Part shown: positions 1 to 37,025 of the stretch, in pieces | How the letters are laid out: each line of letters opens with the position of its first letter | Position numbering within the stretch: position 1 is the first letter of the stretch | From: a virus | Length of the DNA: 37,025 bases | Reading direction: 5' to 3' (one strand) | Virus record (IMG/VR): IMGVR_UViG_3300044972_001033 | Span: 1 to 37,025 of that record | Notes under the pieces: model-generated | What the model saw: the letters and a program-made list of their open reading frames with translations, nothing else | Database searches by the model: none | Told to the model about the DNA's origin: nothing | Program-made: the position numbers and the translations under genes

Positions 1-1
1 C

Positions 2-9
2 TATCTTTG
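2..9 (+). promoter_or_regulatory. Early promoter -7 box (TATCTTTG)
   Basis: TATCTTTG is a perfect match to the Bacteroidota TAnnTTTG -7 element and lies 17 nt before the first start codon at 27. The -33 element would lie outside the window, or at the far end if the molecule is circular; no clear TTTG is seen there. It probably drives the early ERF/SSB operon. Confidence 0.55.
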
Positions 10-26
10 AAGTAATAAAAAAGAAA

Positions 27-251
27 ATGAAAGAAATATTAGAACATATTTATAAAAAAGAAATTGAATATTTCGTTTTTATGCAAGATATATCGGTTTA
101 TCCTAAACAATATACAGATAATGAGATATACGATACCGAAGTATCTGTTTCAGAGCCTTTTTATTCTATAACATTTAAAGATGGAAGCGTTACAGATGTA
201 GAGTTAAATTTATTACTATCACAAATATTCAACAACTTAAAAGCAAACTAA
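27..251 (+). CDS. Unknown small early protein (74 aa)
   Basis: I do not recognise this protein. It is acidic, rich in Glu, Tyr and Asp, with no membrane segment or cysteine motif. It is the first gene after the TATCTTTG box and its stop codon overlaps the ERF start as TAATG, so the two are probably translationally coupled. Position at the head of a recombination operon suggests an early accessory role, but that is inference only. Confidence 0.6.
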   Translation: MKEILEHIYKKEIEYFVFMQDISVYPKQYTDNEIYDTEVSVSEPFYSITFKDGSVTDVELNLLLSQIFNNLKAN

Positions 252-769
252 TGAAAGAATTATTATCAAAAATCAGCGAGGTAAAAAGCGAAATTGGAAC
301 GTTAAGTAAAAACGCATCAAATCCATTCTTTAAGTCTAAGTATTTAGATTTAGGTGAAATATTGAGCAACTTAGAACCGATATTACAAAAACACAAATTA
401 TTGTTATTACAACCAGTATTAGACAATTCGGTATATACTGAAATACACGACTTAGAAAGTGGTGAAATTATTAAAAGTGCAATTCCGTTGCCAAATATTC
501 AAGACCCTCAAAAGATAGGTAGTGCAATTACTTACTATCGCAGATATTCTTTACAATCATTATTAGCATTACAGACTGATGATGATGACGGAAATAAAGC
601 GAGTCAACCGACTAAGGTACAAGTTGAAAATTCTATACCTAATTTTTTAAATAATTCCAAAACCTTAGAAGATTTAGCGACAAACTACAAAACGCTATCA
701 AAAGACGACCAAAAGAAATACGCACAATTAACGAGCGAACTAAAACTAAAATTATCAAACACTAAATAA
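251..769 (+). CDS. erf: ERF-family single-strand annealing protein
   Basis: This 172-residue protein matches the ERF superfamily of phage single-strand DNA annealing proteins, which pair complementary strands in RecA-independent recombination and help circularise or repair phage DNA. The visible signature is the block at residues 90-118, with GSAITYYRRYSLQSLLAL followed by an acidic DDDDGN run. The N-terminal region FFKSKYLDLGEILSNL (about residues 26-41) is also typical. The C-terminal third (from about residue 120) is Lys- and Asn-rich and variable, as usual. It is followed 6 nt later by an SSB-like gene, a common pairing because annealing proteins act on SSB-coated DNA. Confidence 0.88.
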   Translation: MKELLSKISEVKSEIGTLSKNASNPFFKSKYLDLGEILSNLEPILQKHKLLLLQPVLDNSVYTEIHDLESGEIIKSAIPLPNIQDPQKIGSAITYYRRYSLQSLLALQTDDDDGNKASQPTKVQVENSIPNFLNNSKTLEDLATNYKTLSKDDQKKYAQLTSELKLKLSNTK

Positions 770-775
770 ATAATT

Positions 776-1120
776 ATGAATCAATTTAAATTTTTAGGTA
801 CGATTACAAATATCCTACCATTACAATCAGGAACTTCACAAAATGGCAAAGACTGGCAGAAATTACAGTTTGTTGTAAAAGAAGAAAAAGCTGAATATCC
901 GCAATCAATGGTATTTACAATGATGGATGCAAAGAAAATCGAAAACTTTACTAAGTACGAAAAGGTAGGCAATGCAGTTGAGGTTGCGTTTAATCTTTCG
1001 GCACGTGAATACAACGGCAAATGGTATGCAGACGTAACTGCGTGGAGTGTGTTTGGTGCAAAAAGTGAAGACAATATAAAACAATCAGCAGTAATTACAG
1101 ATATGGATTTGCCTTTTTAA
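776..1120 (+). CDS. SSB-like protein (DUF3127-type OB-fold)
   Basis: A 114-residue protein resembling the Bacteroidota DUF3127 family, thought to be OB-fold single-strand DNA-binding proteins. Seen: an N-terminal strand pattern, the motif SAREYNGKWYADVTAWSV at about residues 74-91, and an acidic C-terminal tip ending DMDLPF, which resembles the SSB C-terminal peptide that recruits partner proteins. It is next to ERF, consistent with a role in coating ssDNA during recombination and replication. Biochemical activity is inferred from family resemblance and context. Confidence 0.75.
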   Translation: MNQFKFLGTITNILPLQSGTSQNGKDWQKLQFVVKEEKAEYPQSMVFTMMDAKKIENFTKYEKVGNAVEVAFNLSAREYNGKWYADVTAWSVFGAKSEDNIKQSAVITDMDLPF

Positions 1121-1129
1121 TCTAACAAA

Positions 1130-1486
1130 ATGAAATTAGTAATACCAGCAATACTCGAATCATTCAGAAGCCTTAAGGATAAGTCTATAAGCCTGAATTT
1201 TTCAACGCAAGAACCGACAGCGGAACAAATACAAGCCATTGGATTAAATAGCCAAAAATACGGCTATTTAGTCTTTAGTGGCACTAAGTTAACAGACGAA
1301 CAACTAAACGAGATAGATAAGGCTAAAAACGACCTATACGATAGTTCCAAAACTCCGAGCAAAAGGTTAAGGAACGTTTTATATGTTTGGTTTGAACAAG
1401 ATAACAAAGGCTTTAAAACCTTTGAAGATTACTACTTACACCATATGGAAAGAATTATCAATAATGTAAAGGATAAACTTGACTAA
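1130..1486 (+). CDS. Unknown early protein (118 aa)
   Basis: I cannot assign a function. The N-terminal half looks like a compact alpha/beta domain (a strand, then SLNFSTQEPTAEQIQAIG), and the C-terminal half is rich in aromatic and charged residues and probably helical (FKTFEDYYLHHMERIINN). No catalytic motif is evident. Proteins of this type are often found beside recombination genes in Bacteroidota phages, so a DNA-metabolism accessory role is plausible. Its stop overlaps the next small gene by one base. Confidence 0.6.
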   Translation: MKLVIPAILESFRSLKDKSISLNFSTQEPTAEQIQAIGLNSQKYGYLVFSGTKLTDEQLNEIDKAKNDLYDSSKTPSKRLRNVLYVWFEQDNKGFKTFEDYYLHHMERIINNVKDKLD

Positions 1487-1629
1487 TGGATATAGTAAAA
1501 ATACGCACAAATAACGGAATAGTAAACATATCCGTTCCCAAATGTGGAACTATTGAAGAAATGAGGTTGCGGTCTAAAAAGATTAAGAGATACGAAAGAT
1601 TTTTAAATAAACTAAACAAAACAACATGA
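1486..1629 (+). CDS. Small basic protein (47 aa)
   Basis: Starts at ATG 1486, overlapping the upstream stop as TAATG, and ends at TGA 1627-1629, overlapping the next ATG as ATGA. The product begins MDIVKIRTNNGIVNISVP and has a very basic C-terminal helix (LRSKKIKRYERFLNKLNK). The perfect overlaps on both sides are the main support for it being real. The function is unknown; nucleic-acid binding is possible from the charge. Confidence 0.5.
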   Translation: MDIVKIRTNNGIVNISVPKCGTIEEMRLRSKKIKRYERFLNKLNKTT

Positions 1630-1940
1630 AAAAAGAATTTCTAAAAAAACTAAAAAAAGGTGCTGTTTCTATGGAAGATATGGCGCAACATTTAAACGTA
1701 AGGGTTAGGACGGTTCGTAAAATTGCACAGTCAATAAAATCCGAAAACCTTAAAAACGCAAAAGAAGGATGGTTGTTGATTTCTGGAGTTTATGGCTACA
1801 AAATTTCCACAAATGTAGATGAAATTAAAGAGTATATCCATAGGATGCACGCAATGGCAATGACTATTTTAAAAGAGACAAAAGAAGCTAAACATTTCAT
1901 CCACCATTATGAAAGTAAAATTAATTCTTTGACTTTATAA
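1626..1940 (+). CDS. Small helix-turn-helix protein
   Basis: A basic 104-residue protein. Residues about 14-36 (VSMEDMAQHLNVRVRTVRKI) read as a helix-turn-helix of the kind found in small phage DNA-binding proteins, with a basic N-terminal arm rich in lysine. The rest contains a possible winged strand (GWLLISGVYGYKI) and a helical C-terminus with His-rich HFIHHYE. It could be an early transcriptional regulator and is the best regulator candidate in the window, for example for the palindromic or repeat sites reported here. No dimerisation or effector domain typical of lysogeny repressors is seen. Confidence 0.6.
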   Translation: MKKEFLKKLKKGAVSMEDMAQHLNVRVRTVRKIAQSIKSENLKNAKEGWLLISGVYGYKISTNVDEIKEYIHRMHAMAMTILKETKEAKHFIHHYESKINSLTL

Positions 1941-1961
1941 CGGTTTGCAGATTGGCGATGG
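1938..1961 (+). repeat. Short repeat related to the hairpin element at 2408
   Basis: TAACGGTTTGCAGATTGGCG and following bases resemble TAACGATTGGGCATTGGCGA at 2408. Both contain TAACG, a G/T-rich spacer and ATTGGCGA.GG. It begins on the stop codon of the HTH gene. A short complementary pair, CGGTT (1941-1945) and AACCG (1968-1972), could form a weak hairpin. It may be a remnant or half-copy of the larger element. Confidence 0.4.
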
Positions 1962-1987
1962 TTTTTTAACCGATTAAATAAACGAAA

Positions 1988-2158
1988 ATGGAATTACAAA
2001 CAGCAATAGAAATACTTGAATACCATCAGGAATGGAGATTAGGTAAAAGAGAAAATATGATTCACGAACCTAAAAAACTGATAGAGGCTTTGGATATAGT
2101 ACTAAGCGAGGTTAAAAAATTTCGCATAGGTGCTGTTAGCAGTAGTACGGATTATTAA
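1988..2158 (+). CDS. Small unknown phage protein (56 aa)
   Basis: ATG 1988 to TAA 2156-2158. The product reads MELQTAIEILEYHQEWRLGK and then a second amphipathic helix ending LDIVLSEVKK. Two helices joined by a short Glu/Pro-containing linker are a common pattern for small phage early proteins. I know of no established function. It lies between two related repeat elements (1938 and 2408), so it may travel with them. Confidence 0.5.
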   Translation: MELQTAIEILEYHQEWRLGKRENMIHEPKKLIEALDIVLSEVKKFRIGAVSSSTDY

Positions 2159-2176
2159 TAATTAAATATAAATAAA

Positions 2177-2398
2177 ATGAGAATTTATCAATTAAAAACA
2201 GCAAAAGAGTTCATGGAAAGATATGAACAAGGTTACAGTACAGAAGATTTAATGCAAATGTACGCAGAAGATGTAGCGAAAAGATTTGCTGCTGAATGTG
2301 TAAATGAAGCACTTGGAAATAAGATGGAAGTATCAAACTCTTTGCATCACGCAATTGAAGGAAAGTACAAATCTATTATTTGGAAGAACGAAGGTTAG
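2177..2398 (+). CDS. Unknown helical protein (73 aa)
   Basis: A mostly alpha-helical, acidic small protein. Segments such as AKEFMERYEQGYSTEDLMQM and VAKRFAAECVNEALGN suggest helical hairpins. There is no catalytic or membrane motif. It is preceded by an A-rich stretch typical of Bacteroidota translation starts. It is the last intact gene before the hairpin/methyltransferase insertion-like region. Confidence 0.5.
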   Translation: MRIYQLKTAKEFMERYEQGYSTEDLMQMYAEDVAKRFAAECVNEALGNKMEVSNSLHHAIEGKYKSIIWKNEG

Positions 2399-2407
2399 TA
2401 TTACTGC

Positions 2408-2496
2408 TAACGATTGGGCATTGGCGAAGGCGGCTTGGAAACCCCTTGAATTATGCAGGAACTGTCTGCCGCTTTTGCCAATGCCTTGTTACTTGC
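2408..2496 (+). repeat. Large imperfect hairpin element
   Basis: Two 18-nt arms, GGCATTGGCGAAGGCGGC (2417-2434) and GCCGCTTTTGCCAATGCC (2468-2485), are complementary except for two positions that would be G-U pairs in RNA. The stem is extended outward by TAAC (2408-2411) against GTTA (2488-2491). The loop is 33 nt. The block is visibly more GC-rich than its surroundings. It resembles palindromic intergenic repeats or folded recombination sites of mobile cassettes rather than a terminator, as no T-run follows. Confidence 0.7.
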
Positions 2497-2503
2497 TGGT
2501 GGG
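2488..2503 (+). repeat. Left inverted repeat beside the methyltransferase
   Basis: GTTACTTGCTGGTGGG matches the reverse complement of 3709-3724 (GTTACTTGCAAGTGGG) at 14 of 16 positions. The two copies point inward on either side of the methyltransferase gene, as terminal inverted repeats of an inserted segment would. Confidence 0.5.
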
Positions 2504-2565
2504 ATTTTCAGCACAAAACTTTAATTGAAACACTAAACAAAACTTTTTAAAAAATTAGCGAAGCG

Positions 2566-3693
2566 ATGGCAAAAAAAACTTACAATTACAACTGGAAATT
2601 AAAAGATGCAGTATTTACAAAAGACAAGGGCAAAGTATTTAGTTGCTTTGCTTGTGGTGGTGGCTCAACTATGGGTTATAAATTAGCTGGTTTTGATGTA
2701 TTAGGATGCAATGAGATTGACCCTAAAATGATTGAAGCATATAAAGCTAACCACAACCCAAAATATGCTTATTTAGAGCCAATACAAACCTTTAAATTAA
2801 GAACTGATTTGCCTGATGAACTTTACAATTTAGATATTTTGGATGGTTCGCCACCTTGTAGTAGTTTTTCAATGGCTGGAAATAGGGAAAAGGATTGGGG
2901 CAAAGACAAAGTATTTAGGGAGGGACAAGCTGAACAAGTATTGGACACTTTGTTTTTTGATTTTATTGATTTGGCTAAAAAACTGCAACCAAAAGTAGTA
3001 GTAGCTGAAAATGTAAAAGGATTGTTATTAGGTGAAGCAAAGCAATATGTAAGGCAGATTTATAGGGAATTTGATTTGGCTGGTTATTATTGCCAACATT
3101 GGCTATTGGATGCTTCAAAAATGGGTGTGCCACAACGCAGGGAAAGAGTATTTTTTGTTGCAATGAGAAAAGATTTGGCTGAACCATTTTTGTATAATGC
3201 CGATATGTTTACTGTTGTTCCAAAATTAGAATTGACATTTAAAGAACCCGAAATTTTTTATGGTGAATTTGCTGATAAATTAGGAAAACCATTGACAGAA
3301 CACCAACAAATGCTATGGAACAAAAAAATAGATAGTGATACAAATTTGGGTGATATAAATGCAAGGGAACGCGGTTTGTTATCTGATTTTAATGCAATAC
3401 TGGTAAAACATAACAGCAGCTTAAATACAATAACCGCCAATGGTAAATTTATAGATTTTGAAACACCGCAACATATTTCAGATGATGCAATAAAAAAGGG
3501 TGGAAGCTATCCGATGGACTATGATTTTAAAACAAACAAAGTGGTTTATTTGGTTGGAATGAGTGTGCCACCGATAATGACTGCAAGGATAGCAGATGAA
3601 ATTTATGAGCAATGGCTTTCTAAACAAAACGGTTTTGAAAAAACCGAAGCGGGTGGGGCTAATTTTTTAAAAAGTTTTGAAACGAATGCTTAA
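2566..3693 (+). CDS. DNA (cytosine-5) methyltransferase
   Basis: A 375-residue C5-cytosine methyltransferase, transferring a methyl group from S-adenosylmethionine to cytosine in DNA. Motif I is FSCFACGGGSTMG (residues 25-37). The catalytic Pro-Cys motif IV is GSPPCSSFS (94-102, Cys98). Motif VI is ENVKG (about 148-152), and motif VIII is QRRERVFFVA (about 190-200). A C-terminal motif X-like helix reads MTARIADEIYEQWL. The region between about 205 and 310 would hold target recognition. No cognate restriction nuclease is next to it, so it probably protects phage DNA from host restriction. It sits between inverted repeats and a hairpin element and is followed by a gene remnant, suggesting recent acquisition. 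Confidence 0.92.
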   Translation: MAKKTYNYNWKLKDAVFTKDKGKVFSCFACGGGSTMGYKLAGFDVLGCNEIDPKMIEAYKANHNPKYAYLEPIQTFKLRTDLPDELYNLDILDGSPPCSSFSMAGNREKDWGKDKVFREGQAEQVLDTLFFDFIDLAKKLQPKVVVAENVKGLLLGEAKQYVRQIYREFDLAGYYCQHWLLDASKMGVPQRRERVFFVAMRKDLAEPFLYNADMFTVVPKLELTFKEPEIFYGEFADKLGKPLTEHQQMLWNKKIDSDTNLGDINARERGLLSDFNAILVKHNSSLNTITANGKFIDFETPQHISDDAIKKGGSYPMDYDFKTNKVVYLVGMSVPPIMTARIADEIYEQWLSKQNGFEKTEAGGANFLKSFETNA

Positions 3694-3708
3694 TATGGAA
3701 CACGTCCG

Positions 3709-3724
3709 CCCACTTGCAAGTAAC
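3709..3724 (-). repeat. Right inverted repeat beside the methyltransferase
   Basis: On the reverse strand this reads GTTACTTGCAAGTGGG, matching 2488-2503 at 14 of 16 positions. It lies 15 bp after the methyltransferase stop and directly before the broken ribbon-helix-helix-like reading frame. Confidence 0.5.
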
Positions 3725-3730
3725 TAATCG

Positions 3731-3868
3731 CTAACACTCCAAAATGTACGCACAAATGAAGCTACAACGTTTATTAGAAATGCTATAAGAGAAAAAATAG
3801 AACGTGAATTGCCAAAGATAATAGAAAGCGAAAATAAAAGAATTGATAAAATAAAATGTCCGTTTTGA
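3731..3868 (+). pseudogene. Remnant of a ribbon-helix-helix-like gene
   Basis: An open frame from just after TAA at 3725 to TGA 3866-3868 has no ATG, GTG or TTG start but reads like the C-terminal part of a small DNA-binding protein. It begins LTLQNVRTNEATTFIRNAIR, and then comes a basic helix (EKIERELPKIIESENKR). The strand followed by T-x-E-A-T-x-F-I-R and two helices is typical of CopG/Arc-like ribbon-helix-helix proteins. The frame loses its start exactly at the right inverted repeat, as expected if an insertion removed the 5' end. It could also be a chance open frame, but the helical charge pattern argues against that. Confidence 0.45.
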
Positions 3869-3870
3869 AA

Positions 3871-3883
3871 TTATTCCGCTTTG
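3871..3883 (-). repeat. Inverted copy of the CAAAGCGGAATAA repeat
   Basis: TTATTCCGCTTTG is the exact reverse complement of CAAAGCGGAATAA at 4115-4127. With the two tandem copies at 4116-4135, it makes three copies of the 10-mer AAAGCGGAAT in the 400-bp control region. Confidence 0.6.
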
Positions 3884-3895
3884 TTTTTTAGTATA

Positions 3896-3925
3896 AACCG
3901 TTCTATAATGAACGGTTTTTTGTTT
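3896..3925 (+). terminator. Rho-independent terminator
   Basis: A perfect 8-bp stem AACCGTTC / GAACGGTT with a 6-nt loop (TATAAT) is followed by a T-rich tail (TTTTTTGTTTT). It ends the early/methyltransferase transcript before the control region. Confidence 0.85.
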
Positions 3926-3974
3926 TATATGCTCATAACCAAACATTTAAACAACTAAATCAATAATATATATA

Positions 3975-4083
3975 CATGGCACATTAAAAAAATAAATGCC
4001 TACTGAGAAATAAATAAATTTTTGAAATCGTGTTTTTTTTATTTTTGCTCAAAAAACGGTTTTAAAGCTGTCCATGTGCCATG
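3975..4083. repeat. 10-bp perfect inverted repeat (CATGGCACAT)
   Basis: CATGGCACAT at 3975-3984 and its exact reverse complement ATGTGCCATG at 4074-4083 are 89 bp apart, around a very A/T-rich tract that includes a run of 8 T (4033-4040). The arms stand out because the rest of the region is nearly free of G and C. This could be a protein-binding pair that loops the DNA, or part of a replication origin. Confidence 0.55.
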
Positions 4084-4115
4084 ATACCAATAAACATTGA
4101 TAGTTTGAAAATCAC

Positions 4116-4135
4116 AAAGCGGAATAAAGCGGAAT
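4116..4135 (+). repeat. Tandem 10-bp repeat AAAGCGGAAT x2
   Basis: AAAGCGGAAT is repeated head to tail with a period of exactly 10 bp, one helical turn, so a protein would see both copies on the same face. It ends 14 bp upstream of the -33 element of the replication promoter. It may be an operator or short iterons of an origin. Confidence 0.6.
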
Positions 4136-4148
4136 ATTAAAAATAATC

Positions 4149-4179
4149 TTGTTTAATTAAATAATTTTACTTATCTTTG
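4149..4179 (+). promoter_or_regulatory. Replication-operon promoter (TTG-N20-TATCTTTG)
   Basis: TTG at 4149-4151 and TATCTTTG at 4172-4179 are 20 nt apart, a full match to the Bacteroidota -33/-7 arrangement. Transcription would start at about 4185, exactly where the structured leader begins. The promoter sits just downstream of the tandem 10-bp repeats. Confidence 0.8.
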
Positions 4180-4184
4180 TAAAC

Positions 4185-4257
4185 GCAGGTACTGTAGGCA
4201 TACGGTCGCAAGTGGTTAGACTTCCATCCTGCATCTTTTTTTTATAATAAGTCTACC
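4185..4257 (+). ncRNA. Structured leader RNA / attenuator candidate
   Basis: From the predicted start site, GCAGG (4185-4189) pairs with CCTGC (4228-4232), enclosing two small hairpins: ACTGT/ACGGT (4191-4195 with 4202-4206) and AAGT/ACTT (4210-4213 with 4220-4223). A T8 tract at 4236-4243 follows, as in a terminator. A competing fold is visible: TGGTTAGACTT (4213-4223) can pair with AAGTCTACCA (4249-4258) with one bulge, breaking the second hairpin. The leader ends 13 nt before the primase start. It could be an attenuator, a riboswitch-like element or a short phage RNA. No known class was recognised. Confidence 0.55.
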
Positions 4258-4270
4258 AAAAAAGTTAAAT

Positions 4271-6622
4271 ATGATAGCTACAATTTTTAAGGATTTATCA
4301 AAAACAAACACACCGTTTTATCGTGAAATTGATTTTATTATCAATAGAATTAAGTCAGGAACTTCAAAGGATTTAGTTGCTAAAATAAGGAAAGAAACAG
4401 ATAAAGAAAAAAGGAATTTACTTAAATCACAATTACCTGCAATCTGTTTTAGTGGTAAATTTTCTAGACGTGCCGATTCTGCAATATTAGAGCATAGTGG
4501 TATAATTTGCCTCGACTTTGACAATTATAATACAAATGATGAACTTTTAAAAGATTTAGCAATCTACAAAAAAGATAAGTATTCATTTTGTATTTTTATA
4601 AGTCCATCAGGAAACGGTTTTAAATTACTTGTTAAGATACCTAATGAAATTGAAAATCATAAACTTTATTTTGATAGCCTTTGTGAATACTATAATAATA
4701 ACCATTTTGATGTAACATCAAAAAATATAAGCAGAATATGTTTTGAATCTTATGATGCCGATATTTATGTAAACAAAAAATCAGAGATATGGCTAACAAA
4801 AAAGGAATATCAAACATATAGCTATGTAGATAAACAACCTACAATAAAACTTACAAATGAGAATGAGATAATAAAACGTATTTATAAATGGTTTGAAAAA
4901 AATCATTCATTTGATGCTGGGAAAAGGAATGCAAGTCTTTTTATTTTAGCATCTGCATTGTCAGATTATGGAATTTCTAAAGTAGAAACAAATCGTTTCT
5001 GTTTACAATTTCAACAGCAAGACTTTACACAATCAGAAATAGAACGCACTATCAGTTCTGCATATTCTAAATGTGCTGGGAACTTTGGAATGAAATACTT
5101 TGAAGATAAAGAGTCTTTGGATTTTGTAAAGAAGGAAATTAAGGTAGGTAAAACTTTAGATGAAATAAAAAAAGCAGTTCCACAAATAGAGAAAAAGTCT
5201 TTTGATGAAATAAAGGAAACAGTTACCATTAATGATTTTTGGCATTACTCTAAAAAGGGTGCAGTAATAATTGATAGCTATTCTTATAAGAGATGGTTGG
5301 AATCAAACGGATTTTATAAATTTTATCCTGATGGAGCAGATGGATTTATATTTATCAGAGTTGAAAATAATCTAATCGACAATACATCAGAGGAAAAATT
5401 AAAAGACTTTGTATTAAACGAACTTTTAAAAGTATCAGAATTTAAAGTTTATGAATTTTTAGCATCTAATAGTAAATTCTTTAAAGAAGATTATTTAAAC
5501 CTATTGGATAATATTGACGTACATTTTAAGGATGATACCATTGATACTGGATACATATACTTTTCAAATTGTGCAGTAAAAGTAACTGACAAAAAATGTG
5601 AGCTAATAGACTATATTGATTTGGATGGATTTGTTTGGAAAAAGCATATAATTGATTTTGAATTTAAACAAACTAAAGATTTAGAATGTGATTTTAAAAA
5701 GTTTATTCTATTGGTATCTAATAACGATATACAACGTTCACAATCACTTGAAACTACAATCGGATATCTTATGCACTCTTTTAAAACAAGTGCTAATAAT
5801 AAGGCTATAATACTGAATGATGAAACAATATCCGAGAATCCAAACGGAGGTTCAGGTAAAGGTATATTTTGGAACGCATTAAGCAAAGTAAAAAGAGTTG
5901 CTGATATAAACGGTAAATCATTTTCATTTGACAAAACGTTCCCTTATCAAACAGTTTCTGCAGATACTCAAATACTTGTTTTTGATGATGTAAATAAGAA
6001 CTTTAAATTTGAAAATCTATTTAGTGTAATTACAGAAGGGATTACACTTGAAAAAAAGAATAAAGATGCAATCAAAGTACCTGTTTCAAAATCACCTAAA
6101 ATAATTATTACAACTAATTACACCATTGGTGGGGTTGGCGGTTCGTATGAAAGGCGTAAATGGGAACTTGAATTTAGTAGCTATTTTAGTTCTAAATATA
6201 CACCATTGAATGAATTTGGTAGAATGTTATTTGATGAATGGGATAATATAGAATGGTTACGGTTCTATAATTATATGATTTATTGTCTTCAATCATATTT
6301 ACAGAATGGATTAGTAAAACACGAATTTCAGAATCTTGAAACAAGGAAATTTATTAAAGAAACATCGTTTGAATTTTATGAATTTGTTAACGAATCAGAT
6401 AACATTGAATTTAATACTCGAATTTATAAAAGTTCTATTTTTCAAAAGTTTATTGACGAATATCCTGACTTTAAAAAATGGCTATCAAATAAACGTTTTT
6501 GGCAATGGATGGAAATATATACAAAGAACTATAATTATAAATCAGAACAAGGCAAGGATATTTCAGGGCGTTGGATAAACATATCTAAAGACAGTACAAA
6601 TGAAGAGTTTACAATCTTTTAA
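4271..6622 (+). CDS. Primase-helicase (BT4734-type primase, SF3-like ATPase)
   Basis: A 783-residue replication protein. Residues about 20-165 resemble the BT4734/VirE_N domain, a primase-like fold, with the acidic pair LDFD (81-84) and the turn SPSGNGFKLL (111-120). A helical PriCT-like segment lies at about residues 205-270 (GKRNASLFILASALSDYGIS). The C-terminal half is a superfamily 3-like ATPase with Walker A NGGSGKG (K530) and Walker B ILVFDD (D572-573), then TTNY and an arginine-containing YERRKWE. It would prime and unwind phage DNA. It follows its own promoter and leader RNA and overlaps the next helicase gene by 23 bp. Confidence 0.88.
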   Translation: MIATIFKDLSKTNTPFYREIDFIINRIKSGTSKDLVAKIRKETDKEKRNLLKSQLPAICFSGKFSRRADSAILEHSGIICLDFDNYNTNDELLKDLAIYKKDKYSFCIFISPSGNGFKLLVKIPNEIENHKLYFDSLCEYYNNNHFDVTSKNISRICFESYDADIYVNKKSEIWLTKKEYQTYSYVDKQPTIKLTNENEIIKRIYKWFEKNHSFDAGKRNASLFILASALSDYGISKVETNRFCLQFQQQDFTQSEIERTISSAYSKCAGNFGMKYFEDKESLDFVKKEIKVGKTLDEIKKAVPQIEKKSFDEIKETVTINDFWHYSKKGAVIIDSYSYKRWLESNGFYKFYPDGADGFIFIRVENNLIDNTSEEKLKDFVLNELLKVSEFKVYEFLASNSKFFKEDYLNLLDNIDVHFKDDTIDTGYIYFSNCAVKVTDKKCELIDYIDLDGFVWKKHIIDFEFKQTKDLECDFKKFILLVSNNDIQRSQSLETTIGYLMHSFKTSANNKAIILNDETISENPNGGSGKGIFWNALSKVKRVADINGKSFSFDKTFPYQTVSADTQILVFDDVNKNFKFENLFSVITEGITLEKKNKDAIKVPVSKSPKIIITTNYTIGGVGGSYERRKWELEFSSYFSSKYTPLNEFGRMLFDEWDNIEWLRFYNYMIYCLQSYLQNGLVKHEFQNLETRKFIKETSFEFYEFVNESDNIEFNTRIYKSSIFQKFIDEYPDFKKWLSNKRFWQWMEIYTKNYNYKSEQGKDISGRWINISKDSTNEEFTIF

Positions 6623-7838
6623 ATTAAGAGAATATCAGCAACGTATAGCAATAGATGCACACTTTAAGTTGATTGATTATCACATTGTTTACCTTGCTAT
6701 GGAAGTTCGTACTGGAAAGACATTAACGGCACTTGAAACAGCTAAGTTATACGGTGCTAAAAACGTTCTATTTTTAACAAAGAAAAAGGCTATTTCATCA
6801 ATACAAAACGATTATGATAACTTTGGATATTCATTCAATTTAACTATCATTAATAATGAATCGGTACATCTTATAAATGATACCTTTGATTTATTAATAA
6901 GTGATGAACACCACAGAAACGGTGCTTTTCCGAAGCCTAATAAAGTAACTAAATTACTAAAGCAAAGATATTCAAATTTACCAATGATATTTTTGTCAGG
7001 CACTCCACATCCTGAATCATACTCACAGATATTTCATCAGTTTTGGATTAGTAACTATTCTCCATTTAGGAATTATATTAATTTCTATAAATGGGCAAAC
7101 GATTATGTAATTGTAACACAAAAGTATTTAGGCTTTGCAAAAGTTAATGATTATTCTGCTGCAAAGTATGAAATGATAAAGTCTGTAATTGATAAGTATT
7201 TTATATCTTTTACTCAAACAGATGCCGGGTTTGAAACATCCGTAAATGAAAATATACTATACTGTGAAATGCTGGACACCACTTATGATTTAATAAAAAG
7301 ACTTAGAAAAGATAAAGTTCTTGAAGGTAAAAATGAAGTTGTATTGGCAGATACAGGCGTTAAGGAAATGTCTAAAATACATCAGATGTATTCAGGAACG
7401 GTTAAATTTGAAAGCGGAAATACTAAGATTTTAGACTATACTAAAGGATGGTTTATAAAAGATAAATTTAAAGATAGTAAAATAGCCATTTTTTATAAAT
7501 TCAAGGCTGAATACGACTTATTGAAAATGTGCTTTGGTGAAAATTTAACCAATGATTTAGATGAATTTAATACTACTGATAAAAATATAGCTTTACAGTT
7601 TGTTTCGGGGAGGGAGGGAATTTCATTAGCAAAAGCAAAGTATATAGTAGCTTATAATATTGATTTTTCAGCCGTTACTTATTTTCAATTTCGTGACCGT
7701 ATGTCTGCTATTGACAGACCTTTAAATACACTTTACTGGATATTCGCTAAGAATGGCATTGAAAATAAGATATATAAATCTGTATCTAATAAAAAAGATT
7801 TTACTCTAAACGTATTTAAAAAGACTTATAATGACTGA
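6600..7838 (+). CDS. Superfamily 2 DEAD/DEAH-type helicase
   Basis: A 412-residue SF2 ATPase. Walker A is EVRTGKT (about 35-41), motif II is DEHH (102-105), motif III SGTP (about 134-137), then HPESYSQIFHQFW typical of phage SNF2-like enzymes. The C-terminal lobe has SGREGISLAKAKYIV (motif V region) and QFRDRMSAIDRP (motif VI, with its arginines). The short length and lack of extra domains are usual for phage versions. It overlaps the primase gene by 23 bp and the VRR-NUC gene by 8 bp, so the three are one replication/repair operon. The likely role is replication-fork or recombination-intermediate remodelling. Confidence 0.85.
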   Translation: MKSLQSFKLREYQQRIAIDAHFKLIDYHIVYLAMEVRTGKTLTALETAKLYGAKNVLFLTKKKAISSIQNDYDNFGYSFNLTIINNESVHLINDTFDLLISDEHHRNGAFPKPNKVTKLLKQRYSNLPMIFLSGTPHPESYSQIFHQFWISNYSPFRNYINFYKWANDYVIVTQKYLGFAKVNDYSAAKYEMIKSVIDKYFISFTQTDAGFETSVNENILYCEMLDTTYDLIKRLRKDKVLEGKNEVVLADTGVKEMSKIHQMYSGTVKFESGNTKILDYTKGWFIKDKFKDSKIAIFYKFKAEYDLLKMCFGENLTNDLDEFNTTDKNIALQFVSGREGISLAKAKYIVAYNIDFSAVTYFQFRDRMSAIDRPLNTLYWIFAKNGIENKIYKSVSNKKDFTLNVFKKTYND

Positions 7839-8085
7839 GCAACAATACCAAAAAAAAATAATTGATAAATATACGATTGATGGGTGGTATGTGATTAAAC
7901 TTATTAAAACGAATAAAAATGGTATTCCTGATTTATTGTGTTTGAAAAAAGATGAAATACCGTTATTTATTGAAGTTAAAACATCTATTGGAGTTGTGAG
8001 TAAATTGCAAGAATATAGAATAAATGAATTAAATGAAGCTGGATTTAAGGCAATAATTTTAAAAAGTAATAGACTATCTGTATAG
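7831..8085 (+). CDS. VRR-NUC domain nuclease
   Basis: An 84-residue single-domain nuclease of the PD-(D/E)XK superfamily. The active-site pattern is GIPDLL (about residues 31-36), then FIEVKT (48-53) and SKLQ (about 60), i.e. PD...ExK...Q. Stand-alone phage VRR-NUC proteins cut branched DNA, including Holliday junctions. The 8-bp overlap with the SF2 helicase gene suggests helicase and nuclease work together to process replication or recombination intermediates before packaging. Confidence 0.85.
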   Translation: MTEQQYQKKIIDKYTIDGWYVIKLIKTNKNGIPDLLCLKKDEIPLFIEVKTSIGVVSKLQEYRINELNEAGFKAIILKSNRLSV

Positions 8086-8093
8086 TGTACACT

Positions 8094-8116
8094 TTATTTA
8101 GAACCATTCTAAATAA
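8094..8116. promoter_or_regulatory. Palindromic operator candidate TTATTTAGAA-cca-TTCTAAATAA
   Basis: A perfect 10-bp inverted repeat with a 3-nt centre lies 9 bp after the VRR-NUC stop. There is no T-run, so it does not look like a terminator. A diverged copy with the same 3-nt spacer occurs at 36971-36992, and both lie about 50 bp upstream of a TAnnTTTG box, suggesting a shared regulator site. Confidence 0.55.
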
Positions 8117-8160
8117 CAGTAATAAAATAAGTTGTATTTTACTTTTTAAATAAAAATAAC

Positions 8161-8168
8161 TATATTTG
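8161..8168 (+). promoter_or_regulatory. -7 box TATATTTG directly before a start codon
   Basis: TATATTTG matches TAnnTTTG and is separated from ATG 8172 by only 3 nt (act), so the transcript would be leaderless or nearly so. The -33 element is unclear (only TTTT at a suitable distance). Similar arrangements occur at 12860 and 25852. Confidence 0.4.
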
Positions 8169-8171
8169 ACT

Positions 8172-8360
8172 ATGAATACAGACCAGATAAAACCACTAAT
8201 TAAGGCTGTAAAACAAAGTGTTAACAAAAAAATACTTAACTACTATTCAGCACGAAGCCTTACAATAAAACAAAAAATGATGTTTTTAAGACATGGAATA
8301 CAAGCAGAATGTCGAAGACGTGATAATGCATGGTTTGAAATTGATTTGATATGCAGTTAA
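8172..8360 (+). CDS. Small basic protein (62 aa)
   Basis: ATG 8172 is chosen over the TTG at 8166 because that TTG lies inside the TATATTTG promoter box. The product is basic and helical, with FLRHGIQAECRRRDNAWFEI near the C-terminus. The gene overlaps the next start (8351) by 10 bp. No family was recognised. It opens the glycan-modification gene run. Confidence 0.5.
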   Translation: MNTDQIKPLIKAVKQSVNKKILNYYSARSLTIKQKMMFLRHGIQAECRRRDNAWFEIDLICS

Positions 8361-9016
8361 TACTTACTACATTATCGCCTACAAATATTGAAAATCAGAA
8401 GTTGGCAGTATCTTCATGGTTAAGTTTAGGATATAATGTAAAGTCAATTAATAGCAAAGCAGATATTGAAAACTTAAAAAGGCATTTTAATATAGAGTTT
8501 ATAGAAACGGATTTAATCGGAAATGAATTTGGTAAAGACTATGTAAGGTTAAACGCTTTTACTGATTACATTAAAAAACATGGTTCTGCATTAATTATAA
8601 ATTCTGATATTGAAATTTTAGAACCTTTACAGATTGAAGAAAAAGAAAAAACAATAGAGATATTCAACCGAAATGATTATTCAAAAAATCACAACATATC
8701 AATAAAGTTTGAAAGTGGATTTGATGCTTTTTATATTACAAAAGAGTTTTCGTATTGGATTCCTAAAAGTAGGCTGGTTATTGGTCAATGTCATTGGGAT
8801 TACTTTTTGCCGTTAATAGCAATAAAGCATGAGTTTACCTTACTAAGTCCTAAAAAGTCGAATATGTATCATAAAAAACATCAAATACAGTACAATAACG
8901 AGAAATGGCGAAAGACAGGAAAGATATTTGCTATGGAATTAGGTTTGAGTGGTGATGTACTGAATGATAGCAGAAACTCACATAAATTGATTAAGTCTAA
9001 AATTGTTTATTATTAA
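8351..9016 (+). CDS. Putative glycosyltransferase (GT-A-like)
   Basis: A 221-residue protein whose N-terminal half looks like a GT-A nucleotide-sugar-binding fold. It starts MQLILTTLSPTNIENQ and has a short acidic motif after a hydrophobic strand, ALIINSDIEIL (about 79-89), in the position of the metal-binding DxD. The C-terminal half is rich in aromatic and His residues (GQCHWDYFLPL). It lies with an HNH endonuclease, a second glycosyltransferase and a FkbM methyltransferase. Possible substrates are virion proteins, phage DNA or host surface glycans; the sequence does not decide. It is shorter than most GT2 enzymes. Confidence 0.6.
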   Translation: MQLILTTLSPTNIENQKLAVSSWLSLGYNVKSINSKADIENLKRHFNIEFIETDLIGNEFGKDYVRLNAFTDYIKKHGSALIINSDIEILEPLQIEEKEKTIEIFNRNDYSKNHNISIKFESGFDAFYITKEFSYWIPKSRLVIGQCHWDYFLPLIAIKHEFTLLSPKKSNMYHKKHQIQYNNEKWRKTGKIFAMELGLSGDVLNDSRNSHKLIKSKIVYY

Positions 9017-9531
9017 TGGAAATTTGGAAAGATATAGTTGGATATGAAGGCTATTATCAAGTTAGTAATTTTGGTAGGGTAAAAGGAATTAATAGGTTAA
9101 TTGTACATGGGTTAAAAACAATAACTAAAAAAGAAAGAATGCTTAAGAATAGAAAAACAACTAAAGGTTATTATCAGGTAGTTTTATGTAAAAATGCAAA
9201 ATATTTTAATTATTCAGTACATAGATTGGTAGCTGAATCATTTACACAAAATACACTTAATAAATTACAGATAAATCATATAAATGGAATTAAAACAGAT
9301 AATCGTTTAGAAAACTTAGAATGGGTAACGCAATCTGAAAATATAAAACATGCGCATAATATAGGATTGATTAAGATGCCTAAACATGAAAACCATTATA
9401 AATCTAAATTGTCACAATATCAGATTGAAGAAATAAGAAGTGGAAAACATAAACAAATTGATTTAGCAAAAAGATATGGCGTACATAAAACAACAATATC
9501 AAAAATAGCAACAAACGTTAACTGGAGATGA
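9016..9531 (+). CDS. NUMOD4-HNH homing-type endonuclease
   Basis: A 171-residue free-standing HNH endonuclease. The N-terminal NUMOD4 motif is MEIWKDIVGYEGYYQVSNFG. The HNH region is HRLVAESF and then INHINGIKTDNRLENLEW (about 85-103). The C-terminus has a helix-turn-helix-like DNA-binding segment, IDLAKRYGVHKTTISKI. Such enzymes cut a specific site in related genomes lacking the gene and spread it by repair. It overlaps the upstream gene as TAATG and the downstream glycosyltransferase by 4 bp (ATGA). A second NUMOD4-HNH gene at 25864 has the same N-terminus but an AP2 C-terminus. Confidence 0.9.
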   Translation: MEIWKDIVGYEGYYQVSNFGRVKGINRLIVHGLKTITKKERMLKNRKTTKGYYQVVLCKNAKYFNYSVHRLVAESFTQNTLNKLQINHINGIKTDNRLENLEWVTQSENIKHAHNIGLIKMPKHENHYKSKLSQYQIEEIRSGKHKQIDLAKRYGVHKTTISKIATNVNWR

Positions 9532-10223
9532 TAAGCATTTTTATAAGAACATATAGTAGGGATATAAAGTGGTTAAGGTACTGCCTCGAAAGTATTCACA
9601 AAAACCTAATTGGATGGAGTGAGATAATTATAGTAATACCTATCGGTCAAGAACCTTTACTTTCACACCTTACAGAAGAGAAAGTATATACTTGTAAAAT
9701 TCAAAAAGATGATTATCTTTTCCAACAGGTAACTAAACTAAACGCACACTTGTATTGCAAAGGCGATTATATTCTTTATGTAGATAGTGACGTTATATTC
9801 AAGCATAATGCAGATGTAAGAGATTATTTCCACAACAATAAGCCAGTTATCTTAAAGGCTAACTATAATTCGGTAGGCGGTGCAATATGCTGGAAAAAAC
9901 CAACTGAAAAGCTATTTAAGGAAAATATTGACTTCGAGTATATGCGCCGTGCCCCTCAGTTATTTAACCGTTCTACTTTAGAAATGATAAATGATTCATT
10001 TCCTGATTTAGAGAATTATATAATGTCGCAACCGTACAGACAATTTAGTGAGTTTAACGCATTAGGGTTTTATGCTGAAAAAATGCAACCTGAAAGCTAT
10101 GAAATAATAGATATTACAAACGGAACTCCAGATTATATACCTGAAAATAAATCAGTTCAAAAATGGTCATGGGGTGGTATAACTCAAGAAATAAAAACAG
10201 AATTAGAAAGTTACTTAATATGA
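9528..10223 (+). CDS. Glycosyltransferase (GT2-like)
   Basis: A 231-residue protein with a GT-A fold signature. The N-terminal strand is MISIFIRTYSRDIKWLRYCL, typical of family 2 enzymes. The DxD-like metal-binding motif is LYVDSDVIF (about 83-91). Residues GGAICWKKP (about 118) and FSEFNALGFYAE (about 176) could form the acceptor side. It would transfer a sugar from a nucleotide donor to an unknown acceptor. It is coupled by 4-bp overlaps both to the HNH gene before it and to the FkbM methyltransferase after it. Confidence 0.75.
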   Translation: MISIFIRTYSRDIKWLRYCLESIHKNLIGWSEIIIVIPIGQEPLLSHLTEEKVYTCKIQKDDYLFQQVTKLNAHLYCKGDYILYVDSDVIFKHNADVRDYFHNNKPVILKANYNSVGGAICWKKPTEKLFKENIDFEYMRRAPQLFNRSTLEMINDSFPDLENYIMSQPYRQFSEFNALGFYAEKMQPESYEIIDITNGTPDYIPENKSVQKWSWGGITQEIKTELESYLI

Positions 10224-10906
10224 AAATAATTAAAGGCAGAAACGGCAAAGAAATTGCAATACTTGAAACAGATAATTGCATCTGTAAATTTGTAGAGCAA
10301 TCGGGAAGGCTTGACCACGATAGAAATATGTTGCCTATTGTTTTGAGTCATATTCCTATTAACGGTATTGTTTTGGATATAGGAGGGTTTATAGGCGACC
10401 ATACTATTGCTTACTTAAATAAAGTAGGTGAAAATGGAATAGTTTATGCATTTGAACCATACATTAAAGCCTTTGAATGTTTAGAATTTAATTTAAAGGA
10501 TTACAAAAACGTAAAAGCATTTAATTACGCTTTAGGCAATAGTGAAGATTATATATCAATGGAAATTGTAGAAACTAATGATGGAATGAACTTTATAAAA
10601 GAGGGAAATGAAGTTAGGATAACAAAATTAGATACAATCTCAAAAAATTTTAGTAAATTAGACTTCATAAAAATAGACTGTGAAGGATATGAACTTGAAG
10701 TTTTAAAAGGCGGTCAACATACAATACAAAAGTTTAAGCCTAAAATGTTAATTGAAATAAACGAAATGACACTAAACAGACAAGGAATAAAACGTGAGGA
10801 CATTTATGAATGGTTAGATACGGCAGGATATATTTACCATAATATTTATGCTAATCATGGTTTATATGAATCACAGATGGATATAATTTGTCAACCTTTA
10901 AGCTAA
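10220..10906 (+). CDS. FkbM-family SAM-dependent methyltransferase
   Basis: Start ATG 10220 is chosen because it overlaps the upstream stop as ATGA; an in-frame ATG at 10163 would give a 57-bp overlap. The 228-residue protein has SAM-binding motif VLDIGGFIGDHT (about 50-61), VYAFEP (about 76-81) and the family hallmark FIKIDCEGYELEVLKGG (about 148-164). FkbM enzymes O-methylate small molecules and sugars. Beside two glycosyltransferases, the likely role is capping or decorating a glycan on a phage or host structure. Confidence 0.85.
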   Translation: MKIIKGRNGKEIAILETDNCICKFVEQSGRLDHDRNMLPIVLSHIPINGIVLDIGGFIGDHTIAYLNKVGENGIVYAFEPYIKAFECLEFNLKDYKNVKAFNYALGNSEDYISMEIVETNDGMNFIKEGNEVRITKLDTISKNFSKLDFIKIDCEGYELEVLKGGQHTIQKFKPKMLIEINEMTLNRQGIKREDIYEWLDTAGYIYHNIYANHGLYESQMDIICQPLS

Positions 10907-11130
10907 TGACAGAAACATTAACACACGGCATAAAGATTATCACAAAAGGAACTAAAACAACTTATTTAGATATTACTAATGAAACATATAGACAAGTTGG
11001 GGCGATTGAAGCGAATATCATAAACAAGAAGATTAAAGGCAGAGTTGAAAAAATTAGGAAAATAAACAGGCTAAGTTATGGGAGTACTACCAGTATTGAG
11101 ATGGCGGTTACACCGAAATCCTCGCTCTAA
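10906..11130 (+). CDS. Unknown small protein before terminase (74 aa)
   Basis: ATG 10906 overlaps the FkbM stop as TAATG and is preferred to a TTG at 10888. The product has a beta-rich start (THGIKIITKGTKTTYLDITN) and a basic middle (KIKGRVEKIRKINRLSYGST). I do not recognise it. It could be an accessory packaging protein because it directly precedes the small terminase gene. Confidence 0.45.
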   Translation: MTETLTHGIKIITKGTKTTYLDITNETYRQVGAIEANIINKKIKGRVEKIRKINRLSYGSTTSIEMAVTPKSSL

Positions 11131-11139
11131 TTAATTAAA

Positions 11140-11493
11140 ATGGCATACGATAAAAAGAAAATATTTGAACAGGCAAAAGAACTAATTGAAAAAAATAAGT
11201 TGTTTTTTGTAGAAGATATTACTTCTTTATTGCCTATCTCAAAGAAAACATTTTATGAATATTTCCCTATTGAAAGTAACGAAAGTAACACTATAAAGGA
11301 AATGTTAGATAAAAATAGAGTTGAAGTTAAATCTGCAATGCGTTCTAAATGGTATAAGTCAGATGCACCCGCTTTACAGATAGCTTTAATGAAGATAATT
11401 AGCACAGATGAGGAAGCGCACCGATTAAACGGAAGCCGTCAAGAAATTAGAAACGATGTAACCGTAACCGAAAACAAAGTTACAATAGAGTAA
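11140..11493 (+). CDS. Terminase small subunit (putative)
   Basis: A 117-residue protein directly upstream of the large terminase. It begins MAYDKKKIFEQAKELIEKNK and contains a helix-turn-helix-like stretch SLLPISKKTFYEYFPI (about 30-45), then a helical region AMRSKWYKSDAPALQIALMK. It matches my recollection of Bacteroidota phage small terminases, which recognise the packaging site and form a ring that delivers DNA to the large subunit. The assignment rests on position plus this pattern. Confidence 0.75.
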   Translation: MAYDKKKIFEQAKELIEKNKLFFVEDITSLLPISKKTFYEYFPIESNESNTIKEMLDKNRVEVKSAMRSKWYKSDAPALQIALMKIISTDEEAHRLNGSRQEIRNDVTVTENKVTIE

Positions 11494-11494
11494 T

Positions 11495-12859
11495 GTGGAA
11501 ATTATACTTAAGCCTACAAAATACAGTTCACACTTCAAAGAACTACTGTTATCTGATAAAAGGTATATAATAGCTTATGGTAGTCGGGGAAGTGGTAAAA
11601 CACATCATATTGTATTAAAGCTACTTTTACGCTCTTTTGAATCAGAATACAATCATATCTTATACGTTAACAAAGAGTTTAGGCATATCAAAATACAGCA
11701 GTATGCCGAATTTAAAAAGATAGCATCACAGACAGGATTAAGTAAATACTTTACTTTTTATGATGGCGATTATAGAATAGTAAACAATGTTACAGGCTCA
11801 CGTTTTACACCTATTGGAATGGATGATGCCGAAAAGACAAAAGGTATTTCAGACCCGACAGTTATTTGGTGGGATGAAATAACAAAGGGTACTAAAGAAG
11901 ATTTCCTAACTTTAAACGCATTGCTTAGAACACCATTAACAACACGCCACCAATTTATAATAAGTTTTAATCCAGTTAGTGAGTCGCATTGGTTGCGTTC
12001 ATACTTCTTTAGTGAAACGGATGGCTATGAACTAAATGATAGTTTTAAAGACAGCGCATACCTTAATCATTCTACATTCCAAAACAATGAGTTTATTGAT
12101 AAGGATATGTATTATGCAACTCTATTGCAAAACGCACAAGGCAACACCAATAGGATGTTGGTTGATATTAAAGGCTTATGGGGTGTGGAAAAAATAGAAA
12201 ATCCATTCTTTTATGCATTTAATGAAGATTTGCACTACACAGATGAACGCTACCAATTAGCAGAAAACACACAAATAATCCTTTCTTTTGACTTTAACAA
12301 TAATCCGACTACCTTGTTAATCGGACAAGTTGACGGTAAAAGAATAGCTATATTTGATTTGATATTAGCAGATGAAAACACCATAAGCGGATTAAGTCCA
12401 TTAGAAGCGGTTTGCCATAAGTTTAAAGAAAAATACTATGATAGCGGATTATTAGTTCCAGCTTACATCATTGTTACAGGCGATGCAACAGGAAAAAATA
12501 AAACAGCCGATAACGTTTCAAATAAAGGTTTTTATAGTAAGATAAAACAGTTATTGAGTTTAGGTGACAGTCAGATTAAAATAAGGAAACAGAACCCTAC
12601 ACACATTTTAAGTCGTGAGTTATCTAATGGATTGCTTTATAATACCGACTTTACAATTTACCGTTCTGCTAAATTATTATGCAATGGTTTAAATATTGCT
12701 TATGCTGATAATAACGGTAGTTTAAATGAAGCTAAAAAGAAATATGAAAAAGATGGTGATAGCACTTTCCACATAGTAGATACGTTTAGATACTTTTGCG
12801 ATTGTGTATTAAATTTTGAACAATGGCAAAGCTATTTACAATATTACAGTAAAAAATAG
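11495..12859 (+). CDS. terL: Terminase large subunit
   Basis: A 454-residue packaging motor. Walker A is GSRGSGKT (about 29-36) and Walker B VIWWDEI (about 121-127). The C-terminal nuclease is visible as SFDFNNNP (about 262-269), GDATG (about 327-331) and a late acidic VDTFRYFCD (about 426-434). These are the ATPase and RNase H-like nuclease parts that translocate and cut DNA. It appears to start with GTG at 11495, one base after the small-subunit stop; the ATG at 11493 is in another frame that soon stops. PBSX-like type. Confidence 0.93.
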   Translation: MEIILKPTKYSSHFKELLLSDKRYIIAYGSRGSGKTHHIVLKLLLRSFESEYNHILYVNKEFRHIKIQQYAEFKKIASQTGLSKYFTFYDGDYRIVNNVTGSRFTPIGMDDAEKTKGISDPTVIWWDEITKGTKEDFLTLNALLRTPLTTRHQFIISFNPVSESHWLRSYFFSETDGYELNDSFKDSAYLNHSTFQNNEFIDKDMYYATLLQNAQGNTNRMLVDIKGLWGVEKIENPFFYAFNEDLHYTDERYQLAENTQIILSFDFNNNPTTLLIGQVDGKRIAIFDLILADENTISGLSPLEAVCHKFKEKYYDSGLLVPAYIIVTGDATGKNKTADNVSNKGFYSKIKQLLSLGDSQIKIRKQNPTHILSRELSNGLLYNTDFTIYRSAKLLCNGLNIAYADNNGSLNEAKKKYEKDGDSTFHIVDTFRYFCDCVLNFEQWQSYLQYYSKK

Positions 12860-12867
12860 TAAATTTG
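12860..12867 (+). promoter_or_regulatory. -7 box TAAATTTG before the tail module
   Basis: TAAATTTG begins directly after the terminase stop codon and is followed 4 nt later by ATG 12872. A TTTA at 12835-12838 lies 21 nt upstream and could act as a weak -33 element. The transcript would be nearly leaderless. Confidence 0.4.
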
Positions 12868-12871
12868 CATT

Positions 12872-13015
12872 ATGTTGCCAACAGTAGGAAGTAAGGTTAT
12901 AATTAAAAACAAAGTTTATAAGGTTGAGGAACTTTATAAAGAAAGTATGTTGGTTTCTTTTGGTGACAAATTTATATGTTTTTATTACAACGAAATAGAA
13001 AGTTATGCGATTTAA
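12872..13015 (+). CDS. Small unknown protein before the tail chaperone (47 aa)
   Basis: ATG 12872 to TAA 13013-13015. The product begins MLPTVGSKVIIKNKVYKVEE and looks like a small beta-barrel of the SH3-like or KOW type, with alternating hydrophobic strands. It overlaps the next gene by 11 bp. The function is unknown. The close promoter box and overlap support expression. Confidence 0.5.
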   Translation: MLPTVGSKVIIKNKVYKVEELYKESMLVSFGDKFICFYYNEIESYAI

Positions 13016-13619
13016 TTTATTCAAAAAGAAGCCAAAGAAATACGGAAATCACATTTTTACATTTCCGAACGGCAAAAAGCTATACCAGGTAAAAGAAGAC
13101 TTCTTTGCAAAGCTACCGAACACTAAGCTAATTTCTATTCAGGAAAACAGCAACTATATTGCACACTTAGGCGTCAGTAAAACAACTATGGAAGCTGGTC
13201 ACAAAATGATTAAAGAGAACGCCTACGAAATAAAGATACTATCTAAAAGCAGAGGCAAAACAAGTGAGTTAGATAAAAAGTGTGATGATCAGATAAAGCT
13301 AATTGAGCAGATAGAAACAACCCGAAAGGAATACGACAACACAAACGAAGCTATAATGGTATCATTGTTTGACTTGTTTTTCTTTTTTGAGAATGAAAAT
13401 ATCTTTGAGAAATCAGATGAAACATTAGAACTTAAACGCCACTACTTAAACGAATATCCTTATTTCAGGAATTTTTTTTTTCAGAAATTGAACGACTATA
13501 CGGATATTTACAAAGTCACCTTTCAAAACTGTATCCACTTTGCTTTAGCACAAACGGCGATACAGGAGATAGTAAAGGACTTGAGCCTTACAAGTATCGT
13601 AGAACCCAAAACGAATTAG
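13005..13619 (+). CDS. Tail assembly chaperone, 0-frame product (putative)
   Basis: A 204-residue Lys- and Phe-rich protein directly before the tape-measure gene, the position of gpG-type tail assembly chaperones that hold the tape measure during tail assembly. It begins MRFNLFKKKPKKYGNHIFTF. A T10 run at 13472-13481 encodes three Phe and provides an in-frame T-TTT-TTT slippery heptamer (13475-13481). Slipping -1 there would leave this frame and continue in an 86-codon extension to 13741. The last 46 codons of the 0-frame (from 13482) look less protein-like than the -1 frame, so the long product may be the main one. Confidence 0.65.
   Translation: MRFNLFKKKPKKYGNHIFTFPNGKKLYQVKEDFFAKLPNTKLISIQENSNYIAHLGVSKTTMEAGHKMIKENAYEIKILSKSRGKTSELDKKCDDQIKLIEQIETTRKEYDNTNEAIMVSLFDLFFFFENENIFEKSDETLELKRHYLNEYPYFRNFFFQKLNDYTDIYKVTFQNCIHFALAQTAIQEIVKDLSLTSIVEPKTN
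13472..13481 (+). other. -1 ribosomal frameshift site (T10 run)
   Basis: Ten consecutive T. In the 0-frame the codons are AAT TTT TTT TTT CAG, so T-TTT-TTT is a canonical -1 slippery heptamer that keeps full codon pairing after slippage. No strong downstream hairpin was seen. A length error in the homopolymer is the alternative explanation. Confidence 0.6.
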
Positions 13620-13741
13620 AAATGGTATTGTGTAGGCATTACACGTTTAGTAAGGATTATTTAAACGCATTATGCATTGAGGATTACTACCAATATCTAA
13701 ACGAATTTTATTCACAAAAAGAAAAAGATAGTAAAAGTTGA
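13481..13741 (+). CDS. Tail assembly chaperone, -1 frame extension (gpGT-like)
   Basis: The -1 frame is open from 13436 to TGA 13739-13741 and has no start codon until ATG 13622. From the slippery run it reads SEIERLYGYLQSHLSKLYPL and further on LEPYKYRRTQNELEMVL and IEDYYQYLNEF, clearly protein-like and resembling the proteins encoded just before tape-measure genes in Bacteroidota phages. The fusion would be about 245 residues (159 from the 0-frame and 86 from this frame). An independent 39-residue product from 13622 would omit most of this segment and seems unlikely. Confidence 0.6.
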   Translation, partial: SEIERLYGYLQSHLSKLYPLCFSTNGDTGDSKGLEPYKYRRTQNELEMVLCRHYTFSKDYLNALCIEDYYQYLNEFYSQKEKDSKS

Positions 13742-13810
13742 CATTATCAAAATTAATTACTAATATTGCATAGGGTTTTATGTTTTTTTATTGTCTTATT
13801 TATACTTGGA

Positions 13811-13837
13811 GTGGGTACATTAGTACCCGCTTTTTTA
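13811..13837 (+). terminator. Rho-independent terminator before the tape measure
   Basis: GTGGGTAC (13811-13818), loop ATTA, GTACCCGC and then T6 (13831-13836). The 8-bp stem has one G-T pair at its second position and Watson-Crick pairs otherwise. It separates the chaperone transcript from the tape-measure promoter 6 bp downstream. Confidence 0.85.
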
Positions 13838-13842
13838 TTAAT

Positions 13843-13879
13843 ATTCATAAAGAATAAATACGGCATATTGTTAAATTTG
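13843..13879 (+). promoter_or_regulatory. Late promoter candidate 1 (ATTCATAAA-N20-TAAATTTG)
   Basis: ATTCATAAA at 13843 begins exactly 29 nt before TAAATTTG (13872-13879). The same element and spacing recur at 20016, 23424, 27209 and 29316. The longer 17-mer here (13843-13859) matches the copy at 23424 at 16 of 17 positions. It lies between a terminator and the tape-measure start (13887), so it must serve this operon. Confidence 0.65.
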
Positions 13880-13886
13880 TTGGTTA

Positions 13887-16220
13887 ATGGCTAATGATAA
13901 TGATATAATTGCAAAGCTAAAAGTTGAGGGACTTTCTCAATTTAAAGTTGAAATGTCGCAAAGCTCTAAAGCGGTTGATAGTACAACGGTTTCTATTAAT
14001 AAAATGGAAAAGGCTATCACTGAAGCCACAGACCCAAAAGACGTACAAAGACTTACAAAAGAATTAGAGGCTGTAAAGATTGCAAGTGAAGCGGGTGCTA
14101 CTGCATTTGAAAGTTCTAAGGCTAAATTAAGAGCCTACAAAGAAGAGGCAACAGGACTTGCAGTTGTATTAGCTACTTTAAAAAGTGAGGGTAAACAAAA
14201 TACACAAACTTTTAAAGACATTGAAAAACAGTTTGAAGCTACAAAGCGAAAAGCGGGTGACTTATCCGACCAAATAGGTGATATTAATCAGGAAATTAAA
14301 GCATTAGGTAGTGATACACGTGGAATAGATAACGTGGTGCGTGGTGCTACTTTAATGGCTAATGGCTTTCAATTGGTAACAGGTGTTCAGGCTTTATTAG
14401 GAAAAGAAAACAAGGCTTTATCTGAAGGGTTGTTAAAGCTAAACGGAATAATGGCAGTTACTCAATCTATTCAACAAATAGGTAATGAGTTGACACGTGA
14501 GGATTCAATCGTAAAACAAGCTGCAACAAAGGCAACAGCATTATATAATATGGTTGTCGGTCAAAGTACAGGCGTTATGAAAGTTTTTAAAATAGCTTTA
14601 GCATCAACAGGTATAGGATTATTGGTTATTGCTATTGGTACTTTAGTAGCTAACTTTGATAAGTTAAAGTCTTTTGCAGTTCAATTATTTCCGACATTAA
14701 ATGGCTTAGGTGACAGGTTCACAAAGTTAAAAGATAACGTTATTTCCTTTGTTAAGAACGGAATAGGAAATTTATTAAATTCATTCATAGACACCTACAA
14801 TGAGAGTCTAACACTTAGAACGGTTATTGTGGGAATTGGAGTATCATTTAAGACATTAGCACAATTAGTAATAGTAAACGGAAAAGCAATATTTACAATA
14901 TTCAGTTCAATAGGTCAGGCTATATTACACCCTACAAAAGCACTAAGCATATTAAAAAGCGGATTAGGAAAGATATTTGATAACTACAAAGAGTTTGGCG
15001 GAACGGTTGTAAAGAACATAAAAGACGGTGCTGAAATTGCAGTTAAAAGCCGTTTAAATAGAATTGACATATCTAAATTAGTAGATGAAGAAAAAACAAA
15101 AGAATCTGGTACTAAAATAGCAAAAGAAATAAAAAGTAAGGCAGAAACTGAATTGCAAAACAATCCTGTAACTTTAAATGTAGAGTTAGGAGTTACAAAT
15201 GGATTTGATGTATTAGATGCTAAAATAAAAGAAACACAGGAATTATTAGAGTCTTTATATACAGGTGAATTAGCAAGTGGTGGTAATCCAAACGAGAATC
15301 CACAAATACTATACCTTTTAGACCAACTTAAAAAACTTAAATTAGAACTTGAAACTACTAAAGCGGATTTTGATGCATTGGTTAATCCATCAAGAGCAAC
15401 GCCAAACGTACCAAAAATAGCTGGTGGCGGAAAGTCTAAAAGTCAACCTTCATTTTGGGATACCTATTTTGGAGATAAAGCAACGCAATTAAGCAGAGCG
15501 GAAGGTGCAAAGAAAATAATAGAAGATATAAATTCTTATGGAGTTCAAATTTCAAATATTGCAGAACAAGCAATACAAATAAGAGCAAGTAATGAGTTAA
15601 CAGCATTAGAAGAAAAAAGAGATAAGGGTATTATTACAGAAAAAGAATATGAAAAGAAATCAGCAGAAATTAAAAATGAAGCTGCAAGGAAAAAACGTGC
15701 AATTGATATTGCTAATGCAACGGCTCAAATACCTGTTGCGGTGTTGTCGGCTTACATTGCAGGTATGCAAATTGGCGGTGTAGCAGCACCAATTGTTGCT
15801 GGTGTATTAGCAGGTGTTGCGGGTGCGTTTGGTATTGCACAGGTAGCATTAATTGCAGCAGCACCACTTCCCAAATTTAGGGAAGGTGGGTCGGTAGCTA
15901 AACGTTTAGGATTAATCAAAGGCGCAAAGCATGAACAAGGCGGTGTACCTATTGAGGTTGAAGGTGATGAATTTGTGGTAAAATCACAGGCTACAAAGAA
16001 ATACGGTGTAAAAATGTTAGATGATATTAACAATTTACGATTTAATCCTATTCTAAGCGCAAATAAGAAACTTAAAACACAAAGCAATGATTTACGTTTA
16101 TACGAAAATTTAGCTACCATATCAAGCTATTTAAAACAAGGTTATAAAGTAGATGCAAACGGCAATCAGATACTAAAAGAAATTAGCAATAAGTTAAATA
16201 ATAAGTCAATTTATGTTTAG
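13887..16220 (+). CDS. Tape measure protein
   Basis: A 777-residue protein that sets tail length and passes through the tail tube on injection. The N-terminal 150 residues are coiled-coil and Lys/Glu-rich (KLKVEGLSQFKVEMSQSSKA). A hydrophobic segment lies at about 232-256 (ALASTGIGLLVIAIGTLVAN). A long Ala/Gly-rich hydrophobic stretch occupies about 611-665 (VAAPIVAGVLAGVAGAFGIA). It is followed by the conserved C-terminal block KFREGG...GAKHEQGGVPIEVEGDEFV. At roughly 1.5 angstrom per residue it predicts a tail near 115 nm. It overlaps the next gene by 8 bp. Confidence 0.92.
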   Translation: MANDNDIIAKLKVEGLSQFKVEMSQSSKAVDSTTVSINKMEKAITEATDPKDVQRLTKELEAVKIASEAGATAFESSKAKLRAYKEEATGLAVVLATLKSEGKQNTQTFKDIEKQFEATKRKAGDLSDQIGDINQEIKALGSDTRGIDNVVRGATLMANGFQLVTGVQALLGKENKALSEGLLKLNGIMAVTQSIQQIGNELTREDSIVKQAATKATALYNMVVGQSTGVMKVFKIALASTGIGLLVIAIGTLVANFDKLKSFAVQLFPTLNGLGDRFTKLKDNVISFVKNGIGNLLNSFIDTYNESLTLRTVIVGIGVSFKTLAQLVIVNGKAIFTIFSSIGQAILHPTKALSILKSGLGKIFDNYKEFGGTVVKNIKDGAEIAVKSRLNRIDISKLVDEEKTKESGTKIAKEIKSKAETELQNNPVTLNVELGVTNGFDVLDAKIKETQELLESLYTGELASGGNPNENPQILYLLDQLKKLKLELETTKADFDALVNPSRATPNVPKIAGGGKSKSQPSFWDTYFGDKATQLSRAEGAKKIIEDINSYGVQISNIAEQAIQIRASNELTALEEKRDKGIITEKEYEKKSAEIKNEAARKKRAIDIANATAQIPVAVLSAYIAGMQIGGVAAPIVAGVLAGVAGAFGIAQVALIAAAPLPKFREGGSVAKRLGLIKGAKHEQGGVPIEVEGDEFVVKSQATKKYGVKMLDDINNLRFNPILSANKKLKTQSNDLRLYENLATISSYLKQGYKVDANGNQILKEISNKLNNKSIYV

Positions 16221-18174
16221 GGTGTATTTCGATGGAATAGAGCAAAACGAAAAAGACATCATAAATATTAATGATGTTGCACAGTTTAGTATAATTCGTG
16301 AAGATGGGTTTAGTTCAGATGAACAAATACTAAGAGATAAAACCGAAATGGATTTACAATTTTGTGGCGGTGCTTATAGTTACATTTGCAACAAGATAGC
16401 TACAGATAGATGTAATGAAATTGAATTTAGGATTGAAGATGATGAAACAGGATTGTTTTACAATGGAGTTATTCCTGTGACATTATGCGAATTAGACTTA
16501 AGTAAAAACATAGGCAAAACAAAAATAAAAGATAACTCGTTTAGTGCCTTTATTCGTGACTATTTGGATGTTGATGTTTTTTTAGGTGCAACAAAAACAA
16601 TAGGATGTAATGAATTGCCATTAAGCAGAAAAGATTTTATATTTAACAAAGTACACAATACTAATTTACAGGCTGATGAAATAACCATTTTTGCTTTTGA
16701 TGTATTGGATGTATTTAATCAAATGATAGGTTATTTTACAAACAATGAAATGTATGTAGTATCAAACTATCTTACATCAAACAAGTATGCAATTACAACA
16801 GGATTTAATATGCATAACTTTGCATTTAGTGAAAGAGATTTATACCCTGAATTAACAATGCAAGACTTATTTGCCGAATTACGAAAGAAGTTGAATATAT
16901 TTATAGGTATTGAATACGATGTGGCAAACAGACCGTATTTAAGAATTGAACAGTTACCTTATTTCTTTTCAAATACCATTCCGCTATTTAATATTAATGA
17001 GATTCCGCAAGGTGCTATACAGACTTATGACATAGAACGTGACTTTAATTTAATAAGCATTGGTAGTAATACATTTGAAACTGAAGACCCAGCTAATGAG
17101 TTTTATAACGAGAATAGACAAGACGGATGGATAGACAGTAAGTACACATCTTGCGGAACTTGCACAGGCAGAAAGGATAATAACTTAGATTTGGTAAGTG
17201 ATTACATTATTTCAAGTAATGTTATTTATGAAGCTATAAATGCAGGTGGGGTTGACTATACAAATGACGATGCTATATTTTTGTTTAATTACGAGGTTTC
17301 AGGTGTTAGCAATGTTGTAAAAAGAGATTTAATAGATACTGAATATGTTTATAATATTAGTTTAATTAATTCAAGTGTATTGCAGAATTTTATTAACTAT
17401 TTTGCAAATTGTATAGCGGTAAGTAGATATCCCGCAAATGGTTTCTTAATTCAAAAAACAGAAAAATTAATTAGTAAAATACTTGGAACACCTATTGAAT
17501 TTGATGTTATTGTTTATGATGATAGTATTGTAACTGATTATTATAGCGGAACACCGAGTTATAATCTACCGCCTAATATAATGTTTCCAGTAACTGGTGT
17601 ACCAAGTAGTGACCCTATAAGATATTTTAAATCACCTGTAACTGGTGATTATAATTTACGTGCTGCTGTAAATAAAATATTTAGTAATGGTACAGTTACT
17701 ACTGCTGATGCACAAATACAGATAATAATATATACAGATGATACATTTACAACTATTTCAACATACTTTGAGAAAACAATTACATCAACAGATGGATTTT
17801 TTACACCACAATCATTAGAAATTGAAACAGGTGTTATAACAATTAATGCAGGTGAATGTGCTATAGTTGCACTTTATTTAACTACAACACCAATAGGTAT
17901 GTTATTATATGGTTATATAGCATCTGAAATTTCTTTTGAAATGTTAACAGATGGAAATTGTGTAAGTATAAACGAAAATAACCAAGATAGTAAGCCGTTT
18001 GTTTTAGACTTTGAATATCCTTTATGTTTCTCCGATTACCAAACGGCAAAAGAAAATAAAAACGGTTACATAGATATTACAGGTAAAAGATATTGGATAA
18101 GAGAATTAACGTACAGACATAACAGATTGTCGAATTTAAAACTAATGGGTAACTATTCGCTTTGCGGATGCTAA
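16213..18174 (+). CDS. Distal tail / tail-tip structural protein (putative)
   Basis: A 653-residue, mostly beta protein directly after the tape measure, the usual place of distal tail or tail-tip components. The N-terminal part starts MFRVYFDGIEQNEKDIININ and has repeated beta-sheet patterns. Residues from about 440 to 590 look like a jelly-roll or carbohydrate-binding-like insert (YYSGTPSYNLPPNIMFPVTG). Cysteines are notable: CGTCTGR near residue 315 and a C-terminal LCGC. No enzymatic motif was found. The role is by position and size. Confidence 0.65.
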   Translation: MFRVYFDGIEQNEKDIININDVAQFSIIREDGFSSDEQILRDKTEMDLQFCGGAYSYICNKIATDRCNEIEFRIEDDETGLFYNGVIPVTLCELDLSKNIGKTKIKDNSFSAFIRDYLDVDVFLGATKTIGCNELPLSRKDFIFNKVHNTNLQADEITIFAFDVLDVFNQMIGYFTNNEMYVVSNYLTSNKYAITTGFNMHNFAFSERDLYPELTMQDLFAELRKKLNIFIGIEYDVANRPYLRIEQLPYFFSNTIPLFNINEIPQGAIQTYDIERDFNLISIGSNTFETEDPANEFYNENRQDGWIDSKYTSCGTCTGRKDNNLDLVSDYIISSNVIYEAINAGGVDYTNDDAIFLFNYEVSGVSNVVKRDLIDTEYVYNISLINSSVLQNFINYFANCIAVSRYPANGFLIQKTEKLISKILGTPIEFDVIVYDDSIVTDYYSGTPSYNLPPNIMFPVTGVPSSDPIRYFKSPVTGDYNLRAAVNKIFSNGTVTTADAQIQIIIYTDDTFTTISTYFEKTITSTDGFFTPQSLEIETGVITINAGECAIVALYLTTTPIGMLLYGYIASEISFEMLTDGNCVSINENNQDSKPFVLDFEYPLCFSDYQTAKENKNGYIDITGKRYWIRELTYRHNRLSNLKLMGNYSLCGC

Positions 18175-18184
18175 ATAAAAAGAT

Positions 18185-19681
18185 ATGAGATTTCCTAAGT
18201 ACCAATGGATGCAAGGTGAACCTGAAAATGATGGTTGCGGTTTCTGTGATGTGTTGTATAAAACACAGAATGCAGAGGGTGCAAGTGGCAATTCATTTCA
18301 GGTAATATTAGACACTACAAACATTGTAGATAATACATTCGATACAAATCCGTTTGATTTAATTACAAGTACAGATTTGGAGTTTGATTTGGAACAAGCA
18401 CCAATAGGAAATCAATTTCAATTATACATTAACGCAAATGTTTATGTAATAACATGGGCGGTTGATGTTGTACCGAGTACAGGTTTTGATTATGTGCAAG
18501 TAGATAACGTTTATTTTGTTAAGGTTCAATTGGCAGGTACGGACTTAGATTCAAGATTGAACTTTAGACAGATGCTAATTGATTTAGTTGACGTAAACGA
18601 GGGAACAACATCAAGTTTAACAAGTACAACATTTACTATTGCAAATATGCCAACAGGCTCATACTTAAATAACTTTGCTTTTGTAGATTCAATAAACACG
18701 GTAACACCATCAACTAATATAGGTAAATACTTTTATTGGAACGAAAACGCTATTAACTATTATCACTTCTTGTCAGCAGGTACAGATATAATATTTCAGT
18801 TTGAAGAAACACTAAACAACGCACAATTAACACTTTTAAAGTTTTATTACAATTCTGTTAGTTCTACATTTGGATTGACAATTACAATAGATAACGGTAT
18901 AGATACGCCAACAGTTTACACGCCAACAGTAGGATTAGGTGGTATTATAGAGATTGAATACACACCGACATTAACAGGAACGCACACAATAGAATTATTA
19001 TTAGCAGACCCTGAAGATATAGAAAGCGGTTTTAGTTTAGAAAGATTTACCGCCGATGAACTTATTGAGGTTGTTTCTTTAGATGTTGAGGATTGCAACG
19101 GTAACATAACACCGTTCGATTATAACTATGTTTACTATACAGACATTAGAAATGATAACGTTATTTTGTTTGATTTGGCAGACCAATACCCAGATGTGTT
19201 TAGGTTTATTATTACCGATTCGGATGATAATACACTTACTTCACGTTGGTATAAAGTAGGTGACAAAGACGATTGTATAAACGGTAAGTTATATTCAGTT
19301 AAATGGACTAACACTTGTAATTTAGGTGAAATAGACTATTCAGGATTGCCATTTACAAACGAATTACTTTTAAGTGGTGTATTGATTAAAAGCCAAAACG
19401 AGTTATTAGATAACGTGGAAAATGTAACGGCTTCAGGAAAGAAAGTTAGTATCTATAAAAACACACAGTCTTTATATGAATTTAGATTGCATCCTTATTT
19501 ATCAGATACATTTGAAACTATATTAGAGAGTATATTTATGCATGATAACGTAACTATTAACGCTGTAGGATATAACGCAACCGATACGCTACAAACTTCT
19601 GAATTAGATTTACAAGTATATACAGGCAGAGTAGATTTATATAAAGATGGAACTAACTTAATATCTAAGAATTGTTGCTAA
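18185..19681 (+). CDS. Tail structural protein with terminal Cys motifs (putative)
   Basis: A 498-residue beta-rich protein, probably a tail-tip or minor tail subunit. The N-terminus carries GCGFC at residues 17-21 and the C-terminus ends KNCC. The middle (about 220-290) has Ile/Thr-rich strands like an Ig-type or receptor-binding domain (TLTGTHTIELLLADPEDIES). The gene lies 10 bp after the previous tail gene and is followed by the only reverse-strand gene, whose 3' end overlaps it by 17 bp. No known family was recognised with confidence. Confidence 0.6.
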   Translation: MRFPKYQWMQGEPENDGCGFCDVLYKTQNAEGASGNSFQVILDTTNIVDNTFDTNPFDLITSTDLEFDLEQAPIGNQFQLYINANVYVITWAVDVVPSTGFDYVQVDNVYFVKVQLAGTDLDSRLNFRQMLIDLVDVNEGTTSSLTSTTFTIANMPTGSYLNNFAFVDSINTVTPSTNIGKYFYWNENAINYYHFLSAGTDIIFQFEETLNNAQLTLLKFYYNSVSSTFGLTITIDNGIDTPTVYTPTVGLGGIIEIEYTPTLTGTHTIELLLADPEDIESGFSLERFTADELIEVVSLDVEDCNGNITPFDYNYVYYTDIRNDNVILFDLADQYPDVFRFIITDSDDNTLTSRWYKVGDKDDCINGKLYSVKWTNTCNLGEIDYSGLPFTNELLLSGVLIKSQNELLDNVENVTASGKKVSIYKNTQSLYEFRLHPYLSDTFETILESIFMHDNVTINAVGYNATDTLQTSELDLQVYTGRVDLYKDGTNLISKNCC

Positions 19682-20021
19682 GTATCATTTTAATCATTTG
19701 CAATCTTTGAATTAAAGCATCTTTCTTTTCTTTACAAGCCATTACTTTAACTAACTTTGTAGGATATACGTTATTTCGATATATCCATATATTTTTAAAT
19801 AGCGTTTCTTTCTTTAAAAAAGGACAGAAACAAATATCATAATAAACTCCGTTATCGTGTCCGTAAATCATTACTATAATGCTATCTATTTCATTTACAA
19901 TATCTGAATACATTATACGCTTACCTTTTACAGACTTTCTTATGTAATTTACATTAAATCCAAGTTTAGAAAGTGAATGTCTTTTTTCTTTATTAGCTTC
20001 TGAAAATAATATAAAATTCAT
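19665..20021 (-). CDS. Reverse-strand unknown protein (118 aa)
   Basis: The only gene read from the reverse strand. It fills an otherwise empty 388-bp gap in the tail module and has a plausible protein sequence starting MNFILFSEANKEKRHSLSKL, with hydrophobic strands (IDSIIVMIYGHDNGVYYDIC) and a basic helical C-terminus. It has its own promoter on the reverse strand (TTTG-N19-TATCTTTA). No family was recognised. It looks like a moron, an extra gene with its own promoter; superinfection exclusion or host take-over roles are possible but unproven. Confidence 0.6.
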   Translation of the reverse strand: MNFILFSEANKEKRHSLSKLGFNVNYIRKSVKGKRIMYSDIVNEIDSIIVMIYGHDNGVYYDICFCPFLKKETLFKNIWIYRNNVYPTKLVKVMACKEKKDALIQRLQMIKMILSNNS

Positions 20022-20052
20022 AAATAAAGTTTAAGTAAAGATAGTACTTTTG
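20016..20052 (+). promoter_or_regulatory. Late promoter candidate 2 (ATTCATAAA-N20-TACTTTTG)
   Basis: ATTCATAAA at 20016-20024 begins 29 nt before TACTTTTG (20045-20052), the same spacing as at 13843. It precedes the gene at 20070 and the tail-tube candidate at 20263. The element overlaps the start codon of the reverse-strand gene, so part of the match could come from that coding sequence. Confidence 0.55.
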
Positions 20053-20066
20053 ATTAATAAATCAAA
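20036..20066 (-). promoter_or_regulatory. Reverse-strand promoter (TTTG-N19-TATCTTTA)
   Basis: On the reverse strand TTTG (20066-20063) is followed after 19 nt by TATCTTTA (20043-20036), one base from TAnnTTTG. Transcription would start about 8 nt before ATG 20021. It overlaps the forward late promoter, so the two probably exclude each other. Confidence 0.55.
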
Positions 20067-20069
20067 TAA

Positions 20070-20276
20070 ATGTATAGTATTGATTTCGAAGTAAACGGCA
20101 AAATCTTAAAAAAAACAGCCAAAACAGAAAAAGAAGTAAGACGATTAGTTTACGTTTATACTTTAGGTAGCCAACAAGAAAAAAATACTTTAATAAGCGA
20201 AATCGTGTCAAAAAAAGACATAGAAAATATTGAAAAATTAATCAAAGCTAAAAAAGAAAAACATGTCAATTTGTAA
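20070..20276 (+). CDS. Unknown small protein (68 aa)
   Basis: A basic protein starting MYSIDFEVNGKILKKTAKTE, with a beta strand followed by a Lys-rich helical C-terminus (DIENIEKLIKAKKEK). It is the first gene after the 20016 promoter and overlaps the tail-tube candidate by 14 bp. The function is unknown; it may be a small chaperone for the following structural protein. Confidence 0.5.
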   Translation: MYSIDFEVNGKILKKTAKTEKEVRRLVYVYTLGSQQEKNTLISEIVSKKDIENIEKLIKAKKEKHVNL

Positions 20277-20871
20277 ACCAAACTGCGTAACAGGACTGCC
20301 AAATTTTGGCGCAATAAATGACTGTGATTTACAGGCTTCATTCTCGAGTGGTGAGATTGCAAGTGTAATTTTCACTAAATGTAATCTTGATATTGACGAT
20401 GTTGATGACCCTACTGAATGGGAAACAAACATTATCAATGCTGACGTTACAATACCTTTTGCTGGTAATGGAAAAATAGATGAACAAACTGAAAGCGGTG
20501 AATATAGAGTGGGATGTCAAACGGTATCTTCTATCTGTAAAAAACCTTTTGAGTTTATTTCGCCAGTTGTAGATACGGCTACACAAACGGAATGGGATTT
20601 ATACAACCAAATTCAAAAACAGCGTTTAGGATTGCAAGTATCTTTTTTAACGTGTGATGGTATCTTATTAATTGACCCTGACTGGACTACAGGTAACACA
20701 ATCGGCTTACCTTTGTCAATGCTTAAAATCTCACAGATATTTAGCGGAGAAACGGATGGTAAAATGACATACAAGATTAACGGTGAAATTACAGAGTGCC
20801 GTTCATTAAAACGTGTAAAGTTATCACAGGATACAATTGACATTCTTACTGAAGCAAACGCAGGTTCTTAA
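20263..20871 (+). CDS. Virion structural protein, tail-tube candidate
   Basis: A 202-residue protein without enzyme motifs. It begins MSICKPNCVTGLPNFGAIND, and its alternating strand pattern, including GLPLSMLKISQIFSGETDGK and a C-terminal KLSQDTIDILTEA, suits a tube-forming fold. Size (about 22 kDa), a dedicated promoter and its place at the end of the tail block point to the major tail protein. The N-terminal C-x3-C motif fits the cysteine-rich ends seen in other structural proteins here. The alternative is a head-tail joining protein. Confidence 0.5.
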   Translation: MSICKPNCVTGLPNFGAINDCDLQASFSSGEIASVIFTKCNLDIDDVDDPTEWETNIINADVTIPFAGNGKIDEQTESGEYRVGCQTVSSICKKPFEFISPVVDTATQTEWDLYNQIQKQRLGLQVSFLTCDGILLIDPDWTTGNTIGLPLSMLKISQIFSGETDGKMTYKINGEITECRSLKRVKLSQDTIDILTEANAGS

Positions 20872-20893
20872 TCCAAACGATAACGGTTAGTGA

Positions 20894-22549
20894 ATGCACA
20901 ATTACACAAACAGGTTAAGCAGTCTATCAAAATGGAGAAATCCTGTAAATGATATAAAAGACCCTTTAAAACAAAGGTGGGCGGAGATAGTACAAACTAT
21001 GTCCACTCACATGGAGGGTGTATGTCCTTTGCATATTTACGTTAACAGAAGACCAATTGAAAGCCAAAATACGTATGCAATTGAGTACAGGGTTAACAAC
21101 TACCAACCACTTACTAAAAGTGCATTTGATAGAGCCATAAACGGTATTATAGAGAATTGTCAATCAGCAGACGTACAGATAAAAGCACCTGACTTAATTT
21201 TAAATGGTGACTTTAAAATACACGACAAAGACATTTTCTACTTTGCACAAAGCGATTTAGTTCGTATTCGTGAAACGGATTCTAATGCCGTTATTGTCGT
21301 ATTTCCAAAGATAGAAGAAATTGACAGCGATAATGTTTCTATTGTAGGAATTGAAATACTTTTAGTAAAAAGTAAAGACATTGAAGAAATATATGGTAAT
21401 GAAATTGAATTTGTAGCGGGTAAAACTGACAAAGGACATAAAATTTATTATAAAGTAAAAGAAGGTCAATACTCGTTTAAATATCCTGACGACAAAGGAA
21501 AGTATACCGAATATCCTATTGTAAAGTTAGCAGATAGAAAGCCTTATGTTTACATTAGTGAAAACGTTGTTTATGAAGGTGATTATAAATTAAGGCTACC
21601 GTATCTGTTTGGTGCTGCTGCGTGGGGAGATAAGTTCTACGGTCAAGAATCCGACTTTAGCGTACAGGCAACACGTTACACTTATTTAAAGGAAATAAGA
21701 GCAAAAGAAAAATGCGATGAAATAGGCTATATTTTTAGAGATGGTAAGCATATTGATTCTGCTACAGGTAATATTTGTGGCAAGTGTAACGGCTCGGGAT
21801 TTGTAAAAGATGATTCACCTTTAGGAACTATTTACGTTGATTATTCAAAACTAAATGGAGAGGAAAGAGCATTTCCGCAAGTTATTCAATGGGCAGAACC
21901 ACCACAGGCAGCGTTAACTTCATCTAAAGAAATAACAGATACTTATTTTGATAGAATGACAGAATCTTTAGGGTTGATTAAACAAAACAATACAAATCAA
22001 TCGGCTGTTAGTAAAGAGTATGACTATAAACAACAGATAAGTACAATTTATAAGATATTCTCGGATAACGTGCGAGTTGCTACGTCTGTTTACAGAATGA
22101 TAGAATACTTTTTAGCAGATGAAAACGAACAAACAACTGAAGTATATTTAGTTGGTGAAATCGGAAAAAGTACGGTTAGTGACTTGTTAGAAAAATTAAC
22201 CGAAGCAAAAAAGAATAATTCACCAGCTTCTATAATTACGTCATTTTTAGACCAAATATATCAAAAGACATTACCTCAAGATATATCTGATTTGGTTATT
22301 AAAATAGCTAAAGCATACGATAAGCTATATATTTATGGTAGCAACGAGGTTGTACAGGCTAAAGCACAATTTGGCAACTCATTAACTGAAAAAGATATTA
22401 TAGTTCATAATACTATAATTGATGTATTGACAACTTACTTAAAGGAAAATGGATTACAAGAGGATGCAACTATAATTAGTTACTTAGATACTTACTACGC
22501 AAAATATAACACAGTTATACAGACAGCAACTTCATTAGGATTGTTATGA
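20894..22549 (+). CDS. Portal protein (putative)
   Basis: A 551-residue protein upstream of the MuF-like, scaffold and capsid genes, the usual portal position and length. It is helical and acidic toward the C-terminus, with the stretch PQVIQWAEPPQAALTSSKEI (about 337-356) and MTESLGLIKQNNTNQSAVSK characteristic of portal stems and crowns. An unusual feature is CGKCNGSGF at about residue 294, a zinc-ribbon-like C-x2-C-x-G-x-G knuckle. It starts at ATG 20894 and overlaps the next gene by 4 bp. It would form the dodecameric DNA channel at one vertex. Confidence 0.75.
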   Translation: MHNYTNRLSSLSKWRNPVNDIKDPLKQRWAEIVQTMSTHMEGVCPLHIYVNRRPIESQNTYAIEYRVNNYQPLTKSAFDRAINGIIENCQSADVQIKAPDLILNGDFKIHDKDIFYFAQSDLVRIRETDSNAVIVVFPKIEEIDSDNVSIVGIEILLVKSKDIEEIYGNEIEFVAGKTDKGHKIYYKVKEGQYSFKYPDDKGKYTEYPIVKLADRKPYVYISENVVYEGDYKLRLPYLFGAAAWGDKFYGQESDFSVQATRYTYLKEIRAKEKCDEIGYIFRDGKHIDSATGNICGKCNGSGFVKDDSPLGTIYVDYSKLNGEERAFPQVIQWAEPPQAALTSSKEITDTYFDRMTESLGLIKQNNTNQSAVSKEYDYKQQISTIYKIFSDNVRVATSVYRMIEYFLADENEQTTEVYLVGEIGKSTVSDLLEKLTEAKKNNSPASIITSFLDQIYQKTLPQDISDLVIKIAKAYDKLYIYGSNEVVQAKAQFGNSLTEKDIIVHNTIIDVLTTYLKENGLQEDATIISYLDTYYAKYNTVIQTATSLGLL

Positions 22550-23415
22550 AGCCTTCAGAAATTATAGACAAAGGTGATACTATACTATATAGTATTAACG
22601 ATTTAGATAAACGTATGTATAAGCGTTTAGTTAAGTTTTTAGCTAATAACTCATTAGGTGGCAAGGTTAATATTACAAACGAAGACTTAGCGCAAATAGA
22701 AGATATTATATACGACGAAGTAAAGAGTTCAGAATATGAAGAAAACATAGCTAAGTATTTAATGTTGCTGAATAAATTAGAGGATTCAATAAGTCAACAG
22801 CAGTTTGATATAAATAGAATAAAAGCGCAAAACATTAAAGACTTATGGAATGGCGATATTTTGAAAACTAAGTTAAGAGATAAGATAGTTTATGATTTAG
22901 GAGCAAATGGTATTAAAGACTATTTTGTAAAAGGAATTGCAGAGGTTGTACGTGAAGCTAATTACTTTAATCTTACTATTGACGATGCTATTGATAGGCT
23001 TGGAAAGGTTCTAATAGATGATGAATATACTAATAGATATTTACAGCAAACGTCAAGAGATGCGCTTAGTCAATATCAGGGTGCTATTAATGACGCAGTG
23101 CGTGTTGCTTATGAATTCAAAGATATTATTTATGTAGGAAACACAATTGAGAATACACGCCCTATTTGCGCTCATTTAAGAGACACGTTAAAAGGTAGAA
23201 TTACAGGTGAGCAACTTAAACAGACATTAGCTGAATACTGCCCTAATGGAATACCAAGTAAAAAGAAGATAACATATACAACGGTAAAAGGCGATGAACA
23301 CACAGCAAGTAAAGGAAGCGGAATGATTGAGGGAACGAGATACGATAATTTTGCACAGTTAAGAGGTGGTTACGGTTGTAGGCATGAGGCTATTTGGGTA
23401 CGTGCTAAAAAATAA
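22546..23415 (+). CDS. MuF-like minor head protein (putative)
   Basis: A 289-residue protein coupled to the portal gene by a 4-bp overlap. The C-terminal part has the pattern of MuF/SPP1 gp7-type head morphogenesis proteins: an AQLRGGYGCRHEAIWV motif near the end, preceded by VGNTIENTRPICAHLRDTLK (about 199-218), with His and Cys residues. The N-terminal half is helical. These proteins sit inside the capsid near the portal and some are injected with DNA. No toxin domain is fused to it. Confidence 0.75.
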   Translation: MKPSEIIDKGDTILYSINDLDKRMYKRLVKFLANNSLGGKVNITNEDLAQIEDIIYDEVKSSEYEENIAKYLMLLNKLEDSISQQQFDINRIKAQNIKDLWNGDILKTKLRDKIVYDLGANGIKDYFVKGIAEVVREANYFNLTIDDAIDRLGKVLIDDEYTNRYLQQTSRDALSQYQGAINDAVRVAYEFKDIIYVGNTIENTRPICAHLRDTLKGRITGEQLKQTLAEYCPNGIPSKKKITYTTVKGDEHTASKGSGMIEGTRYDNFAQLRGGYGCRHEAIWVRAKK

Positions 23416-23423
23416 AATACAAA

Positions 23424-23460
23424 ATTCATAAAGAATACATTTCAATTAGATTTAATTTTA
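23424..23460 (+). promoter_or_regulatory. Late promoter candidate 3 (ATTCATAAA-N20-TAATTTTA)
   Basis: The 17-mer beginning ATTCATAAAGAATA at 23424 matches that at 13843 at 16 of 17 positions, and a TAATTTTA box (one mismatch to TAnnTTTG) starts exactly 29 nt later at 23453. It lies in the intergenic gap before the scaffold/capsid genes (23475 onward). Confidence 0.65.
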
Positions 23461-23474
23461 ATAAAAATATCTCT

Positions 23475-23786
23475 ATGAGTAACAAAGTTCAATTATTTCC
23501 TGCCAGACCAAACGTCGGCAAAGATGTTGTAACTCCCGAATGGTTTTCGGAAGGTATGGCAAAAAAAATGGTTAAGACTAAATTATGGTCTTACACACCT
23601 GTTGCAACAACACAGGATGATATAAACCTAATGTTAGACAGAGCAAAAGGTGAATTAAAAGCAGATTCAGAAGCAATAGCTTTAGAAAAAGAAAGATTGA
23701 AAGCAGAACGTGAGGAATTGGAAGCATTAAGAGCCGAATTGTTAACAAAGACTAAAGTTGATGGTCGCAAAAAAACGGAGGTCTAA
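23475..23786 (+). CDS. Unknown coiled-coil protein upstream of scaffold (103 aa)
   Basis: The first 50 residues are Pro- and Trp-containing and probably form a small domain (VQLFPARPNVGKDVVTPEWF). The rest is a Glu/Lys/Leu-rich coiled coil (EAIALEKERLKAEREELEAL). It lies directly before the scaffold gene with no gap, so it may be a scaffold partner or a head decoration or assembly factor. No family was recognised. Confidence 0.55.
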   Translation: MSNKVQLFPARPNVGKDVVTPEWFSEGMAKKMVKTKLWSYTPVATTQDDINLMLDRAKGELKADSEAIALEKERLKAEREELEALRAELLTKTKVDGRKKTEV

Positions 23787-24599
23787 ATGAGTGATTTAAA
23801 AGTAGAACAACTGCAATCATTTTTTAAGTCAGTAGGTTTAGAAGATAGCGACTTTGATAAAATTAGTAAAGAAGATATTGAGGATTTTACGCCTTATGTA
23901 GAAAAAGCAAAATCGGGTATTAGAGAGGTGCTTATGGCAGATACTACCTTTCTTGATGAAATTTCACGACCGTATAAAGATGCACCGATAGGAAAGGAAA
24001 AGCAACTAAAAAAAGAGGTTCGCAAGTTCTTTAACTTACAGATAAAAGAAGATGATTTGGCAAAGATGCCATTGTCTGAAATATTGGCACAGGGTACGGA
24101 ACATTTAAAGTCAACAACAACAACTGATATTGACAAACTTAAAAACGATTATTCTTTATTATTAGAAGAAAATGAGCGTTTAAAAAATGAAGAAATACCT
24201 AACAAGATTTCTGAAATTGAAAACACTTGGAAACAAAAGATTCAATCTAAGGATATTTTTGAGGAGTTGATGGGTGAGGTGGCTAAAGAAACTCAAGTGC
24301 AAAAAGAAAATATCTCAATGTTTGCCACAACATTTCAGGGTTATTTATCTCAATCAGGATTCAAATTAGATATTGATTCTAAACGTGCATTAAAGATTAA
24401 AGATGCTGAAGGTTTGCCAGCAAAAAATAAAGACGGTGGTATCTTACACTTGAAAGAAGCATTAAGAGATTTTTCTACTAAGATGCAAGTAAATGTTAAG
24501 CCAGTAGGCGGTGCAAGTGGCACAAGTCAAACAGGTGGAGCATCAAAATATAAGGAACTTTTAAACAATAGTTTTGGAAAGGGTTTCGCAAAAGCATAG
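23787..24599 (+). CDS. Scaffolding protein (putative)
   Basis: A 270-residue, highly charged, mostly helical protein directly upstream of the major capsid gene. It has a long coiled-coil centre (IDKLKNDYSLLLEENERLKN) and a Gly/Ser/Thr-rich flexible linker (PVGGASGTSQTGGASKYKEL) leading to a short basic C-terminal helix ending FGKGFAKA. This is the layout of phage scaffolds, whose C-terminal helix binds the capsid protein during procapsid assembly. No protease motif was seen, so capsid maturation may need another protein. Confidence 0.75.
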   Translation: MSDLKVEQLQSFFKSVGLEDSDFDKISKEDIEDFTPYVEKAKSGIREVLMADTTFLDEISRPYKDAPIGKEKQLKKEVRKFFNLQIKEDDLAKMPLSEILAQGTEHLKSTTTTDIDKLKNDYSLLLEENERLKNEEIPNKISEIENTWKQKIQSKDIFEELMGEVAKETQVQKENISMFATTFQGYLSQSGFKLDIDSKRALKIKDAEGLPAKNKDGGILHLKEALRDFSTKMQVNVKPVGGASGTSQTGGASKYKELLNNSFGKGFAKA

Positions 24600-24642
24600 T
24601 GAGTGTGACTGCATTGAGTGTCATTTAATTGGGTGGTTGACC

Positions 24643-24689
24643 TTAAACAACATTAAACAAATTTATTAAACAAATTAAATGTAAACAAA
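24643..24689 (+). promoter_or_regulatory. A-rich repeated leader before the major capsid gene
   Basis: TTAAACAA occurs three times (24643, 24653, 24666), and the longer ATTAAACAAATT twice (24652 and 24665), followed by GTAAACAAAATG at the start codon. Bacteroidota ribosomes favour A-rich, Shine-Dalgarno-free leaders, so this repeat may raise translation of the capsid protein. No promoter box was found in the 90-bp gap. Confidence 0.45.
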
Positions 24690-25805
24690 ATGGGTACAAT
24701 TTCAACGGCTTTTAATGCCATAACAAATGCATCATGTGCGGAAATCGTAATTGATATTACAGAAACGGCACTATCAACATCAAACTTAGGAACGCCACAG
24801 GGTTTCTTAGGAGCAGTAACGTCTGCTGAAAACGTAGGTTCTTTTGAATTGGCTTTAAATCCAAACAAAGACAGACCATCTGCGGGTTCTTTTACAAAGG
24901 TATATACAAGTGATACTATTCCTTTGTGTAATCAAGATACCGAAGCGGATGGAGCCTGTGCAACGCCTTCATACACACCTGATGACGTAGCGTCTAAATT
25001 CAAAGCAGTAGAACATCAAGTAAACGAGTCTATTCAGCGTAAAATTACAATGGATTTGGAAGCATTCCAATCTTTCTGTATTTCACCTGCAGAATACTTA
25101 CGCAAACGTTTACTTGCAATGCGACAAGGTGTAGTGGCAGAAATTAACGGTAAATTAGTACCAAAAGCTATTGCTTATGCTGGTGCTTATGCAAACGGTG
25201 TATCTTCAGTAACGCCTTCCGTAAACGTATCTTTTATTACAGCAAATGCTAACGGTGGTTATATGTTTGACCCTACAGGCTATGCTAAGATTAAAGACGA
25301 ATACGCTCGTATTGGTTCACCTTACATCACTCCGTTTATTGTTGGCGGTTCACACGTTGGAACATTAGAAACATTTAACGGATTTACGCAAGGTGGTACT
25401 AACGTTAACGGAGTTACAAGAACAGCTATTCCTAACTTATGGTTAGATTACACAGTAGATGAAGTATTTGCAGATGGAAACAACAACTTAGTTACATGGT
25501 CGCCAGGCGTTTTACAAGCGGTGGGTACATCTGCTATTTCTGATGCAATGATTGCGTTGTCAGTTCCTAACTTCAGAGAAAAAATGAGAGTTCCTGACCC
25601 TTTTGGAACAGGTTTAATGGGTGACTGGGATTTCTATTTCGATGTGGATTCAACAGGTTGTATTTACGAAATGAGATGGGAAAAATACTTTGACTTAATT
25701 ACACCTGTGCCTTACGGTACTTGTGCTAATAAACCAATCCTAAACTTTACAGTTGATTGTGAAGGCAATGCTTGTCCTGATTCAGGAAGCGGAAGCGGTT
25801 CTTAG
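24690..25805 (+). CDS. Major capsid protein
   Basis: A 371-residue protein following the scaffold gene. It is well balanced in composition with Pro/Gly/aromatic-rich turns, typical of HK97-fold capsid proteins (SPYITPFIVGGSHVGTLETF; YTVDEVFADGNNNLVTWSPG). The C-terminal end is Cys-containing and then Gly/Ser-rich (DSGSGSGS), possibly a flexible exposed tail. The strong A-rich leader and following terminator fit very high expression. The position (portal, MuF-like, scaffold, then this) supports the assignment. I recognised no specific sequence family. Confidence 0.8.
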   Translation: MGTISTAFNAITNASCAEIVIDITETALSTSNLGTPQGFLGAVTSAENVGSFELALNPNKDRPSAGSFTKVYTSDTIPLCNQDTEADGACATPSYTPDDVASKFKAVEHQVNESIQRKITMDLEAFQSFCISPAEYLRKRLLAMRQGVVAEINGKLVPKAIAYAGAYANGVSSVTPSVNVSFITANANGGYMFDPTGYAKIKDEYARIGSPYITPFIVGGSHVGTLETFNGFTQGGTNVNGVTRTAIPNLWLDYTVDEVFADGNNNLVTWSPGVLQAVGTSAISDAMIALSVPNFREKMRVPDPFGTGLMGDWDFYFDVDSTGCIYEMRWEKYFDLITPVPYGTCANKPILNFTVDCEGNACPDSGSGSGS

Positions 25806-25819
25806 TATTATCTTTTAAT

Positions 25820-25852
25820 AAAAAAGGCTATCAGAAATGGTAGCCTTTTTTT
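25820..25852 (+). terminator. Terminator after the major capsid gene
   Basis: AAAAAAGGCTA (25820-25830) pairs with TAGCCTTTTTT (25841-25851), with two more inner pairs around a 6-nt loop. The A-run before and T-run after the stem would let it work in both directions. It isolates the capsid transcript from the HNH-glycosyltransferase unit. Confidence 0.88.
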
Positions 25853-25859
25853 ATATTTG
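25852..25859 (+). promoter_or_regulatory. -7 box TATATTTG before the second HNH gene
   Basis: TATATTTG overlaps the end of the terminator T-run and is followed by only 4 nt (tact) before ATG 25864. The transcript would be almost leaderless. No clear -33 element was found because the terminator stem occupies that position. Confidence 0.45.
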
Positions 25860-25863
25860 TACT

Positions 25864-26388
25864 ATGGAAGTTTGGAAAGACATTAAAAATTATGAAGGTT
25901 ATTATCAAGTAAGCAATTTTGGTAATGTAAAATCACTAAGTAGGGAAATGCTTGTACGTGGTAAATATCCTTTTGTATCAAAAGAGAAATTATTAAAAAA
26001 AGCATTAGGCGGTCAATTTTTAACTGTTGCATTATGGAAAGATAGTGTTGTAAAAACAAAAACAGTACATCAACTAATGGCAGAAACATTTTTAAACCAC
26101 AATCCAAATGGTCATAACTTAGTAGTAAGGCATAAAGATGGCAATAAGCTAAATAACCATATTGATAATTTAGAAATAGTAACGCAAAGAGAGGTTTCAA
26201 TTAAGAATAATTATAAAAAAACAAGCAAATATACAGGTGTTAGTTGGAATAATAAATACAAAGCATGGGTTTCTTTCATCTGTATAAATGGCAATACAAA
26301 ATACTTGGGAAGGTATTCAACAGAATTAGAAGCGCATAATAAATACCAACAAGTATTGAAAGATTTATCTTTAAATAAAACAGCATGA
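25864..26388 (+). CDS. NUMOD4-HNH-AP2 homing-type endonuclease
   Basis: Start ATG 25864 is chosen because it aligns with the NUMOD4 start of the paralogue at 9016; an in-frame ATG at 25837 lies inside the terminator. The 174-residue protein has NUMOD4 (MEVWKDIKNYEGYYQVSNFG), an HNH motif (RHKDGNKLNNHIDNLEIVT, about 88-106) and a C-terminal AP2 DNA-binding domain (YTGVSWNNKYKAWVSFI and LGRYSTELEAHNKY, about 122-162). It is a homing-type nuclease inserted between the capsid gene and connector genes. It ends with a 4-bp overlap onto a glycosyltransferase gene. Confidence 0.9.
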   Translation: MEVWKDIKNYEGYYQVSNFGNVKSLSREMLVRGKYPFVSKEKLLKKALGGQFLTVALWKDSVVKTKTVHQLMAETFLNHNPNGHNLVVRHKDGNKLNNHIDNLEIVTQREVSIKNNYKKTSKYTGVSWNNKYKAWVSFICINGNTKYLGRYSTELEAHNKYQQVLKDLSLNKTA

Positions 26389-27293
26389 AAGCAATTTACG
26401 CTTTTTATAGTAAGCCTTTTGGCGTTGACATAAGACGTGCCAAAACACATTGGATTGATACTTCATCTGAATTTTATATAATGGCTTATTCAGTTTTAAA
26501 GTCAAAAGAACATGGTTTTGAAACGGTTTTATTTACTGATAAGTATGGCAAAGAATTAATTATTGATACTTTACAGATTCCGTTTGATATAGTAAAAGTA
26601 GAATTAGACTTTTGCGAGATTAAATTAAAATGGTGGGCATCGGGAAAAATATACGCATATACAAAAGGAATAGAAAGTTTAGGAAAGTTTGAGCCGTTTA
26701 TGATGTTGGATAATGATGCGGGTTGGCACTCAAAACCACCATTACACTATTTGCAATCTAAGTACCGATGTCAATCAATACACATAGATACTAATACGGA
26801 GTTTGAACGCCAAATAATGCGTATTGTAAAAGATAATCACAATGTATATCCATTTGATATTTTTCATGAAATACTTAAAAACAAACAAGAGGTTAAAGGC
26901 GGGAATGCTGGTGTAATTATAATGAATGATGAAAGGTTATGGCGTGAGTTTTCACGTTATACATGGGATTTAATGAATCATCCTTACTTTGATAAGATAG
27001 CAAAAGAAAACACAAAAGAAGCCAATATTTATAAGGCTATGAATAAATGGAATGTTACTATTGAAGAAAACTTGTTATTACAGTTAAGCCGTAGGTTAAA
27101 TAGTCAATTACCTGAAACGGTTTTTGAGTTTACAGGATTTGCAACGCCAATTGAAAACCATAATCCTACAGGATTTTATCATATCTGGGGTTCTAAGAAA
27201 AATATAAAATTCATAAATGCATTTAAACAATTAGCTATATCTTACATTCCTAAAGAGTTGTCAGAAAGAATAGACAATTTTTTCAATAAATAA
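26385..27293 (+). CDS. Glycosyltransferase-like protein (DUF6734-type)
   Basis: A 302-residue protein starting MKAIYAFYSKPFGVDIRRAK. A strand-turn LFTDKYGKELIIDTL (about 50-64) and the DxD-like PFMMLDNDAGWHSKPP (about 103-118) mark a GT-A-type glycosyltransferase. The segment GGNAGVIIMND (about 173-183) matches the acceptor-side loop of such enzymes. It resembles the Bacteroidota DUF6734 family as I remember it. It is coupled to the upstream HNH gene by ATGA. Lying beside the capsid gene, it might glycosylate virion proteins, but it may simply be carried with the HNH gene. Confidence 0.65.
   Translation: MKAIYAFYSKPFGVDIRRAKTHWIDTSSEFYIMAYSVLKSKEHGFETVLFTDKYGKELIIDTLQIPFDIVKVELDFCEIKLKWWASGKIYAYTKGIESLGKFEPFMMLDNDAGWHSKPPLHYLQSKYRCQSIHIDTNTEFERQIMRIVKDNHNVYPFDIFHEILKNKQEVKGGNAGVIIMNDERLWREFSRYTWDLMNHPYFDKIAKENTKEANIYKAMNKWNVTIEENLLLQLSRRLNSQLPETVFEFTGFATPIENHNPTGFYHIWGSKKNIKFINAFKQLAISYIPKELSERIDNFFNK
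27209..27245 (+). promoter_or_regulatory. Late promoter candidate 4 (ATTCATAAA-N20-TATCTTAC)
   Basis: ATTCATAAA at 27209-27217 begins 29 nt before TATCTTAC (27238-27245), which keeps 4 of the 6 fixed bases of TAnnTTTG. It lies inside the 3' end of the glycosyltransferase gene, 50 nt before the structural gene at 27295. It is the weakest of the set, and it is in coding sequence. Confidence 0.35.
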
Positions 27294-27294
27294 T

Positions 27295-28209
27295 ATGGCA
27301 ACAGTTGACAGCAATATAACGGTAGCCTCCAACGCTTGTAGAGATGTAATTGGGGTGAAAGGGATATGTGATACCACATATCCTTATTATTTAGATAGCT
27401 TAGGTATTTCATTAAGCAAAACGTCTAAGTTGGCAGATAGTTCAATGATTACGGCACGTGAATTAATTACAGAGTCAATTGATGACGGATGGGGAACGGT
27501 ATTTAGTGATTTAAGAGCGGATGGATTCAATGTTAATGGCGTTCAAAAAACTAACGAAACATTCTTTGTAGCTGGTGAATATCAGAATGCTGGTATTTAT
27601 ACATTTACATTACAAAGAAACTGTGATATAGAACAAATCTTTATAGGCAAAGCAAAGTTAAATGTAGTTGGTGACTTAGATGTATTGGTTACTTTAAATG
27701 CAGACGGTGCGATAACTACTATTTATAACGATTCATTAAGTGATGAAACATTGACTATAAACTTTGACAATTCTTACACTTATGATACAATTATTTTAAC
27801 GGTAACTGCAATAGGAAGCGGAACTATACAACAAACAAACGATGGCGGTGTTATTAAAATAGATAGTTATGTTTTTTGTTCTGAAAATCTTTTTTATTGC
27901 AAGTATTGGAATTTCTTAGTGAAAGCAGTAATGTATAAAGCGACTGCTAATATTCTTAACTCTTCTTTGTTTTCTGATAGATATAATGATTTAATTGTTT
28001 ACAAAAAAGATGAAATTGCAATCAGAATAGCACAATTAGACAGTTCATTAAACTTATTACCAACGGATGCAAGGATAGGAACAATAGGTTTATATCAATT
28101 AGAAATTATAAAGATAAACGACAAGTTAAAAGAGATAGTAAAACAGTCTTATTGTACTTGTTGTTTTAAATGTGATAATATTATTAGTTCATTTATATCA
28201 ATACCTTAA
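27295..28209 (+). CDS. Head/neck structural protein (putative)
   Basis: A 304-residue protein. The middle is beta-rich (DIEQIFIGKAKLNVVGDLDV, about 110-130), resembling a jelly-roll or carbohydrate-binding fold inserted in an otherwise helical connector-like protein. The C-terminal region is helical and includes a cysteine cluster CTCCFKC near the end. It is the first conserved structural gene after the inserted HNH-glycosyltransferase unit and would normally follow the capsid gene. Head completion is likely. No family name is given with confidence. Confidence 0.55.
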   Translation: MATVDSNITVASNACRDVIGVKGICDTTYPYYLDSLGISLSKTSKLADSSMITARELITESIDDGWGTVFSDLRADGFNVNGVQKTNETFFVAGEYQNAGIYTFTLQRNCDIEQIFIGKAKLNVVGDLDVLVTLNADGAITTIYNDSLSDETLTINFDNSYTYDTIILTVTAIGSGTIQQTNDGGVIKIDSYVFCSENLFYCKYWNFLVKAVMYKATANILNSSLFSDRYNDLIVYKKDEIAIRIAQLDSSLNLLPTDARIGTIGLYQLEIIKINDKLKEIVKQSYCTCCFKCDNIISSFISIP

Positions 28210-28211
28210 TT

Positions 28212-28376
28212 ATGGGATGTTCATCATGTGGAAAACCTAAAGTTTTTAATAAAGTAAAAGTAACCAGTTCATATACTCCGAAGCCAAATGAGGTTACAAA
28301 GATGACAGATGTTTTTTTGAATTTGACTATCGAAAAAGAAAGCAATGTTTCAAGACAAAATAAAAAGAATACTTAG
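28212..28376 (+). CDS. Small Cys-motif protein (54 aa)
   Basis: ATG 28212 to TAG 28374-28376, starting MGCSSCGKPKVFNKVKVTSS. The N-terminal C-x2-C could bind a metal; the rest is polar and perhaps disordered. It overlaps the next gene by 32 bp. Small proteins with this N-terminal motif recur in Bacteroidota phage neck regions as I recall them. The function is unknown. Confidence 0.5.
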   Translation: MGCSSCGKPKVFNKVKVTSSYTPKPNEVTKMTDVFLNLTIEKESNVSRQNKKNT

Positions 28377-28749
28377 TGGTATAGATAATGTTATTGAGAT
28401 TGCAAAAGCAACGGCAACAGTAGAGATATATGCCTATTCTAAAGATAGGATTTTCAATAAAGGTGAAGATAAAAACTTACAACAAATAGGTGTTTATTCA
28501 AATCCTTATAAAGAAGTAAGAAGTAAAAAAGGATTACAGACATCATTTGTAGACCAAAAATTTAGCGGAAATTTACAACAGTCAATTACTTACAATAAGG
28601 ATTCAATTTATTTTAAAAACGAATACGGTAAAAAGGTTAGCGGTTATAACGAGGAACATTTTAAAAAAAGAATTTACGCACCTACTAAAACAGAAAAAGA
28701 AATTTACTTTGATATACTCAATCAAGAACTAAATAAGTTATGGAAATAA
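28345..28749 (+). CDS. Head closure / tail completion protein (putative)
   Basis: A 134-residue protein with a helical N-terminus (IKRILSGIDNVIEIAKATAT) and a conserved-looking C-terminal half: SYNPYKEVRSKKGLQTSF-like turn, FSGNLQQSI, FKNEYGKKVSGYNEEHFKK and a final amphipathic helix DILNQELNKLW. The alternating pattern and position in the connector block suggest a head-closure or tail-completion role. It overlaps the gene before it by 32 bp and the next by 10 bp. Confidence 0.5.
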   Translation: MFQDKIKRILSGIDNVIEIAKATATVEIYAYSKDRIFNKGEDKNLQQIGVYSNPYKEVRSKKGLQTSFVDQKFSGNLQQSITYNKDSIYFKNEYGKKVSGYNEEHFKKRIYAPTKTEKEIYFDILNQELNKLWK

Positions 28750-29117
28750 TAGAATGCATAAAAAAGAATGATTGGTACGTTCACATAAATGGTGACAGTG
28801 CTTTTAATTCAGAACGTGAGATTGCTTTAATAAAAGAAAATGCAACAGAATACGACTTTGTTTTTTCAGTAGGTTGTAATAAGTTTTACAACGCAATACA
28901 TAAGTATAAATTAATTTATCCGACAGGAAATTATAATGATGCATGGCAATATGTTTTTTCTAAAAAAGGAAACATTACAAGTATTGAAACTGACTTTGAT
29001 ACTATAATGAAAGATGAGGGATTACAGGGCGCATTAGGTAATGTGCGATTGAATAAAATAAATTTTGAAATTAAAACTTTAACAAATGGAAAAGATTGTG
29101 AGCCTTGCAAATGTTGA
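28740..29117 (+). CDS. Unknown connector-region protein (125 aa)
   Basis: A mixed alpha/beta protein starting MEIIECIKKNDWYVHINGDS, with a Tyr/Phe-rich core (KFYNAIHKYKLIYPTGNYND) and a C-terminal CEPCKC cluster. It overlaps its neighbours at both ends (10 and 32 bp). Its place between the head-closure and tail structural genes suggests a connector or tail-terminator role. No family was recognised. Confidence 0.5.
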   Translation: MEIIECIKKNDWYVHINGDSAFNSEREIALIKENATEYDFVFSVGCNKFYNAIHKYKLIYPTGNYNDAWQYVFSKKGNITSIETDFDTIMKDEGLQGALGNVRLNKINFEIKTLTNGKDCEPCKC

Positions 29118-29373
29118 GTTATTTATCTTGTTTTTGCCGTTCTTATCGTTTATGTTGTATGACTTTACACAGTCAGGAATGATATTTCAAAAGTACGGAA
29201 ATTGGTTAAAAAAAATCAATCCATTTTTAGGTAAACCTTTAGGCTTATGCCTTAAATGCTTTCACGTTTGGATAGTGATAATATTTTCTTTGATAATAGG
29301 TGTAAGTTTTATAAAATTCATAATATCACTTGGTATATCTTATGTAATTTTGGTTAAACTATTTTACGATTGA
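29086..29373 (+). CDS. Small membrane protein (95 aa)
   Basis: Two to three hydrophobic segments: VELFILFLPFLSFMLYDF (about 10-27) and a long stretch from about 61 to 92 (VWIVIIFSLIIGVSFIKFII). Between them lies GLCLKCFHVW, a C-x2-C just before the membrane. It begins at ATG 29086 inside the previous gene (32-bp overlap). A membrane protein in the middle of a neck/tail cluster is unusual. It could be an infection-stage membrane factor or superinfection-exclusion protein. Confidence 0.55.
   Translation: MEKIVSLANVELFILFLPFLSFMLYDFTQSGMIFQKYGNWLKKINPFLGKPLGLCLKCFHVWIVIIFSLIIGVSFIKFIISLGISYVILVKLFYD
29316..29352 (+). promoter_or_regulatory. Late promoter candidate 5 (ATTCATAAT-N20-TAATTTTG)
   Basis: ATTCATAAT (8 of 9 to the others) at 29316 begins exactly 29 nt before a perfect TAATTTTG box (29345-29352). 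It lies in the last codons of the membrane protein gene, 17 nt before the TTG start of the structural gene at 29370. Confidence 0.5.
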
Positions 29374-29894
29374 GTTGCTGTACAAATACATACGATTTAG
29401 GTTGCATATACTATTGCAATCAGTTAAAGTTTGCAGAAGCTACATTTAGTGGTTCTGTTGTTGGTGTATTCTCAAATACTAACCATGCCGTAAGCCAAAA
29501 TATAACAGTAGAAAATGGTGAGCCGTTTATGTTTGATATGTCATATTTAAACGAGAATATGGATTATACTTTGCGTATGTACGTCAATGGTATAAACATA
29601 AGCGTTGAAATAGATAATATTGAATACGATTGTTTTACTGTAAAGACTGAAATAATAGGCGTGTCAGTTGACTTTACACCATATCCTGATACTGCAAATG
29701 CAACGGTTGTAATAATTGCAGATGGAAACGCAAGTTATACAAATGCCTTATTGATAGGTAAAAACATTCAATTGGTATTCACTGATAATGTTATTAGAAT
29801 ACCTTCAGATTATTCATTCAACACAAACACAGGTACTATTACATTTATTTCACCAAGAGATATTGGAGAGGTTATACAAATTACTTTTTTATGA
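29370..29894 (+). CDS. Tail/neck structural protein with N-terminal Cys motifs
   Basis: A 174-residue protein that appears to start with TTG 29370, overlapping the previous stop by 3 bp; the first ATG (29530) would lose the Cys-rich N-terminus MSCCTNTYDLGCIYYC. The rest is strongly beta, with the C-terminal block IPSDYSFNTNTGTITFISPR resembling domains found in Bacteroidota phage fibre-adaptor proteins. It precedes the two fibre-like genes and overlaps the next by 4 bp. It is perhaps a baseplate or adaptor subunit. Confidence 0.55.
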   Translation: MSCCTNTYDLGCIYYCNQLKFAEATFSGSVVGVFSNTNHAVSQNITVENGEPFMFDMSYLNENMDYTLRMYVNGINISVEIDNIEYDCFTVKTEIIGVSVDFTPYPDTANATVVIIADGNASYTNALLIGKNIQLVFTDNVIRIPSDYSFNTNTGTITFISPRDIGEVIQITFL

Positions 29895-31783
29895 AGCGAC
29901 TGATATTTATATTCTTTACATTTATTTGTATTTCTGCTAATAGTCAAACAGTAAACCGTTTTAGAGATTCCAGTTGGTTTGCAAAGGGTGTGCGTTTTGA
30001 TTCGGCAATCTATTTAATCAAAGGCGCATCAAATGGTAAGGTGTTAACTTCGGATGCAAACGGTCGTGCAACATGGCAGACGTTTTCGGGGTCAGGTGTA
30101 ACACAAAGTACTTTAAATGATTCAATTACTGCGGTTCGTTCAATCCGCAAAGTAGATACTTTGTATCGTAATTTAGATAGCTTAATATTTAAGATTAATG
30201 GTATTCGATATGCTATTATAGATAGTAGCGGTGGTGGCGGTTCGCAAGATTTGCAACAAACACTTACAAACGGAAATACAACAGGCGGTCAAGATATAAG
30301 TATATCAAATGGTGATGCTATTATATTAGATAATAGTTCCATGCTAAAAAAAGGCACTATTGATGCTGGATTAGGTGGCTCTAATGGCATTGCTCAAATA
30401 TGTGCAGTTGGTTACGAATTAAAGTGGGAAGCGGGGCGGTTGTATGTAATGGGCGGTAATGGTAATACGATAAGACAATCGCTTTATAACTTCACCACTA
30501 CACCTACTGTAAATGATGATAATTTAAAAGGATATGGAATTGGTAGCTTATGGACTTTAGATGACAATACAACTTATTTATGTACAGATGCTACAACGGC
30601 TAATGCTGTATGGAGTTTGATTAATGATTCAATTTACTTTAATAGAACGTACTCACAACTTAGAGCGCAAATGTCAGCACATACTTTAGTTGAAGGCGCT
30701 ACTTACAAGTTAACAGACTTTGCAACCATTTATGACCAGTCATTAAGTGGCGTAACTAAAACTGCAAGTGGTGAAATAATTGTTTTAGTAGCAAATTCAG
30801 ATAGTACATTTTCACCAATAGTGAGTTCATTAGACTTTCCTACTGATATAATTCATTACGATATTACGATAGATACTACTTATATAAATGGTGCGCCATG
30901 TAAGGGAAAGATAACTTATCGTAAAGATGCAAATGGGAACTCTACTTATTTTGATTTCAGAAAAGTTTTGATGCTAAACTATAATGACTTAACAGAACAG
31001 TTATTTTTTGATTTATCAAAATTAGTTACAGGTAATGATATGCCTTTTACAAAAGAATATGGATTATCTTTTGGTATTGATGCTATTGAATTTCCTGCAG
31101 CCTTTTTTAAAGATAATGTTTATCAAAATAGTAATAATTATTTTGCCGCTTCATACTTTAACGGAGCGGTAACGCAGAATACAGGAAACACTATTTTAGC
31201 TTCTAATTTCGGAGGTGAATTTGTACAAAATTTTGAATTAGAAATAATAGAATGTGTTTTTGATTCTATTTTGCAGTATAGTGGTGAGGGTTCTTGGAGC
31301 AATTCTATTTTTCATAGTGCAGTAAACAAGGTTGTTAGCACAAATTTTAATTATACAGAAGTAGATGGATTGATAGACCGTATATTTCAAAGTGGTTATT
31401 TATACGATACTATACAAGGTAGGTTGTATTGGTGTGTTGGTATTTATATGTACGCTTGTAATATTGATGGTGACTTTAGCGGTGTAAATGAGTGTGCATG
31501 GGTTCAAACTCGTTCTAATTGTAATGTTGAAACTATAAATGGTATTTCACACCAATCTGAAAAAATAGGCTTTAAAGATTGCACTATAACAGGAACATCA
31601 AGTTCTTCAGATTTTGGAAATATAAGAATAGATTGTTTAGTAGAAAGTAAGATAATTTCTGAGGCATTATACCCTGAACTATTTGATACAAGTTACGCAA
31701 AAACAATTTTTAAAGGCAGTAACGGAAGTGTTTACTATACATATTACAATGGTTTAACTTATGTAATTAATGAGATTATATGA
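29891..31783 (+). CDS. Fibre-like surface protein 1 with signal peptide
   Basis: A 630-residue protein with a typical Sec signal peptide (MKRLIFIFFTFICISANSQ, cleavage likely before Gln19), followed by beta-rich, Gly/Ser/Asn-rich sequence. A segment ending GIRYAIIDSSGGGG (about 104-117) is shared with the next protein. The middle and C-terminal parts are rich in Asn, Tyr and Thr, with repeated strand patterns as in a beta-helix (SIFHSAVNKVVSTNFNYTEV). It is probably a tail fibre or receptor-binding protein. A signal peptide on a virion protein is odd; it may instead be exported to the host surface. Confidence 0.65.
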   Translation: MKRLIFIFFTFICISANSQTVNRFRDSSWFAKGVRFDSAIYLIKGASNGKVLTSDANGRATWQTFSGSGVTQSTLNDSITAVRSIRKVDTLYRNLDSLIFKINGIRYAIIDSSGGGGSQDLQQTLTNGNTTGGQDISISNGDAIILDNSSMLKKGTIDAGLGGSNGIAQICAVGYELKWEAGRLYVMGGNGNTIRQSLYNFTTTPTVNDDNLKGYGIGSLWTLDDNTTYLCTDATTANAVWSLINDSIYFNRTYSQLRAQMSAHTLVEGATYKLTDFATIYDQSLSGVTKTASGEIIVLVANSDSTFSPIVSSLDFPTDIIHYDITIDTTYINGAPCKGKITYRKDANGNSTYFDFRKVLMLNYNDLTEQLFFDLSKLVTGNDMPFTKEYGLSFGIDAIEFPAAFFKDNVYQNSNNYFAASYFNGAVTQNTGNTILASNFGGEFVQNFELEIIECVFDSILQYSGEGSWSNSIFHSAVNKVVSTNFNYTEVDGLIDRIFQSGYLYDTIQGRLYWCVGIYMYACNIDGDFSGVNECAWVQTRSNCNVETINGISHQSEKIGFKDCTITGTSSSSDFGNIRIDCLVESKIISEALYPELFDTSYAKTIFKGSNGSVYYTYYNGLTYVINEII

Positions 31784-32913
31784 AAAGATTAATATTTATA
31801 TTGTTTTTGTTTAACGTTGCTTATTCGCAATCTTATTTAGCTAAGTCGGTAAATAATGTTAATGCTGATAGTTCAGGTAATATTACTATATCCGTTGGTG
31901 GTCGTGTTGTTGATACCATTTACAAAAACAGTGCAAAAGATAGTATTGTGTTTACAATTTCAGGTATTAGATATGCGGTTCAAGATTCAATAGGCGGGGG
32001 CGGTGCATCATTAAGCGGTTTAACTTCGGCAACGGCAAGTAATACAATAAACAATGCTAACTACAAACAACGTTGGCAATGGAACTCAATAGGTGCTGAT
32101 AGTGCTTTCGTTTTAGAAACCGTAAGCACAACGGCAGCGAGTAGCTTACAAAACGTTTTTACAGCTATATCAAGAGGTGCTAATGCAACTTCGGGGCAGA
32201 CGACAAGAACAGGTATATTCAGCAATACACACACAGGAACAACAAGCACCAATATAGCATTACAATTAACGGCAAGCGGTGCGACAACTAATAATGCGCT
32301 TAACATAACGGCAGGTAATATTCAGATGGTGTCTGGTTCATTTATTAACTTTTTATCTAATACACAGCGTATTGGTTCATTAAGTGGATTTTTACAATAT
32401 GATGCTGGGACATCACAAAATATAATGATTAGTACAAGCACATCACCAGTTTGTGTAGTTACTACCACAGGAAGTAATTACTTGACATTTGCAAAACCTT
32501 CATCTGGTACGAATGCAATTGTATTTAATGGCGATTATATAAGCGGTTCGTACAGAGGTGAGTTGACTTATTCAAACGTAATAAAAACGGCAAATGGTCA
32601 AATGGATTTTTGTGGAAATACAGGTCAAGCGGGTGGATTTGGCTCATTCACTCCTTCGGAAATTCTTACTATAAAAGGAAGTACAACGGCAGCATTAGGA
32701 AGTGTTGGCATAGGTACGACATCTCCAGTTGCAAGTGCTAAGTTACAGATAAACAGTACGACAATGGGTTTTTTACCACCTCGAATGACAACAACGGAAA
32801 TTAACGCCATAGTATCTCCAGCGGAGGGTTTAATAGTGTATAATACAACATTGCATGAACTTTGTTTTTACGACGGAACAGGATGGCGTAAGTTTTCACA
32901 TTCAAATATGTAA
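31780..32913 (+). CDS. Fibre-like surface protein 2 with signal peptide
   Basis: A 377-residue protein with signal peptide MKRLIFILFLFNVAYSQ (A-Y-S|Q) and the shared module ending GIRYAVQDSIGGGG (about 62-75). The centre is Thr/Ser/Ala-rich and low in charge (TGTTSTNIALQLTASGATTN). The C-terminus is typical of Bacteroidota phage fibres: GSVGIGTTSPVASAKLQINS, then FLPPRMTTTEINAI and LIVYNTT.HELCFYDGTGW. No S74 autoproteolytic chaperone domain follows. It is coupled to the first fibre gene by a 4-bp overlap. The role is probably receptor binding or tail-fibre tip. Confidence 0.7.
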   Translation: MKRLIFILFLFNVAYSQSYLAKSVNNVNADSSGNITISVGGRVVDTIYKNSAKDSIVFTISGIRYAVQDSIGGGGASLSGLTSATASNTINNANYKQRWQWNSIGADSAFVLETVSTTAASSLQNVFTAISRGANATSGQTTRTGIFSNTHTGTTSTNIALQLTASGATTNNALNITAGNIQMVSGSFINFLSNTQRIGSLSGFLQYDAGTSQNIMISTSTSPVCVVTTTGSNYLTFAKPSSGTNAIVFNGDYISGSYRGELTYSNVIKTANGQMDFCGNTGQAGGFGSFTPSEILTIKGSTTAALGSVGIGTTSPVASAKLQINSTTMGFLPPRMTTTEINAIVSPAEGLIVYNTTLHELCFYDGTGWRKFSHSNM

Positions 32914-32925
32914 ATAGAATAAATT

Positions 32926-33147
32926 ATGAGATACGAAATTATAGAAACACAGATAAGCGCAGAAACAACACTTGAAAATGATAAGTATAGTGTGTTGATT
33001 TCATTAGCAGTTAAAGATAATAACGACTTAATACCGAATTTCACCAAGTGGATAACTGTTGAAAGCCATCAAAGTAAAACAGGATATGAAGTTGACTTAC
33101 AAAGGGAAACTGCTATCAATAATTACATTGCAGAACTTAACGCTTAA
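32926..33147 (+). CDS. Unknown small protein after the fibre genes (73 aa)
   Basis: A beta-rich small protein starting MRYEIIETQISAETTLENDK and ending with a helix (RETAINNYIAELNA). It could be a fibre-assembly chaperone given its position, but no motif proves this. Its stop overlaps the next start (TAATG). Confidence 0.5.
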   Translation: MRYEIIETQISAETTLENDKYSVLISLAVKDNNDLIPNFTKWITVESHQSKTGYEVDLQRETAINNYIAELNA

Positions 33148-33530
33148 TGACAATAACCATAATTATATTATCTATTGTGTTTGCTATTCTTAGCGGAATA
33201 AGTAAGGCTATTATGGATTTATCTGAAGAAGGTAAATTAAAAGGCAATCCAATATTTTGGCATAAGTCGCAAAGTTGGAAAAACAAATGGAAAGGCGGTT
33301 TAAAAAAGAACGGTGAAAAGTTCTTTGGTTCATCTCGTTGGTTCGTTCTATTCACAGATGCATGGCACTTGTTTGGAGTGCTATTTCGTGCCACTTATGC
33401 AAAGGCTTACATTTCTGTTGGTTTACTTATTTCAATCAATATTTGGTATGCGTTTGGAGCATTGGTAGTATATATAATCTTTGCAACAACCTTCCATATT
33501 TTTCACACCTATAAAATACTAAGAAAATGA
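33147..33530 (+). CDS. Membrane protein in the lysis region (127 aa)
   Basis: An N-terminal membrane helix (TITIIILSIVFAILSGI, about 2-18), then a soluble basic loop (WHKSQSWKNKWKGGLKKNGE), and two further hydrophobic stretches (about 70-88 and 92-118). The layout resembles membrane proteins commonly seen in Bacteroidota phages near lysis genes. A holin function is possible but the size and topology are not diagnostic. Confidence 0.55.
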   Translation: MTITIIILSIVFAILSGISKAIMDLSEEGKLKGNPIFWHKSQSWKNKWKGGLKKNGEKFFGSSRWFVLFTDAWHLFGVLFRATYAKAYISVGLLISINIWYAFGALVVYIIFATTFHIFHTYKILRK

Positions 33531-33628
33531 GCAGAATAAAATTATCAAAAGGGAAATTAGCTTTTTGGATTTCGCTATTTGCGTTTATTGCAATAGCAGC
33601 AACAATATCAATCATTAAATTAAATTAA
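33527..33628 (+). CDS. 33-residue single-span membrane peptide
   Basis: ATG 33527 overlaps the previous stop (ATGA); TAA ends at 33628. The product has a basic N-terminus (MSRIKLSKGK) followed by one hydrophobic helix (LAFWISLFAFIAIAATISII). This is the form of a very small pinholin-like or regulatory membrane peptide. The overlap supports it being real. Confidence 0.45.
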   Translation: MSRIKLSKGKLAFWISLFAFIAIAATISIIKLN

Positions 33629-33633
33629 GAAAC

Positions 33634-34005
33634 ATGACACCATTAACAATTTTAATAGCAGGATTTTTAGGGTTTATAACCTTTAAGTTAGCAAACTATT
33701 CAGCAAGCGGAAAACATGCTAAATATTCACCCAAACAATTTGACTTTAAGTATTGGATTTCAGACAGAGGAAATTGGAATGACTTACTATTTGGCACAAT
33801 CGTTTTTGCTGTTATTGCACGTTACAAAGAGCAAATATTTACAGCATTTTCAAGTAATTTTATAGTTGATTTCTTTGAACCGTATAAAGATACCGAGTTT
33901 TTTTATTTCGGATTGGGATTTACTATGACATTTATACTAATGTTAATCAGAATGTTGATTGATAAGATTAAGTCAACTATTAAACTTTTAAAGAAAACAA
34001 ATTAA
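33634..34005 (+). CDS. Three-span membrane protein (holin candidate)
   Basis: A 123-residue protein with hydrophobic segments at about 4-20 (LTILIAGFLGFITFKLA), 49-63 (LLFGTIVFAVIA) and 88-108 (FFYFGLGFTMTFILMLIRML), and a basic C-terminus (KIKSTIKLLKKTN). Three membrane spans with a charged tail is the class I holin layout. It lies four genes before the endolysin. Other nearby small membrane proteins compete for the holin role. Confidence 0.5.
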   Translation: MTPLTILIAGFLGFITFKLANYSASGKHAKYSPKQFDFKYWISDRGNWNDLLFGTIVFAVIARYKEQIFTAFSSNFIVDFFEPYKDTEFFYFGLGFTMTFILMLIRMLIDKIKSTIKLLKKTN

Positions 34006-34041
34006 TAGTCATTCCTTATATGGATAAAAAATGGATAAAAA

Positions 34042-34293
34042 ATGGATGCTAAAATGGAGAAAGAACTTCACGAATTGAAAAATAAAGTAGATGAAATACA
34101 TAGAATCTTACTCGGCAATGAACACGAGCAGGAGGTTGGTATCCATTCACGAGTGAAAAAAAATGAAGTCGAAATAAAGGCAATACAGGAATGGAAACAG
34201 CGCATTACTTACTTTGCCTACGGAATGATTATACCAGCTTCTTACGGTGTATTTGACGTTGTAAAATCTATTTTGCAAGTTATCGGAAAGTAA
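34042..34293 (+). CDS. XhlA-like membrane-associated lysis protein (putative)
   Basis: An 83-residue protein: an N-terminal coiled coil (KMEKELHELKNKVDEIHRIL), a charged linker, and one C-terminal membrane segment (ITYFAYGMIIPASYGVFDVV, about 54-73). This arrangement resembles hemolysin XhlA-type holin accessory proteins. It precedes the spanin and endolysin genes. Confidence 0.55.
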   Translation: MDAKMEKELHELKNKVDEIHRILLGNEHEQEVGIHSRVKKNEVEIKAIQEWKQRITYFAYGMIIPASYGVFDVVKSILQVIGK

Positions 34294-34336
34294 TTAAAAA
34301 GGATATTTTATTTGTAAACTTTATTATAAATTTAGA

Positions 34337-34822
34337 ATGAGAAACTTAATTATATTAGTCAGTATTGGGTTTTTGGCTATCGGGTGCAGTCGAAAGGTTG
34401 CACCTACTATTATCTATCAGGATAAAATAGTAAATTCAGTTGATACCGTAATAATTCATAGTAGAGCAACCGATACAATACCATGCGATGACTTTGAGAT
34501 TTACATAGAAAATGAAGTACACGATACTGTTTATATTAAGGTAGTGGATAAGGTTGTTTCTGTTAAGTATGTAAAAATTAGAGATACTGTTTACCGAGAA
34601 ACAATAATAGTACAACCGACACCACGCAAATCAGTAATTAAAACCGATAATTCCGTAACGGCAAAGAAAAATTCAATTATTGGTAATGACAATACAATGA
34701 CCACAAAAAACAATAATTGGTGGTGGATATTCCTATGTGGAATGTTGGTTATGTTCCTTATTCAAAATGTAGGGTTTAGAGTGTTAAAAACATATTTCCC
34801 TTTTCTTAAGTTCCTGCCATGA
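34337..34822 (+). CDS. Unimolecular spanin candidate (lipoprotein plus C-terminal TM)
   Basis: A 161-residue protein with a lipoprotein signal (LVSIGFLAIGC, Cys17 would be lipidated) and a single C-terminal membrane segment WWWIFLCGMLVMFLIQNVGF (128-147) followed by a basic tail. The region between is beta-rich (VHDTVYIKVVDKVVSVKYVK), then a polar Asn/Thr/Lys linker. An outer-membrane lipid anchor plus inner-membrane helix in one chain is the defining layout of u-spanins, which fuse the two membranes in the last lysis step. It lies just before the endolysin. The identification is by topology, not sequence family. Confidence 0.65.
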   Translation: MRNLIILVSIGFLAIGCSRKVAPTIIYQDKIVNSVDTVIIHSRATDTIPCDDFEIYIENEVHDTVYIKVVDKVVSVKYVKIRDTVYRETIIVQPTPRKSVIKTDNSVTAKKNSIIGNDNTMTTKNNNWWWIFLCGMLVMFLIQNVGFRVLKTYFPFLKFLP

Positions 34823-34837
34823 TAAATTATATTCAAG

Positions 34838-34987
34838 ATGATAAATATAAGCAAAGGAGTTTTTATAGTAGATGTCGCAAAGTTTTTAGACGTTTACAAC
34901 GCACGTTGCGAGTCTATTTCCGTATTGAGTGAAGGTTGTAAAATTAGACATGAACAATATTTAAAAGCAATCAATGAAAATAAATAG
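34838..34987 (+). CDS. Small protein between spanin and endolysin (49 aa)
   Basis: ATG 34838 to TAG 34985-34987; it overlaps the endolysin start by 14 bp. The product reads MINISKGVFIVDVAKFLDVY and ends with a helix. Another open frame from ATG 34819 (37 aa) covers the same DNA but has a very basic, less likely composition. The function is unknown. Confidence 0.4.
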   Translation: MINISKGVFIVDVAKFLDVYNARCESISVLSEGCKIRHEQYLKAINENK

Positions 34988-35417
34988 CAAAGGAATAGCA
35001 CTTATAAAAGAATTTGAAGGATGCCTTTTAAATGCCTACAAATGCAGTGCAGGTGTACCAACTATCGGTTATGGTGCCACGTTCTATGAAAACGGAACTA
35101 AAGTAAAGATAGGTGACAAAATAACACAACAAAGAGCAAACGAGTTGCTTGTATATCATTTAAATTTATTTGCTGACAAGGTAAGACCTTTAATCAAAAA
35201 AGAAATTAACGAAAATCAATTTTCTGCATTGGTATCTTTTGCTTTTAATTTAGGTTCTGGTGCGCTGTCACAATCTACATTACTAAAAAAGGTAAACGTA
35301 AATCCGAATGATGAAAGTATAAATGCAGAGTTTCTAAAGTGGAATCGTGCAAACAAAAAAGTTTTAGCAGGATTAACACGCAGGAGAAAAGCTGAAAGTG
35401 AACTATATTTTAGTTAG
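34974..35417 (+). CDS. Endolysin, T4-type lysozyme (GH24)
   Basis: A 147-residue muramidase cleaving the glycan strands of peptidoglycan. The catalytic triad follows the E-8-(D/C)-5-T rule: Glu15 (KEFEG), Cys24 (YKCSAG) and Thr30 (PTIGYG). Cysteine in place of aspartate at the second position is known in several phage lysozymes. Other family marks are NQFSALVSFAFNLGSGAL (about 82-99) and LAGLTRRRKAESELY near the end. There is no signal peptide, so it needs a holin. It is the centre of the lysis cassette. Confidence 0.93.
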   Translation: MKINSKGIALIKEFEGCLLNAYKCSAGVPTIGYGATFYENGTKVKIGDKITQQRANELLVYHLNLFADKVRPLIKKEINENQFSALVSFAFNLGSGALSQSTLLKKVNVNPNDESINAEFLKWNRANKKVLAGLTRRRKAESELYFS

Positions 35418-35419
35418 AC

Positions 35420-35620
35420 ATGAAATGGATAACAGATAATAACCCAATACGGACCATTAACACAATGGAAGTGAAATTATCCGAGAAAGAAATACAGCAA
35501 TGTGTTGTTAATGGCATGAAATCAGCGTATAAATTAACTTCAAATCCCTGTATTACGGTTATAGAACTTGAAATATTTAGATTTGTTAAAATGGCTTGTA
35601 ATAGACCTAAAATAAAATGA
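35420..35620 (+). CDS. Unknown small protein (66 aa)
   Basis: Begins MKWITDNNPIRTINTMEVKL and contains a helical stretch LSEKEIQQCVVNGMKSAYKL. Its end overlaps the next start by 4 bp. No motif was recognised. It lies between endolysin and the terminal metallophosphoesterase gene. Confidence 0.45.
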   Translation: MKWITDNNPIRTINTMEVKLSEKEIQQCVVNGMKSAYKLTSNPCITVIELEIFRFVKMACNRPKIK

Positions 35621-35820
35621 AAATAAACACCAAATACAATATTGAAGATAGTGTGTATTTGGTTACAGATGCGGAACAATCGGAACGTATTATAATTTCA
35701 ATCACAATTTTACCGAATAGCTTAATAGTTTATAGTGTTATGTGTGGAACGGAAAGTTCAGAACATTATGAATTTGAGTTATGTGAAAATATAGACGTTA
35801 TAAAGAAAACATCAAACTAA
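35617..35820 (+). CDS. Unknown small beta protein (67 aa)
   Basis: Begins MKINTKYNIEDSVYLVTDAE; the pattern IEDSVYLVTDAEQ..R.I..I...PN...Y is that of small SH3-like barrels often seen in Bacteroidota phages and mobile elements. The C-terminal part is EHYEFELCENIDVI. The function is unknown. Confidence 0.5.
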   Translation: MKINTKYNIEDSVYLVTDAEQSERIIISITILPNSLIVYSVMCGTESSEHYEFELCENIDVIKKTSN

Positions 35821-35827
35821 ACTAACT

Positions 35828-36835
35828 ATGGCTAAAAACACATTAAAAGGTAATTTGATTAAAGAGATTTTAATTAAGTACCCAAAACACCCTACAAAAA
35901 CACTCGCAGATACTCTATACAAGCAAAATCCACTAATTTTTAAAGACGCTGAGGATGCAAGAGGATTAGTAAAGTATCATCGTGGAGAGTCGGGTGCTAA
36001 ACAGCGTACACATTCTTCATTTTTCAAAGACAACGGAAAGGCAGAAAAAATAAGCACAATGCCTAAAATGCCTGACAGTTTCGCTGGTGAACAAAAAAAA
36101 TACAAATTGCCTGTTGCTGACAATAATATATTAATGATTTCAGATTTACATATTCCATATCAAGTTAACAGTGCAGTAGAAGCTGCAATAAATTACGGTG
36201 TTGAACACAAAGTAAATACAGTATTCATAAATGGAGATTTATTAGACTTTCATCATCAAAGCAGATTTCAGGCAGACCCTAAAAAAAGATGTACTAAAGA
36301 TGAATTTAATGCCTGTATTCAGTTTTTTGAATACCTAAGATATAAACTACCTAATGCTAATGTCTATTGGTTATTAGGAAACCACGATATAAGATATGAG
36401 GAATGGTTAAAAATAAAAGCACCAATGCTATTCTTTGATGAATACTATTTACTTGAAGATAGATTAAATTTAGCAAAGCACCGAGTAAAAAAAATAGATG
36501 ATAAAACATTGGTTAAAATCGGGAAGCTAAATGTAACGCATGGTCACTTACTTTTAAGGGGTGTTTTTGCACCTGTTAACGCTGCACGTGGTGTATTTAT
36601 GAGAGCAAAAGAAAGTACTATCATAGGACACGTTCACAAAGTATCGGAACATCAAGAAACTACTTTAAACGGTTCGGCTGTTATTACATATTCAACAGGT
36701 TGTCTATGTGAGTTAAATCCTGACTATTCACCATTTGCTAATAATTATATGCATGGTTTCGCACACATAAGAACTGAAAGTAACGGAGATTACCACGTGA
36801 GAAACTTTAAAATTATAAACGGTAAAATCTATTAA
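35828..36835 (+). CDS. Calcineurin-like metallophosphoesterase
   Basis: A 335-residue protein. Residues 1-60 form a basic domain of likely DNA- or RNA-binding type (LIKEILIKYPKHPTKTLADT). The catalytic domain has all the metal-binding motifs in order: MISDLH (about 102-107), FINGDLLDF (about 134-142), LLGNHD (about 182-187), THGH (about 238-241) and IGHVHK (about 266-271). Such enzymes are phosphodiesterases, phosphatases or nucleases; the substrate is unknown. It is the last gene, ended by a strong terminator, and may act early if the genome is circular. Confidence 0.85.
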   Translation: MAKNTLKGNLIKEILIKYPKHPTKTLADTLYKQNPLIFKDAEDARGLVKYHRGESGAKQRTHSSFFKDNGKAEKISTMPKMPDSFAGEQKKYKLPVADNNILMISDLHIPYQVNSAVEAAINYGVEHKVNTVFINGDLLDFHHQSRFQADPKKRCTKDEFNACIQFFEYLRYKLPNANVYWLLGNHDIRYEEWLKIKAPMLFFDEYYLLEDRLNLAKHRVKKIDDKTLVKIGKLNVTHGHLLLRGVFAPVNAARGVFMRAKESTIIGHVHKVSEHQETTLNGSAVITYSTGCLCELNPDYSPFANNYMHGFAHIRTESNGDYHVRNFKIINGKIY

Positions 36836-36905
36836 TATAACGCTGTGATAGCGTGAGTCTGGAGTTAGTTAGTTTAGTTCAAAAAAGATTTTGTGATTTT
36901 CTTTT

Positions 36906-36927
36906 ACCACCTTCGGGTGGTTTTTTT
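36906..36927 (+). terminator. Strong terminator with TTCG tetraloop
   Basis: ACCACC, loop TTCG, GGTGGT and a T7 run (36921-36927). The C(UUCG)G loop is exceptionally stable in RNA. It ends the right-hand transcript. Confidence 0.92.
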
Positions 36928-36970
36928 ACGCCAAAACATCAATAAACACTATCATATTAATATTAATCGC

Positions 36971-36992
36971 TATTTAGAATGATTATAAATTA
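36971..36992. promoter_or_regulatory. Second copy of the palindromic operator candidate
   Basis: TATTTAGAA-tga-TTATAAATTA matches the site at 8094-8116: the left half is identical over 9 bases, the spacer is also 3 nt, and the right half has 8 of 10 matches. If the genome is circular it lies about 46 bp upstream of the TATCTTTG box at position 2. The remaining bases after the terminator (36928-37025) are AT-rich with no gene. Confidence 0.5.
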
Positions 36993-37025
36993 GCTATTTT
37001 AGTGAAAATAATTTATAAAAGTGTT

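Follow-up and report, generated by a model that had tools for sequence, protein, structure and literature searches.

In the leader of repZ of the IncI-alpha plasmid ColIb-P9, a hairpin loop pairs with a downstream strand near the start of the gene and thereby forms a pseudoknot. Attenuators of the pT181 type combine a leader with a terminator, next to a replication gene, with loop-loop pairing. Among the phages, the CI RNA of P4 is a short leader RNA of an early operon with a loop complementary to the same transcript, the leader of T4 gene 32, a replication gene under autoregulation, contains a pseudoknot, and the packaging RNA of phi29 has complementary loops and keeps its structure without keeping its sequence. 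Likewise, the c4 RNA of P1 and P7 is a short early-operon leader RNA and has a loop with complementary sequences elsewhere in its own transcript (PMC12197685). Replication leaders of the IncI-alpha, IncB and IncL/M type are the subject of titles cited in PMC10724649, and attenuators of the pT181 type are treated in PMC3753616 and named in a title cited in PMC10724649.

Loop-pairing leaders, attenuators and phage leader RNAs are known kinds, represented by IncI-alpha repZ, pT181 and c4/CI. A phage leader family with two self-complementary loops, one of them in a terminator-like stem, that stands at several early promoters with private sequences was absent from Rfam and from the limited literature searched. 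The leaders described below resemble those of ColIb-P9 repZ, IncB and IncL/M plasmids in that a loop of a replication-gene leader pairs with a downstream strand near the start. Unlike repZ, they carry two kissing hairpin loops followed by a U-run, they precede many gene types, and no counter-transcribed antisense RNA was found, as antisense -7 boxes were not enriched (1.1 per 120 nt near the gene start vs 0.9 inside genes). Loop pairing within a replication-gene leader, which is a trait of antisense-controlled plasmid leaders, is nevertheless present. With pT181-type attenuators they share a terminator-like stem next to a replication gene as well as loop-loop pairing, but the partner loop lies in the same RNA and not on an antisense transcript. 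The likeness to P4 CI and P1/P7 c4 consists in a putative short RNA that derives from an early operon's leader and bears a loop complementary to the same transcript; unlike with these, no lysogeny genes were seen in the phage records searched, the leaders had no Rfam match and no conserved sequence, and each phage has several private copies. A pseudoknot leader of a phage replication gene also recalls T4 gene 32, from which the module differs in its topology, the lack of a conserved binding sequence and the many unrelated target genes; this variety of downstream genes argues, as far as sequence can tell, against one shared binder among the gene products. The complementary loops and the structure kept without sequence are similar to phi29 packaging RNA, but the module belongs to the leaders of early-gene mRNAs and carries a U-run.

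The leader upstream of the primase gene

The analysed DNA, referred to as the window, is a 37,025-nt stretch of a viral genome. The preliminary description had proposed a structured control leader with a U-run between a promoter and the first gene, and this is supported; moreover, the leader proves to be one of a family. The promoter, written as TTG-N20-TATCTTTG, the T8 run and the stem GCAGG/CCTGC (P1) enclosing two small hairpins are all present as read, and the 3' arm of P1, for which no exact position had been given, was placed (Table 1). The strand said to reach to within 12 nt of the primase start was also found, as AAGTCTA together with CCA (4256-4258) ends 12 nt before the ATG. The claim of two competing folds has to be revised. 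TAGACTT lies in the loop of a hairpin inside P1 and its partner AAGTCTA lies downstream, outside the stem; the pairing therefore crosses P1, making a pseudoknot that can coexist with it. Competition with the small hairpin would arise from the TGG/CCA extension alone.

Table 1. Features of the window around the primase leader and their counterparts in the related locus L002
Feature	Position	Strand	Remarks	Counterpart in L002
Inverted copies CATGGCACAT (3975-3984) and ATGTGCCATG (4074-4083)	3975..4083	.	possible origin or operator sites	
Tandem AAAGCGGAAT repeat before promoter	4116..4135	+	possible initiator binding sites	
Promoter	4149..4179	+	TTG 4149-4151, 20-nt spacer, -7 box TATCTTTG 4172-4179; read from sequence	
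5' arm of outer stem P1, GCAGG	4185..4189	+	at expected RNA start	GAGGTGG
Inner hairpin, ACTGTA-GGCA-TACGGT	4191..4206	+	loop same in L002, stem pairs changed	AACGGA-GGCA-TCCGTT
Hairpin 2, GTGG-TTAGACTT-CCAT	4212..4227	+	loop exposes TAGACTT, 4217-4223	AAGT-TGTCGG-ACTT
3' arm of P1, CCTGC	4228..4232	+		CCACCTC
T8, terminator-like U-run	4236..4243	+	directly 3' of P1; canonical relatives have a T-rich tail after the enclosing stem	T5
AAGTCTA, partner of hairpin 2 loop	4249..4255	+	near primase start	CCGACA (pairs with TGTCGG)
Primase ORF	4271..6622	+	783 aa, first gene after leader; BT4734-like_N, weak PriCT_1; PHROG 28855	

Taken alone, the window leader is weakly supported in energetic terms. 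The folding energy of a 96-nt stretch was about that of its shuffles (z -0.12, 87/200 shuffles as good), and 4185-4243 folded alone reached z -1.63, with 16/200 shuffles as good. The leader of L002, whose primase is 77% identical to that of the window, folds with z -3.8 and has the shape of the window leader in other letters. When the full shape was required, that is, an outer stem, two hairpins and a second loop with at least 6 or at least 7 nt complementary downstream, the window was equalled by 3/3,000 shuffles at 6 nt and by 0/3,000 at 7 nt, and L002 by 2/3,000 at 6 nt, counts that are somewhat optimistic as the definition was set after both leaders had been viewed. In this mirrored form, the stem bearing the U-run comes first and encloses hairpin 2, the loop of which complements a strand just before the start codon. 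The form consists of these two sequences only, and searches for further relatives found no third member.

Canonical leaders, their covariation and distribution

Those relatives of the window that have a leader mostly carry a canonical one, in which hairpin 1 is followed by about 10-34 nt of AU linker and by a terminator-like stem (b:b') of 7-15 bp with a U-run or T-rich tail, which encloses hairpin 2. These leaders begin within a few bases of a TTTG box that is placed as the -7 box of the window is. Between the loops of hairpins 1 and 2, complementarity extends over 6-12 nt, as in L006 (TGGTGG/CCACCA), L010 (GTAGAG/CTCTAC), L035 (GTAGTGGC/GCCACTAC), L037 (GTGCAG/CTGCAC), L101 (ATGCAG/CTGCAT), L133 (CTGGAAG/CTTCCAG) and L215 (CGTCTAAC/GTTAGACG). 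As judged from sequence, the window leader is a divergent member of this previously unlisted leader RNA family of Bacteroidota phages.

A generic crossing-stem scan was dropped because of too many chance matches, and a four-helix detector, which requires both hairpins, the kiss and the enclosing stem, was run instead on the 130 nt before the gene. Scores between -35.8 and -53.4 were obtained for 26 of the 32 leaders examined (25 at 0/400 shuffles and one at 1/400), while most of the 27 leader-less relatives scored 0 and none scored below -28. The window leader was missed owing to its mirrored form; L017, L043, L060 and L145 were missed as well and L153 was weak. Among these, L043 gave a strong crossing-stem fit, and in the others crossing stems are visible by eye. 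Plain MFE folding, which is blind to the kiss, recovered hairpin 1 and b[hairpin 2]b' in L006, L010, L215 and L133 (z -3.1 to -5.6). In 12 of 21 primase leaders, the loops found by MFE were complementary over at least 6 nt, and over 37 sequences, 16 of them picked by the detector, the mean longest complementary run between loops was 5.1 vs 2.6 in shuffles. One of the leader-less relatives, L200, has a GGGAGG/CCTCCC hairpin and T5 directly before the primase start (gene at 4001), possibly a reduced attenuator.

Covariation was found in two families of leaders. In the alignable six-leader family, 99.2% of cells are paired and 8 of 20 pairs change on both sides, giving 17 double-change cells vs 6.0 in shuffles (0/500); the covariation score was 0.423, and slid partners gave 0.037 or less. 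The second family is 100% paired with 4 double changes. Moreover, one phage contig carries two paralogous leaders before different endonuclease-like genes (L141:5477-5549 and L141:7347-7420), which differ by an A-U to C-G change in the kiss and a G-C to A-U change in the stem, both compensated. The preliminary description had made its reading depend on covariation and on the retention of the stems in close relatives, and the finding survives, with many more distant primase relatives (L019-L023, L044-L054, L055-L066, L067-L099 and others) carrying no such leader. Overall, the structure is well supported by the sequences, in which architecture, position, covariation and association with early genes can be read directly.

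Between leaders, the kiss and stem sequences are wholly different, and each copy and each phage has its private loop sequence. Between L006 and L010, identity is 96% in the first 600 nt of the primase and 95% upstream, and yet the kiss and b arms are replaced and the shape is kept; no other close pair combines a changed core with flanks that are nearly identical. Upstream of the replication operon, the leader was read in Flavobacterium phage elemoE (L106:3751-3849), and a leader with a different loop in elemoA (L251, about 1612-1730), where the detector did not return the fold, which was drawn by eye. The two are 98% identical upstream and their leader cores differ strongly, but the downstream gene diverged too, so recombination may explain the difference. 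Shape kept while sequence changes points, in our reading, to RNA-level control of early phage genes. A structured RNA family of this kind, which is recognisable by its shape and internal complementarity and conserves almost no sequence, would escape sequence-based RNA searches.

In a scan of 1.92 Mb of loci that overlap and are biased to the primase neighbourhood, unique sites with promoter and T-rich tail numbered 58 on the + strand and 6 on the - strand, as compared with 1 in shuffles. When the threshold was lowered slightly, 51 of 59 sites were found to sit 8-24 nt before an ATG. The genes that follow, named from the start of their sequences, include primase, Erf-like (recombination), NUMOD4/HNH-like and GIY-YIG-like endonucleases and small unknown proteins. 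Control had previously been assigned to the primase-helicase; the leader does precede the primase, but this was too narrow, since Erf-type recombination, HNH, GIY-YIG and other early genes are preceded by it too. Ten phage contigs of 30-37 kb contained one to three sites each (with one weak extra site in G013). The replication-operon region is carried by 68 records of Flavobacterium phage elemo (host Flavobacterium sp. BAL314), and as these include cultured members, the module can be tested at once. The detector returned no qualifying site in positions 1-50 kb of crAss001 and of Maribacter phage Panino or in about 10 kb each of Polaribacter phage Leef_1 and Cellulophaga phage phi46:1. The module sits on early genes of phages of a major bacterial phylum with little-known post-transcriptional control.

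Possible modes of action

A stem and then a U-run before the first gene, which is a trait of attenuators, was found, with a T-rich tail in nearly all leaders. The 8 nt after b' contain on average 5.8 T and 1.5 A; since T likewise makes up 4.6 of the final 8 nt ahead of the gene, part of this bias may be due to composition. The U-run is absent in L043 and weak in the L101 and L133 types. A T-rich-tailed stem in such a place, after a promoter and before a start codon, resembles an attenuator; the kiss would link the loop of this stem with hairpin 1. The best explanation, which we hold tentatively, is an early-gene attenuator with copy-specific loop-loop pairing, acting as a co-transcriptional RNA control module between the early promoter and the first gene. 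The stem with its U-run would be a leaky terminator, releasing a short RNA of about 60 nt in the window and about 80-100 nt in the relatives. In the latter, the complementary loops of hairpins 1 and 2 could kiss, which would set the share of the transcript that reads through or is translated. As the loop sequence is private to each copy, feedback by the short RNA could be confined to the operon from which it comes and would limit early-gene output as copies accumulate. Termination, kissing in cells, the direction of the effect and any action in trans are what we infer from this arrangement. Because the window form has its kissing partner downstream of the U-run, the kiss there cannot influence whether its own transcript terminates; it may act on translation instead, and a translational role or one in trans should be considered here.

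Control of translation, in which a pseudoknot or kissing fold near the start gates the access of ribosomes in an SD-less organism and the U-run is only AU-rich leader, is possible, though on balance unlikely. It is the reading that accommodates the canonical as well as the mirrored form, the distance from the end of b' or k' to the ATG is usually 8-24 nt, and the kissing partner of the window itself adjoins the start region. Also, translation initiation in Flavobacterium is tuned by mRNA leader structure (PMC6847099). However, it is T and not A that is enriched directly after the stem, the distance to the ATG varies, and canonical leaders have hairpin 1 far away from the start codon. We see still less reason to expect a trans-acting specificity RNA, that is, a short leader RNA that, in the manner of P1 c4 or P4 CI RNA, silences the same leader in sister phages or in phages entering the cell. 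The kissing sequences are private to each copy and phage, the cores of L006 and L010 were turned over between similar flanks, and the window loop complements a strand close to where the gene begins, an arrangement also reported for c4 RNA (PMC12197685). Nevertheless, the loops also pair in cis, neutral compensatory drift accounts for the private sequences, and there is no sign of lysogeny, as a search confined to the Phage_integrase domain gave no match in 24 records, several of which are fragments. Private loop sequences would suit a self-recognising RNA, and compensated neutral drift gives an identical picture. A match to a described RNA family, which would mark an immunity RNA of the c4 or P4 CI type, was absent. 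We would rank attenuation first, translational gating second and a trans-acting, immunity-like RNA third. The wider notion of a family of self-kissing attenuators, in which private terminated leaders recognise only their own leader, provide orthogonal copy-number-sensing control of early genes and possibly exclude matching co-infecting phages, seems doubtful at present; if the loops do act in trans, the leaders would form a natural set of orthogonal RNA regulators.

A purely structural role, in 5' end protection or as an origin-linked RNA (primer or R-loop) beside iterons, is improbable. The RNA start coincides with the fold and repeats are present upstream of the promoter, but the module also stands before endonuclease and other genes away from the primase and so is not tied to an origin; an iteron-linked origin RNA was rejected on the same ground. 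Chance folding of an AU-rich leader would agree with the near-chance energy of the window alone and is contradicted by the shuffles (detector, scan and full shape) and by the covariation, which makes it the most remote of these readings by our estimate. The preliminary description had recognised no known RNA class, and Rfam 15 agreed: no family matched the window leader even at E up to 1, and there was no match at the gathering score to the leaders in 15 relative loci. Its term riboswitch-like is unlikely to apply, given that no conserved sequence able to form an aptamer was found; the kiss and stem sequences differ wholly between leaders, with neither the conserved aptamer core of a metabolite riboswitch nor an Rfam match. 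An HDV-like ribozyme has a similar helix order, but the first stem, often 8-12 bp, sits where the RNA begins, and self-cleavage there would serve no purpose. A leader peptide was dropped too: an ATG follows the first arm in some class B leaders, but the frames are not conserved (L011 vs L012) and several leaders have no ATG.

Upstream repeats and other features of the window

Short repeats precede the promoter in the window (3975-4135), and they are also present ahead of the primase in L002, L006, L011, L068 and L101. They are of the types ATGTGCCAT, AAAGCGGAAT, AATCCGTTAT and CGTCACAAA, with ATGTGCCAT repeated in L002, and they resemble the iterons found at replication origins. Where relatives have no leader, as in L068, the repeats extend as far as the start codon.

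Further downstream, the phage early region contains a weak DUF6492 match and an FkbM methyltransferase (9528-10906), adjoined by a NUMOD4-HNH endonuclease gene (9016-9531). A strong intrinsic-terminator-like hairpin, GTGGGTACATTAGTACCCGC followed by T6, is present at 13805-13840, between ORFs ending at 13619 and starting at 13887.

Follow-up and report, generated by a model that had tools for sequence, protein, structure and literature searches.

The window, a 37,025-nucleotide stretch of viral DNA (IMG/VR record IMGVR_UViG_3300044972_001033), carries a TerL gene, supported by PHROGs, just upstream of a tape-measure gene; most late genes of the window are without a family assignment. A sequence-only reading had named structural roles for the genes behind five proposed late promoters, of which the tape measure is upheld by PHROGs, and the labels 'tail tube', 'scaffold', 'neck' and 'adaptor' are without family support. 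The host is probably a member of the Bacteroidota, judging from the promoter type, the relatives of the window primase (Flavobacterium, Polaribacter and Cellulophaga phages) and a match to DUF3127, a family biased toward Bacteroidota. The features at issue are given below; coordinates prefixed g are those of a diverged relative, G001 (IMGVR_UViG_3300007171_000232, locus L006 (L017/L018)), on its reverse complement.

4149..4179, plus strand: early-type promoter TTG-N20-TATCTTTG, ahead of primase gene 4271; control
13005..13619, plus strand: 204-aa gene, conserved at 63% identity, that follows TerL and precedes the first late promoter; alternative candidate for the regulator
13808..13833, plus strand: intrinsic terminator of the TerL/13005-13619 transcript (11-bp stem, -16 kcal/mol, T tract)
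13843..13851, plus strand: putative late element ATTCATAAA, at about -41 to -33; ortholog g11209 (ATTCATAAT)
13872..13879, plus strand: putative -7 box TAAATTTG, 7 nt 5' of the tape-measure ATG (13887); near-leaderless mRNA predicted
19665..20021, minus strand: 118-aa gene, conserved at 31-33% identity in G001; candidate regulator of the late genes
20016..20024, plus strand: putative late element ATTCATAAA, extended to TATAAAATTCATAAA from 20010; ortholog g17526
20036..20065, minus strand: opposing early-type promoter, TTG (20065-20063)-N19-TATCTTTA (20043-20036), 14 nt before the minus-strand ATG
20045..20052, plus strand: putative -7 box TACTTTTG, 17 nt ahead of the ATG at 20070
23424..23432, plus strand: putative late element ATTCATAAA, intergenic; ortholog g20929
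23453..23460, plus strand: putative -7 box TAATTTTA, one mismatch, 14 nt ahead of the ATG at 23475; ortholog box TAATTTTG
27209..27217, plus strand: putative late element ATTCATAAA, within ORF 26385-27293; orthologous place g23379
27238..27245, plus strand: degenerate -7 box TATCTTAC, two mismatches, preceding gene 27295
29316..29324, plus strand: putative late element ATTCATAAT, within ORF 29086-29373; ortholog g25426
29345..29352, plus strand: putative -7 box TAATTTTG, 17 nt ahead of a TTG start at 29370

Five ATTCATAAW elements, each with a TAnnTTTG-like box starting 29 nt after it, had been described from the letters alone; all five elements and boxes were recovered with the sequences and positions listed, the 29-nt register holds at every site, and the tally of boxes (three perfect, one with one mismatch, one with two) and of elements overlapping ORFs (three of the five) is correct. 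The C and the ATAA of the element core are invariant across sites. Over both strands of the window ATTCATAAW is itself enriched, with 12 copies against 3.8 expected, and a box at +29 follows just five of them, the plus-strand copies of the late region; the six minus-strand copies, unlisted in the sequence-only reading, have none there (0/6).

Chance matching, or conservation of overlapping coding sequence, would draw on those ORF overlaps and on the AT-rich composition of an element that occurs a dozen times, and is barely credible as an account of these sites. A null of the shuffled type proposed earlier, run as Markov-2 and Markov-4 models with the exact motif ATTCATAA-N21-TAnnTTTG, gave a mean of 0.006 against three window matches, and a scan of spacings from 8 to 80 found more than one box at +29 alone. 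In a PWM scan that took in its own training sites, the sites scored at least 25.8 bits, with the next best in the window at 11.6. The loose pattern (up to three mismatches) is barely enriched in the window (28 against 19.1), so only strict matches count; the combined motif with its fixed spacing is far above chance, and decisively so.

The relative G001, found by a TerL search of IMG/VR (TerL 68% identical), has late proteins approximately 31-68% identical to those of the window, with their order kept. A motif search in related phages, also suggested at the outset, was made with the motif fixed from the window before G001 was scanned, and found four exact matches where 0.001-0.003 were expected; one further site, the sixth, has a 19-nt spacer, all six boxes are TAATTTTG, and the other strand and a reversed-motif control gave zero matches. 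Four orthologous pairs (13843/g11209 at the tape measure, 20016/g17526, 23424/g20929 and 29316/g25426) keep 41/44 element positions (93%) and 29/32 box positions (91%), with 32/80 kept in the spacer (40%) and 39/72 upstream. For the intergenic pairs, spacer identity is as low as 8/20 (13843/g11209) and 4/20 (23424/g20929), with element and box retained, which speaks against both chance and coding constraint. Conservation at 29316/g25426 is partly protein-level, since 29316 lies within a conserved coding frame (K-F-I-I...Y-V-I-L), and the 20016/g17526 pair spans the conserved MNFI start of the minus-strand gene; the clean evidence therefore lies in 13843/g11209 and 23424/g20929, plus g15605 and g23379. 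For the set as a whole, a chance or coding explanation is already refuted. For 27209 alone, the weakest and a doubtful member given its poor box and its position within an ORF, chance is possible.

This fifth site forms a pair degenerate on opposite halves, 27209 joining a perfect element to a poor box, and g23379 (AAACATAAA-N20-TAATTTTG, ahead of the same downstream gene) joining a perfect box to a poor element. Past a terminator at 25820-25851 the window has an HNH endonuclease gene and a 302-aa gene (25837-27293), both lacking from G001, where a terminator is followed directly by g23379; insertion may thus have displaced the original window promoter.

G001 is the only independent relative in the searched collections. 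Searches of IMG/VR with the TerL, the tape measure, the capsid region and the 20894 gene returned just G001, the near-identical 24-kb contig G002 (identical at TerL and the covered sites, and not independent) and L007, a 7.9-kb fragment of the upstream region; GTDB genomes held no TerL relatives, and the capsid-region, 20894 and 16213 proteins had no match in the phage collection.

The -7 element of Flavobacterium spans -12 to -5, with starts 4-5 nt past the element, according to PMC6847099, a distance that would place ATTCATAAW at -41 to -33. In the two phage genomes the box TAnnTTTG (TAHHTTTG in Flavobacterium) is perfect at nine of 11 late sites; the spacer between element and box is N20 at ten of them and N19 at one, always in the same orientation, and with N20 the last three element bases occupy the TTG position exactly. 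The normal -33 TTTG had been called absent, and a TTG or TTTG at N19-20 upstream of the box is indeed found at 0/11 late sites; this absence is weaker evidence than was implied, since detecting the -33 motif is difficult in the host group as well, as reported for Flavobacterium johnsoniae in PMC6847099 and likewise in PMC7366714. The argument is carried instead by the contrast with the lineage's own early promoters: TTG lies 19-20 nt upstream in 4/6 replication-region box-like controls (4149, g1199, g3547 and L007), among them the 4149 promoter, to which a normal TTG had rightly been ascribed.

Intrinsic terminators abut four late sites (13843, g11209, g15605 and g23379), as would suit boundaries between successive units, with that at 13808..13833 directly 5' of the first late promoter. 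The distance from box to ATG at these sites is 7, 5, 4 and 4 nt, respectively, from which leaders of approximately 0-3 nt, and hence near-leaderless mRNAs, are predicted; leaderless mRNAs make up only 5.5% in F. psychrophilum (PMC9723704). The proposed separation of a late class from the replication-region promoters holds up on orthology, fixed spacing, single orientation, adjoining terminators and a different upstream element. Read from the DNA itself, conservation, register and the contrast with early-type promoters point to a class of late promoters with a phage element in the place of the -33 TTG; from this we infer promoter activity, its lateness and a phage-encoded activator.

The extended motif AAATTCATAAW-N20-TAATTTTG matched 17 stretches in IMG/VR, G001 accounting for four; with the box relaxed to TAHHTTTG there were 72 matches, and G001 alone among 2.9 million contigs had more than one. 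The 84,980 bacterial and archaeal genomes (257 billion bases) held 92 matches, each in a separate record and spread over many phyla, with no genome having two. Singletons in bacteria and repeats in G001 alone indicate a signature of this phage lineage and give no sign of a bacterial regulon. Single copies of TATAAAATTCATAAT-N20-TAAYTTTG also occur at L008:1136-1178, L009:3684-3726, L010:883-925, L011:4335-4377 and L014:58-100; these loci, from one unrelated viral family, were rejected as lineage members, the matches being judged coincidental because each is a single copy embedded in longer conserved sequence.

These counts bear on whether the host holoenzyme could read the element directly, through sigma region 4 or the alpha C-terminal domain, as a -33/UP-like sequence, making the sites strong constitutive promoters without a phage factor, with any lateness arising from gene dosage once replication has taken place. 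The -7 box is that of the host, and in Flavobacterium both AT-rich tracts upstream and weak -33 motifs are usual (PMC6847099), so that late promoters might need no activator. Such direct reading is nevertheless unlikely: the element is sequence-specific and in fixed register, is absent from the early-type promoters of the lineage, and is repeated in no bacterial genome.

The reading we favour, and hold to be probable, is that the five sites are late promoters at which a phage protein replaces the -33 contact on the host polymerase. The phage would use the Bacteroidota-type RNA polymerase of its host, whose primary sigma factor would still read the -7 box TAnnTTTG, and AAATTCATAAW (about -43 to -33, 20 bp from the box) would end at the early-promoter TTG position and take its place. 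A phage protein made early would bind AAATTCATAAW, holding or recruiting polymerase at late promoters, and may occupy the sigma region-4 site; every site would open a late transcription unit, mostly for virion building. An asymmetric element of one orientation and rigid spacing would fit direct contact with polymerase. Of the initial interpretation, the separate late class is strongly supported, and a phage-encoded activator or altered polymerase as the reader of the element is plausible; the regulator search found none, and neither sigma factors nor RNA polymerases are among the family matches of the annotated window ORFs.

A phage sigma factor with a two-part consensus of its own (ATTCATAA / TAATTTTG) would suit the rigid spacing and the uniform boxes of G001. 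It is improbable, since the window boxes follow the host TAHHTTTG and vary at its two free positions, and the window's family matches include no sigma-like protein. Distinctly unlikely, too, is that the element is an operator at which a phage repressor blocks the late promoters early, relief giving late expression. The element does overlap the polymerase footprint (-41 to -33), and a protein bound there could obstruct polymerase; the lack of the early-type TTG at all sites is better explained by replacement than by repression on top, an exact 20 bp to the box at every site is more than a repressor would require, and the element is asymmetric and of one orientation. A dyad-symmetric operator was considered and rejected: the window consensus TTATAAAATTCATAA is self-complementary at 12/15 positions, but individual sites range from 6 to 12.

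A phage-encoded activator, MotA- or Mor-like, is the best inference. The T4 middle promoters (MotA box, AsiA/MotA; PMC2988021, PMC6755090) likewise retain a host -10-type box, carry a short asymmetric phage element, at fixed spacing, in place of the upstream element of the host, and are confined to one temporal gene set. They differ in that the MotA box, TGCTTtA, has its centre at -30 and lies 12 bp from the -10 (PMC2988021), whereas AAATTCATAAW would be centred at about -38, ahead of late-region genes and 20 bp away from a -7 box of the Bacteroidota type. Phage Mu Pm also resembles the late sites, being a host-sigma promoter with an activator site, that of Mor, immediately 5' of the -35 region and partly within it (PMC4390567). 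A dimer binds there to an inverted repeat of 16 bp with its centre at -43.5 (PMC4390567), whereas dyad symmetry at the late sites is inconsistent (6-12 of 15 in the 15-mer across sites). Pfam and PHROGs matches of window ORFs include no MotA or AsiA family, distant analogues being possible, and no Mor/C-family protein was found. Primary-sigma promoters of Bacteroidota (TTTG / TAnnTTTG) share the -7 box and the predicted start distance, and the early-type promoters of the lineage match that type; a specific upstream element of 9-11 bp, as here, is not described in the accessible portions of PMC6847099, PMC7366714 and PMC9723704. No account of temporal promoter classes in Bacteroidota phages was found in the open-licence papers searched, where several result lists were dominated by eukaryotic viruses. 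The late-promoter signature predicts transcription start sites to the base and offers a route to the activator; it may also supply switchable promoters for use in a phylum with transcription machinery unlike that of E. coli.

Gene 19665-20021 on the minus strand has its start codon within the late element at 20016..20024 and an opposing early-type promoter of its own; its G001 counterpart has TTG-N20-TATATTTG, likewise 14 nt from the ATG. Early-type matches arise at about 0.16 per kb per strand, so chance would rarely put two at this position. A protein on the late element would cover the start of this gene, so that late activation and shut-off of the gene could be coupled, and this arrangement makes 19665-20021 the best candidate regulator; naming it the activator is a guess. 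It has no PHROG, Pfam or PDB match and a poor structure model (pLDDT 47). The alternative candidate, 13005-13619, has no family match and a model of the same pLDDT, 47. A recognisable DNA-binding domain is absent from both, and the early regions of the window and G001 have no recognisable DNA-binding-domain protein in common. In the early region of G001 (L006:6565-7234) are genes for a Myb-like DNA-binding protein of 60 aa (6565-6747) and for a NinG homologue (6725-7234), for neither of which a window counterpart was seen. A bolder proposal, and a doubtful one, is sigma appropriation, with the product of 19665-20021 as a phage factor that rewrites the upstream specificity of sigma-ABfr, the divergent primary sigma factor of Bacteroidota, and with several late mRNAs leaderless. 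If true, 19665-20021 would be transcribed early and silence itself at the late element while switching on the opposed late promoter, the two forming a self-limiting early/late switch.

Two further observations concern the regions before the late genes. A conserved leader RNA lies between the early-type promoter and a replication gene at window 4184-4243 (primase) and L007:53-112 (DnaB-like helicase), with an outer stem GCAGG/CCUGC or GCGG/CCGC, a GGCA-loop hairpin, GACUUCC and then a U tract; it has no Rfam match and its folding energy is unexceptional, and it is possibly an attenuator or small RNA. Before TerL (8351-10906), the window has gene 8351, a weak glycosyltransferase-like match (9528-10223) and an FkbM methyltransferase (10163-10906), a region that was not detected in G001 and is conserved in L007 (L007:4420-6430).
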